From Lunularia cruciata (Eukaryota; Streptophyta; Marchantiopsida; Lunulariales; Lunulariaceae), in assembly GCA_948567375.1 (NCBI GenBank), contig OX419759.1, positions 38,282,593 to 38,346,592 on the forward strand: a stretch of DNA of 64,000 nucleotides, given 5' to 3'. The notes beneath the pieces are model-generated. The model searched no databases. It was not told the DNA's origin and saw nothing but the letters and a program-made list of their open reading frames with translations. The position numbers were made by a program, and so were the translations under genes. Below, in pieces: positions 1 through 64,000 of this stretch; position 1 is the first letter of the stretch, and each line of letters opens with the position of its first letter.

Positions 1-2
1 TT

Positions 3-152
3 GCTTCTGACTTTCTGCGTATGAAGAAGAAATCAACCTCATCGGTGTACACAGATCTTTTTCCTGAAATTCGGGTCATCCATGTTGACTTACGTCCTCT
101 CTTAGAAAAGAAACGAATGAACGAGGAGAAGGAAAAGACAACCGATCAATAG
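3..152 (+). CDS. Possible C-terminal exon of a host gene (partial)
   Basis: An open frame enters from the window edge and ends at TAG 150-152 after 49 residues. The peptide has mixed composition with a hydrophobic stretch (FPEIRVIHVDLRPLLEKKR) and a charged Glu/Lys tail (MNEEKEKTTDQ), which looks more like a real protein terminus than random AT-rich DNA. No transposon homology to the rest of the window is visible. I do not recognise the family, and the 5' part lies outside the window. It could equally be a chance frame. Confidence 0.35.
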   Translation, partial: ASDFLRMKKKSTSSVYTDLFPEIRVIHVDLRPLLEKKRMNEEKEKTTDQ

Positions 153-462
153 GACATTGACTTACTAAGACTCTTTTGTGAAGAAGGGAAGTTGAAGGCC
201 AGGATACAGAATACAGAATACATTTTAATTTGATTTGATCTCCCAGCTTCATGTACTTTACATGAACTTCCTTGGAAATGGTCGAAGGTTCTGGGACTCA
301 ATCAGTGTTAATTACAAGGTGCAAATGGATACTGTAGTCTAGGGATTGATGGGGGTGTTCCGAATAAACATCCCCTTTCACCCGGCAATGGAAGCTACAG
401 AAGCAAATCGCGTTTTACAATACCCAACTAAACTATGGTTAGTTTATCATTCGCCTTTTGGC

Positions 463-672
463 CTAAGGGTCCCTTTGACGACGTGGCTTTGGCGGAGGGA
501 GTTCTATCGGGAGTTGGAGTGCTGAATGGCAATAATCATCTAACCTCTTTTTAAATTGAAATTCTGGGTTTTTTGCTGCCTGGTGTCTCTCATGGATGAG
601 GACCTTGGTCATGAACCTCTCGGTTTTCAATATTGTTCCAGGAAACATTCGTTCTATAAGCAGTGAATTCAT
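463..672 (-). CDS. Small hypothetical ORF, 69 residues
   Basis: A minus-strand ATG-to-stop frame of 69 residues. It is basic, with a proline-rich C-terminus (PIELPPPKPRRQRDP) and a charged middle (MTKVLIHERHQAAKN). It has no similarity to the transposon proteins elsewhere in the window. Its composition is balanced, unlike the Leu/Ile/Phe-rich shadow frames nearby, so it may be a short gene or an exon. I assign no function. Confidence 0.18.
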   Translation of the reverse strand: MNSLLIERMFPGTILKTERFMTKVLIHERHQAAKNPEFQFKKRLDDYCHSALQLPIELPPPKPRRQRDP

Positions 673-1355
673 ATTACCATGGAAACATTGAAGAACAAAT
701 GGTAACGTAGCTCCGACTAAACTTCAATCTCAATTGAGTCTGCTATTTCCTGTGTAATACTATTTTGTCTGTTTGTATAAGATTTTAATACTCCCTCATT
801 GGGAACAAAGAAAAATGATTCCATATGTATAATTTTATAATTAATAACCAAACTCTTGTTTTTTTTTTACTTTCCTCTTAAATATAATCTTCCTCATATA
901 CAAAATATTTATATAATGATTAAGGCCTAACTCTTAAGTGTAAAATATTTTTTACTATATATAGTCTTTCCACTATAACTTCTGTTAGCTTATCGCTTTT
1001 GAATCCAAGTTCCAATTTGATAATTTAAAATTTATGGTATTCTATAATTTATGTCCATATGTCCAGCAATCTATAAGTTACATAGAAAGAAAAGTATATA
1101 TAGCACATGATTATGTGGATGCCTACAAATTTCAACCACAAAAACCAATTTTCCTCTTTGCAAGCATCCTCTATCTCAAATGGCTAAGACTTGCAGACCA
1201 CACTCAAAGTGAGTAAGATGGGAAACCACTCTACATCTATTGAATAAATACATAATGCAATATACACCTATAGTATGTTGCATTTGGTATCTTATATATT
1301 ATATATTTTTGGGAACTTAGAGGGCAATTGGGCCAAGTTTAGTGTGATATAAAGG
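673..1355. other. AT-rich intergenic stretch
   Basis: Runs of T/A and short unconvincing frames only. No repeat, RNA gene or transposon homology seen by eye. Confidence 0.5.
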
Positions 1356-1364
1356 TTTAGTTTT

Positions 1365-1597
1365 GGGAGATGATATCCCTACCCTACCATACGATAAGAC
1401 ACCTCATATCCCTACATACCATATAATAGTACCCTAAACCCGCTGCTGCATGCACATCCGGATTCCTTGACTTCAATCCATTCTATGCCTTTCTGCTCAC
1501 CGTCTCCCTCTTCTCTACAGTACCGAACCACTATGCTCTTCTCTCATCATATGGTAGGGCAGGAACATCAAAAAGTAGGGTAGGAATATCATCTCCC
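1365..1597. mobile_element. MITE, probably Mutator-like (233 bp, 9-bp TSD)
   Basis: The ends form terminal inverted repeats of 23 bp (1365-1387 and 1575-1597) matching at 22 of 23 positions, starting GGGAGATGATATCC. The element is flanked on both sides by the 9-bp direct repeat TTTAGTTTT (1356-1364 and 1598-1606). A 9-bp duplication is typical of Mutator-like transposition. There is no coding capacity, so it would be mobilised in trans. Confidence 0.75.
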
Positions 1598-1606
1598 TTT
1601 AGTTTT

Positions 1607-1921
1607 TTTTTTTCTAATTTATAACATTAGGTATCTACCCAGAGTATAAGTGAATGGGAGAAAATTATAATATGTAATGGAGAACTGATACTTCCATATT
1701 GATTTTCTCTATTTCTACACCTCCCACCAAGTTTGAGAGTGTTAGATTACACTTCTTATCAAGTCAAGTTGAGGAATTTTAAATTAGCAGATGTTGGACT
1801 ATATTTTGATATTTTCACATCCTTTCCAAATTTGGTGGTGTATTTCCAAACCTCCAGGCAGAAACAGGTGTTGGAGCTCAAAGCAGGTGCTCAGGAACTC
1901 ATTATAGGACTCATGGATTTT
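1607..1921. other. Unassigned sequence up to the element B truncation point
   Basis: AT-rich sequence with one weak plus-strand frame (1733-1957) whose 3' end is antisense integrase sequence of element B. Homology to element A begins near 1922 (A equivalent near 5755), so element B is truncated here inside its integrase. Confidence 0.5.
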
Positions 1922-1965
1922 GGATCAGTCAAAACCTCAGTTGGTGCACTAAAATGACTAAGAAC

Positions 1966-2400
1966 CTAGTCTAGGAACGAGTAAGCCGTCCCTTCACTAG
2001 ACTTGTAAGGAAGTGCCACCAACTCAATCCACATGGAGAAGTGCTCCACCGTCACCAAAATATACCAATGATGTCTCATGATCAACGATAAAGGTCCAAC
2101 AAATTCCAAACTCCAATGGTAACCCAATCCCATGATAGGTAATGGGTGTAACTGTGGCGTAGGAGCATTGAATGATGCTCTAACTTGGTCACAAACCACA
2201 CATCTAGCAAAAAACTGTTGTACCTTGGTCTGCATACCGTGCCACCAATAGTGACTTTGGAGTAAGCTATATGTACGCTTTACTCCAAAATGTCCTAGCT
2301 CCTCATGAGCATGAAGGACCAACTATAGTCTTTGAGATGGAAGTGGTACTACTCTCACCCTACCATCCTCCCATACACACAAAAGGTGTTTGCCCTCCAA
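1966..2400 (-). pseudogene. Ty3/gypsy integrase N-terminal half (element B)
   Basis: The HHCC zinc-binding domain is readable: the H..LGHFGVKRTYSLL stretch, then HYWWHGM, then CVVCDQVRA. The start of the catalytic core follows (GYHWSLEFVGPL, then VEHFSMWIELVALP). At the usual first catalytic Asp of the core this copy shows Glu (LEF), as element A does. The rest of the core is lost at the B truncation. Degenerate and not functional. Confidence 0.85.
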
Positions 2401-2418
2401 TCTGAACCGTCTGGCTTG

Positions 2419-4060
2419 CTAAAGAACACAATCTCTCTCCTTGGCCCTAACCTGTGCCACCCACAACACTAGTGCAAGATAGTTCATCACTAAGACATCA
2501 TCATGAATGTCTTGCTGGACTATACCAATATCTTCACTCTCTGGATCTATGACCTCAATAACTCCTCCTATATGCGTTGAGAGAGATACCACCAAAGTCT
2601 CAAAAAATATACAGAGAAAGGCTGATGTATGCCAACTTGGCACCATCTCCTCATCTATCTCACCATGCCAACATGCTCCGGTCTGATCCTGTTGGATGGG
2701 ACATGGGTTTCTACTCAACACATCTGTATCAAGGTTCACCAAGTCTATGAACAACCATGAAATCATACTCCTATAAAATTAGAGCCCATCATGCAAACTT
2801 CCCTAAAAGCTTATCAAACTCCATCAACCACTTTAGTGGCTGATGATCAGTGATGAGAGTGAAGGGGTTACCAAATAGGTAACATCAAAAATGTTCTATT
2901 GCCCAAATTGTTGCCAAGCACTCTCCCTCATATGAACTATACTTTGCCTTTGCTGAATTGTTGGAACGGCTAGCATAGGCCACCACAAACTCCTTCTCCT
3001 CATCATCATGCTGGGTGAGCACCGCTCCAAGCCCCAACATACTCCAATCAGTATGAATCTTAAATGGTCATCCTTTGATCGGTCTACTCAAAATAAGAGC
3101 AGATGTCAACCTCTCCTTGAGCTCTACAAAAGCTCTCTCCTGCTCATCTCTCCAACACCACTCTTGTGTAAGCTTGGTCAGCTTTGTCAAGGCCTTGGCA
3201 ATGGCACTAAATCCTCTAACATAGCGGTGATAGAAGTTTGCCAACCCAAGGAATGCTCACACTTTGCTCACATCTATAGCCCAAGGAATACGTGCAATAG
3301 CCTCCACCTTGGTCTGCTAAACACCAAGTCCTCTAGGGTAGATAGTGTGACCCAAATACTCAACCTGCTCATGGAAGAACCTACACTTCCCAAGATGTAA
3401 TTTGAGTCCATGAGATCTCAAACACCTCTCAACCTCTCAAACACCTCCAACACAATCTCTCATGCTCCACAATAGTGCTATAGACCAAAATGTCATCAAT
3501 ATAGCACCAAGCAAAATCCAATCCAACTAGGATCCTATCCATGACCCTTTAGAACTCGGCAAGAGCATTCTTTAGCCCAAAAGGTAAGAATCTCCATTGA
3601 TATAACACATCCTTACCGTGAGGATCAATAGCCCAGAATGCTATCTTGGACTTGTCTCCTCTTTGATTGGCAATTGATGATATCCCGCTCAAAGATCCAA
3701 AGTATTGAAGACCTTTGCATGCCCAATTGCATCAAAAATCTCCTCTATTGTAGGCATGGCGTATTGATCAGCCCTAGTCTATTGGTTGATAAGACGGTAA
3801 TCTCTACACATCTGCTTATTTGTGTGGTTTCCATGCATATCCTTCTTGGATGGCATCATTGTAGTTGATGCATACTCTCTATGTGAGATCTCTACCAAAC
3901 CAACCTCAAAAAGGTCACTACTCCAGCTTTGAATCAATGTACTCTCCATGTCATTATAGAGATAAGGATGTCAAAAAACTAGTGTATTGCTAGTTAGCTC
4001 AATCTGTATACCAGGGCCTTTTAGAGCACCCAAATCCTGCATTTTGAAGGCAAAACAACT
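2419..4060 (-). pseudogene. Reverse transcriptase and RNase H relic (element B)
   Basis: Antisense sequence matches the RT/RNase H of element A (6304-7860) along its whole length, but frames break repeatedly: stops, small indels, and a short duplication of 'ctctcaaacacctc' near 3420-3450. Only short open pieces remain, such as 2419-2766, which corresponds to the RNase H to integrase linker. It lies between the B integrase and the A insertion point. Confidence 0.85.
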
Positions 4061-4068
4061 CGTATAGT

Positions 4069-4174
4069 TGTTGTGCGTATATACATCGCTACACAACATA
4101 CATTGCTGTCAACATCATACACTATAAAAGCACAACTCACACATAAGTCATACATAGACTCTAAAGTGCCACAA
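4069..4174. repeat. 106-bp direct repeat X, outer copy
   Basis: Nearly identical to 4626-4732 (offset about 557 bp). The two copies flank the 3' LTR fragment of element A. The outer copy abuts the element B junction at 4067. It contains a plus-strand TATA-like CTATAAAAG (near 4122-4130). Confidence 0.8.
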
Positions 4175-4623
4175 TAATCAGATTGCTTAACACTCTCAAC
4201 TCAACTCAACTCAGATCAGTACTTGATCTGTCACTCTATAAACTGCCAACAACTGGGCACTGATTACAGTCAAGCCACACCCACTCAAGCATAGAGAATC
4301 CAGGTGACGCTCGCCGGCCTCTGTCCACCATAGCCAGGAACTCGAAGGCTCAACATCAGAGAAGTGAGCTCTCTGGAGCTCACTTCGAAACTATACCCCC
4401 TGGACTCGAGCTAGCCCTGAAACCCTAACGGTCCCGCTGATGGCAGACTCGCCGGTGCAAACGGTGCAAAGTGACGGTGGGCCCCACTGTGAAGTCAGTA
4501 CCCCGAACACGAAATCTAACCGTCGGAAATTAGTCCTTGAGAAACTGCTAGAATAACTCTAACTACCATCACTGGAACTCCAGTGTCCGAGCATCTAGAT
4601 GCGGAACTACAAATGGCGTGACA
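4175..4623 (-). repeat. Partial 3' LTR of element A (449 bp)
   Basis: Matches 13515-13963 of the 5' LTR over an equal 449 bp with only roughly a dozen substitutions by eye. The remaining 923 bp of the 5' LTR (12592-13514) are absent and replaced by repeat X. In the minus orientation it begins TGTCACGCC, the same 5' terminus as the LTRs at 13963 and 19961. Confidence 0.8.
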
Positions 4624-4625
4624 GC

Positions 4626-4732
4626 TGTCGTGCGTATATACATCGCTACACAACATACATCGCTGTCAACATCATACACTATAAAAGCACAACTCACACA
4701 TAAGTCATACATAGACTCTAAAGTGCCACAAT
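4626..4732. repeat. Direct repeat X, inner copy
   Basis: Second copy of the 106-bp repeat, lying between the LTR fragment and the polypurine tract. Differences from the outer copy are few (for example CGCTGTC versus TGCTGTC). Its presence between the polypurine tract and the LTR is not expected of a normal retroelement end. Confidence 0.8.
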
Positions 4733-4742
4733 TGCCCCCCTA
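4733..4742 (-). other. Candidate polypurine tract of element A
   Basis: The minus strand reads TAGGGGGGCA immediately upstream of repeat X. A G-rich purine run at the 3' end of the internal region is the usual plus-strand primer of LTR elements. Its distance from the LTR fragment (about 107 bp) is anomalous. Confidence 0.5.
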
Positions 4743-4899
4743 GCTGGCGGTTAGGTCCCTCTAACTCCAGATAGCCATCTATTCTAAGTATATGGTATAC
4801 CCTCTAATGGGCAAAGATCAGGAGGCCGGGTGCTATAGAGTCCCATCGTTAGTCGTCTGTTTGCAATCTATACCATATAAAGAATGAACTAGCTATAGG

Positions 4900-5232
4900 T
4901 CAAGTACATCTAGGACATAACCACTGTCCCTGAGGAACCACCGTGAGGGGAGGAGTCATACATGCCATATGCCATCCTCTCAAACAGCTATCACACACTA
5001 ACATAGTAGCAGCTCCACCAGAAGAGCCACATAACATACACCTCAAGCTTGCACGTACAAGTGCCAAGCTTGGGTCCATAGTACCATCAATGTTTGGAAG
5101 GTGGCATGGTGCACAATTGCGCACATGATCCTTCCAAACAACACCATCACATCCTTCTAACACAAGGACTCCAGATGGCAAAACCTCGTGCACTCTCAAG
5201 ATAGTGCGGCCTGTAGAAACATCAAGTGTCAT
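4900..5232 (-). pseudogene. Integrase C-terminal extension with PHD zinc finger (element A)
   Basis: A 110-residue open piece. Its first part (LDVSTGRTILRVHEVLPSG, then a conserved LEG and APCHLP) resembles the GPY/F-type tail that follows gypsy integrase cores. The last 46 residues form a PHD finger: CMLC, then CDSC, then HMAC, then W and CPRC, a Cys4-His-Cys3 pattern with the typical Trp two residues before the last Cys pair. PHD fingers commonly read the histone H3 tail, so this may direct integration as chromodomains do in chromoviruses. The frame is separated from the upstream integrase by a stop. No second copy is available because element B is truncated before this point. Confidence 0.8.
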
Positions 5233-6307
5233 CGATGCTGTCTGCTATAGATATACATAGTCACCTGGATGAAATCGACGGATCGAGGGTCTATAACCTC
5301 TCCTCGAATGGTAGCATAGCGTAAAGTATCTCTATGCTGAGCAATCGCCAAGTTCTCAAAGGCCATCAGCATCACTCTTCGAAAGATCTCTGCCCGCTGA
5401 GAACATGCGCTCATCCATACATTGGGTTCATCCAAGTCCAAAACTACAGTAGCATCTCGACAAATAGCTGCAGGTAAATCTGGATCTCATCCATAGAGTA
5501 GAAAGTATGGAGAGAAGGATGCTAAGGAGGCTTGCCGGCTGAACCAATAGCCCATGGCCAACCAAGGTAACTGGAGATCCCAATCTCCCAAGTGGCCTCT
5601 CTGCAAACCATTCTTTTGCAATCCTCTCTTCACCGTCTGAACCACTCTCTCTGCTAAGCCATCTGCCTCAGGGTGATCTCGGGATGTAGTACAATGATCA
5701 ATCAAAGCCTTGTCACACAAGACCTGAAACTCTCCCAAGAACTATGTACCCTGATCAGTCAAAACCTCAGTTGGCGCACCAAAATGACTAAGAACTTGAT
5801 CCAGGAACGAGTAAGCTGTCCCTTCACTAGACTTGTCAGGAAGTGCCACCAACTCAATCCACTTGGAGAAGTGCTCCACCATCACCAAAACATACCGATG
5901 ATGTCTCACAGTCAACGGTAAAGGTCCGGCGAATTCCAAACTCCAACGGTAACCCAATCCCATGATAGGTAATGGGTGTAACTATGGCGTAGGAGCATTG
6001 AATGATGCTCTAACTCGGTCACAAACCACACATCTGGCAACAAACTGCTGTACCTTGGTCTGCATACCGCGCCACCAATAATGACTCTAGAGTAAGCTAT
6101 ATGTACGCTTTACTCCAAAATGTCCTAGCTCCTCATGAGCATGACGGACCAAATGTGGTCTTTGTGATGGAAGTGGTACTACTCCCATACACGCAAAAGG
6201 TGTCTACCCTCCAATCTGAACCGTCTGGCTCGCTAAAGAACACGGTCTCTCTCCTTGGCCCCAACTATGCCACCCACAACACCAGTGTGAAGATAGTACA
6301 TCACTAA
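5229..6307 (-). pseudogene. Ty3/gypsy integrase (element A)
   Basis: The HHCC finger remnant (SHYWW, then CVVCDRVRA) is followed by the catalytic core: WSLEFAGPL, then VEHFSKWIELVALP, then LTDQGT, then TSRDHPEADGLAERVVQTVK. The second catalytic Asp (TDQG) and the final Glu (AER) are present, but the usual first Asp is Glu. In-frame stops follow APTP, TDQGT and FLLYG, so the core is split into pieces at 5487-5738 and 5742-5963. A further open piece (5229-5441) links to the PHD-bearing tail. Confidence 0.88.
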
Positions 6308-7860
6308 GACATCATCATGAATGTCTCGCTGAATTGTACCAATATCTTCCTCTCTGGATCTGTGACCTCAATAACTCCTCCTGTATGCGCTGAGAGAGAT
6401 ACCACCAAAGTCTCTGCAAATATACACAGAAAGGCCGATGCATGCCAACCTGGCACCATCTCCTCATCTGTCTCACCATGCCAACGTGCTCCGGTCTGAT
6501 CCTGCTGGCTGGGACATGGGTTTCTACTCAACCCATCTGCATCACGGTTCACCACTCCAGGTCTGTGAACAACCGTGAAATCATACTCCTGTAAAATCAG
6601 AGCCCATTGTGCAAGCTTCCTTGAAAGCTTGTCGGACTCCGTCAACCACTTCAGTGGCTGATGATCAGTGATGAGAGTGAAGGGGTTACCAAACAGGTAA
6701 CATCGGAAATGTGCTACTGCCCAAACTGCTGCCAAGCACTCTCCCTCATATGAACTATACTTCGCCTCTGCTGAATTGTTGGAGCGACTAGCATAGGCCA
6801 CCACAAACTCCTTCTCCTCATCATCATGTTGGGTGAGCACCGCTCCAAGCCCCAACATACTCCAATCAGTGTGAACTTGAAATGGTCGTCCCCTGATCGG
6901 TCTCCTCAAAATAGGAGCAGATGTCAACCTTTCCTTGAGCTCTACAAAAGCTCTCTCCTGCTCATCTCCCCAACACCACTCTTGTGTAAGCTTGGTCAGG
7001 TTTGTCAAGGCCTTGGCAATGGCACTAAATCCTCTAACATAGCGGCGATAGAAGTTCGCCAACCCAAGGAATGCTCGCACTTTGCTCACATCCGTAGGCC
7101 GAGGAATACGTGCAATAGCCTCCACCTTGGTCTGCTGAACACCAAGTCCTCCGGGGTAGATAGTGTGACCCAAATACTCAACCTGCTCATGGAAGAACCT
7201 ACACTTCCCAGGATGTAATTTGAGTCCATGAGATCTCAACCTCTCAAACACCTCCAACAACTGTCTCTCATGCTCCTCCACAGTAGTGCTATAAACCAAA
7301 ATGTCATCAATATAGCACCGAGAAAAATCCAATTCAGCTAGGATCCTATCCATGACCCTCTGGAACTCAACGGGAGCATTCTTCAACCCAAATGGTAAGA
7401 ACCTCCACTGATATAACACATCCTTGTCGTGAGGATCAATAACCCAAAATGCTGTCTTGGACTTATCTTCCTCCCTGATTGGCAACTGATGATATCCCGC
7501 TCGAAGATCCAAAGTACTGAAGACCTTTGCATGCCCAATCGCATCAAAAATCTCCTCCGGTGTAGGCATGGCATACCGATCAGCCCTGGTATGTTGGTTG
7601 ATAGGACGGTAATCTCCACACATCCGCCTATCTGTATAGTTTCCATGCATATCCTTCTTGGCTGGCATCACTGTCGCTGATGGATACTCTCCATGTGAAA
7701 TCTCCACCAAACCAGCCTCAAAAAGGTCAATACTCTGGCTCTGAATCAATGTCCTCTCCATCTCACTATATCAATAAGGACGTCGGAAAACTGGTGTGTC
7801 ACTAGTCAGCTCAATCCGTATACCAGGTCCCTTCAGAGCACCCAAATCCTTCATACTGAA
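6304..7860 (-). pseudogene. Reverse transcriptase and RNase H (element A)
   Basis: A 485-residue open frame (6304-7761) covers most of the enzyme. The RT shows CGDYRPINQ, FSTLDLRAGYHQL, LPFGLKNAP and the catalytic box RCYIDDILVY; the connection and RNase H regions show GLANFYRRYVRGFS, then VHTDWSMLGLGAVLTQ, then YSSYEGECLA and ITDHQPLKWL. The RT N-terminus (LKGPGIRIELTSD) lies upstream beyond one stop (near 7765-7860). RT copies element RNA into DNA and RNase H removes the template. This is the best preserved module of element A. Confidence 0.95.
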
Positions 7861-8054
7861 GGCAAAACAACTCGTGTGACTCCTCAAGAACCTCCAAACC
7901 CTCCGTCTTTCCTCTCCAGTAAGCTTGGGTCCAAGATCTGGCTCCCAAGTATCCTTTGTAACTGTAGTAGGAGTGGAAGACGTACTGACTGGCTGCTACA
8001 CTGGGCCCTTGGGAGCAATGGTGTCATGCTCCCGACCACTAGAGGTCCCAACCT

Positions 8055-8340
8055 CTATGTGAAAAACTCCATTCTGGCTGCAAGCTCCATATGTCCTCTA
8101 GCTGCATCCCATGTGGACCAAGGATGTAATCCAAGTAGCCCACGCTCACCTGGATGGACTCCAAGTAGACCACTCTTCCTAGTAGCTACTGGATGTGTCC
8201 CAAGAATACCATGTCCACTCGGTCCATCGCTCCCAGCATGTGCCTGAATCGTCTCGATAGGCACATGGCTCACAAGTGTCTGAATGGTGATGCCTATCAA
8301 GCGCATCCTACGCTGCTCTGCCAAACCAAGGCTCACAATC
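8055..8340 (-). pseudogene. Linker between methyltransferase and RT (element A)
   Basis: Carboxy-terminal continuation of the methyltransferase frame. It contains the near-repeat GLLGVHPGERGLLGLHPW, which is also present in element B (14088-14468), so it is a family feature rather than noise. No recognised domain. Confidence 0.6.
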
Positions 8341-9403
8341 CAGGTCAAACAGTTCAGGTCCATAGCCTGACCTAACACTTGACGCCTGGATGCCTCTGAC
8401 ACTGCTGGAACAGCGGTAATACCGGTGCGGAAACCCATTGCCCGCTCTCTCTCATCAGCATTGGGCTCCACCAATTGCTGTAACTGTGAGTCCCAAACAA
8501 GTCCAAGTCCTCCCTCTCGAAAAGCATGAGAGCCTAGGAAACTCATGAGTGTAGGAAATGCAGCTCTAGGCTGTCCAACTAGGTTCACCACTGCCATAGG
8601 TGACCTATCAGCCACTACCACTGTCTGAGACTGACGCCCAACATCCAAGATATCATCAACAAGAATGTGGTCTAGTTGCTGAATCCCATCATAACTACGC
8701 TGTAGAACCTCTCTGGGTAAAAGGTTCGTCCACCAAAGACAAAGACGATGAGCCCATGATCCCACTCTGGCTGCATCTAACAATACAGCAGGTCCCATCC
8801 AAGAATGGACATGATGTGTATCGCTACCACTCTAGTGCGAGAATCACCCAACAAAGGAACGTTCTCCAAAAGGTAAGCTGGAGAAACAGACTGATGAACC
8901 TGGAGATGTCGTAATATCCATAACATCTCCCAAAACACACCAAAACGAGGATCCCAAAGACCCAAACCGCGGCCCGCACGTGTATGTCCCTGACATGGCC
9001 ATCCAGAAATCACCAAGTGGATAGGCCCATGTCTCTCTAGGTCATGCGCCCCTAGTAAGGAAATGTCTCATGGTAAGGCCTTCTGGTAACCTCTAACTGC
9101 TGACATCGGTAATAACTCTGGATACCGATAGGCCAAGTGTGCCACATGATGTAGAGAGACTCGCCTAGCAGTCTCATCTCTCTCTACATACAAGTACCTC
9201 TGTACTCGGATACCCGCATGTAACACCGCAGCTAGTCCGGTGCTGATCCCACCAAACAACTCCAATAGGCATATCCCCTCTACTGGGTACTGCCAAGCAA
9301 TGAGTGTGGTATCCAGAGGTGTCAAAGCAATTGCCTCTGGAGGCTCATCCTCACACTCATCCCCTGATGGTACGAAGGCTCCACTCCAAGCCTGCTGCAC
9401 CAA
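8341..9403 (-). pseudogene. DNA cytosine-5 methyltransferase domain, DNMT3/DRM-like (element A)
   Basis: Three pieces carry the C5-methyltransferase motifs in order. 9068-9403 holds the AdoMet-binding motif I (LLELFGGISTGLAAVLHAG, then VERDETARRVSLHH). 8777-9016 holds motif IV with the catalytic Pro-Cys-Gln (GWPCQG, codons 8990-8998) and motif VI Glu-Asn-Val (LLENV, near 8858-8866). 8341-8798 holds the AHR-W-NL segment (VLLDAARV, AHRLCLWWTNLL), the target-recognition region and the C-terminal motif (EPNADERERAMGF, then RRQVLGQAMDLN). Motif order I-IV-VI-X and the AHR/NL and LGQAMD-type tail resemble DNMT3/DRM. It lies between protease and RT in one transcriptional unit. It is broken by a TGA after KALP (near 9068) and a frameshift near 8790; catalytic residues remain. 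The enzyme would methylate cytosine in DNA, perhaps that of the element. Confidence 0.87.
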
Positions 9404-9418
9404 CTGATCTGCATGCTG

Positions 9419-10432
9419 CTACAATGCCTCCTCTGAACTCCACAATGGAACATCCAAGGTGGATGGAACAATCCCACTTGTACTCCATAGCCGAGTGATC
9501 TCCTCTAGTACTGGAGTATCCTCTGCATGGGCGTTCCCCTCCAACAAGTCACCAGGCCAAGTAACTGCACCGCTGAAAGCTAAAACTGATGCTGCCATGG
9601 TCCCGGACTGTAGTGAGCCAAGACTGCCACTACTGAAGCGTACTGGTAGGCGACATACCCGTCCCTCACCAGACTGCCAACCAGGTCTATAAGAGGCTGT
9701 CTCCTCCCAATAGTCAATGCTGAAACCCATAAGGTATAACACTGCTCCCCCAACTAGCACATCGTATGACTCAGCTATCGTCGCAATAGCATGAGCTCTC
9801 ACCACCGAGCTATCAGTCGGATGACCAGGCTGAACCTGGACAACAAGCTCCCCACGTGTGATGTACTATATCAAACCACCACCAAGAGATGTCTGGATCT
9901 GAAATAGACACCTCTCCACATCGGTCTTTCGTAACTCCAGACCGACAACTGCAGCCTTCCCCAACATAAGGGGCTGCGGACCAGAGTCTAACAAGACTCT
10001 CTATGGTGTATAGACCTTCCCTGAAGGTCCCACTAAACGAAAGATCCCCCTCTGGTTATCCAATAGGACAACACCAGGTGTAAACCGCGCTCTCTCAAAG
10101 GCCGGTCTAGCTGGCAACTCCTCCAGTCTAGCCGCTACTGCCTGCCATAAACCACTGGTCGCTGAACGGATCCCATGCTCCTCAACCAAGTCAGCTCCAC
10201 TACCAACCACCTCTGCTCTAGTAGTAGGAACTGCACCATCCCTACTCTCACACAACGTGGCAGCCAACCGGAACACTGGGGCTGGGTCAACTCCCAATGT
10301 AAACATGTCACTGGCTGAAAATAAAGGATGCCACATAATCAGCTGAGCCGCCCCCAACATCATGCTAGACTCAGTCTGTGTAGTAGCAGATGGCTGACTA
10401 GCAGGTAGTCCATCATGTACTCCACCTACCAC
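9419..10432 (-). pseudogene. Aspartic protease region (element A)
   Basis: After the gag frames, 10001-10432 leads through DNQRGIFRLVGPSGKVYTP, a stop, then RVLLDSGPQPLMLGKAAVVG, which carries the Asp-Ser-Gly active-site triad of retroviral-type proteases. A second hydrophobic segment (YDVLVGGAVLYLMGFSIDYWE, near 9680-9760) matches the flap to second-strand part of such proteases. Stops occur after VYTP and near 9870. The same order is present in element B (15490-16350). The protease would process the gag-pol polyprotein. Confidence 0.7.
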
Positions 10433-10530
10433 ACCTGCACGGGACGTCTAAGAACCATGGATGTTGTTTGCAATGCCTCAAATAGCGTGAAAGACTGGGG
10501 AAGTCTGACCTGTCTCCCAACCTCTCCTCT

Positions 10531-12228
10531 CTATGGGTCCAACTCCACTGATGCTCCTCTAGGCTTTGGAGCACGTACTGCACTCCTAGTCACTACTGTA
10601 GATTCATCCACCTGTGCTGCTCCGCACATGAAGTCCAAAGCATCTCTATCACCAGCATATGAGGTGGAAGCCTCAGCACCCAAATCTGATCTCCTCTGAG
10701 CAATAGCTATACTAGCCAATCTTTGCTCCAACTGCTCAATCCGAGTAGCCATAGCTGTGTCAGAAGTAAGGGCAGGTACTGCACCCCTACTAGGAGTAGA
10801 TCCTCTACCACCACCTCTACCACCTCGTCCTCCATGAACTGGAGCTCCTCTACTACCTGCCATAGCAGCCCTACCACTCCGTAACTCCGGGTGTAGGTCA
10901 AAACACCGGTCACTAGTGTGACCAAATCTGTGGCAATGCTCACACTGCCTCTGTGCTGGCTGTGATGCACCAGAGGTATCAGGTGCGCTGCCCTGAGTAC
11001 ACTCTCTCCTATGGTGAGGTCCACCACAAGTCCAACAAGCAACACCACCACTCACTGGCTGCTGCTGACCCGAAAATGAGGGTAAGGGTCTAACTCCACT
11101 AGGCCCTCCACTCGCTCCATAGGATCTGGGCTGTCCACCCTGTCCTCAAAAACCAACTGGGCGTGGTGCACTTTGCTGCACTCTAGAAGAAGTCACAACC
11201 GTGGATGAGGTCTCTCTACCAAATCCAGCTGTCACTACTCTCTCCTCCACCATGTTGAGCTCAATACGCTCAGCCAAACCAAAGACTACTGCCAAAGTGG
11301 GCAAAGTAGCCTGCAACAACGTAGCATCACGAACTCTACGTCGCAACTCCCTGTCCAGTATCCCATACCAAAACTGGACTGCCTGGGCCTCAATAACTCC
11401 TTGAGTGAAACTGATCAGCCGCCTCATGCAAGTGTATGCCTCGCGTAGGCTCTCTCCAGCCTTCCGCTGGAACTCCTGCAAGCTCCTCAGCTTGTCAGTC
11501 CGTACTCCCTGGTAGTTCTACCTCAAACATCAGAAGAACTCCACCATGGGGTTAAACCCCGGTACCATACCACCTCCTGCAGCGGTACCTCCACTCGTAG
11601 TAGCACTATCTCCAGCTAGTGCACCTCCACTAGCTCCACCAACACTACTTGAGCTAGAACTCGTAGGTACAGCTGACCTACTCCCGGCCACCAAACCTGA
11701 AGTGATGGAGACATAGTGTGGAGACCAATACTGTCTCCATAACTCAATCTCCTCCAAATGAGCTCTCCTGAACTCATGGTAATCATCCATCGGTGGACCC
11801 TCCAAGTGCTGAAACAACTCCTTCCATGCCATGAAGGGTGTGAACAAAGTCGGGTTCCGCATCTGCTGCAGATCACACCAACTATCAAACTCCTGGATGA
11901 AGTCATCCAACTCAATGGTACCCACTGTACCAGAGTAACGCCTAGGGCCTTTGGAGGCCCCATAAATCTAGTCCATGTCCCACAACAACGGTGCGGACAC
12001 ACCAAGTGCACTCTCAACTGAATCAGCTCCTGTGTCAAACTCCAACTTAGAGTCAATCTCCTCCCTCACTGGGACCTGAGATACAGGCTGATACCAAGCA
12101 CCACTCCGAGTAAACCCACTATGTAATGCAGGGCTAACTCCTCTGGAATCTCCAAAGAACTCCGTCGTGACCATGTAACTGCAACAGCAAACCCGAACCA
12201 CCAACTGCAACCGCAAGTACTCCACCAA
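10531..12228 (-). pseudogene. gag-like capsid/nucleocapsid region (element A)
   Basis: Successive frames 11530-11925, 11146-11481 and 10531-11055 give a gag order: a capsid-like helical region (LDDFIQEFDSWCDLQQ, FQRKAGESLREAYT, FWYGILDRELRRRV), a Ser/Gly-rich spacer, and a nucleocapsid part with two zinc knuckles, CWTCGGPHHRREC and CEHCHRFGHTSDRC. The second is a perfect C-x2-C-x4-H-x4-C. A Gly/Arg-rich tail (GGRGGRGGGRG) follows, typical of nucleic-acid binding. The leader frame 11968-12228 probably belongs to the N-terminus. Several stops interrupt it. Confidence 0.8.
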
Positions 12229-12570
12229 GTGCCAACACCACCGTGTGCCAACACCAACTAAACACCACCCACTAATGTAACTCTAACCGATATAACTACA
12301 CTAGGGGAAGGGAAACCTGTAACCTGCCATCATAACACGCACTCTCACGGTCTGCAGGTCATCACTTCCTGCCTCACCGGAGAGAAACACAAGTAGTCTG
12401 ACTGGTCATCACTCCAGCCTCACCACCGAGAGCACACCAGAGCACCAACGCTCAAAAGTCAAGGCACCTCATACAAATGTGGTGCACAAACAAGAAGCAG
12501 AGAATGGAGGGGATCCAATCACAAGAAATCTAAACGAAAACCCTCCATCTCATAACACAACACGGGACTG

Positions 12571-12582
12571 ACTCTGCCACCA
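12571..12582 (-). other. Candidate primer binding site of element A
   Basis: The minus strand reads TGGTGGCAGAGT starting 9 bp after the LTR end. It resembles plant primer sites (TGGTATCAGAGC for initiator Met; tRNA-Leu types also begin TGGTG), but I cannot name the tRNA. Element B has the closely similar TGGTGGCAAAGT at the equivalent place (18619-18630). Confidence 0.5.
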
Positions 12583-12591
12583 TTTGGCATT

Positions 12592-13963
12592 TGACATAAG
12601 AGTAGTTCGTATCTAAGTCCTAAGCTACCAGGATCACTAAGAATGGGATCAAATTGCCTCTCCTAGCCAAAGCTACATGTGTATAGATAACAGTGGCACA
12701 GTCACTATGACAACAAGTGAGGGTGGACCAGTTGGCTAGGGCACCAGTTGGCTAGGGCACCAGTCTAGGAACAAGAGATCTAGGGGTCAAACCCTGTTGT
12801 GCACAATCTAGCAAGAAAGGCAGATTTTGCCAACCAATGACCAAGATCTACACTAAACTAGCTAGCCTCACGCTAGCAAGCTGGCTTGCTGGCCCTTCTA
12901 GGCCTTCGTAGCCTCTCATAGCCCACAGCCCTATTCCTTGAAGCCTCGAAATGCCGAAATTCAGCCAAATGAGGCCTTTCTTGTTGCCACTTCGAACCTC
13001 CTCCAAAATTGGTGAAACTTCTCCAAATCTACGAAACTCCTCCAAACTAGCAAAACTTCTCCAAATCTGGCCAAACAGCAAAACTCCTCCAATTTTGGCC
13101 CAAAATCTGATGTAAACCCTAAAGATGGATGTCCGCCAAATCCCCCGCTAACTTTCCACTCGAGCCAAATTGACAAAACGGGTTTTTCCAAATCACAATT
13201 TCATGAGAAGAGCTTTCCAACTCCACCTTCAATTTCACTTTCTGAGCCCAACTCGCAACAAATTGGTCTTGCCTTCAACTCCTGAGCTCAAAATCACAAC
13301 ATTGCTCGAAAATTGCTCCTTCTTTGCTCAAAATTTGGCCAGCGCTTCCACACACTGTCCGCCTAACTGCCAAATCTGCATCAACTAAACAAGCTTCTGC
13401 ACACTAGGGAAACACAGAACCTGAATCAAGCTACCACGATCCACCGAGCTTGGAGATACCACCAAAACTCAACGTTCTTGCACCCGATTTCCCCCTGACT
13501 TCACTTCTTTGATGTAATCAGATTGCTTAACACTCTCAACTCAACTCAACTCAGATCAGTACTTGATCTGTCACTCTATAAACTGCCAACAACTGGGCAC
13601 TGATTACAGTCAAGCCACACCCACTCAAGCATAGAGAATCCAGGTGACGCTCGCCGGCCTCTGTCCACCATAGCCAGGAACTCGAAGGCTCAACATCAGA
13701 GAAGTGAGCTCTTTGGAGCTCACTTTGAAACTATACCCCCTGGACTCGAGCTAGCCCTAAAACCCTAACGGTCCCGCTGACGGCACACTTGACAGTGCAA
13801 ACGGTGCAAAGTGATGGTGGGCCCCACCGTGAAGTCAGTACCCCAAACACAAAATCTAACCGTCGGAAAGTAGTCCCTAAGAAACTGCTAGAATAACTCT
13901 AACTACCATCACTGGAACTCCAGTGTCCGAGCATCTAGATGAGGAACTACAAATGGCGTGACA
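12592..13963 (-). repeat. 5' LTR of element A (1372 bp)
   Basis: Read on the plus strand it starts TGACATAAGAG and ends GGCGTGACA, so both strands have TG...CA ends. It is homologous to 18640-19961 throughout, and its 13515-13963 part is repeated at 4175-4623. It includes a short tandem duplication of 'ccagttggctagggca' near 12730-12761 and a run of A/C-rich degenerate repeats (12960-13100). The boundary at 13963 abuts element B sequence. Confidence 0.75.
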
Positions 13964-15290
13964 TAGCTCCTCAAGAACCTCCAAACCCTATGTCTTTCCT
14001 CTCCAGTAAGCTTGGGTCCAAGCTTTGGCTCTCAAGTATCCTCTATAACTATTGCAAGAGTGGAAGACATATTAACTGGCTGCTACACTAGGCCCTTAGG
14101 AGAAGTAGTGTCATGCCCCCGACCACTAGAGGTCCTAACCTCTGTGTGAAAAAATCCCTCCACTCTTGGTGCAAGCTCCACTGTCCTCTAGCTACATTCC
14201 AAGTGGACCAAGGGTGTAATCCAAGTAGCCCCCGCTCACCTGGATGGACTCCAAGTAGACCACTCTCCCTAGTAGCTACTGGTTGTGTCCCAAGAATACT
14301 ATGTCCACTCAATCCATCCCTCCCAACATGTGCCTGAATCATCTTGATAGGCACATGGCTCACAAGTGTTTGAATGGTGATGCCTATCAAGTGCATCCTA
14401 TGCTGCTCTACCAAGCCAAGGCTCACAATCCAAGTCAAATAGTTCAAGTCCAGAGCTTGACCTAACACCTAATGTCTAGTGCCTCTAACATTGTTGGAAC
14501 AATGGTAATATTGGTGCAAAAACCCATCACCCGCTCTCTCTCATCAGCATTGGGCTCCACCAACTGTATTATTGTGAGTCGCAAACCAGTCCAGGTCCTC
14601 CTTCTCAAAAAGCATGAGAGCCTAGGAAACTCATGAATGTGAGAAATGCGGCTCTAGGCTATCTAACTAGGTTCACCATTGCCATAGGTGACCTATATCC
14701 TACTACCCCCGTTTGAGATTGACGCCCAACATCCAAGATGTCATCAACAAGGATGTGGTCAAGTTGTTGAATCCCATCATAAGCACATTGTAAAACCTCT
14801 CTAGGTAAGAGGTTCATCCACCAAAGATAAAGACAATGAGCCTGTAATCCTACTTTGGCTGCATCTAACAATACAATAGGTCTCACCAAGAAAGACCTAA
14901 TGTGTACTCGCCACCACTTGGGTACAAGAATCACCCATGAAAGGAATGTTCTCCAAAATGTAAGCTGGAGAAATGGACTAATGAACCTAGAGATATTGTA
15001 GTATCCATCTCCCAAAGAAAAAACATACCAGAACAAGGCTCCTAAAGACCCAAACCTTGGCCAACACGTGCATGTCCTTGACATGCCCATCAAGAAATTA
15101 CCAAGTGAACATGCCCATGTCTCTCTATATCATGCACCCCAAGTAAGGAAATGTCTACTGGTAGGGCCTTCTGGTAACCTTTGACTGTTGACATCACTAA
15201 TAACTCAAGATACCGGTAGGCCAAGTGTGCCACATGATGTAGAGAGACTTGCCTAGCAGTCTCATCTCTCTCCACATACAAGTACCTCTA
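13964..15290 (-). pseudogene. DNA cytosine-5 methyltransferase relic (element B)
   Basis: Collinear with the methyltransferase of element A. Readable parts are VERDETARQVSLHHVAHLAYRY followed uninterrupted by KALPVDISLLG (15090-15281), VLLDAAKVG with AHCLYLWWMNLLPREVL (14659-15093), and MLGQALDLNYLTWIVSLGL (14088-14468). The motif IV Pro-Cys-Gln of copy A reads Ala-Cys-Gln here, and the preceding residue is a TGA stop, so this copy is dead. Its presence at the same position between protease and RT shows that the module belongs to the family and is not a one-off insertion in A. Confidence 0.85.
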
Positions 15291-15489
15291 TATTTGTATA
15301 CCTGCCTATAATATCACAACTAGTCCAATGCTAATCCCATCAAACAACTCCAATAGACATATCCACTCTACTAGATATTGCCAAGCAATGAGTGTGGTAT
15401 CCAGAGGTGTCAAAGTAATTGACTTTGGAGGCTCATACTCACACTCATCTCATGATGGTATGAAGGCTCCACTCCAAGCCTATTGCACC

Positions 15490-16350
15490 AACTAATCTGC
15501 ATGATGCTGCAATGCTTCCTCTAAACTCCACAATGGAACATCCAAGCTAGATGGAACAATTCCACTTGTACTCCAAATCCAAGTGATCTCCTTTGATACT
15601 AGAGTATCCTCTGTATGGGCGTTCCCCTCCAACAAGTCACCATGCCAAGTAACTACACCACTAAAGGTTGAAACTGATGTTGCCATGGTGAGCCAAGATT
15701 GCCACTATTGAAGTGTATTGGTAGGTGACATACCCATTTGTCACCAGACTGCCAACCTAGTTTACAAGAGGCTGTCTCCTCCCAATAGTCAATGCTGAAA
15801 CCCATTGAGTATAACACTGCTCCCCCAACTAGCACATCATATGACTTAGCTATTGTTGCAATAACCTAAGCTCTTACCACCAAGTTATCAATTGGATGAC
15901 CAGGCTGAACTTAGACAACAAGCTCCTCATGTGTGATGTACTATGTTGACCACCACCTAGAGATGTTTGGATCTGAAATGGACACCTCTCCACATCGGTC
16001 TTCTGTAACTCCAGACCGACTACTGCAACCGTCCCCAACATAAGGGGCTATGCACTAGAGTCTAACAAGACTCTCTATGGTGTATATACCTTCCCTAAAG
16101 GTCCCACCAAACAGAAAACCCTCCTCTGGTTATCCAATAGGACAAAACTAGGTGTGAACCACACTCTCTCAAAGGCGGGTCTAGTTGGCAACTCCTCCAG
16201 TCTAGCCGTTGTTGCCTGCCATAAACCACTTGTTGCTGAACAGATCCCATGCTCCTCAACCAAGTTAGCTCCACTATCAACCACCTCTACTTTAGTAGTA
16301 GGAACTATATCATCCCTACTCTCACAAAGCATAGCAGCCAACCAAAACAC
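15490..16350 (-). pseudogene. Protease region relic (element B)
   Basis: Pieces 16075-16350, 15653-15835 and 15492-15686 correspond to the element A protease, including the DNQRRVFCLVGPLGKVYTP leader and LVGGAVLYSMGFSIDYWEE. More stops and substitutions than copy A. Confidence 0.7.
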
Positions 16351-16479
16351 CTAGGCTTGATCAACTCCCAATGTAAACATGTCACTAGTTGAAAACAAAG
16401 GGCACCACATAATCAACTAAGTAGCCTCCAACATCATGCTAGACTCAGTTTGTGTAGTAGCAGGTAGTTGACTAACAAG

Positions 16480-18340
16480 TAGTTTGTCATGCATGCCATC
16501 ACCACCTACCACACTTACATTGGGACGTGTAAGAGCCATGGATGCTATCTGCAATGCCTCAGATAGCTTGAAAGATTGGGGACGTCTGACCTATCTTGCA
16601 ACCTCTCCTCTTGGTGGGTCCAACTCCACTGATGCTCCTCTAGGCTTTGGAGCACATACTACACTCCTAATCACTCCTATAGATGCATCCACCTGTGCTG
16701 CTCCGCACATGAAGTCCAAAGTATCTCTATCACTAGCATATGAGGTGGAAGCCTTAGCACCCGAAGCTAATCTCTTCTAAGCAATGGCCATACTAGCCAA
16801 TCTCTGCTCCAAGTGCTAAATCCAAGTAGCCATAATTGTATCAAAAGTAAGGGCAGGTACCACACCTCTACTAGGTGTAGATCCTCTACCACCTCATCCT
16901 CCATGAACTGGAGCTCCTCTACTACTCCGTAACTCCAAGTGTAGGTCAAAGCATTGGTCACTAGTGTGACCAAATCTATGGCAATGCTCACATTGCCTCT
17001 GTGCTGGTTGTGATGCACCAGAGGTATCAGGTCCACTACCCTAAGTACACTCTCTCCTATGGTGAGGTCCACCACAAGTTCAACAAGCAACATCATTACT
17101 CACTGGCTGCTATTGATCCAAAAGTGAAGGTAAGGGTCTAACTATAGTAGGCCCTCCACTCGTTCCATAGGACCTAGGCTGTCCACCTTGTCCTTGAAAA
17201 CCAACTAGATGTGGTGCACTCTACTGCACTCTATAAGAAGTCACAACTATGGATGAGGTCTCCCTATCAAATCTAGATATCACCACTCTCTCTTCCACCA
17301 TGTTCAACTCAATACGCTCAGCTAAACCAAAGACCATTGCCAAAGTAGGCAAAGTAGCCTATAACAACATAGCATCATGAACTCTATGTTGCAATTCCTT
17401 GTCAAGTATGCCATACTAAAATTGGACTGCCTGGGCCTCAATAGCTCCTTGAGTGAAACTGATCAGCCACCTCATGCGAGTGTATGCCTTGCATAGGCTC
17501 TCTCCAACCTTCCTCTAGAACTCCTGCAAGCTCCTCAGCTTATCAATCCGCACTCCTTGGTAGTTTTACCTCAAACACTGGAAGAACTCCACCATGGAGT
17601 TAAACCCTGGTACCACACTACCTCCCATGGTGGTAACTCTATTTGTAGGAGCATTATCTTGAGCTAGTGCACCACCATTAGCTCCACCAAAACTACTTGA
17701 GCTAGAACTCATGAGTACAGCCAATCTACTCCTGGCAACCAAGCCTGAAAAATTGGAGACATAGTTTGGAGACCAATATTGTCTCCATAACTCAATCTCC
17801 TCCAAATGAGCTGTCCTAAACTCATAGTAGTTGTCCATTGGCGGACCTTCCAAATGCTAAAACAACCCCTTCCATGCCATGAAGGGTATAAACAAAGTTG
17901 GGTTTCACATTTGCTACAGATCACACAAACTATCAAACTCTTGGATGAAGTCATCCAAGTCAATAGTACCCACTGTACCTGAGTAATGCCTCGGGCCTTT
18001 GGAGGCCCCATAAATCTCATCCATGTCCCACAACAATGGACACGCTAAGTGCACTCTCAACTAAATCAGCTCCTATGTCAAACTACAACTCAGATTCAAT
18101 CTCCTCCCTCACTGGGACTTGAGATACAGGCTAATATTGAGCGCCACTTTGAGTAAAACCTCTATGTAATACAAGGCTAACTCCTCTAGAATCCCCAAAG
18201 AACTCCATCGTGACAAAGTAACTACAACTGCAATCGCAAACCGGAACCACAAATTGCAATCGCAAATCGCAACCGCAAGTACCCTACCAAGTGCCAATAC
18301 CCATGAAACACCACCCACTAATATAGTTGTAACCAAGATA
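16480..18340 (-). pseudogene. gag relic (element B)
   Basis: Collinear with the element A gag. Frames 17566-17853 (capsid-like, LEEIELWRQYWSPNYVS) and 16767-17096 remain, with the zinc-knuckle region recognisable only across frames near 16960-17095. A deletion removes some 50 bp relative to A in the Gly/Arg-rich part (near 16890-16930). Confidence 0.75.
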
Positions 18341-18618
18341 ATTACACTAGGAGAAAGGGAAACCTATAACCTACCATCACAACACATACTCTCATGGTTT
18401 GCAAGTCATCACTTCCTTGTCTCATCGGAGAGAAACAAAGGTAGTCTGACTGGTCATTACTCTAGCCTCACTACCAAGAGCACACCAGAGCGCTAATGCT
18501 CAAAAGTCATGGCACCTCACACAACCGTGGTGCACATACAAGAAATAGAGAATAGAAGGAGTCCAATCACAAGAAATCTAAACAAAAACTCTCCATCTCA
18601 TAAAGCAACATGAGATTG

Positions 18619-18630
18619 ACTTTGCCACCA
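18619..18630 (-). other. Candidate primer binding site of element B
   Basis: Equivalent of 12571-12582 in element A; reads TGGTGGCAAAGT on the minus strand. Confidence 0.45.
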
Positions 18631-18639
18631 TTTGGCATT

Positions 18640-19961
18640 TGACATAAGAGAAGTTTGTATGTACGTCCTAAGCTACCAGAATCACCAAGAATGAGATCAA
18701 ATTACCTCTCCTAGCCAAAGCTACAAGTGTATAGATAACAATGGACCAGTCACTAGGACAACAAGTGAGGGTGGACCAATTGGCTAGGGCACCAGTTTAG
18801 GAACAAGAGATCTAGGGGTCAAACCTTGTTGTGCATAATCTAGCAGGATGGGCAGATTTTGCCAAACATTGACCAAGATCTACTCTAAACTAGCTAGCCT
18901 CACACCAGCAAGCTATCTTACTGGCCCTTCTAGGCCTTTGTAGCCTCTCATAGCCCACAACCCTATGCTTCAAAATGTTGAAATTTAGCCAAATGAGGCC
19001 TTTCTTCTTACTAGTTTGAACCTCCTCCAAATCTGGCAAAAATTCCACCAACTTGGGCCAAAATTTGCAACTTTAAAACTCCTCTAAATCTAGCCAAAAT
19101 TTGACATAAACCCTAAATTTGGCTGATAGCCAAATCCTCCGCTAACTCTCTACTTGAGCCAAATTGAATTAACAAGTCTTTCCAAATAAATAATTCACAA
19201 GAATAGGTTCCAAACTCCACTTTCAATTTTAGTTTCTGAGCCCAACTCGTAACAAATTGGTCTTGCCTTCAGTTCTTGAGCTCAAAATCACAACCACTAC
19301 TCTAAAATTATTATTTCTTTGCTCAAAATTGGCCAACACTTCTGCACACCGTCTCTTTCTTATTGCCAAATCTGTATCAAGCAACGAGCTTCTGCACACA
19401 AGTGAAAACTTGAACTTTGATTGAGCTAGCAACAATCCACTGCACTTGGAGATACCACCAACACTCACAATTTCTGCACCAAATGTTCCCCTTGACTTCA
19501 CTTATCTTATGTTATTAGATTGTTTACAACTCTCAAATCAACTCAACTCAAATCAGTACTTGATTTGTCACTCTATAAATTGCTAACAACTGGGCACTGA
19601 TTACAATCAAACCATACACACTCTAGCTAAGAGAATCTAGGTGACGCTCACTGGACTCTGTCCACCATAGCTAGGAACTCAAAGGCTCAACATCAGAGAA
19701 GTGAGCTCTCTGGAGTTGCACTTCAAAAGTACCCCCCTAGACTTGAGCTAGGTCTGAAACCCTAACTGTACCACTAACGGCACACTCGACGGTGCAAATG
19801 GTGCAAAGTGACAATGGGTCCCACCGTGAAGTTAGTACCCCAAACACAAAATCTAACCATCAAAAAGTAGTCTATGGGAAATTGCTGAAACATCTCTAAC
19901 TACTATCATTGCAACTCTAGTGTCCGAGCAATCTAGATGAGACAATACAAATGGCATGATA
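18640..19961 (-). repeat. 5' LTR of element B (about 1322 bp)
   Basis: Homologous to 12592-13963 end to end, from TGACATAAGAG to GGCATGATA (TGACA mutated to TGATA). It is visibly more diverged from the A LTRs than the two A LTR pieces are from each other, in keeping with B being the older host of the A insertion. Confidence 0.8.
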
Positions 19962-22822
19962 GCGAAGTATGCGGCTTTTAGAAGAAAGCTTTGGAGAAGC
20001 TTCTCGATTAGCTTAGCTTGCACTCTAAGAAAATAGTTTTTAGGAAGCTTCTTGGGAAGCTTCTCAAGAGCCTTGTATGCTTCTCTATAAATACCAAAGC
20101 CAAAATTCATACTAGGTATTTGGAGTTTCCTTCATTCTAGAGTTCCAATGTGATCTTTCACTTTGATCTTCTCTTTGCTTAGTCTTTTACATTGATATCA
20201 GAGCAAGAATGGGATGGATGGAATTTATGGATCACCAAATTCATTTCTACTAAACCATTGGGATTTTTGTGTCCATATATTATCCAAATATCATTTCATG
20301 TAGTACATTATCTCACAAAATGGTACCCAAATATTGTGAATTTTATGAATATCATCACCTTGTTTGATAAACCCTTGGTACTTCTGATTGTAACTTATGG
20401 AGAGAGGTGGACGTATTGCATCTAAATGTTAACTTAGATAAATTTTAGGTAGTTTGATAGAGTAGTAGCTATGGAAACAATACATGAAGTTATCATTACC
20501 ATGCAATAACAAATTGAGCACCTTACTTGATTGTTGGAAGAACAAGATCATCAATGAAAAAAGCACGTAGCGAGAGCACCATTTCAAGAAGGAGAAGAGT
20601 GAACCAAATTTCCAAAACCCAATTATTTGAAGGCAAGAACCTCCAAATGCAATGGAGCATTTTGTGTTTGATTGTGAATTTTGAAGTTACAAATCTTCAG
20701 GACAAATGGAGACAAATTCTCTTGACTTCAAACCAATTGGATAGAGTGGGAAAGCTATGTGGACGATTCCAAATGGAGTGAGATGAATGGCAATTTGTTG
20801 CACCAATCTCAAAATAAGAAGAATTCAAGAGTGTAATAATTGGGCAATTCCAAGCTATAGATACCACAAAAGTTGCATAAAATAGGTTGGTAGAATTGAA
20901 GCAGATTGATTTTGTAAGAAGCTACATCACTCAATTCCAAAATACCATAATGCAAATTATAGATATATTAGAAGGTGAAGCTCTAGATTGATATGTAAGG
21001 ACTTGAAGTCACACACCAAATTGGACGTGACCATGCAAGAGCCATGCGCAAACACTTGGAGGAAGCCATGCAATTGGTTGAGCACTTTGATTCCCTAGTT
21101 GTGACAACTTAGTCTTGACCTTGGCCTTCATAGAACATGCACTCACATTACACATGGATGGAGGATCCAACACCAATGGAGATTGATGCCATCTAGTGGA
21201 AACCACTTGGTCCTAGAAATAGGGAAAGATTATGAAAAAATAGTGGTTGCTTTTATTATCAGCAAACTGGGCATCATATTGTGGAATGTCCACTCAAGAA
21301 TGGATGACCTTGACAAATCACCCAAATGGAGTTTGTGAAATATGATGATCAAAGAAATGAGAATCCTAGTAGGAGGACTCAAGCCACCTATTAGGAACTT
21401 GATTGGCTCAATGGGATTGAAAGCTCATACTATGCAAGTTTGCTTCATTTGCAAGGTACAATATCTTATCATGGTTGTAAGATTTTGGTTGATTTTGGAA
21501 GTTCAAAGATTTACATGTCCGTGCATTTAGCAAGAGAATTAAGTATTCCTATCAAACCATTAATTAGAAATAGATTGATTATGGTGGATGGTAGATAGTG
21601 TTCTACATTCCATACTCCACATCTCATTACATTCAATATTGAGAAAGAATATTTGGAGTGTATGAGGTTTGTAGTGGCACCTCTACACTATGATGTCATT
21701 TTGGGTTTTCCTTACCTTGAACATCATAAGGTTCAATTTGATTGGACTTGACAACAAATTCAAGTACAACACCAAGGTATAAATTACCAATTAGGTTGTT
21801 TAGCATCTTTGAATAAGGCACAAGACCTAAGAACTATCAATCCCAAGATGAGAAATTTGTTAGTAAAGCAACCAAGAGTAAGCTTTGGAAGAAGATAACC
21901 CTATTTTTGCAATGTACATCAAGGCAATTGTACATGGAGAATTTGAGGAAGGAGAGAAGCCTCATCAAGTAATGGTAGATCAAATAGTTCATGAGTTTGC
22001 AAAAGTGTTACTCTTTGATCATAATATGCCCTTCAAGATTGCGTTATTACAAGGAAGTACTCCAATGAGGAGACCAATCTATTGGCTCTCACCAAAGGAG
22101 TTGGACAAGCTTCAAACAACACTAATGGAGTTGTTGGAGAAGGATTTCATATGATATAGTACATCTTCTTGCGGAACAATGGTATTATCTATTCCAAAGA
22201 AGGATGGAGGACTTTGCTTCTATATTGATCATTGCGCACTCAATAAACAAATAGTGAAGAATCCATACTCCTTGCCTTGAATTGATGACTTTCTAGATCA
22301 ATTGAGTGGAGCATGCAACTTCTCCAAGTTGGATCTCTAAAACCACTATTGGCATATTCCCACTGACAGAGAGGATTCACATTGAAAAAGATTACCTTTT
22401 GCACAAGGTATGGGCATTTTGAATGGAGAGTTCTACCTTTTGGGCTCACTAATGATGCAATAGCCTTCATGGATCAAATGCATTGGATATTGGATGGGCT
22501 ATTGGATTGGTACATGGTGGTGTTCTTGATGATATTTAATCTATAGCAAGACGCAAGTAGAACACACAAATCACATGCAAGAAGTCCTAAGACGATTGTG
22601 TCAATGAAAGTTTTAATGCAAGAATTCAAAATGCACCTTTTGGTAGAAGGAAGTCACCTTCTTGGGTCACAAGATCTCATAAGAAGAGATCAAGATAGAA
22701 GAAGAGAAAATCAAGACCATTATTGGTTGGCCTACTTCAAAGGACACCACAAAAGTGTAGACATTTAATGGATTGCCAAGTTTTTACCAATGATTCATCC
22801 AATATTATGCTCATGTGGCCGT
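19962..22822 (+). mobile_element. Element E1, part 1: chromovirus relic (LTR fragment, gag, protease, RT)
   Basis: A partial LTR (19962-20191, lacking its first half) carries HindIII-type GAAGCTTC repeats and the TATA segment CTATAAATACC. The primer site TTGATATCAGAGC follows (20192-20204), then decayed gag, protease and RT collinear with element C (40634-43390). It breaks at 22818-22822 (GCCGT), where E2 is inserted, and resumes at 28363. Confidence 0.85.
20460..22817 (+). pseudogene. gag-protease-RT relic (element E1)
   Basis: Homologous to element C gag and pol: zinc-knuckle remnant (near 21240-21300, CFYYQQTGHHIVECP), protease region (near 21480-21560, ILVDFGSSKIYMS with the Asp-Ser-Gly active site changed to Asp-Phe-Gly) and RT (21885-22790). 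Many stops and indels; RT motifs such as the FLDD box are frame-shifted (near 22520-22545). Not functional. Confidence 0.8.
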
Positions 22823-23248
22823 TTTAAAAAATTGAGACCAAGGAGAGAAATAGAAGAATGGAAACTCACATTGAGACACTTGAATGTGAGAAAACTCCAA
22901 ATGCCTACCATGACCTTCGGCTCTTGTATTTATAGAGATCATACAAGGCTCTTGAGAAGCTTCTCAAGAAGTTTCCTTGAGCAACTTTCTTGGATTGCAA
23001 GCCAAGTTAATTGGGAAGCTTCTCAAGAAGCTTTGTTCTAGGAGCTACTTACTTGGCATGCAAACTAAGTTAGTTGGAAGCTTCAAGAAGCTTCCTTCTA
23101 GAAGCTACCTACTTGGAGTGTAAGCTAAGCTAGCCGGGAAGCTTTCCAAGAAGCTTCTTAGATACTTCTAGAATATTCTAGGTTAATTTGGCCTATTCAC
23201 TACTTTGTTAGCCCTACTAACTTCATCGCTAAACTCCATATTGTTACA
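22823..23248 (-). repeat. 3' LTR of E2 (426 bp)
   Basis: On the plus strand it ends CCATATTGTTACA, the complement of the family LTR start TGTAACAATATGG, and carries clustered GAAGCTTC palindromes. Close in length to the 423-bp LTRs of element C. Confidence 0.85.
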
Positions 23249-23253
23249 TATTC

Positions 23254-26200
23254 CTCCACCACTAGTTGATGAAGTCTTCATCGCCAATGAATCTTCAAAC
23301 TCCTAGATGGCCAGTTGTGCATTTTGGAGATGAGAAAGAGGTTCCCATGTGGCATCATGATGGGGATACCCTTTCCAAAAGACCTTGTACTCCGTATGTT
23401 ATTAACAGCCTTGTTGAACGTAGCAATACGCAAGGATACAATCAACTTCGTACTCCTCATGATCATTGATAGGGATAGGAAGAAGGTGAGGTTGGACTCA
23501 AGAGGAAAAAGAAGAAGGATCAGGAACAAAAGTGTTTCAACTTGGAAACATGAAAGTCAAGATGGATGTGCATATGATAAGGCAAAGTAAGTCAATAAGC
23601 AACAAGAGAGAAAATTTAGGTGACATCAAAGGGTCCTATCTAATTAAGGGCAAGTTTATGAACTTGGGTATCAAGTAGGAGGGGTAGGTTACTAAAGGAT
23701 AGCATGACCTTATCATTGACTTCAAAGGTGAGATCAAGACTATGGTAGTCTGGATATTGTTTCTGACGGTTCTAGGCAACAAGGAGGTGAGATTTGGCTT
23801 GTTGGAGAGATTAGGAGATGGTGGTCAAGAAGGTTGAAGTATGAGGGACATGAGATGGGAGCGGAGCAAGAAGAGAATTTGGAACAAGCAGAACTTGGCC
23901 AAAATGAAGAAAGAAAGGAGAAAATTGGGTGCTTGCATGTTAAGAATTGTTATAGGAAAATTCTACAACTGCAAGACATTCATCCTAATTGGTATGGTGG
24001 ACATTGATGAAGGTATGCAACATATCTTCCACGGTACAATTTGCACGTTTGTTTTTTTCATCAGTTTGAGGATGATAGGCCGTGGACAAAGCAAGCTTGG
24101 TGCCAAGTATTTGGAAGAGTGCTTGCCAAAACTTCCTAGTGAATTAAGGATCACGATCGAAGATGAGTACATGTGGCATCCCATGATGCTTGAAGACATT
24201 GTCAAAGTAGATTTGCACTAAGGTTGGAGCATCCACGGTATCAAAGGTTGGTGCCAAGTGGATTTTCTTACTAAGCTTATCCACAAATACCATGATTGTG
24301 TGTCTTGGGCAAGGATGTGATGAGATCTAATCACACGTGTTCCCTTTTAGCAGATGGAATGGGGAGTGGTTGAAGGAGTCCATTCGGCTTTTGGTTGTTG
24401 GCCTTGTTACGTTGGTAGCTCTCACACGATCGGACAAACTCTTGAACATCTTGTGTCATGTTGGGCTAGCACCATTGGCATTGGAGGGTACCCAAGGTCT
24501 TGTCCACACCTATGTGATAGGCTATTGGTAAATCATGGGCTTCTTGAAGGCACACAAGCGCTGGAACATAGATCCGGTCCTCATGGAATAGAAGGCCTTC
24601 CTTGAAGAAGAAGGTGTTGTACTCCTTGTTGCATGCTGTAAGACAACCATGTACCATTTGGAAGAAAAGATCTTGTTGTAGAGCTGGTCAAAACTCATTT
24701 TGGACCTTGGAGTCAATTGACAACGTTGTAATTGCTGCCGTGATGAGAGGAAGAGACTTCAAATCAGGTTGTCATGATAGAGCATCAGAGAGACATGGAA
24801 CCAACTTGGTTTGTACTCAAGTTTGATGTCAAAAATTGGAGTTGCTTCTCTCATTGATGATGTCGACTCTTCATATGTTCCAAGTGTAAGGTCTACAACA
24901 ATGGTTTGTGATCAATTTGCATGATCACTTGCTTCCCTAGAGATAATCCATCAATACCTTGGTGGCATATACCATTGCAAGTTGTTCCCAATCTTAAGTA
25001 GAGTAATTTCTTTCAATTGTATTAGTTGGCAAGACACAAAAGCAGTGGGATGTAGTCCATGTTAGAATTCCTATTGCAACACTACTCCAATTGCAAAGTT
25101 AGAAGCATCAAAATCAACCACACAAGGTGGCTGAGGATCATATGGTTGAAGGATGGGTCTTGAAGACACCATATGTTTCAACTTTTGGAATTTTTCTTCA
25201 TGCTTGGTGGTCCACTAGAAGCTCAAGTTCTTACCCAAGAGATTAGTCAATGGTGCAACCACATGAGCATAATAATAGATGAACTGGCGGTAAAAATTGG
25301 CCAATCTATTAAATGCACTTATTTTTGTAACATCCTTTGGAGTAGGCCAATCAGTAATGGCCTTGATCTTCTCCACTTCCATCTTGATCCCTTTCAATGA
25401 GATCTTGTGACCCAAGAAGATGATCTCCTTCTACCAAGAGGCACACTTTGAATTCTTGCAATAAAATTTCCATTATCATAGTCGTCTGAGGACTTCTTGC
25501 ACATGATTCACGTATTTTGCCTCTATCTTGCTATAGATTAAGATATCATCCAAGACCACCACCATGTACCTATCCAAGAGTCCATCCAACACCTGATGCA
25601 TCTGACCCATGAAGACAAATGGAGCATTAGTGAGCCCGATAGGTAGAACTCTCTACTCAAAATGCCCATACCTTGTGCAAAAGGTAATCTTTTGCACATC
25701 CTCCCTATCAATAGGGATTTGCCAAGACCCAACTTGGAAAATTATCTTGCTCCACTTAGTTGATCAATCAAGTCATCAATCTACGGCAAGGGATATGCAT
25801 TCTTCACTATTTGCTTATTGAGACCATGGTAATCAATATAGAAACAAAGTCCTCCATCCTTTTTCAAAATGAATAGTGTCGGTGCTCCCCAAGGAGAGGT
25901 ACTATGTCATATGAAATCCTTCTCCAACAACTATATAAGTGTTGTTTGCAACTCTTCCAACTCCTTTGGTGAGAGTTGATAGATTGGTCTACTCACTAGA
26001 GTACTCCTTGGCAGTAACTTGATCTTGAAGGGCATACCATGATCAGAAGGTAATCCCTTTGGTAGATCATCCAAAAACATGCACACAAACTCTTCAACTA
26101 TTTGATCAATCATTGCTTGATGAGACTCTTTCCCTTCTTCAAATTTTCCTTGTGCAATCGGCTTGATCCACACCATGAATACAAACTTATCTTCCTTTAT

Positions 26201-27990
26201 GGCTTGCTCTAAAGCTTGCTCTATGGCTACTTTGCTAACAAACTTCCCATCTAGGGACTCATCTCTCTTCAAATTTTGCTCCATGGTTGCCTTATTGGAA
26301 AACTTCCCATCTTGAGACTCATCTCCCTTCAAGGCTTGCTCTATAGCTACCTTCTCAAAAAACTTCTTGGGACTGACTATTCTTAGGTGTCTTACTTAGA
26401 GGTGCTAAACAACCTAATCGGAAATTCTTACCTTGGAGTTGTACTTGAATTTGTCATTGGGTCCAATCAAATTGAACCTTATGATGTTCAAGCCAAGGTA
26501 GACCTAGAATGATATCATAGTGTAGAGGTGCCACTTCAAACCTCATATACTCCAAATACTCCTTCCCAATCTTGAAGGCAACAAGATATGAGGTACCGAA
26601 TGCAGAACTCTTTCTACTTTCCGCCATCATCAATCTACTTTGAATTATTGGCTTGATAGGATATTGATTCCTTTGCTACTTGCATGGACATGCAATTCTC
26701 TAAACTTCCAAAATCAACTAGAATCCTACAACCCCAATTAGATATCATAACTTGCAAGTGAAGCAAACTTGCATAAGTCGAGCCTTCAACCCTATTGGAA
26801 CTAATCAAGTTCCCAATAGGCAGCTCAAAATCTCCTACTAGGATTCCTTATTTCCTTGATCATTCCACTCACAAACTCTATCTGGGCAACTTGTCAAGGT
26901 CACCCATTCTTGAGTGGACATTCAGCGATGTGATGTCCCAATTGGTAACAATAAAAAACAACCACCATTTTGTCGTAGTTTCTCTCCATCTATAGTGCCA
27001 AGTGGTCTTTGTTGAATGGCATCGATCTCCATTGGTGCCGGTTCCTCCACTCATGTGTAGTGTATTGGTAGGTTTTGTGGAGGTCAAGGTCAAGACCAAG
27101 TTGTTGCAACCAAGGAATCAAAACATACGGCCACTTGCATGGCTTCCTCCAAGTGTTGTGGCTCTTGCATGGTTACCTCTAATTTGGTTCTTGACTTCAA
27201 GCCCTTCACAAATCGATCTAGAGCTTCACCTTCTAGGATATCTAGAATTTGCATGATAATGTTTTGGAATTGTGTGATTTAACTTCTTATAGAGCCAATC
27301 TGTTTCAATTCTATAAACCTATCATGTGCCACTTGTGTGACATTTATAGCTTGAACCAATTAACTATTGCACTCTTGAATTCTGCACATGTCAAGATTGG
27401 TATAATAATTTGTCGTTCAACTTGCTCTACTCGGAATCTCCACCATAGCTTTGCTACTCCATCCAATTGTCTAGAAGCCAAGAGAATCTATTTTTGCTCA
27501 TCTTGTAGATTGGTAACTTCAAAATAATGTTCACAGCAAACACAAAATTCTCCATTACACCAGGGAGATTATTGCCTTCAAATACCTTGGGTTTAGGGAA
27601 TTGGATTTGATCTCCTCCTTCTTGAATTGGTACTCCCTCTATGTGCTCTTGTCGTCAAAGATCTTGTTCATCCAACAATCAAGAAAGGTGCTCAATTTAT
27701 TACTGCATAGCAAGGATAACATCAAGCATTGCTGCCATGGTTGCTACTCTATCATGCCATCCCTAATCTATCTAATTTATTAACACATAGAAGCAACAAG
27801 TTTACCGTTCCCCATAAGTTACCATCGAAAGCACCAAGGGTTCCTTAGATATGGTGATCATATGCAAAAAATCTTATCCAAAATGTGAAGTGATGAATTG
27901 TGTGAAATGATGCTTAGGTAGTACTTGGACACAGAAATCCCATTGGTTTGGTGGAAGTGGATTTGGTGGTCCAAAAATTCCATCCATCTC
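23254..27990 (-). pseudogene. gag-pol relic of E2
   Basis: From high to low coordinates: gag (27100-27600, zinc knuckle near 26910-26970), protease (near 26400-26760), RT (25215-26332, including the LDD-box area), RNase H (24830-25215), integrase (23900-24800) and the chromodomain end (23278-23530). Frames are fragmented but the order is that of element C. At the integrase codon corresponding to 44566 in C, where C, E1 and F have stops, E2 keeps CAA (Gln). Confidence 0.8.
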
Positions 27991-27996
27991 ATTCTT

Positions 27997-28009
27997 GCTC
28001 TGATACCAA
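27997..28009 (-). other. Primer binding site of E2 (initiator-Met type)
   Basis: The minus strand reads TTGGTATCAGAGC directly after the LTR. It is identical to the primer site of element C. Confidence 0.85.
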
Positions 28010-28362
28010 TGAAAAAAATTGAGACCAAGGAGAGAATTAAGAGAATGGAAACTCACATTGGGATACTTGAATGTGGGAAAACTCTAAATGCCTAGCATGA
28101 GCTTTGGCTCTTGTATTTATAGGGATCATACAAGGCTCTTGAGAAGCTTCTCAAGAAGCTTCCTTCTAGGAGCTACTTACTTGGCATGCAAGCTAAGTTA
28201 GTTGGAAGCTTCTAGAAGCTACCTACTTGCAGTGCAAGCTAAGTTAGCTAGTAAGCTTTCCAAGAAGCTTCCTAGATACTTCTAGAATATTCTAGGCTAA
28301 TTTGTCTTATTTGCTACTTCATTAGCCCTACTAACTTTATCGCTAAGTTCCATATTGTTACA
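28010..28362 (-). repeat. 5' LTR of E2 (353 bp, internally deleted)
   Basis: Ends CCATATTGTTACA like 22823-23248 but is about 70 bp shorter, having lost part of the GAAGCTTC cluster. It is flanked by the presumed target duplication GCCGC. Confidence 0.8.
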
Positions 28363-28590
28363 GCCGCACCATTGACCAACCTCTTGGGGAAGACTTCAAG
28401 CTTTTAGTGGACCACTAAGCATGAAGAATCATTCTAGAAGCTGAAATATATAGTGTCTTCAAGACCTATTCTTCAACCATATGATCCTCAACTACCTTGT
28501 ATAGTTGATTTTGATAATTCCAACTTTGCCATTGGAGATATGTTGTAGCAAGAATTTCTAGATGTGCTACATTCCATTGCCTTTGTGTCT

Positions 28591-28874
28591 CATCAACTAA
28601 ACACCGCAAAAAGGAAGTTCTTTGCTTGAGATCAAGAACAACTAACAATGGTATATGCCACTAAGGTATGGAGGCATTATCTCTTGGGGAAACCAATGAT
28701 GATGTAAACCAATCACTACCACAAACCAACCACATCAACTAAACACCGCAAAAAGGAAGTCCTTTGCTTGAGATCAAGAACAACTAAAAATGGTATATGC
28801 CACTAAGGTATAGAAGCATTATCTCTTGGGGAAACAAGTGATCATGCAAACCAATCACAAAAAAGCCTTTTGTA
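28591..28874 (+). repeat. 142-bp tandem duplication inside E1 RNase H
   Basis: The segment starting CATCAACTAAACACCGC at 28591 recurs at 28733. Both copies run through the LAMVYATK-type region to TTGGGGAAAC. They differ at several sites, so the duplication is not recent. A single copy is present in C, E2 and F. Confidence 0.8.
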
Positions 28875-30431
28875 GACATTACATTTAAAACACATGAAGA
28901 GTGTACATCATTGATGGAAGGAAAAACTATAGTTTTTTGATCTCAAACTTGAGTACAAACCCAATAGGTTCCATGTCATCCTTGATGCACTATCACAATG
29001 ACCTGATTTGAAGTCACTTCCTCTCATCATGGCGGCAATTGTGATGGTGTTAATTGACTCCCAAGTCCAAATTGAGTTTAGGACTACTTTACAACAAGAC
29101 TCCTTTCAAATGGTACAAGGTCATCTTACCACACATGACAAGGAATACAACACCTTCTCCTTCAAGGAAAGCCCTCTATTCTAGGAGAACCAGATCTATG
29201 TTCCAGCCAAGGGTGATCTACAACTTGTGTGACTTCAAGAAGCCCATGACTTACCAATTTCTGCTCACATAGGTGTCAATAAGACTTTGGGTATCCTACA
29301 ATGCCAATGGTGGTGGCCCAACATGGCATGAGATGTTCAAGAGTTTGTCCAATCTTGTGAGAGCTATAAATGCAACAAGGCCAACAACTAGAAACCAAGT
29401 GGACTTCTTCAACCCTTTCTTATCCCATCTCCTTGATGGGAATAAGTGAGCTTAGATCTCATCACATCCTTGCCCAAGACAAAGCAAGGTCACATCACAT
29501 TTGTGGTGTTTGTGGATAAGCTTAATAATCAAATCCATTTGGCACCAACCTTTGATATAGTGGATGCTCCAACATTGGTCCAAATCTACTTTGACAATGT
29601 CCAAGCATCACGGGATGCTTAGTGTACTCATCTTTGATCATGATTGTTGATTCATCTAATATTTTTAGCAAGCACTCTTCTAAATACTTGGCACCAAGCT
29701 TGCTTTGTCCATGACCTATCATCCTCAAGTTGATGGACAGACAAAATGTGAAAATTGCACCTTGGAAGATATGCTTTGTGCTTTTATCAATGTTCACCAT
29801 ACCAATTGGGATGAATATCTTGTAAACGTCTAGTTTGCTTACAATAATCCCTAATAAGCAAGCACCGTATTCTCCCCTTCTTTCTTAATTTTGGCCAAAA
29901 CCTCCTTTTTCTAGATTCTCTTCTTACTCCTCCATCTCATGTCCCTCATACTTCCACTTTGTTGACCACAATATCCCAATATTTATAACAAGCCAAATCT
30001 CATCTCTTTGTTGCTCAAAATCCTTGGAGATAATATGCGAACCACCATCAACATGATCTCACCTTTCAACTTGGTGATTAGGTTATTCTTTCTTCTAGTA
30101 ACCTACCATGTCATATGAAAATCCACCTTCTCTTTCATATTTCCAAGTTGAAACCCTTTGTATCTAATCCATCTCACTTTTCCTCCTATGTCCAACCTCC
30201 TCCTCCTCCTCTCATCCTTATCAATGATCATGAGGAGTATGAATTTGCCCGTCGCCACATTCAACATGGCCGCTAGCAATATATGGAGTACAAAGTCGTT
30301 TGGAAAGAGTATCTCCTTCATGATGCCACTTGGGAGCCTCTTTTTCACCTCTAGAATGCACAAATGGACATCCTAGAGTTTGAAGCTTCCATAATGATGA
30401 GTACATCACCAACTAATGATGGGGGAATATA

Positions 30432-30941
30432 TGACAATATGGAGTTTATCAACAAGTTAGGAGAGACTAATAAAATAGCAAATAGGACAAATTAGCTAAG
30501 AATTATAAGAATATTCTAGAAGTATCTAGGAAGCTACTTGTTACCTTCCAAGTATTAGGTAATGTGCATGCCAAGTGGTGACTTCTAAGAGGAAGTTTTT
30601 TGGGAAGCTTCTTAGCTAGCTTAGCTTGCACGCCAAGTAAGTGGTTTCTAGAAATAAAATGCTTGGGAAGCTTCCCAACTAGCTTAGCTTGCATGCCAAG
30701 AAGGTGGATTCTAGAAGAAAGCTTCTTTAGAAGCTTCCTAATTACCTTTGCTTGTACTCTAAGAAAATAACTTTTAGAAAGCTTCTTGAGAAGCTTCTCA
30801 AGAGCCTTATATGCTTTTCTATAAATAAATACCAAAGCCCAAGCTCATGCTAGGCATTTGGAGTTTCCCTCATTCTAGAGTCCCAATGTGATATTTCACT
30901 TTGATCTTCCATTCTCCTATTTCTCTTCTTGGTCTTTTATA
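30432..30941 (+). repeat. 3' LTR of E1 (about 510 bp)
   Basis: Starts TGACAATATGG (family TGTAACAATATGG with a change) after the polypurine run GGGGGAATA, ends GGTCTTTTATA. It is longer than the 423-bp C LTR because it contains extra GAAGCTTC-bearing units (30540-30790). TATA segment CTATAAATAAATACC near 30821. Confidence 0.8.
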
Positions 30942-31789
30942 GACCACCTACCGAGAAAAATGGAGAGTGGAGTAAAGCATGGGCAAAGAAGAGATCCACC
31001 AATTGTAGCTCCTCATCTGGATGGTAGTCATGGACAAAAGATAGAAGGTCATATGTGGCAAGTGGATGTTGATCCTATAATGCTAATAGAGTATTGATAG
31101 CAAAGTGTGCTAGTCTAGAGAGTGATAATGAAATGATCATTGATACTCACCTACCCGTCATGATGTCAAAGAACTATGTAATCTATAGTGCTTTGGAGGT
31201 GGAGCATGAGCCTAGGGAGACTTTGTGATCCGTCTATCTGTTGCTTATGCTTGGATGGTATAGTCCTCATGTAAAGCAAGCCAATCTCTATGCAAAACCT
31301 AATGAATTCAAGAAGCGGTCTCATGATGTTTAGATGCACCTCCATGAGCCAAAAGAAGCAAATTCCACTATGAAAAGAGAGCTAATAGGTCCAAGTATAG
31401 ACATCTCTCTTTGGAACATTTGCCAAGATGGCACATAGAAGTATGGAAAGCATGGATACCACTAAATGATAGAGGTGCATAGGAATCCTAGTATACATAT
31501 GAGGATGGAGTAAGTATGGTAGGAAGACCTGAAGAGATCTAGAGAGTGGAGCCAAGAGTATGAATCTGGTGGAGCTTGTAGTGGAGGGCTAAAGTATGAA
31601 GAGGATCCAGAAGGGTAGGCAAGGAAGTGGTATTTTCTCTCATCCATTAACATCTAGCTTCTTGTTGATGGTATGCCAAACCAACTCCCATCCATGGGCA
31701 ATTAGGACAAGATTGCATAAGATGTTGATGAAGCGGGATGTAAGGAGGTGAAAAGGGTACTATAGGTACTTGGGGAGGGATATGGGTTG

Positions 31790-31850
31790 GTAGTTTGGTT
31801 GGGGAGGGAGAGGGGGAGGGGGGGGTAGGGGAGAGGAGGATTGGAGGTGG
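31790..31850. repeat. G-rich low-complexity tract
   Basis: Consecutive GGGAGGG/GGGGG runs on the plus strand. The apparent proline-rich minus-strand ORF over it is a by-product of this composition. It could fold as a G-quadruplex on the plus strand. Confidence 0.6.
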
Positions 31851-33444
31851 TGGTGGATCTGGGAGCAAGGTAGAGAGGTTTGTGGGTGGCTAAGGAGGGA
31901 TCAAGGAGATAGGGGGTGGTGGCTCTATCATGGGAGAATCAACCAGAGTTGGTTTCTCATTGTGGAGCTGCAAAGGATGTTGTAAAGGTGTAAGGGTGGC
32001 TCCATCAAGGGGAACCTGAGCACATAGAGAAGTGGGTGGAATATGTGACATCTAGACCAACCCATTGGACATGAATAAGGGGTATGGCAGGTTGGATGAG
32101 GAGTTACGCTTGTGGTACTTCATCTAGCTACTTGTGTCAAAGAACAAAGTGGAGGCATTTTGAAAGAATATATTGGATTATCCCCCACCTCCAAAGAAAT
32201 ACAACCCAAGAGATAACTAGAAAACAATAAGCCGGACCTCAGAGCAACAAACCAACACAAAAAAGAAGAACACACCTAAGAAAAAACACACATATAAACA
32301 AGTTGATGGTGTAAAAGTGAAGAACAAAAGTTGAGAGAGCCTATTTGCTATCGATGGAGAGTCCTTGTCCTGCAAGCCCTGTCGCATACATGAAATAGCT
32401 GGTACAAGAACAACCTAATACAAGAATCCCAATAAGAATATTGCGGTACAAGAATACCATGGAAAAATAACTGCCAATACAAGAACCCAATTTGCTCCAA
32501 TCCCTAATATGTCCATTGCTTTATAAAGAGCCTTTTGACATTCACAAAGCCTTGTAGGATCTTACAACCTCTCACCATCGCCCGCGGTCCCTACTCCTTG
32601 ATCATGCCCAGAAGTTGAAGAAATAATCATGCAAAGGGAGCAGATACAATGTAATGTGTACTTGAGAGTAGTGGAACGATGGACAGTTCAAGGCTTGAGA
32701 ATTTCTATACTGTGATCAGATTGTGAGTCTAGCCACCCTCTCCCTTTCCGTCTATCCCATCTTGACTCACCAATATTTGATTTGCCCAGGGTAATGTTTG
32801 TCCAAGGTCTAACGTTCCCCCAACCTGGCATGGGATTTCTTCTTTTATTTTTTCTTTTCTCTTGGACTGTTTTGGAATGTGCTAATATTCCCATGTATCA
32901 CCAAGCTAATCCAATGTTAGATGCATTTTGAGTTTGCTCCCAAACTCCCTCCCCCTGTTGTCTTTATAACCCTTGATCTCTCTCTTCGGCTCAAATTGCA
33001 ACGGCTCTCAAAGTCTACACTAAATTAATTACAAATTTACACTATCACTAAAATGACTAGGCCAGGCAAGCACTCAGTCATGTGCGTTCAAGTCAGAGCT
33101 CAAATCTAATACCTCAGCCCTCCAGACCAAGCCCACGCCATAGCCAAGCTTCCATACCCCAAAGCATCAAAGGTAAGACCATCCACGCTTGCTGAAGTCG
33201 AGATTATGCAATGAAATAGAGCTGATGAGACAGATGCTGCACCTAGAATAGGTCGGAAAGATATTTAGAATTTCCTCATTCAAATGAAAGATCTAACGTT
33301 CTGTCCAGTCAATAACCCAGATGAGACTGAAATTTTTTTAGAAAAGAGTTTAGTTGGGCGAGAAGTGTGAAAATATCAATTCCCTTATTATATTGCACAT
33401 CATGATATGTAATACAGATAATTTTGAACTTATCGAAGGAAAGG

Positions 33445-33503
33445 CAACCGCGTAAGATAACAAGAAGGATGGGAAGAACCCATCAAGCCTTACCAGGGTA
33501 CCT
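33445..33503 (-). repeat. Scrap of LINE 3' end
   Basis: 'ggatgggaagaacccatcaagcc' type sequence matches the 3' coding end of the LINE family (compare 35127-35172, 51165-51215 and, reversed, 61150-61195). Confidence 0.55.
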
Positions 33504-34539
33504 CAATATCTTATATAGACCTGTTGTCTAGACTTATCTAGACTTGTTGTTCTTCATATGTTGTCTAGACTTATCTAGACTTGTTGTTCTTCATATTTTC
33601 TCCATGTCTCTAATTAATTTAGTTAAATAAACGATAAAGATTCTGAAAAACATCACTACTTCCTACAAGTAAACCCATGTTTTTTACAATAAGAGATGTA
33701 CATTTTACACAATAATAACATGAAAATTCCGAGTTGAGGATATATTTCAGAATACCTAAAATTAGCAGAAGTATCATTATCTCTTATTTGTTCTGATGAA
33801 AAGTAAAGGAAAAGAGTTTATTCTTTGTCCTAGTTTCTTTCTGAAATTATACTCTACTAGTGCTCTCAACTGAGAATTCACTGGCCTGGTTTGCAGTTTT
33901 CTCTTTCCCTATAGTATGAAAGTTAGTCAATTTGTGTATTTTGAATATATGATTCTGATTTTTTATATCCAAGTTAGAGCTTTATTTGGTTTTAAATATT
34001 ACCTAATTCAATTACGATAAATTGTGCGGAATAATAATTTACGTTAAAATTTACTTTACTCAACTTTCTTATAAACTTTTAACGTAGGTCTAATAGAATA
34101 TACAAAACTATATACACAATGAGTATATATGTTTCATTACTATTAAGTTAAACAGGGTAGACTGGAAGTCTCAAAACTGAAAATCTACAGTACGATCCAG
34201 CAGGACGGAATCTCGTCCTCTGCTGCACCCGTTGGGGCCTACTACATTATCAATGCACTTAGTTACACTTAGTCACTGCTGAATGCTGCGAGGACAAAAT
34301 GGATCCTCAGTCCTTACCTTTCTCTAGTTCTTCTTTGTCTGCTCAAGCTCCCCTTTGTTCAACTCGGTACCAGTCATTCCCGACCTGTTCCGTTCCTACT
34401 CCAACGACTGACTGTACCATGAACCTAGTTTAGAGTGCCTGTGAATTGCCCCCGAAAATGGCTACACGAGAGGGTCTCAATTCGAGAATTTACTGTATAG
34501 TTATAGGGATAGATCTACTTATGTAAATATTAAAATAAT

Positions 34540-34735
34540 CTACTTGCTCTCCAGTGGCTTGGCTGGTGCAATCCATAGGAGAGCAATCATGCTTCACATG
34601 CTCCGGTTGTTTGTAGACAGTTCGACTTGTATAGCTATGATATCTTAGGTTCAATAGGGCAGATTTCTCATGTCTACTCTATAGGTGCTTAGCTCCATTT
34701 CATCTATTTTGTCTCACCCTTGGTACGGGCTTGAT
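34540..34735 (+). repeat. LINE 3'-end fragment, plus strand
   Basis: Matches 60965-61170 of LINE D3: the CAGTGGC-TTGGCTGGTGCAATCCATAGGA segment, then ATATCTTAGGT, GGGCAGATTT and the GTCTC-CCTTG region. Only the 3' part is present. It lies some 400 bp from, and in opposite orientation to, the 3' end of D1. Confidence 0.7.
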
Positions 34736-35119
34736 TATGTTTTCTATGCAATCTCCCCTTTTACTTATGTAAATATTAATAAGACATCTCACAAAGCTAA
34801 GCTGACATCAAATGCAATAATGTGTAAAATTATTTATGAGCTTTTGCACTTAAAACTTAATCATTAACAAAGAAAACCAAAGTCAACGACTTCATCAAAT
34901 ATTTTTCAAATTTTCATTCAAGATTGAGCCATGAATAGAAAAAGAAATTTAAATTTGTAGAATAATCTTGATTTATTTTAACTTCATTAAGTATTTTTCA
35001 TACACCAGATAACATTTTACAATAATACCCATGAATTATTTTATGTTTTACTTTGGGATCCTAACCAATTGAACCAACTATGGTGTCTACCAAATAGGCA
35101 CAGCCTCTGCCATTCTTGG

Positions 35120-38100
35120 AGGAGGAAGGAGACCGCGTAGCAAACATAGGATAGGAAGACCCCATCAAGCCATACAAGGGAGAGACAAAAGAGGTAAAAT
35201 GGAGCCAGGCTCCAATAGTATAGATATGAGAAATCTGCCCTATTGCACCTAAGATATCTGAGCTATGCAAGTCATAAATTCTATAAATTACTGGAGCATT
35301 CAAAGAAGCATTATCTAGTGTGATTGCTCTCCCATGGATTGCACTAGCCAGTGCTCTTTGTAGAGAAATGGACAAATGCTATCTAAAGTATGTTACAAAG
35401 TATGAGAGTGAGAGTGGTATCCCTTAATGTCTAATATGATAAGCTCTTGTGCACTCCATAAAAAATGTGTCAAATGCAGTGTCCATCATTCCATATAACT
35501 CCAAGGCTAGACCAACATAGAGGTGACCTTGCTACATATCACTATACTTGGAGACCTTGTGTGCTATTGCTCCGCTTGCCGCCTATCTAGGGAGATGAGT
35601 ATCACTCCTTCCAACATTGCATCATGCATAAGATCTATAACCACAACATCTGCCACTATTACTTAATCATCTTGGACCAAGTATAAGTCTACTTTAACAC
35701 ATGTTGTCTGCAAAGCATATAAATGTCTGCAAAGCATATAATATAATATACTCCCTCCAAGCCAAGTATCCACTCTCTCGTGTCATAGCAAACATTATAT
35801 CCCTAATGGTAGCATGGGTAATTATCCTCTATTCTCCAAAAGGACACCATGTCATATGGACCATTATTGCATCTAGTGTAGAACCACATCCACAAGTGAG
35901 TAATGAAGATAAAGACGGGTGGACCTGTAACACCCATATGTGCATGTGTGTGGTATTGTGATATTTAACTTGGTATTACAAGTACTTAAGAGATATTATT
36001 TATAGAGATAAAGGATGGTTCTATATTAGTCATGGTTAGTTAAAGTTAGTCATAGCTAAGATAGAGGGACCTTACTTTAGAGGAAGAAGAAAAGATGAGC
36101 ACCACTATTTTGGATTTTAGTGTGTTGACTTGGTATTATTCCTAGGTGTTTGGCTTTGAGGAAAGAGTTGAGAACTCTTGGGCCCGCAAGCCTTTTTGTT
36201 TTGGATTCTTCTTTAGACCAAGGATAGCCCATGTGAAGGAATCCTTGACTTAGTGGTTGGGTCAAGATAAGACCACATGCTTAGGGGAATATGCCCATGT
36301 GAATGGATATTCCTTTCTACTTTTTGACTTTACTTGACTTTTAGTCTAGTAACTTGAGTTACTACGGTAATTAGTAACTTTGGTATGTAACTATTTCACA
36401 AGTATATAAACAAGGGGTGAGGAGGTACTCATCATCCTTTCATTTGCAACTATCTCTCTCTCATTGAGTTCTCTAGTGAGCAATGTCTTGAGTCTTGGAG
36501 TGTTAGCCTTGGAGGAGTATGATGGAGTTCGGGTTCCTTGCCTTCTTAGTCCATGGTGCGCTACCATAATAGCCATCAGAGGTTCATCCTGAGTGAGAGA
36601 CAGGCCGGCTCACAGACCAAACCTAGGTGGAACCTCATTGTAGTAGAGAAGGTAGCTTGTGCAAGTTGGAATGCTCTAATGCACATTGAGTTAGGATCTA
36701 AGAACTTGCACCATTGCCATAGCAAGAGCAAAGACATGCTCTAGTTGCATGAGGAATGGAAAAGTCAACTAAGATAGAATGTAGCGTAAGTTGATACTAT
36801 CAATCCATCAATGAAGATTACAAACCTCTAGTCTAATTTGACAATAATGAAGCAAAGGATGGAAGGTCCTCTCATACCCGTGGGTATACACCATCCCTCA
36901 TCTACCATAATAACATTTGCAAAAAAGTGGATCTCTCCTCTACCTCAGTCACATATGTCTCTAAAATTGGCCTATTTGCAATCACAAAATAGGAGGAAAG
37001 TAAGGATACTAATAGAGCCCAACTACCTAAAAAAGTTATAGGTGTCATCTCCTCCATAGAAAATAGGCATATACTCCTCTGCATAAGATTGGTAGAGATG
37101 TTTATCTACATGTTGAGTCCCTTATCACACACTTGAATGTCCATGGTCCAATGTATCACCAAAGACTCCCATAATCCACCTATCAAAACCTCTCAAATAT
37201 GATTAAAAAGATCAAGGAAGGGGGAACCATGCTTAGAAGGTAAGTTGATAGACATGCAATGCTAGAGGAGAGTATACCAAATGTCTGATATGGATCTCCT
37301 AGTAGAGAAAGGTAATCCACATTGAGAATATCCTCTATAAGAGCAACATCTAAGAAGCGTGTGATAAAATCCTTGCATCCTATTAGCACTCCAAGAATAT
37401 GTAGTTTGTCTATAGATGTGATACACCTCTCTTGAAGGTCAAGGTGAGGAGGGATAACTGAGGAGGACCATGCTCTTTACTTTGAGACCTTGACTCTCAA
37501 ACCTACAAGATGTAGCTTGGTAGTCAAGTGATCTGATCTATAGGGCTCAGAATGTGTGTATTATCTGCCAAGAAGAGAAATATATAACTTGGCATGGCCA
37601 AAGTAGTAAATAAGAGCTTTGGATTGAGGTATGGCAAATAAAGATTCCCCTAAAGGATCTCCTTATTGTGTACCAATAATTGATTCCAAGATGATGACTC
37701 CTTCTTGTGACCAACCATGTTGATAGTAAAAGGAAGCAAGAGAGCCATAGAATGATCACACAAAAGGAATAAGACTCACCAAGAATACACCAGCCTCCCT
37801 AAGCTCTCTAAAAATGGATGCATACAAGAGATGTTATTAAAAGCATTCTCAACATCCACTTGTAGACGAACCACTTCAAATGGATATCTAAGAGTGCTCT
37901 AATGCCTAAAAATATAGCCTCACAATTTCCAGGTGTAGCTACTCCAAATTGATGTGGACTAATGGACCTTTGGATATGAGATGTTGAAGGACAATGATAT
38001 GGCTAACCAAGTGTAAAAAGATCTCTCCAATGTCAATTGGTCTAATGCACTTTGTGTCTTTCTCTATGGTGAGAAGTTGATTAGCACCAAACACACAACT

Positions 38101-38139
38101 AATTGATGTAGGAATAGCTCTTCTCACTATTGTTGTAGC
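35120..38139 (-). pseudogene. LINE D1, 3' half: RT and endonuclease relic
   Basis: Minus-strand copy of the LINE family seen best at 59607-61262. RT N-terminal motif remnant IPTSISCVFGANQLL, then RPIDIGEIFLHLVSHI (37939-38127). The catalytic box reads LADN in place of LADD (near 37560-37580). Further along, FITRFLDVALIEDI (37183-37389) and the endonuclease-side region (35400-35925) are badly decayed. Interrupted by a solo LTR (35926-36612). Broken at 38139 by element F; the 5' half continues at 49552. Confidence 0.8.
35926..36612. mobile_element. Solo LTR (687 bp) inserted in LINE D1
   Basis: Starts TGTAACACCCATATG and ends CCGGCTCA, highly similar to 52723-53408. It interrupts the LINE at 'gggtggacc|...|gaccaaacc'; uninterrupted LINE copies read gggtggaccaaac (51910 region and, reversed, 60425), so GACC is probably part of the target duplication. 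No internal coding sequence, hence a solo LTR or a small non-autonomous element. Confidence 0.75.
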
Positions 38140-38566
38140 TATAAAAGACCAAGACCAAGACCAAGGAGAGAAATAAGAGAATGGAAGCTCATATTGAGAT
38201 ACTTGAATGAGGGAAACTCTAAATGCCTAGCATGAACTTTAGCTCTCGTATTTATAGGAAGTATACAAGGCTCTTGAGAAACTTCTGAAGCTTCATTGAG
38301 CTGCTTTCTTGGAATGTAAGCCAAGTTAACTAAGAAGCTTCTCAAGAAGCTTCCTTCTTGGAGCCGCCTACTTAGCATGCAAGCTAAGTTGGTTAGAAGC
38401 TTCTAGAAGCTTCCTTCTAAAACTACTTACTTGGGGTGCAAGCTAAGCTAGTGGGAAGCTTCCCAAGAAGCTTCCTAGATACTTTTAGGATATTCTAGGC
38501 TAATTTGGCCTATTCACTACTTTGTTAGCCTTGACTTACTTCATTGCTAAACTCCATATTGTTACA
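38140..38566 (-). repeat. 3' LTR of F (427 bp)
   Basis: Plus strand TATAAAAGACC ... CCATATTGTTACA; antisense of the family LTR with GAAGCTTC clusters and a TATA segment near 38250. Confidence 0.85.
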
Positions 38567-38569
38567 TAT

Positions 38570-40205
38570 TCCCCCACTGCTAGTTGGTGATGTCCTTGTT
38601 GCCATTGAAGCTTCAAACTCCTGGATGGCCATTTGTGCATTCTAGAGATGAGAAAGAGACTCCCAAGTGGCATCATGAAGGGGATAGCCCTTCCAAAGGG
38701 CCTTATACTCTGTATGTTGTTGGCGGCCGTGTTGGATATAGCAATGTGCAAGTATACAATCAACTTTGTACTCCTCATGGTCATGGATAGGAATGAGAGG
38801 AAGTGGGAGTTGGACACAAGAGGAAAAAGAGGATGGATTAAGAACAAAGGGTTTCAACTTGGAAACATGGAAGATAGGGTAGATGCACATATGACAAGGC
38901 AAGGCAAGTTGAGAAGCAATAAGAGAAACGATTTGGATGACATCAAAGGGTCCTATCAAATTAGGGGTGAGTTTACAAACTTGGTATCAAGTGGGAGGGG
39001 TAGGTTACTAGAGGAGAGCATGAATTTATAACCAACTTGAAAGGCAAGATCATGATGATGGTCGTCCACAAATTGTTTTTGACAATTTTGAGCAACAAGG
39101 AGATGAGACTTTGCTTGCTAGAGGGATTGGGATATGGTGGTCAAGAATGTTGAAGTATAAGGGACATGAGATGAAGGAGGAGCAAAAATGGAATCTAAAA
39201 CAAGTAGATCTTGGCAAAAATTGAGAAAGAAAGGAGAGAGTCTAATGCTTGCATGTCTGCAGTTATTGTATGCAAACTCCATAGCTGTAAGAGATTCATC
39301 CCAATTGGTGTGGTGAACATTGATGAAAGCACAAAGCATATCCTCCAAGGTGCAATTTGCACGTTTAGTTTGTCCATTAGTTTTAGGATGATAAGTCGTG
39401 GACAAAGCAAGCTTGGTGTTGAGTATCTAGAAGAGTGCTTGCCAAAACTTTCCAATGAATCAAGGATCATGGTTGGAGATGAGTACACTTGGCATCCAAT
39501 GATGCTTAAAGACATTATCAAAGTAGAGTTGCACTAATGTTTGAGCATCCACGGTATCAAAGGTTGGTGCTAATGGATTTTCTTACTAAGCTTATCCACA
39601 AACAACACAATTGCCATGTGACCTTGCTTTGTCTTGGGCAAGGATGTGATGAGATCCAAGCTCATGTGTTCCTATCGAGCAGTGGTTGAAGAAGTCCATT
39701 GAGTTTTTGGTTGCTAGCCTTGTTGTGTTGGTAGCTCTCACATGATTAGATGAAATCTTGAACATCTCATGTCATGTTGGGCCACCACCATTGGCATTGA
39801 AGAGTACCCAAGGTTTTGTCTACACCCATGTGACCAACAATTGGTAAATCATGGGGTTCTTGGAGGTGTACAAGTTGGAGATCACCCTTGGCTAAGACAT
39901 AGATTTGATCCTCATGGAATAGAAGGTCTTCCTTGAAGGAGAAGGTGTTGTCTTCCTTGTCATCGATAGAAGGATGCCCTTGTACCATTTGAAAGAATGG
40001 ATCTTGTTGTGGAGTTGTCCTAATCTTGTTGGATTTGGGCCTTAGAGTTGATTGACACCATCGTGATTGCCACCATGATGAGAGGAAGAGACTTCAAATC
40101 AGGTTGTTGTGATAAGGCGTCAAGGATGACATAGAACCAATTGGGTATTCAAGTTTGATGTCAAACAATTGTAGTTGTTCCTCCCATTGATGATGTCAAC
40201 TCTTC
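38570..40205 (-). pseudogene. Integrase and chromodomain end of F
   Basis: Antisense integrase C-terminal half and chromodomain: VDCILAHCYIQHGRQQHTEYKALWKGYPLHDATWE (38642-38800 region) and MSTTYHPKTNGQTKRANCTLEDML (39118-39405), where the HPQTDGQTER core motif has lost its Glu (TKR). Zinc finger near 39800-39980 (DLPIVGHMGVDKTLGTLQ). Stop TAG at the codon equivalent to 44566 of C. Continues at 45858. Confidence 0.85.
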
Positions 40206-40280
40206 ATGTGTGTAACAATATGGAGTTTAGTGACGAAGTTAGTCGGGCTTACGAAGTAGAGAATAAGCCAAAATAGCCTA

Positions 40281-40502
40281 GAATATTCTAGAAGCATCTA
40301 AGAAGCTTCTTAGGAAGCTTCCCAACTAGTTAACTTGCGCCCTAAGCAGGTAGCTTCTAGAAGGAAGCTTCTAGAAGCTTCTAACTAGCTTAGCTTACAT
40401 ACCAAGTAGGCGGCTTCTAGAAGGAAGCTTCTTGAGAAGCTTCTTAGTTAACTTGACTTGCACTCCAAGAAAGCGGCTCAAGGAAGCTTCTTGAGAAGCT
40501 TC
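40281..40502 (+). promoter_or_regulatory. Array of heat-shock-element-like GAAnnTTC units in LTR U3
   Basis: At least six clusters of alternating GAA/TTC spaced by 2 nt. GAATATTCTAGAA at 40281-40293 is three perfect units. 40364-40381 reads GAAGCTTCTAGAAGCTTC, four perfect contiguous units. Further clusters are at 40302-40322, 40353-40363, 40414-40443 and 40482-40502. Inverted nGAAn pentamers are the known binding pattern of heat-shock factor; three or more contiguous units usually bind well. The array ends about 20 bp upstream of the TATA box. Binding is inferred, not shown. Confidence 0.65.
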
Positions 40503-40520
40503 AAAGGTCTTGTATGCTAC

Positions 40521-40529
40521 CTATAAATA
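40521..40529 (+). promoter_or_regulatory. TATA box of the C LTR
   Basis: CTATAAATA lies just 3' of the GAAnnTTC array and about 105 bp before the LTR end. It is repeated in the 3' LTR (45740-45748) and conserved in E1, E2 and F. Transcription would start some 30 bp downstream. Confidence 0.75.
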
Positions 40530-40633
40530 CCAAGGCCAAAGCTCATGCTAGGCATTCGGAGTTTTCCCTCATTCAAGTGTCCCAATGTGAGTTTCCATTC
40601 TCCTATTTCTCTCCTCGGTTTCGGTCTTTTATA

Positions 40634-40646
40634 TTGGTATCAGAGC
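40634..40646 (+). other. Primer binding site of C (initiator-Met tRNA)
   Basis: TTGGTATCAGAGC follows the 5' LTR directly; TGGTATCAGAGC is the classic plant initiator-methionine tRNA primer sequence. Confidence 0.92.
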
Positions 40647-40904
40647 AGGAATGGGATGGATGGAATTTATGGACCACCAAATCCACTTCCGCCAAACCAT
40701 TGGGACTTTCATGTCCAGATATTACCAAAGCATCGTTTCACACAATTCATCACCTCACGCTTTGGGCAGGACTTTCTACATATGATCACCGTGTCAGAGG
40801 AACCCTTGATACTTCCAGTTGTAACTTATGGAGAACGGTGGACGTGTTGTATCTATGTGTTAATCAACTAGATAAATTGAGAGTAGTGGAATAGAGTAGT
40901 AGCA

Positions 40905-41838
40905 ATGGCGGCAATACCGGATGTTATCCTTGCAATGCAACAACAAATCGAGCATCTTACTCGATTGTTGGATGAATGAGACCAGCAACGACGAGAACAG
41001 ATAGACAGAGCGCCAGTTCAAGATGGAGAAGATCGCATTTGATTTCCGAAACCCAAGGTGTTTGAAGGCAAGAATCTTCCAGGCATAGTGGAGAATTTTG
41101 TGTTTGACTGTGAACGTTACTTTGAAGCCACCAATCTTCAAGACGAGCGGAAACAAATTCTCTTGGCTTCTAGCCAGTTGGATGGTGTGGCAAAACTTTG
41201 GTGGCAATTCCGAGTAGAAAAAGCTGAACGACAAATTATTACACCGATTTTGACATGGGCAGAATTCAAGGATGCAATACTTGGTCGATTTCAGACTATA
41301 AATGCCACCCGAGCTGCACGAGATAAATTGGCGGAGTTGAGGCAGATTGGCTTAGTGAGAAGCTACATCACACAAGTTCAGAATATCATCATGCAAATTC
41401 CAGATATCCAAGAAGGTGAAGTTCTGGATCGATTTGTGCAAAGATTGAAGTCACGAACCAGATTGGAGGTGACCATGCGAGAGCCATAGAACGTAGAAGA
41501 AGCCATGCAATTGGCTGAGCGTTTTGATTCCTTAGTTGCCACAACTTGGTCTCGACCTCGACCTACACAAAACCTACCCGTACCACGAGTGGAAGAACCG
41601 GTACCAATGGAGATTGATGCTATCCAGCGAAGACCACTTGGCACAGCAGATAGAGAAAGATTACGTGAAAATGGAGGTTGCTTTTATTGTCGCCAGTTGG
41701 GGCATTGCATTGCTGAATGTCCACTCAAGAATGGACGACCTCAACAAGTTGCCCAAGTGGAGGTTGTGGAGCGAAATGATCCGGGAAACAAGGAATCCCA
41801 ATAGGAGATTTCGAGCCACCTACTGGGAGCTTGATTAG
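40905..41838 (+). pseudogene. gag (element C)
   Basis: A likely start is ATG 40905 (MAAIPDVILAMQQQIEHLTRLLDE). It runs through a capsid region (FVFDCERYFEATNL, KLWWQF, FKDAILGRFQ; 41058-41489) to the zinc knuckle CFYCRQLGHCIAEC (C-x2-C-x4-H-x4-C, within 41505-41804). Stops: TGA 40977, TGA 41040 (CGA in the F copy), TAG 41487 (CAA in E2). A further frame of the leader precedes it (40545-40871). Its product would form the virus-like particle and bind RNA. Confidence 0.88.
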
Positions 41839-43384
41839 TTCCAATGGGATTGAAGGCTCGACCTATGCAAGTTTGCTTCACTTGCAAGGTATGATATCTA
41901 ATCGGGGTTGTAGAATTTTGGTTGATTCTGGAAGTTCAGAGAATTGCATGTCTATGCAAGTAGCAAAGGAATTGGGTATTCCTATCAAGCCAGTGATTGG
42001 AAGTAGTTTGATGATGGCGGATGGTAGAAAGGGTTCTGCATTCCGCACCTTGCATCTCGTTACCTTCAAGATTGGGAAGGAGTATTTGGAGTGTATGAGG
42101 TTTGTAGTGGCACCTCTACACTATGATATCATTCTAGGTCTACCTTGGCTTGAATGTCATAAGGTTCAATTTGATTGGACCCGACACCAAATTCAAGTAC
42201 AACACCAAGGTAGGAATTTCCGATTAGGTTGTCTGGCACCTCTGAGTAAGACACCTAAGAATAGTCAATCCCAAGATGGGAAGTTTGTCAAGAAGGTAGC
42301 CATAGAGCGAATCTGGAAGGGAGATGAGTCCCAAGATGGGAAGTTTGCCAGGAAGGCAACCATGGAGCAAGCTTGGAAGAGAGATGAGTCCCTAGAAGGG
42401 ACGTTTGTGAATGAAGCAGCCATAGAGCAAGCTTTGGAGGATGATAAGTCTGTATTCGCGGTGTGGATCAAGCCGATTGCACAAGAACAATCTGAGGAGG
42501 GCCAAGTGCCGCATCAAGCAATGGTTGATCGGATAGTTCAGGAGTTTGCAGATGTGTTTCCGGATGATCTGCCAAAGGGATTACCCTCCGATCAAGGTAT
42601 GCCCTTCAAGATTGAGTTATTGCCAGGGAGTACTCCAGTGAGTAGACCAATCTATCGGCTCTCACCAAAGGAGTTGGAGGAGTTGCGAACAACACTTACA
42701 GAGTTGTTGGAGAAGGATTTCATACGACATAGTACCTCTCCGTGGGGAGCACCAGTACTATTTGTTCCAAAGAAGGATGGAGGACTTCGTTTCTGTATTG
42801 ATTACCGTGGGCTCAATAAGCAAACCGTGAAGAATGCATATCCCTTGCCTCGGATCGATGACCTGCTTGATCAACTAAGTGGAGCACGCTACTTTTCCAA
42901 GCTGGATCTTCGTAGCGGCTATTGGCAAATTCCTATTGAAGGAGAGGACGTGCAAAAGACTGCTTTTTGCACAAGGTATGGACATTTTGAGTGGAGAGTT
43001 CTACCTTTCGGACTCACTAATGCTCCAGCAGTCTTCATGGATCAGATGCATCAAGTGTTGGAGGGACTATTGGATCGGTCCGTGGTGGTGTTCTTAGATG
43101 ATATCTTAATCTATAGCAGGACAGAGGCAGAACATGTGAATCATGTGCGAGAAGTCCTAAGACGACTACAACAGTGGAAATTTTACTGCAAGAAGTCAAA
43201 GTGTGCTTTTTGGCAGAAGGAGGTTACCTTCTTGGGTCATAAGATCTCATCAGAGGGGATCAAGATGGAAGAAGAGAAGATCAAGGCCATTACTGATTGG
43301 CCTACCCCGAAGGATGCTACAGAAGTATGAGCATTCAATGGACTGGCCAGTTTTTACCGACGGTTCATCCACTATTATGCTCAC
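41831..43384 (+). pseudogene. Protease and reverse transcriptase (element C)
   Basis: A 499-residue frame (41831-43330). Protease: [15 protein letters not shown] with the Asp-Ser-Gly active site, then [19 protein letters not shown] linker holds three or four degenerate repeats of SQDGKF-type units (about 150-200). [70 protein letters not shown] and the catalytic [12 protein letters not shown]. It ends at TGA 43328, probably a former CGA, and the connection domain continues as [13 protein letters not shown]. Confidence 0.95.
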
Positions 43385-43950
43385 GTGGCTGCACCATTGA
43401 CTGACCTCTTAGGAAAGAACTCGAGCTTCCAGTGGACCACCAAGCATGAAGAAGCATTCCAGAAGTTAAAGCATATGGTGTCTTCAAGACCTATTCTTCA
43501 ACCATATGATCCTCAACTACCTTGTGTGGTTGATTTTGATGCTTCTAACTTTGCAATTGGAGCTGTGTTGCAACAAGAATTTCCAGATGGACTACATCCG
43601 ATTGCCTTTGTGTCTCGCCGACTAAATACAGCGGAAAGAAATTACTCTGCTTGAGATCGAGAACAACTTGCAATGGTATATGCCACCAAGGTATGGAGGC
43701 ATTATCTCTTGGGGAAACAAGTGATCATGCGAACTGATCACAAGCCATTGTTGCAGACCTTACACTTAGAGCACATGAAGAGCCGGCATCATCGATGGGA
43801 AGAGCAACTCCAATTGTTTGACATCAAACTTGAGTACAAACCAGGTCGGTTCCATGTCATTCCCGATGCTCTATCACGACGACCTGATTTGAAGGATCTT
43901 CCTTTCATCACGGCGGCAATTACAACGGTGTCCATTGACCCTAAGGTCCA
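43385..43950 (+). pseudogene. RNase H (element C)
   Basis: Pieces 43385-43654 and the start of 43673-44143. Catalytic Asp in [18 protein letters not shown], then the MRTDHKPLLQTLHLEH segment and the boundary PDALSRRPDLKDLP. An in-frame TGA at 43652 splits it; the E1 copy has TGA at the same codon. Confidence 0.92.
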
Positions 43951-45429
43951 CAATGAGTTTCAATCAGCTCTACGACAAGATCCCTTCTTCCAAATGGTAC
44001 ACGGTCGTCTGACAGCATGCAACAAGGAGTACAACACCTTCTCTTCAAGGAAGGCCTTTTATTCCATGCAGACCAGATCTATGTTCCAGCCAAAGGTGAT
44101 CTTCGACTTGTGCGCCTTCAAGAAGCCCATGATTTACCAATAGCTGGTCACATGGGAGTGGACAAGACCTTGGGCACCCTCCAACGCCAATGGTGGTGGC
44201 CCAACATGACACGAGATGTTCGAGACTTTGTCCGATCATGTGAGAGTTGCCAACGGAACAAGGCCAGCAACCAGAAGCCGAGTGGACTCCTTCAACCACT
44301 CACCATTCCATCCGCTCGTTGGGAGCATGTGAGCTTGGATCTCATCACATCCTTGCCAAAGACAAATCAAGGACACACCGCCATCGTGGTGTTTGTGGAT
44401 AAGCTTAGTAAGCAAATCCACTTGGCACCAACTTGTGATATCGTGGATGCTCCAACCTTAGCACAAATCTACTTTGACAATGTCTTCAAGCATCATGGCA
44501 TGCCACACGTACTCATCTCCGACCGTGATCCTCGCTTTACCGGGAAGTTTTGGCAAGCACTCTTTTAGATACTCGGCACCAAGCTTGCTTTGTCCACGGC
44601 CTATCATCCTCAAACTGATGGACAAACTGAACGCGCCAATCGTACATTGGAGGATATGTTGCGGGCCTTTGTCAATGTCCACCATACCAACTGGGATGAA
44701 TGTCTTGCAGCTGCAGAATTTGCCTACAACAACTCCAAACAGGCAAGCACTGGATTTTCTCCCTTCTTTCTCAATTTTGGCCAAGATCCGCTTGTTCCAG
44801 ATTCTCTTCTTGCTCCCCCTCTCTCTCAGGTTCCTCATACTTCTACATTCTTGACCACTATATCCCGCTCTCTCCAACAAGCCAAGTCTCACCTCCTTGT
44901 TGCTCAGAATCGCCAAAAACAATATGCAGACCATCATCGTCGTGATCTCACCTTTGAAGTTGGTGATAAAGTCATGCTATCCTCTAGTAACCTCCCTCTC
45001 CCACTTGATACCCAAGTTCGTAAACTTGCTCCTAATTGGATAGGACCCTTTGATATCACCCATATTATCTCTCCTGTTGCTTATCATCTTGCCTTACCTT
45101 GTCACATGCGTATCCATCCTATCTTTCATGTTTCCAAGTTGAAACCCTTTGTTCCTAACCCTTCTTCCTTTTCCTCTCGAGTCCAACCTCCCCCTCTTCC
45201 TATCCCTATCAATGATCATGAGGAGTACGAAGTTGATTGTATCCTTGCGTGTCGCCATATTCAACGAGGCCGTCGCCAACACACGGAGTACAAGGTCCTT
45301 TGGAAAGGGTATCCCCTTCATGATGCCACATGGGAACCTCTTTCTCACCTCCAGAATGCACAGATGGCCATCAAGGAATTTGAAGCTTCACTGGCGATGA
45401 GGACGTCACCAACTAGCGGCGGGGGAATA
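43951..45429 (+). pseudogene. Integrase with C-terminal chromodomain (element C)
   Basis: HHCC finger (HDLPIAGHMGVDKTLGTLQ, then CESCQRNKAS), core with the three acidic residues readable (SLDLITSLP, ISDRDPRFTG, HPQTDGQTERANRTLED), a GPY/F-like segment (LAPNWIGPFDI, HPIFHVSKLKPF) and a chromodomain (VDCILACRHIQRGRRQH, VLWKGYPLHDATWEPL). A 1-nt deletion near 44041 shifts the frame relative to E1 and F, and TAG 44566 splits the core. The open frame continues into the 3' LTR to 45495. Chromodomains bind methylated histone tails and steer integration into heterochromatin. Confidence 0.93.
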
Positions 45430-45852
45430 TGTAACAATATAGAGTTTAGTGACGAAGTTAATCGGGCTTACGAAATAGAGAATAAGCCAAAATAGCCTAG
45501 AATATTCTAGAAGCATCTAAGAAGCTTCTTAGGAAGCTTCCCAACTAGTTAACTTGCGCCCTAAGCAGGTAGCTTCTAGAAGGAAGCTTGTAGAAGCTTC
45601 TAACTAGCTTAGCTTACACGCCAAGTAGGCGGCTTCTAGAAGGAAGCTTCTTGAGAAGCTTCCTAGTTAACTTGACTTGCACTCCAAGAAAGCGGCTCAA
45701 GGAAGCTTCTTGAGAAGCTTCAAAGGTCTTGTATGCTACCTATAAATACCAAGGCCAAAGCTCATGCTAGGCATTCGGAGTTTTCCCTCATTCAAGTGTC
45801 CCAATTTGAGTTTCCATTCTCCTATTTCTCTCCTCGGTTTCGGTCTTTTACA
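45430..45852 (+). repeat. 3' LTR of C (423 bp)
   Basis: TGTAACAATATAG ... GGTCTTTTACA. Same length as the 5' LTR. One difference changes TTC to TTG in the four-unit GAAnnTTC array; most of the others are transitions. Confidence 0.95.
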
Positions 45853-45857
45853 ATGTG

Positions 45858-48800
45858 TAAGGTTTGCAACAAGGGCTTGTGATCATTTTGCATGACCACT
45901 TGTTTCCCCAAGAGATAATGCCTCCATACTTTGGTGGCATATACCATTGCTAGTTTCTCTTGATCTTGACCAAAATAATTCCTTTTTGATGTATTTAGTT
46001 TGCAAGACACAAAGGCAATGGGACGTAATCCATTTGTGAATTCTTTATTACAACACGGCTGCAATTGCAAAGTTCAAAGCATCAAAATCAACCACACATG
46101 GTAGTTGAGGATCATATGGTTGAAGAATTAGTCTTGAAGACACTATATGTTTCAACTTCTAGAATGTTTTTTTGTGCTTGTTGGTCCATTGAGCTTGAGT
46201 TCTTTTCCAAGAGATCGGTCAATGGTATGGCCACATGAGCATAGTCGTGGATGAACTGTCGGTAAAAACTAGCCCATCCATTAAATGCATGTACTTCAGT
46301 AGCATCCTTTGGAGAAGGCCAATCAATGATAGCCTTGATTTTCTCCTCTTCCATCTTGATCTCCTCCGATGAGATCTTATGACCCAAGAAGGTAACTTCC
46401 TTCTACCAAAAGGCACACTTTGACTTCTTGCAACAAAACTTCCACCATTGTAGTCGTCTTAGGACTTCTTGCACGTGATTCATATGTTTTTGTTTATTTC
46501 TTGCTATAGATTAAGATATCATCCATGAAGATTGCTAGAGCATTAGTGAGCCCAAAAGACAGAACTGTCCACTCAAAATGTCCATACCTTGCACAAAAGG
46601 CATTCTTTTGCACATCCTCCTTGTCAATGGGGATTTGAAACTAGCCGCTAAGAAGATCCAACTTGGAGAAGTATTGTGCTCCACTCAATTGATCAATCAA
46701 GTCATCAATTCAAGGCAAAGTGTATGCATTCTTCATTGTCTATTTATTGAGCCCATGATAATCAATACAGAAACAAAGTCATCCATCCTTCTTTGGAACA
46801 AATAGTACCGGTGCTCCCCAAGGAAATGTACTATGTTGTATGAAATCCTTCTGCAATAACTCCATAAGTGTAATTCATCCGTTTAGACCTCCAAAATTGC
46901 CTCTAAAGTTTTCATGCCTATTTTGGCTTTTGTACTAATAGTAGAAGTACTATTTTGGTGATACCTCTTTCTGATCATATGTAACATCTCCATCATGTGT
47001 ACATTCTTCATCATGTATAACATCCTTCCAAATATCACCACCCCAAGTTTCACCTCTAGATCATATGCCTAGTTACTGATTCTAAAGTTTCCAAGCATGT
47101 TTTGGTTTTTGGCCTATTTGTAGAAGTACTCTTTTGGTGATACCTCTAGCTTATCTACTTAGTCCATCATGTATAACATCCTTCCAGATATTACCAAACC
47201 AAATTTCTTTTCTAGATCATCTTTCTAGCTATTGGTATTACAGATCCACACTACAAAAATAGACTTTATCTTCCTCCAAAGCTTGCTCTATAGCTGCTTC
47301 ACTGATAAAGTTCCCATCTAGGGACTTATCTTCCTTCATGGCTTGCTATATGGCTGCCTTTTTGACAAACTTCCCATCTTGGGACTTCTCTTCCTTCAAA
47401 GCTTGCTTTATGGCTGCTTTCTTTACAATCTTCCCATCTTGGAGCTTCTCTTCTTCCAAAGCTTGCTCTATGGCTGCTTTCCTTACAAACTTCTCATCTT
47501 GGGATTGACTATCCTTAGGTGTCTTACTCAAAGGTGCCAAACAACCTAATTGGAAATTCCTACGTTGATGTTGTACTTGAATTTGTCGTCAAGTCCAATC
47601 AAATTGAACCTTATGATGTTCAAGTCAAGGTAGTCCTAGAATAACATCATAGTGTAGAGGTGCCACTACAAACCTCATACACTCCAAATACTCCTTCCTA
47701 ATCTTGAAGGTAATAGGATGCAAGGTACGGAATGTAGAACCTTTTCTACCATCCGCCATCATCAATTTGCTTTCAATTACTGGCTTGATAGGAATCCCCA
47801 ATTCCTTTGCTAATTATATTGACATGAAATTCTCTTAACTCCCAAAATCAACAAAAATCTTACAACCATGATTAGATATCATACCTTGCAAGTAAAGCAA
47901 AGTTGCATCGGTCAAGCCTTCAATCCTATTGGAACTAATCAAGTTCTTAATAGGCGGCTTGAAATCTCCTATTGGAATTCTTTATTTCATTGATCATCTA
48001 CTCCACAATTTCTATTTGGGTGACTTGTCAAGGTCACTCATTCTTGAGTGGACATTCTCCAATGCGGTGTCCAATTTGGTGACAATAGAAACATCCACCA
48101 GTTTGTCATAATCTTTCACGATCTATTGTGCCAAGTGGACTTCATTAGATGGCATTGATCTCTATTGGTATTGGCTCCTCCACTTGTGTGTAGTGTGTGA
48201 GTGGGTTTGAGGAAGGTTGAGGTCAAGACCAAGTTGTTGCAACCAAGGAATCAAAGCATCCAGCCAATTGCATAGCTTCCTCCAAGTCTTTGAGCTCATG
48301 CATAGTCACTTCTAGTCTAGTATAGGACTTCTAGCATCTCACAAAGCAATCTAGAGCTTTGCCATCTAGTATATCCAAAATTTGCATAATGGTGTTCTAG
48401 AATTGAGTGATATAGCTTCTTACAAACCGATCTGCTTCAATTCTGCCAACTTATCTTGTGCAGCCTGTGTTGCATTCATAGCTTGGAATCGCCCAATTAT
48501 TGCACTCCTTAATTCTTCCCATGTCAAGATTGGTGTGACAAACTGCCGCTCAGCTCGTTTCACTTGCAATTGCCACCATAGTTTGGCCACTCCATCTAAT
48601 TTTCTTGAGGCCAATAGAATTTGTCTTTGTTCATCTTGAAGGTTTGTTGCTTCAAAGTAATGTTCACAATCAAACACAAAATTTTCCATTGCACCCAAAA
48701 GGTTCTTGCCCTCAAATACCTTAGGCAGAAATCGGATTCACTCTTCTCCTTCTTGAATTGGTGCTCTCTCTACTTGCTCTTGTCTATGATGGTCTTGTTC

Positions 48801-49120
48801 ACCCAACAATCGAGTAAGGTGCTTGATTTGCATAGCAAGGATAACTTCAAGCATCACCGCCATGGCTTCTACTCTATCACACTATCCCCAATTTATCTAA
48901 TTTATTAACACATAGATGCAACATGTCCATCATTCTCCATAAGTTACAACCAGAAGCACCAAGGGTTCCTAAGACAAGGTGATCATATGCATAAAATCTT
49001 GTCCAAAGTGTGAAGTGATGAATTGTGTGAAATGATGTTTAGGTAGTACTTGGACATGAAAATCCCAATGGTTTGGCGGAAGTGGATTTGGTGGTCCATG
49101 AATTCCATCCATTCTATTCT
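45858..49120 (-). pseudogene. gag, protease, RT and RNase H relic of F
   Basis: Continues F on the far side of C. RNase H and connection (45858-46416; [19 protein letters not shown]), RT (46420-46868), protease linker with [20 protein letters not shown] repeats (47260-47540), protease (47560-47960), zinc knuckle (near 48040-48090) and capsid (48420-48698; LVCDHYFEATNL-like region). An LTR fragment replaces about 230 bp of the RT N-terminus. The F primer site lies at 49122-49134 (TTGGTATTAGAGT, two changes). Confidence 0.83.
46869..47242. repeat. LTR fragment of the 740-bp solo-LTR family inside F
   Basis: Matches 59251-59601 (TAATTCATCCGTTTAG ... TTGGTATTACA), starting with TG as TGTAATTC. 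The first half of the LTR and about 230 bp of the host element F are missing, so a deletion accompanied or followed the insertion. Confidence 0.7.
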
Positions 49121-49134
49121 TACTCTAATACCAA

Positions 49135-49546
49135 TGTTAAAGACCATGAGCAATGAGAGAAATAGGAGAATGGAAGCTCACATTGGGACACTTGAATGAG
49201 GCAAACTCCGAATGCCTAGCATGAACTTTGACTCTTGTATTTATAGGGAGTATACAAGGCTCTTGAGAAGCTTCTCAAGAAGCTTTGTTGAGCTGCTTTT
49301 ATGGAGTACAAGCCAAGTTAACCAAGAAGCTTCTTTCTTGAAGCCGCCTACTTGGCGTGCAAGCTAAGTTGGTTGGAAGCTTCTAGAAGCTTCCTTCTAG
49401 AACTACTTACTTGGGGTTCAAGCTAAGCTAGTAGAAAGCTTCCCAAGAAGCTTTTTAGATACTTTTAGGATATTCTAGGCTAATTTGGCCTATTCATTAC
49501 TTCATTAACCTTGACTAACTTTGTTGCTAAACTCCATATTGTTACA
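49135..49546 (-). repeat. 5' LTR of F (412 bp)
   Basis: TGTTAAAGACC ... CCATATTGTTACA on the plus strand; antisense of the family LTR. Followed by the presumed target duplicate TTAGC (49547-49551). Confidence 0.85.
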
Positions 49547-49551
49547 TTAGC

Positions 49552-50511
49552 CACCTTCAACAACTTGGTAAATCCACTAGAAGGATCATATGCTTGAAAG
49601 CAATCTCTAAAATGCTTATATACCATCCTTAACAAGCCTCCTAAAGAGAGACAAGGGTAGTGTACAAAACTTGTGCAAAAAATGATCTACCAATATATAA
49701 AAGATACTCGGGTTGATAATCTAATACCTCTCATGGTACTCTCTTTCTTGCTATAAGATGTAATGAGCATAAGGAAGAGATAGTCTCATCAGTGGAACTA
49801 GCCATAAACAAAGGATGTAGCACTCATGCTGCTCTACTATACTCTCTTGCTTGACCCAATGTCCACCACTATTGTAAATGATTGGACTATGTGGTATCTT
49901 GTGGTAGAACCTATCTCTTAAAATGTGTAGCCCTCATAGACTCCTCCTATAGGGTTAGCTCAATCCTCCACTCAAAAGCAACATGAAGAAGTATAACCAT
50001 GGTTAGCACAAGAATAATGATAATAACACACTATGTTCATCTATGTATCTCCTCATACATGCAAAACCACAACCCCTCACATTCCAACTCATATGAATTA
50101 AATGTTATCTCTCTAAACCCTAAAAACTATAAATTCTCATAACTTTCAATTCACATCTCAAAAAATTTCAAACTAAGTTTACATGGAAATAGAGCATGGA
50201 TACCAAGAGATTAAAATTGAAAATTCTTGACCCATCACTCTCAATGTGAAATAATCATTCTTAATTCTAAAAAAATAAAAGTACTCATAACTTTCTACTC
50301 AATTGTCTATAGCCTTCAATCTAGGTATCAATGGAATTGAAATTGAAAAATGAACAAATGACTATTCACTATTTACTCAATCTAGGTATCAATGGAATTG
50401 AAATTGAAAAATGAACAAATGACTATTCACTATTTACTCTTCTCTCATGTGATACATATTTGTGAGCTCTTCAAAAATCTATTTCTCTCATCTCTCCTCT
50501 CTCTTTCTCCA
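49552..50511 (-). pseudogene. LINE D1, 5' part
   Basis: Continues LINE sequence interrupted at 38139 (CACCTTCAACAACTTGG onwards) and matches 54140-55660 of D2, lacking a segment of the N-terminal coding part. Most of it is the 5' untranslated type sequence shared with D2 (50060-50511 against 55258-55660). Contains a 61-bp tandem duplication (50318-50378 and 50379-50439). Confidence 0.7.
50318..50439. repeat. 61-bp tandem duplication in the D1 leader
   Basis: AATCTAGGTATCAATGGAAT... occurs twice back to back, the copies apparently identical; D2 has a single copy (55525-55580 region). Confidence 0.85.
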
Positions 50512-51159
50512 GTTCAATCTTGAGTATGAGGATTGGTGAGGGGAGGTTGTCGCTTTGGAAAGTGGTAAACTTACTCAAAAATGATTGGTCAATCCACACA
50601 AAAAGTTCTTGAGTAATTCATTTTTCTTGGAAAAGATTCTGCACAGTGCAACCCATATTAGCATCTTTTTCTTTCACTTTAGTTACAGGTTAGAAACTCA
50701 TGAAGAGACTTTAATACCTTATGGCTCATTTGCCCTTTTGATTTTAGCGCAATGTGTTTCTATGAGAGAGAATTATGTGCAATCCAACACAAATTAACGG
50801 TGTCTTTTTCTTTCAATTTAGTCACAATGTAGAAAATCTGTCCGATTACATGTTAACCATTAACTCACTAAAGCTAAAAGATAGAAATGATCAACCTTGG
50901 GGTCGCAGTATGCACTCCATATAGATTAGTGTAATCAAATCTTTACAAGTCAAATCTATAAGTTTTTTGATAGAGACATATTATAGGTACTCAGATTACT
51001 AACTCTACACAATTGATTCACTTGAATGTAATAGATGTTGGAATTAGATGAATGGAAAACAACAACTCCCACCATTTGAATTTGTATTTTTTAGTCTCAT
51101 GCATCCTTCCATGTTATCTTCTTGTACAATTGACTAGATTTCCATTTAATGGGTATCAA
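50512..51159. other. AT-rich spacer between LINE copies D1 and D2
   Basis: No gene or transposon homology recognised. Two loosely similar segments mention 'gtgcaatccaacacaaatta' and 'gtgcaacccatattag' near 50645 and 50770, suggesting an old internal duplication. Confidence 0.4.
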
Positions 51160-52722
51160 GTAAAAGGGTGGTCGTGTAGAAAACACAAAGGGTGAGAATA
51201 CCCCATCAAGCCATACAAAGGAGAAACAAAAAATGTAAAATGAGGCTAAGCTCCAATAGAATCTATATGAGAAATTTGTTGCACCTAAGATATCCAAGTT
51301 ATGCAAGTCGTATGGCCTACAAAAAAATGGAGCATTTGAAGAAGCATCACCTATTGTGATTGCTCTCCTATCGATTGCACTAGCCATTGCACTCTATAGA
51401 GCAATGGACACAAGTTGTCTAGAATATGCTAAAAAGTATGAGAGTGAGAGTGGTACCTCCGTCTAACATGATAAGCTCTTGCATAAAAAATATGTCAAAC
51501 ATTGTATCCATAACTCCATATAACTCCAAGGCTAGAGGAACAAAGAGGTGACGTCGCTGCATGCTCCTATACTTGGAGACCTTGCAACCTGTTGCTACAC
51601 TCGTTGCCCATCCAATGAGATGGGTAATCACTCCCTCCAAAATTATGTCCTGCATAGGATCCATAACCACGACATTTTCTATTATCACTTGATCATCTTG
51701 GACCAAGTATAAGTCTACCCTAACGTGTGTTGTCTGCAAAGCATACAAATGCTCCCTCCAAGCCAAGTATCCACTCTCTCAAGCCAATGCAAACACTATG
51801 TCCCTAATACCATCATGGGTAGCTATCCTCTATCCGCTCAAAGGACATTGTGTCATATGGACTGTTGCTGCATCTAGTGTAGAACCACACTCACAAGTGA
51901 AGTTGCAAATGGGTGGACCAAACTTAGATGAAATCTCATTGTTGTAGAGAAAGTAGTTGGTGAGAGTCAAAATGCCCTAATGCATGATTGAGCTAGGGTC
52001 CAAGAGCTTGCACCCTTGCCGGAGCAAGAGCAAAGACATGCTCTAGTAGTTTGAGGGATGGACGAGTCAATTAAGAGAGAATGTAGCATATGCTTACACT
52101 ATGGCTCCATCAAGGAAGATTGTAAACCTCTAGTCCAATCTGACAATAGTGAAGCAAAGATGGAAAGTACTCACATGCTCATGGCAATAGATTATCTCTT
52201 TTTTGCTACAATAACATTTGGAGAGAAAAGGATCACTCTTCCACCTCTGTCACATAAGTCTCCAAAATTGGCATATCAACAACCACAAAATGAAAGGAAA
52301 GTAGGAGTGCCAAGAGAACCCAACTACCCAAAAATGCAATAGATGCCATCTCTTGCATAGATAGCAAGCCAATCCTTCCACATGAGATTGGTAGAGCCAT
52401 CTATCTATGTGCCAAATTCCCTATCACACACTCAAATATCCATGGTCCAATAATATCACCAAAGACTCCCATAATCCTCTTATCAAAGGCTCTCAAATGT
52501 GATAGAAAAGGCAAGGACAAGAGGACAATATGGATGAGATAAGTCAGCCAATGAGCAATACTAGAGGAGAGTATACCAAATCCCACCTGCATATCTCCTA
52601 GTAACAGAAGGTCATCCACATGGAGAACATCTTCTGCAAGAATAACATCTTAGAAGTGTGTGATAAAATCCTCAGATCCTACTATCACTCCAAGAACACA
52701 CAGTTCATCTATAGATGTGATA
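51160..52722 (-). pseudogene. LINE D2, endonuclease end
   Basis: The minus strand reads a GYLAWREHLYALQTT segment, then RVDLYLVQDDQVIIENVVV (51419-51766), a D...(D/E)-type restriction-like endonuclease core, then RRHLFVPLALELYGVMDT. The upstream Cys/His motif (CECGS...H...C in D3) is decayed here. Interrupted at 52722 by a solo LTR. Confidence 0.7.
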
Positions 52723-53408
52723 TGTAACACACATTTATGCATGTATGTGCTATTTTGATATTTAGTTTGATATTATAAGTACTTGAGAGATATTATTTAT
52801 ATAAAGATAAAGGATGGTTCTACATTAGTCATGATTAGCTAAAGTTATTCATAGCTAAGATAGAGAGGACCTTATTTTAGAGGAAGTAGAATAGATGAGC
52901 ACTACTATTTTTGATTCTAGTGTGTTGACTTGGTATTATTCTTAGGTGTTGGTTTTGAGGAAAGAGTTGAGAACTCTTGGACCCACAAGCCTTTTTGTTT
53001 TGGATTCTTCTCTAGTCCAAGGATAACCCACGTGAAGGAATCCTTGACTTAGTGGTTGGGTCAAGATAAGACCACATGCTTAAGAGAATATGCCCATGAG
53101 TATAGATATTCCTTTAGCTTTTTGACTTTACTTGACTTTTAGCCTAATAACTTGAGTAACTCCAATAATTAATAACTTTGGTGCGTAACTATTTCACAAG
53201 TATATAAAATAGAGGTTAGGAGTTACCCATCATCCTTTCATTTGCAATTATCTCTCTCATTGAGTTCTCTAGTGAAGAATGGTTTGAGTCTTGGAGTGTT
53301 AGCCTTGGAGGAGTATGATGGAGTTGGGGTTCTTTGCCTTCTTAGTCCATGGTGCACTATCATAATAGCCATCAGAGGTTCATCCTGAGTGAGAGACAGG
53401 CCAACTCA
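52723..53408. mobile_element. Solo LTR (686 bp) inserted in LINE D2
   Basis: TGTAACACACATTT ... GGCCAACTCA, flanked by a perfect 5-bp target duplication TGATA (52718-52722 and 53409-53413). Homologous over its full length to 35926-36612. No internal region, so the element left only one LTR, most simply by LTR-LTR recombination. Confidence 0.88.
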
Positions 53409-55202
53409 TGATACACCCATCTAGAAGCTCAAGGTGAGGAGGGATACCTAAAGGAGACCATGACTTGCACTTTGACACCTTGACTCTCAAGCCTACTAGA
53501 TGTAGTCTGGTAGTCAAGTGGTCAAAGGCATGCCTAGTCTGATCAACAAGGCCCACAATGTGTGTATCATCTGCCAAGGAGGGAAATACGCAATGTGGCA
53601 TGGCCAAAGTAGTAGATAGGAGAGCTCTAAAGTAAGCCATGGTAAATAAGGGTCCCCCTAAAGGATCTCCCTAACAATACCAACTGCTAACTTCAAGACG
53701 GTGACTCCTTCTTGTAAAAAACCATGCTAGTAGTAAAGGGAAGCAAAAGAGCCATAAAAGACCACACAAAAGAAATAAGACTCGCCAAGGATCCACCAGC
53801 CTTCCTAAGCTCTTTCAAGATGGATGCTTGTGAGATGTTATTAAAAGTGTTCTCAACATTCACCTATAGGACAACCTACTCAGGATGGATATCTAAGAGT
53901 GCCCTTATGCTTGGGGATATAGCCTCACATCCTCCAAGTGTAGCTACTCCAAACTGATGTGGACTAAGGTGCTATCAAAAGCGAGAGTAATGTTGAAGGA
54001 CATTGGTATGATAACCAAATGCAAAAAGATCTCTCCAATAGCAATTGGTCTAATGCCCTATGTGTCCTTCTCCATCACAAGAAGTCGACTAGCACCTAAC
54101 ACCCAACTAATAGACAGAGGAATGTCTCCTCTCGCTATTGTTGCAATTACCTAAAAAACTTAGTAAGACCACTAGAAGGATCACCTGCATGAAAGCAATC
54201 TCTAAGGTGCTCATATATCATCCTTGATAGGCCTCTCTCCTCTGTCTCCTCTTGCTATTGTTGCAACTACCTAAACAACTTAGTAAGACCACTAAAAGGA
54301 TCACCTGCCTGAAAGCAATCTCTAAGGTGCTCATATACCATCCTTGACAGGCCTCTTGAGGAAAGGCAAGGGGTAGTGCATAATGCTTGTGCAAAAAGTG
54401 ACTTATTAAGACATAAAGGCTACTCTGGCTAATAATCTAAGACCTTTCTTTAGTTGTAGTCCCTCTACTACCATAAGATGTAGAGAGTGTAGGTAAGAGA
54501 TAGTCTTATCAGTAGGACTAGCCATAAACACAAGATGTAGCGCTTGTGTTGCTCTACTAAACTCTCCCGCTTGACCCAATGTCCTACATTGTCGTAATCA
54601 AGTGGACTTTGTGGTATCCTATGGCAACATTTGTCTCCTAAAATGTGTAGCCCTAATAGACTCCTCCTAAGGGCCGCCTAATCTCCCAATTGGAATTGAT
54701 AAAAATCTAGCAACCACCTCTCTATGCCCCGCACGTCCTCCTCTAGCATAACGAAGACACCATTGAGGGACTAAGAGGAATAGGAACCATGCTAACTCGT
54801 CCAAGGAATCACGTGCCAAATGTTCAAGTGGTAGGCAAAAAGCATGTCTAGCTTCATCATGGAGTGTGGAGTGTAGCCTATGGAATAGACGTGGATATGG
54901 AAAACTAGTCTCAAATAACCCTAAAATGCATGAGAAGCTAACCACTCCCACGACTCAATAGATATCCTTGGAACGGTCAATAAAGGGACAAAAGAAGCGT
55001 GCATAATCCCGAGTGTTATTGTTGTTGATGTGGTTGCTCGTGTCACATGTGCATCCCAAGTGGTCCAATCATAGTCCTTGTGCATCCTTCCCACATGGAT
55101 CTTTACCCCTTGCAAAGTAAAGCGTGGATGACACACCGAGCATGGTGTATCCCAAGCCCCTCTAGGTAGCCCCACATGGGGAAGTGTAGCCATGGCTAGC
55201 AC
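53409..55202 (-). pseudogene. LINE D2, zinc-finger and reverse transcriptase part
   Basis: From the 5' end: a C2H2 zinc finger CSVCHPRFTLQGVKIHVGRMH (54921-55202; C-x2-C-x12-H-x4-H). Then an unclear region (54667-54951). RT motifs follow: SISWVLGASRLL with IRPIAIGEIF (near 54000-54160) and the catalytic box SLADDTHIVGL, then HLVGLRVKVSKCKSWSPLGIPP (53380-53640). An N-terminal zinc finger plus a C-terminal restriction-like endonuclease is the layout of early-branching non-LTR clades (R2/NeSL-like), unlike the AP-endonuclease L1 LINEs usual in flowering plants. A 110-bp near-duplicate occurs at 54130-54240 and 54245-54360. Confidence 0.75.
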
Positions 55203-55663
55203 AAGAATAACAATAGTAATACATGATGTTCCTCTCCATATCTTCCCCTACTTGCAAAACCACAACCCCTCACATCACAACTCACGTAAGAAAATACAAT
55301 CTCTCCAAACCCTTGAAATTATAAACTCTCATAACTTTCAATTTTCATTTCCAAAATTTTTAAACTAAATTCCCATAGAACTTAATCATGAACACCAAAA
55401 GATTAGAAATGAAAATTTTCAACCCATCACTCTCAATGTGGAATGATCACTCTAAACACTAAAAAACCTACAAATCTTCATAACTTTTTACTCAATTCTC
55501 CACTTTCTACTCAATTCTCCATAGTTTTCAATCTAGGTACCAATGGAACTGAAATTGGAAAATGAACAGAATAGACTATTCACTCAAGTGCTATATGCTA
55601 GAGAGCATTCACAAAATATATATCTTTCCTCTCACATCTCTCTCTCTCCACACTCTCCCAAAC
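55203..55663 (-). other. Leader region of LINE D2
   Basis: Shares long stretches with 50060-50511 of D1 (for example ACAACCCCTCACATT, then CATCACTCTCAATGTG), so it is part of the LINE although non-coding. It ends in a CT-rich tract near 55620-55665. Confidence 0.65.
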
Positions 55664-58060
55664 TCCCTAATGCACATCACTCCATAATACACAATGGGCA
55701 TCAAGCGGGACGTGTAGATTCCCTCGAACGTTCATTCCCTATTCGTGACGGTTAGGCCACCACGGATCCTTAAAAATTATTTCAAGGACATAGATTTTGC
55801 AGTCCATAGAAATCTTACTCTGTAGAATAGTACATCGATTTCTATCCCTAAGAGAATGATCTAGGAAGAGAAGGGCTGGGAAAGACCCGACCGTCAGCGT
55901 ACTATACAAGGCGCGATGAGTAAAGAGATGGTTGTCAAATGTTTTATAGTTGTCCACGAGCTCAAATTATGTCTCTAGACAATTAAACTTCTTGAACAGT
56001 ACTCCAAGACAAGGAGGCTCACAATCCGAACGTTTCTGTCCGAAATTGATAAACCATTTTCTGGTTGTGTCTTCTCCGAACTTGTTCTAGATCAAAAAAG
56101 CTTGCAGCAACCAAACACCCTGAGGTTGAATTATACATGGGAAAACCTTTTAGTGCTTTCGAACTTTTCTCCGTATCTGAGAACCTCGAAGTAAAAGGAG
56201 AAAGAGGTCCAGTCAGGAATATATCAACCCTGCATCCCCATGCAACAACAACAACAACAACACCAGTTAGTTTTGTTATGTGTTGGAGTGTACTCATCCA
56301 CAGTCGAGGCGTAAACATATAGCTAGTAAAAGTCTTTCACTTTACTTGATATGATGTTAAGTATATTAACAATCTACAAGGAAGCAAGAACTATAAACCA
56401 AAACATCAAAAGAGAAAGCTTGATTAAGAGTCTTGGTTATGGGGTAGGAAAATGTTTAGTACTTCATCAAACTACAAGGAAGCAAGAACTGTAAACCAAA
56501 ACATTAAGGAGAAAGCCTAAGAGTTTTGGTTATTGAGGGAAATTCGCTCATGATTCTAGCACTTTTTTCCAGTACAGCGTATCACGTTGAAGATTCAATA
56601 TGTACATGTTGAAATCTGCAAAACCCTGCACTAATATGGAGGCAGTATATCTCGTATAAATTTTTCTTGAAATATTTACGTCATTTATTAATCATAAAGA
56701 TTTTACACTCCAAAGTATCCAAAACTCAAAAACTTCGTTAAGGTGAACATGTGACCCAAAAAAAGTTTTTTATTAATTGAAGTGGCTGGAGTTATATGGA
56801 GTTTCTTTTAAATTATGCAGGAGCTCTATTATATTAGGCGATGAGATTCTACTCTCTTATGTTGCAGTTTCTTTTATACATAAGTGTCCAAATAGAAATA
56901 ATCCATAAAAAGAAAGTTAAACTAAATGATATTTGTCCAAATGTTCTCGTGAAATACAGATCGAATACAATTTTAGATTCCGTCAAAACATATTCATCTT
57001 AACTAAATTCCAGGACTTAAGTTACTCTTGAGTTTTCTAAGATTTAACACATGTTATCCCTTGGGTTTTCCTCTTATGGATTGATGGGGTCTTCTCGTCT
57101 TTTTTATCTCTTATACACGCATCACTGTGCTATTGTGTAGGTTTAGCTGTGAATCTATCTCGATTATTTATTTGACTTGTGGGAACGACACGCATAGGAT
57201 GACAAGTAGGATGGGAAGACAATTTATGTGACCGGGTTGTCACATGCAGGCATACTGAATATCATGGCTTGTTCGTACGTGACCTGGCAAATATGGTCAT
57301 GTGTATATCGTGTGATGGATGTGGTGCATGATGATGTGATGTATATGCTTGATTATGTGAACATGAAGTGATGCATGTTTTACGAGTCGCCTCACGCTGA
57401 CATGGAATGCATAGCAAGACCGAGATCCTACATGGATTTAAGGCATAACATTCTCGCCAAGTACTTGATGTAGTTTAGGACGACATAATCATATCAGGCA
57501 CCTTTTTTCCTTTTGCCTTGGAGCATAATCGAGCAACAGTCTACATTTCTGTTACAAGGCAAAGTGAATTCCAGATCCTGTAGAGAGGTGGATTACACCA
57601 GAAAAATGTGAGCTTCTAGATCTACAGTAAATATATCGTAAAGAATCTGTTAGTTTGGCAAGATTCCAGGAGAGGGATAAGATTAAAGGACACATTGTAA
57701 GAGTACCACGGCATGATAATGCTCTTCGCAGAACATGAGGATTATCAAAAACTTCCATTGCTTGGTCCTTATCTCAAGATGTTTAAGTGATTACTTTGTG
57801 TTTGTCTATCACTGATACTTTCCATGAAATTGAGAGTGCAACATCCTACTGGAATATACATCTGCATCTCATGGCAATCAATGCATGCTCGAAACTGAAT
57901 CCGATTCTAATCATTTAGTTTTGTTTTAGTAGGAGGACGAGTCAGATATTGACAAGTAAGTGTGGTCGTGTCAAATATGAAATGGGTTACCTGGAAGTGA
58001 TGTTTAGAAGTACAGAATGCGGTCGAGTACCTCCATCACAATCAAGTCAGTAAGGCGCCA
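55664..58060. other. Unassigned intergenic stretch
   Basis: No gene recognised on either strand. A short (CAA)n microsatellite lies near 56243-56264. A direct repeat of ACAAGGAAGCAAGAACT-type sequence occurs near 56377 and 56471. A small scrap resembling the LINE 3' end (GATTGATGGGGTCTTC...) lies near 57080-57215. Confidence 0.45.
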
Positions 58061-58068
58061 TCCCAATT

Positions 58069-58490
58069 CCCACTATAATGCGGCACAATAAACGCACCCG
58101 TCCTAGTCGGAGGATAGAGACGGAGGAGTAAGATAGATAGAGGTAGAAAAAGAACAGATTCGTGGCATCTCAAATCCCACTATAATGCGGCACAATAAAC
58201 GCACCCGTCCTAGTCGGAGGATAGAGACGAAGGAGTAAGATAGATAGAGGTAGAAAAAGAGCAGATTCGTGGCATCTTTTTCCGCGAAAAGGAAAAAAGA
58301 ATTAAGAGAATTGGGTGAAAAAGAAAGAAATACGTAATAGAACCGGGTGAGCGGGAGAGACTTTTGCGAGTTCACCCGGTTCTCTAACGGATTTCTTTTT
58401 TTATCGCGGGAAAGGATGCCACGAATCAGTTTTTTTTTCTCTTTTTCTATTCTACTCTTTCGTTTCACATATATCTATCTTTAGAGAGGT
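58069..58490. mobile_element. Foldback/MITE-like element with duplicated arm
   Basis: A 104-bp unit (58069-58172) is repeated at 58176-58279 (period 107 bp). The second unit runs into an inverted repeat: GATTCGTGGCATC (near 58265) pairs with GATGCCACGAATC (near 58415), and the arms extend outward through the AGATAGATAGA / TATCTATCT parts. The centre is a hairpin, GAACCGGGTGA (58340-58350) with TCACCCGGTTC (58372-58382). No coding capacity. Confidence 0.65.
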
Positions 58491-58667
58491 TGGTGGAGTT
58501 TTGGCGAGTTTTTTTTTTCCTTTTATTATCATCATGGTGGTTCACAAGAGTGAGTTATCGTCTTGGAGTCATTAAATTATTAACATGGTGGTTCACAAGA
58601 GGGAGTCATCATCTTGGAGTCAGTTGTTGATACATGTCAAGATAATCTTTTGGATAGAGAAATCAAA

Positions 58668-61262
58668 ATTTATTTGCCATGGTTCACTTTAGAGCTCTTT
58701 TATTTATTTCTTTGGCCATATCCAGTTGTGTATTTCACTCTTTGGCAGATGATACACTCGTCATAGGCCTTGTAGATCAGATTAGGTAGACCTTTGACTA
58801 CTTGATTATCAAACTACATCTAGTAGGCTTGAGAGTCAAGGTGTCAAAGTGTAGAGCATGGTATAATACTCCGAGGACAAGAGAAGAGAGAAAACACAGA
58901 TTGCACACTCAAACATTCGATGCCCCAAAGGAGCACCTTCTCTTTATTATATAGACAAAGAGGATCTCTTCCAAGGAAGCTCCACCATAGGATTAGGGAC
59001 ACAGATAGGTGACATGTCAGCAAGCTCCACCCTTGGATTACTTACTTGGATGGGTGACCTGTCTGGTCTAGGTCCTATCTGGTTGGTCAAACGAGCTTTG
59101 ACCGGAGGGAATCTTTTAGAGAATCTTCCTGTAGGAATCTCAAAATCACATGAGTAAGGTACCGTTGGAAAGCTCTCGACGAGACAAATCAGGGGGGGAG
59201 GGAAGGCCAGCCTCTCCTCCGTTGGGGGGTGAATTTGCACATTTTTGAGGCCTAATTCATCCGTTTAGGCCTCTGAAATTGCCTTCAAAGATTTCAGGCA
59301 TATTTCGGTTCCTACTCTATTAGTAGAAGTCCCCTTTTGGTGATACCTCTTTCTGATCTGTTTAGTACATCATGTGTAACATCCTTCCAGATGTTACCAA
59401 ACCAATTCTCACCTTTAAATCATATGTCTAGCTATTGGTTCTAAGGTTCTCAAGTCTATTTTGGTTTCTGCCCTATTAGTAGAAGTACTCTTTTGGTGAT
59501 ACTTCTATCTGATCTATTTTGACCATCATGTATAACATCATTCTAGATGTTACCAAACCAAATTTCACATCTAGATCATATGGTTAACCCTTGGTATTAC
59601 ACATGGTCCCCTTTAGGTATCCCTCCCGACCTTGAGTTTCCAGAGGAGTGTATCACATCCACAAATGGATTTCGTGTTCTTGGAGTGCCAATAGGATCAG
59701 AGGATTTTGTCATACGCTTCTTAGATGTTGCCCTTGCAGAGGATGTTCTCCATGTGAATGACCTTCCATTACTAGAAGATCCGTAGGTGTCATTTGGTAT
59801 ACTCTCTTCAAGTATTGCTCGTCGATCATCCTATCTCATCCGTACAGTTCCCACCTCATCGTCCTTCCTATCATGTCTAAGAACATTTGATAGGAGGATT
59901 ATGGGAGTCTTGGGTGATATTATTGAACCAAGGATTGTTGAGTGTGTGATAGTGGATTTGGCGCGTAGACAGACGGCTTTGCCGATCTCATGTGGTGGGG
60001 TTGGCTTGCTATATATGGAGGAGATGACACCTATAGCATTTTTGGGTAGTTATGCTCTCTCGGCACCCCTACTTTCCTCTCGTTTTGTGGTTGTTGATAG
60101 GCCGGTTTTGGAGACTTATGTGACAAAGGTGGAGGGAGGATCCTTTTCTCTCAAGGTGTTATTGTGGTACACAAGAGATAGTCTATCCCCACGAGCACAA
60201 GAAGATTTTCCACCTTTTTCTTCACTATCGTCAGATTGGACTAGAGGTGTACAATCTTCCTTGATGGAGCGACATTGTGAGCATTCGCTACATTCTCTTA
60301 TAGTCTACTAGTCCATTCCTCAAGCTACTAGAGCACGTCTCTGCTCTTGCTCCGGCAAGGATGCAAGCTCTTGGATCCTAGGTCAAGCTACTTTCTCTAC
60401 AACAATGAGGTTTCGCCTAGGTTTGGTCCACCCATCTACATCTTCATTACTCACTTGTGAGTGTGGTTCTACACTAGATGCAACAACGGTCCACATGACA
60501 CGGTGTCCTTTTGGAGGACAGAGGATAGCTACCCATGATGCCATTAGGGACATAGTGTTTGCTATGGCACGAGAGATTGGATACTTGGCTTGGAGGGAGC
60601 GTTCTTGTGCTTTGCAGACAACACGTGTCAGAGCAGACTTATACTTGGTCCGAGATGATTAGGTGATAATAGCAGATGTCGTGGTTACAGACCCTACACG
60701 CGATACAGTTTTGGAATGAGTGATTACCCATCCCCCTGGATGAGCGGCGAGTGCAGCAGCAGGTCGTAAGGTCTCCAAGTATAGGAACATGCAGCAAGAT
60801 CACCTCTTTGTTCCTCTAGCCTTGGAGTTATATGGAGCGGTGGACACAACATTTGACACATTTGTCAAGAAGTGCACGAGAGCTTATCATGTTAGGCGTC
60901 AGGGGGTACCACTCTCATTCTCATACTTTGTATCATATTTTAGACAATGTGTGTCCATTGCTCTACAGAGTGCAGTGGCTGGTGCAATCCATAGGAAAGC
61001 AATCGCATTAGGTGATGTTTCTTCGGATGCTCCAGTAGTGTGTAGACCGTACGACTTGCATCCCGGATATCTTAGGTGCAGTAGGGCAGATTTTTCATAT
61101 AGACTCTATTTGTGCTTAGGCCCATGTTACCTTTTTTGTCTCTCCCTTGTGCGGCTTGATGGGGTCTTCCCATCCTTCATTTTTCCTACACGGTCGCCTT
61201 CTTCTCTCTTCGTCTCTATCCTCCAAACTAGGACAGTTCACTTTTGGGATTTTCGGCCGTAA
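58668..61262 (+). pseudogene. LINE D3, 5'-truncated copy: RT thumb and restriction-like endonuclease
   Basis: Begins within RT near 'ccatggttcactttagag', just before the catalytic SLADDTLVIGLVDQ (near 58740), and continues HLVGLRVKVSKC. A solo LTR interrupts at 58861. It then continues WSPLGIPPDLEFPEECI (from 59607), LPISCGGVGLLYMEEMTPIAFLGSY, the Cys/His motif CECGSTLDATTVHMTRC, and the endonuclease-like core ATHDAIRD with RADLYLVRDD, a stop, and VIIADVVVTDPTRDTVLE. The tail reads HLFVPLALELYGAVDTTFDTF. It is the best preserved LINE copy, with stops near 59784, 60310, 60660 and 60718. Truncation at the 5' end is typical of target-primed reverse transcription. Confidence 0.78.
58862..59601. 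mobile_element. Solo LTR (740 bp) inserted in LINE D3
   Basis: TATAATACTCC ... TTGGTATTACA, with inverted ends TGTAATACC/GGTATTACA (first G mutated). Flanked by a perfect target duplication CATGG (58857-58861 and 59602-59606). The joined flanks restore the LINE reading SKCRAW / WSPLGIPP. A fragment of the same LTR occurs at 46869-47242. Confidence 0.88.
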
Positions 61263-61310
61263 GAGAAATGGATGAACTCGCAAAAGTCTCTCACGCCCAC
61301 AAAACCTAAA
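61195..61310. repeat. Sequence related to the 58-kb foldback element
   Basis: Contains the complement of GTCCTAG..GGAGGATAGAGAC (58207-58230) near 61207-61230 and the complement of GAGAGACTTTTGCGAGTTC (58355-58373) near 61274-61292. It lies at the end of LINE D3. Confidence 0.6.
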
Positions 61311-61738
61311 CGATGTCACATCATGAATAGATAGTAAATAAAATTCTCATCCCTAGAACTTTCCTTCTGTTCGACTCGGTACACGTATTTCTTCCATCTT
61401 TACAAACAAAGGGGAGCTTTTTTCTCATCCTGCATATACCCAATGGAACTGATCATGGTTTCAAGCTAGCGAGGATGAAAATTTGGATCATCTACGCAGC
61501 AGAAATTTGCCATTTGGAAACTAGTGGTAGCTTACTTTTATCTCCTCATCTTATGTTGTTTATTGGTGGCTTTCTGAGATACCCGACCTCATGTCGTTTG
61601 CTCTTTCTTCGTGCTGTGCTTATCCATTTACCCTACTTACGTTTCTTTATTATCCCATCCCTTATCTTAGCCCGTCCCCATCTCCCAGCAGTCCTGATAG
61701 ATAAAATAGATAGATAGGTAAATAAAGCGATTAAATAG

Positions 61739-61812
61739 ATAATGCGAAGGAAAAGGGAAAGCAACAGTCCTGATAGATCAGGACTGTTGCTTTCCCTTCT
61801 CCTTCGCGTTAT
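61739..61812. repeat. Near-perfect 36-bp palindrome
   Basis: Arms 61739-61774 and 61777-61812 match at 34 of 36 positions around a 2-nt centre (CAGTCCTGAT-AG-ATCAGGACTG). Both mismatches would be G-U pairs in RNA. Part of the arm (CAGTCCTGATAGAT) also occurs at 61689-61702. Confidence 0.9.
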
Positions 61813-64000
61813 CGAACACTTAATTCACAACCAAAGTTGTGATGCAAGATTGCAACACTAGTCACGTCTATTAATCGAGCGTCCTATCAAGCATGATTTA
61901 ACCCTTACGCCTCTTTCGTCCTCCTCTCACTCATTGCCACCTGCTGTTTACGGATCACTATGTAATACTAATTCTACTATCAGCCTAACGAAAACATTAT
62001 ATTATAATGAGTGATGATTATCTTGTCTTCAAATTTGTAGACTATTTGACAATTTAAACGATTCTCACGGTCCTTTCAATGACCTTCGCACATTTGAAGA
62101 GAAATTGACTGACGAATTTCAGTTGTACTAATCAACCACCCCTCGTTTCTAATTGTCTTTGTACCCCAGTTCGACTATCTAACTAAAGATATTTTACAGA
62201 AAACTAGTGAATTATATTTACCATCAGACTGCACACCTTTTTCTATCTTGGGTTTATTTCTTAGCTAGATAAATAATCAAACTTAGGTCAAAGATGATTT
62301 CCATGAAAAGGATACCTTCTGTCTGGTGAGCGTTAGTCCTTTATGATGTCCTTCGAGAATTTGGGTTGGGTATTCGTATCCTTTTTGCTATCTTGCGTAA
62401 TTGCGTGCATTTCAAGAAAGTTGTTTAAATCCAAACGTGACTTATCTGAATCAACCCGTCTGAGTCATTAACCAGTCGTTTGCCAAAGAGGGTTTGTGAC
62501 CAAGCGCGACTGTACGAAGCGAGGACTTTCTAAACAAGTACTTTCAAACCCAGTCATCACCAAACCACGTAAATGCCTGGCGTAGTACTTTGCCTAGAAA
62601 TGTCTGGTTCCCAACTTATCTGGACTCGGACGGCACATCTCGTGGAAGGACATCGGGTATGATCTACGTAAGGACCGCTATGTTATGCTACAGTTGGAGA
62701 TCCACTTTCCGGGAAGGATACTCTCTGAGTCACCTGACCTGGCGCTTGTAGTGAATCCAGCAGGGCTCACGACCGGTATAATGGACGTAAAATGAGCGAC
62801 ATAAAATGGAATGATTTACTGCCTCCGGAAGGCGCCACGGTCGTTGACCAGTGAAAAGCAGCCTCAATGAAGAAAACGTGGGCAATTCCCCTTTTGTTTT
62901 GACTCTAAATTACATTCTTTTGAAAGCTGACGACCGTCACTACACCGTTAGAGTGACGATGTCTAACTATTGTACTGGTACTCGGCACCTCGCTTGAGTA
63001 CCTAAACGGTGTGTAGCCGACCTCGCAACGCGGATTCCGCGCAAAGGGGAATAACTGTCTGACCAGAGTTAACGGTCAGGGTGAAGGGTCGCTTGAACAG
63101 AGAAGATTGTATGAAACGGAAAAGCGTGCAGCTCTTACCGTATAATGCACTAACCGTAGAACCTGGTACGAAAGCCCAGAACCCTCAGACTCGGGATACA
63201 TCTGCACGGGATCCTGCTACGCACGCACCGTACCTCCCACCGCGCTACTGAAACTAAACACTTCAATAGAACAAACACTTGCCTCAATAGTGAGGTGCTC
63301 TACCCACGTCTCCCCGAAGGTTCCAACATATATGCTTGACACATTTCATCCATCACGGCGAAGTCCAGGCAGCGGTTGCCACCATGACGGTCTCTCGACG
63401 GTACGTGACGGTATTATACCCATCCGATTGCCGGGGACCTCCACCTCGCAGGTGTACCGTTTGCCTGGGTCTCGGCTTCGAACCCGGGTTTAACGAACCA
63501 CGATTTCTTCAAATGAGACACAGTACAAGGAATAGGTAGGGGAGTACCCATGTTCTTCTCAACATACCAAATAGACTTGAGGACTGACCTTTAATTCGTT
63601 GCCTAGGCGATGGAAAATTTCTCATTTGAAAGTTTGGTCGTAGACTTGTTAGTGCGGCCATCATAAGAGTTTCTACTTTGATCACCGCCTTCGCATGACT
63701 TTGAACGATAATGTTGTTTGGATACTTTCGTGAAACTAGCGATTCGTGTAAGAGAAAGATGTAAAAATTGTTGTCCATTGAATTAGATCTTTAGCCTATG
63801 TGAATATATGTTCTGCATTCGTTAAATCCCATTTTGTGCTGATGTAACATTTGTAGCCCTTCAAATATACAACCATAGGTTGTTGTGTGTTTCATGGACG
63901 GTGCAACCAAAATGAAGGAACTGTCTCGAGAACCGGGAGCTGTCAAAGAAATAATCCATTAAAGTAAGATAAGACGTCAGTTTATTTAGTAAGAGAGATG
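61813..64000. other. Unassigned sequence, GC-richer in the middle
   Basis: No gene, RNA or known transposon recognised. 62400-63500 has visibly higher GC and many CG dinucleotides compared with the AT-rich DNA on both sides. Short frames at 63290-63539 overlap in two phases and show no motif. Confidence 0.45.

Follow-up and report, generated by a model that had tools for sequence, protein, structure and literature searches.

Why should a transposon carry the type of enzyme that silences it? This question was left open in 2018, in a paper whose available text describes such elements only from algae and dinoflagellates (de Mendoza et al. 2018, PMC5890265). It arises again in the window, the whole 64,000-nucleotide stretch of Lunularia cruciata DNA analysed here, where an earlier note had recognized a DNA cytosine-5 methyltransferase (DNMT) domain inside a gypsy retrotransposon. 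Our analysis indicates that the window copy is a decayed member of an abundant Ty3/gypsy LTR family in which a DNMT3-like C5-methyltransferase is a regular domain, and we regard this identity, along with the anatomy of the element, as close to certain. The element (copy A) and the older copy that surrounds it are composed of the following features, all on the minus strand.

4069..13963, minus strand: element copy A, Ty3/gypsy, with split direct repeats and TG...CA ends, 9,895 bp (self-comparison, junction reading)
13515..13963, minus strand: terminal repeat A1 (5'), 96% identical to 4175-4623 (self-comparison)
10534..11967, minus strand: gag region in several frames and pieces (open reading frames; no Pfam match)
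9680..10000, minus strand: aspartic-protease-like segment (LLDSGPQPL...YDVLVGG), read from the translation
8310..9277, minus strand: DNMT3-like C5-methyltransferase domain with one stop and one frame change (PF00145 5.2e-6; family profile 1e-70 and 4e-80)
7990..7998, minus strand: UAG-CAG-CCA at the DNMT/RT boundary, a type I leaky-stop context (consensus UAG-CAR-YYA, PMC3542737)
6307..7770, minus strand: reverse transcriptase (RT) and RNase H, open over 488 aa (RVT_1 3.3e-32, RT_RNaseH 1.3e-35)
5232..5981, minus strand: integrase core (rve) with stops inside (PF00665 4.7e-9 on 5745-5981)
4906..5040, minus strand: PHD finger at the integrase C-terminus (PF00628 2.5e-11; best PDB match CHD4, 2.9e-15)
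4623..4732, minus strand: repeat B1, 97% identical to 4066-4175
4175..4623, minus strand: repeat A2 (self-comparison)
4069..4175, minus strand: repeat B2, the 3' end of the element (self-comparison, junction reading)
13964..19963 (about), minus strand: older copy, 5' half, 82-85% identity (self-comparison)
1923..4068, minus strand: older copy, 3' half (RT region), 89% identical to 5753-7875 (junction reading)

In its own direction, copy A runs A1, gag, protease-like segment, DNMT, RT-RNase H, integrase, PHD finger and B1-A2-B2. Its flanks, GCTA and ACTA, form a 4-bp target duplication that differs at one base, and it is an insertion into the older copy of the same family; its repeats A1 and A2 differ at 16 of 449 sites. 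The older copy carries the same TAG-CAG-CCA, and its DNMT remains as fragments at about 14400-15365, located by family-profile matches. Two CCHC-like knuckles can be made out by eye in the gag piece at 10534-11145. In the window pieces Pfam does not match the protease-like segment; three relatives (P0171, P0169 and P0196) give Asp_protease_2 matches that score under its cut-off. The placement of the DNMT between protease and RT, proposed in the earlier note, is borne out by the RVT_1 match downstream and by the protease-like segment recognized by eye upstream.

The C5-methyltransferase motifs reported there are likewise present in linear order on the element strand, within 8341-9403, where translation splits them over two frames. 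Frame 0 contains ELFGGISTGLAAVLHAG, WPCQG and LLENV, and frame 2 contains an AHR.R..W.N-like motif VIII, ERERAMGF and RRQVLGQAMDLN. A search for DNA_methylase (PF00145) was significant on the unbroken piece 8780-9067 (E=5.2e-6, above the curated gathering score), and the other two pieces gave no Pfam match when searched singly. A profile built from the relatives of the element matched frame 0 over profile positions 1-162 of 327 (E=1e-70, with one stop read as X) and frame 2 over positions 153-327 of 327 (E=4e-80); the two matches jointly span the whole profile and set the limits of the domain at 8310-9277. These Pfam and family-profile E-values rule out a chance match to the motifs. A PDB search with the frame-2 piece alone returned a single unrelated match (E=0.32). 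Two lesions interrupt the domain, a TGA (9068-9070) and a shift of frame near 8831, and the window copy itself is unable to make the enzyme.

The family was followed through the host genome (565.8 Mb in 74 contigs), where a 26-base word of repeat B occurs in 4,607 exact copies (2,287 and 2,320 on the two strands) and its reversed control in none. The first 100 places listed include 33 pairs about 540-565 bp apart, as expected from a B-A-B layout, and 34 single places. For PF00145 there are at least 123 scored matches, from 2,161 first-look candidates. One locus with a family-profile match of only 8e-4 (L005) is probably an ordinary host methyltransferase, and two more (L006, L007) have no family-profile match. 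The earlier note had raised the matter of intact copies in the same genome: a domain that runs without interruption along almost the entire profile is found in 12 of 40 DNMT stretches hand-picked among the best-scoring candidates, a sample biased to well-kept copies, and is lacking in the other 28. With L009 included, 13 uninterrupted domains are present among the 46 loci L006-L051; 12 of these contain all five motif patterns, and L046 fails the pattern for motif VIII. All 20 stretches taken upstream of RT matches, picked from the best 88 of 53,613 candidates and thus representing the closer RTs, carry the DNMT (only 230 of 323 residues in L077), and in seven of them an open frame includes motifs I, IV and X. 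The repeat-word counts and the DNMT in all 20 RT-anchored copies together rule out a single odd copy as an artefact.

Twelve 10-kb stretches (L052-L063), chosen among copies with long frames, show an identical order of gag piece, DNMT, RT, integrase and PHD finger, with exceptions in completeness: the gag piece equivalent to 10534-11145 is partial in L058, and the RT is in two pieces in L053. The first frame (ORF1, gag-PR-DNMT) reaches 1,428 aa and the second (ORF2, RT to PHD) 1,037 aa. In L058 the shortened gag part lies beside another gypsy element and the copy ends at B1, without A2-B2; it is either a chimera or a truncated insertion.

The repeats of copy A, as seen in self-comparison, are arranged as A-coding-B-A-B. 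The B-A-B part recurs in 11 of the 12 host stretches and is absent from L058; a long A1 lies inside the stretch in nine, is reduced to a 74-base piece in L053 and is missing from L060 and L058. A 4-bp target duplication adjoins TGTCACG...GACA in eight of nine evaluable copies (L055 has none), which indicates that the integrated ends are A1 and B2 and that they are used with the DDE integrase. The inner B1-A2 junction, ACGACA-GC-TGTCACG, is exact in six of 11 stretches and altered in the other five, and looks as if two ends had been joined (GACA-GC-TGTC, a 10-bp palindrome). No canonical tRNA primer site was seen by eye after A1. Pfam places an rve integrase in the window copy and in its relatives; together with the target duplications this rules out a tyrosine-recombinase element. 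The A-coding-B-A-B repeats thus occur together with a DDE integrase both in the window (4069-4732 and 13515-13963) and in L052-L063. Pfam matches in 4903-5244 include the PHD finger and no chromodomain. The solved structures nearest to this finger in a PDB search include CHD4, KDM5 and ATXR5, and several among them read unmodified H3K4.

The DNMT and RT parts are separated by a stop codon with a conserved context. TAG-CAG-CCA follows the DNMT part in all 12 host stretches and in both window copies. Loci L008-L051 number 44 and share eight copies with the set of 10-kb stretches; each of them has a stop at this place (43 TAG, one TAA), with the exact TAG-CAG-CCA in 38. Where a WPCQ or WLCQ motif is present (42 loci), the stop is in frame with it in 39 and out of frame in three; in 13 loci no earlier stop separates the two. 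The flanks of the stop, with any codon between them, occur at 1,012 sites genome-wide; the first 100 listed hold 95 TAG, four TAA and one TAT. An open frame continues directly after the UAG, in the same frame, in L054, L055, L056, L058 and L060. UAG-CAR-YYA is the type I readthrough consensus of plant viruses (PMC3542737), and the family shares this tobamovirus-type leaky context, CARYYA, which suggests that ribosomes may read through its UAG. RNA structure 3' of the UAG comes from a single folding of each of two sequences, run with no control.

Relatives were sought in a first protein search (69 matches), a profile search (the best 120 of 295 matches considered, from 8,000 scored candidates) and a search for long proteins (36 matches). 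The named matches come from Calypogeia fissa, Marchantia polymorpha, Marchantia paleacea, Sphagnum troendelagicum and Sphagnum tenellum, with one from an Obscuribacterales MAG (P0073) and a weak one from Closterium sp. NIES-53. In a tree of 49 rows, from which Closterium was left out, the eight liverwort and moss sequences that it includes group with the window and host copies in one 19-member clade (support 100/100). One relative, Mp_4g09160 of Marchantia polymorpha (P0180, 1278 aa), is an open frame with all motifs. Among more distant proteins, P0191 and P0195 have the order RT-RNase H-DNMT-integrase-PHD, which implies that the DNMT either has no fixed place across the wider group or was taken up more than once. 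P0191, P0192, P0194 and P0195 are gypsy-type proteins with DNMT, integrase and PHD finger. In motif IV, EC replaces PC in P0191, P0194 and P0195, a change frequent in distant relatives (35-44% identical); P0184, P0188 and P0189 likewise have WECQ instead of WPCQ, and P0184 and P0188 also contain RT domains.

A further relative, L002, lies on a contig filed under a cyanobacterial MAG. It encodes gag-PR-DNMT over 1,162 aa (its start is cut off), then TAG-CAA-TCA, then RT to PHD over 1,047 aa. Its RT is 66% identical to the window RT, compared with about 37% for two other gypsy elements; its DNMT is 52% identical to a host copy and its PHD region 63%. It also contains CACGACAGCTGTCACG, a 16-base stretch that the host family has unchanged at its B-A junction. 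The shared domain order, stop context and repeat junction imply that termini, stop, order and enzyme travel together in both lineages. The two ends of the retrotransposon contig (L002 and L091) share 127 identical bases, which leaves a unit of 9,158 bp. The contig is probably a misbinned eukaryotic repeat, or else a true circle; misbinned eukaryotic contigs are the more likely explanation for both L002 and P0073. A prokaryotic origin of the family from these two is disfavoured, L002 encoding gag-PR-DNMT-RT-integrase.

By layout and domains the family fits the kind represented by KnitGypsy-Dnmt3 of Klebsormidium nitens, an element that combines gypsy domains with a DNMT3-related enzyme and a DIRS-like order of repeats (PMC5890265); the comparison is with this published description. 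The same paper confirms the precedent in Klebsormidium and dinoflagellates that the earlier note had cited. Features of that element found here are a Ty3/gypsy RT, RNase H and rve, a DNMT inside the polyprotein (here in the gag-PR-DNMT frame upstream of the UAG), the A-coding-B-A-B repeats and kept catalytic residues, and both DNMT3-related domains lack the DRM rearrangement. As far as the available description goes, the differences lie in the relatives, which are bryophytes for this family, and in three features described here: the leaky UAG that follows the DNMT, the PHD finger and target duplications of 4 bp. The Symbiodinium elements SymbioDIRS-Dnmt3 and SymbioLINE-Dnmt are also retrotransposons bearing a DNMT, the former with DIRS-type repeats, but are described with tyrosine recombinase or LINE machinery in place of a DDE integrase and target duplications (PMC5890265). 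DIRS elements in general use a tyrosine recombinase and make no target duplication, in contrast to the rve integrase and 4-bp duplications of the family. Chromoviruses share a reader domain at the integrase C-terminus, which is a chromodomain in them and a PHD finger here; the family RT is about 37% identical to that of the other gypsy element in the window.

The main text of the 2018 paper names no Marchantia, Sphagnum, moss or liverwort, and mentions no PHD and no readthrough. A 2019 paper describes methylase-encoding transposons as absent from land plants 'such as tracheophytes' (PMC6338049); on the wording available, an occurrence in bryophytes would run counter to the broader land-plant phrase and not to the claim for tracheophytes. 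A later source mentions, in the part available, DNMT3s in retrotransposons of streptophytes in general (PMC12344493). The accessible open-licence literature yielded no bryophyte report of DNMT-bearing retrotransposons and, one survey included, no report of a PHD finger on gypsy integrases. Three features are apparently unreported within that literature: the occurrence in bryophytes, the leaky stop that follows the DNMT, and the PHD finger.

What the enzyme is, and what it might do, can be considered together. Profile and fold comparisons against the PDB give DNMT3A and DNMT3B as the best matches of the relatives, with motifs in linear order I to X, in agreement with the DNMT3-like character proposed earlier from the C-terminus; the family DNMT is, by profile and fold, classed as DNMT3-like. 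Identity to the listed DNMT3 rows is 22-26%. Fold, motif order and motif VIII are shared with the catalytic domain of vertebrate DNMT3A and DNMT3B; motif IV is PCQ in the family rather than PCN, and the DNMT3A/DNMT3B partner domains PWWP or ADD are not seen in it. A search of viral contigs yielded one distant methyltransferase (L001) and a search of prokaryote genomes two loci. Capture from a bacterium or phage, instead of from a eukaryotic DNMT3, would be in keeping with motif IV, which reads WPCQGH as in L001 where DNMT3A has SPCNDL, and with the unreliable position of DNMT3A in the methyltransferase tree, where its sole fragment sat on a very long branch. However, motif VIII (AHR.R..W.N) is of the DNMT3A type and not the QRRRRV of L001, and DNMT3 scores far ahead in profile and fold; we consider such a capture unlikely.

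For the DNMT3-like enzyme we propose that ribosomes would mostly halt at the UAG and yield Gag-PR-DNMT at Gag-like levels, with a minority reading through to add the RT-integrase half, a translation scheme that we hold to be rather probable. The DNMT would be packed with the element RNA and could then methylate double-stranded cDNA, or DNA at the landing site, de novo. A new copy would arrive pre-methylated, masked from foreign-DNA sensing or in a silent state tolerated by the host, and the PHD finger on the integrase would probably direct insertion towards nucleosomes whose H3 tails are in a particular state. As a whole, the explanation combining a decayed DNMT family member, the UAG scheme and de novo methylation is the one we favour, with some reservation. 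Methylation of cDNA or landing-site DNA by the element DNMT is held tentatively, at slightly under an even chance, and of the possible roles self-methylation of cDNA seems the likeliest. L002 and P0094, at about 52% identity, keep motifs I, IV, VI, VIII, IX and X, which favours an enzymatic role. Counted against it are the departures in motif IV of distant relatives, the lack of activity of the K. nitens gypsy DNMT in yeast, a result its authors call inconclusive (PMC5890265), and dN/dS values within the genome.

These values do not establish selection in this host: DNMT dN/dS against the older copy is 0.47-0.55 and does not beat the wrong-frame controls (0.33 and 0.68, from one pair only). 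Ka/Ks among 16 distinct uninterrupted host domains has a median of 0.42 (pooled 0.46), set against a KnitGypsy-Dnmt3 criterion of < 0.2 between copies. RT dN/dS is 0.31-0.32, the wrong-frame control having been run for one DNMT pair only and for no RT. For the L002 comparison, dN is 0.45 and dS is saturated (3.2). A domain that is a passenger, or that serves binding or structure only, would agree with these in-genome values, with the 28 interrupted domains in the sample of 40 and with the altered motif IV, yet the motifs persist in L002 and P0094 and the DNMT is retained in all 20 RT-anchored copies; we think this reading improbable. Methylation of the element RNA, helping packaging or translation, is about equally doubtful: the idea was raised for SymbioLINE DNMTs (PMC5890265) and the Gag-side position adjoins an RNA-binding Gag, but profile and fold indicate DNA methyltransferases of the DNMT3 group, with tRNA methyltransferases of the DNMT2 type far weaker (1.3e-4 by profile). 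Slightly less improbable, though still unlikely, is action in trans on the host, whether on rival elements, host defence genes or the whole genome. The copy number and the placement before the stop would permit much enzyme, and stray methylation has been proposed for Symbiodinium; K. nitens, however, has a similar element, in fewer copies, and a plant-like methylome (both PMC5890265), and no link between enzyme and host targets is seen here.

Returning to methylation of the element's own DNA, a broader proposal is that one gypsy lineage has kept four things together, a DNMT3-type enzyme, a leaky UAG, an integrase with a PHD finger and the terminal sequence of the element, from a time before bryophytes and at least one other lineage separated. 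Still abundant in a land-plant genome, it would use its particle as a methylating compartment, with enzyme at Gag dose and new copies arriving pre-methylated. We put this forward as a possibility marginally more doubtful than not. If it is true, methylases carried by transposons were not lost from land plants as a whole. The position of the DNMT upstream of a leaky stop offers a concrete idea of enzyme dose and packaging, and land plants would offer a setting for work on a puzzle that is known from algae; the open-frame relative Mp_4g09160 in Marchantia polymorpha, a plant with good genetics, makes the question directly testable.

The decay of the host copies has its own pattern. The 31 broken loci contain 56 in-frame stops; relative to one intact copy, 47 arise by a single C-to-T or G-to-A change. 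Frame-shifting indels occur in three of these loci. This excess fits deamination of methylated cytosine, whoever the methylator. One DNMT codon carries a stop in 12 of the 31 broken loci (within L008-L051) and reflects a mutation hot spot or else the spread in trans of a truncated subfamily. CpG observed/expected is 0.39-0.48 in the 12 host stretches, 0.42 in copy A and 0.17 in the older copy, with 0.53, 0.54 and 0.20 elsewhere in the window; the wide spread in the older copy and elsewhere means that CpG content is not diagnostic. Another gypsy element, with a C-terminus that appears chromodomain-like by eye, occupies 41043-45495 of the window, and related repeats recur in self-comparison at about 20-50 kb.
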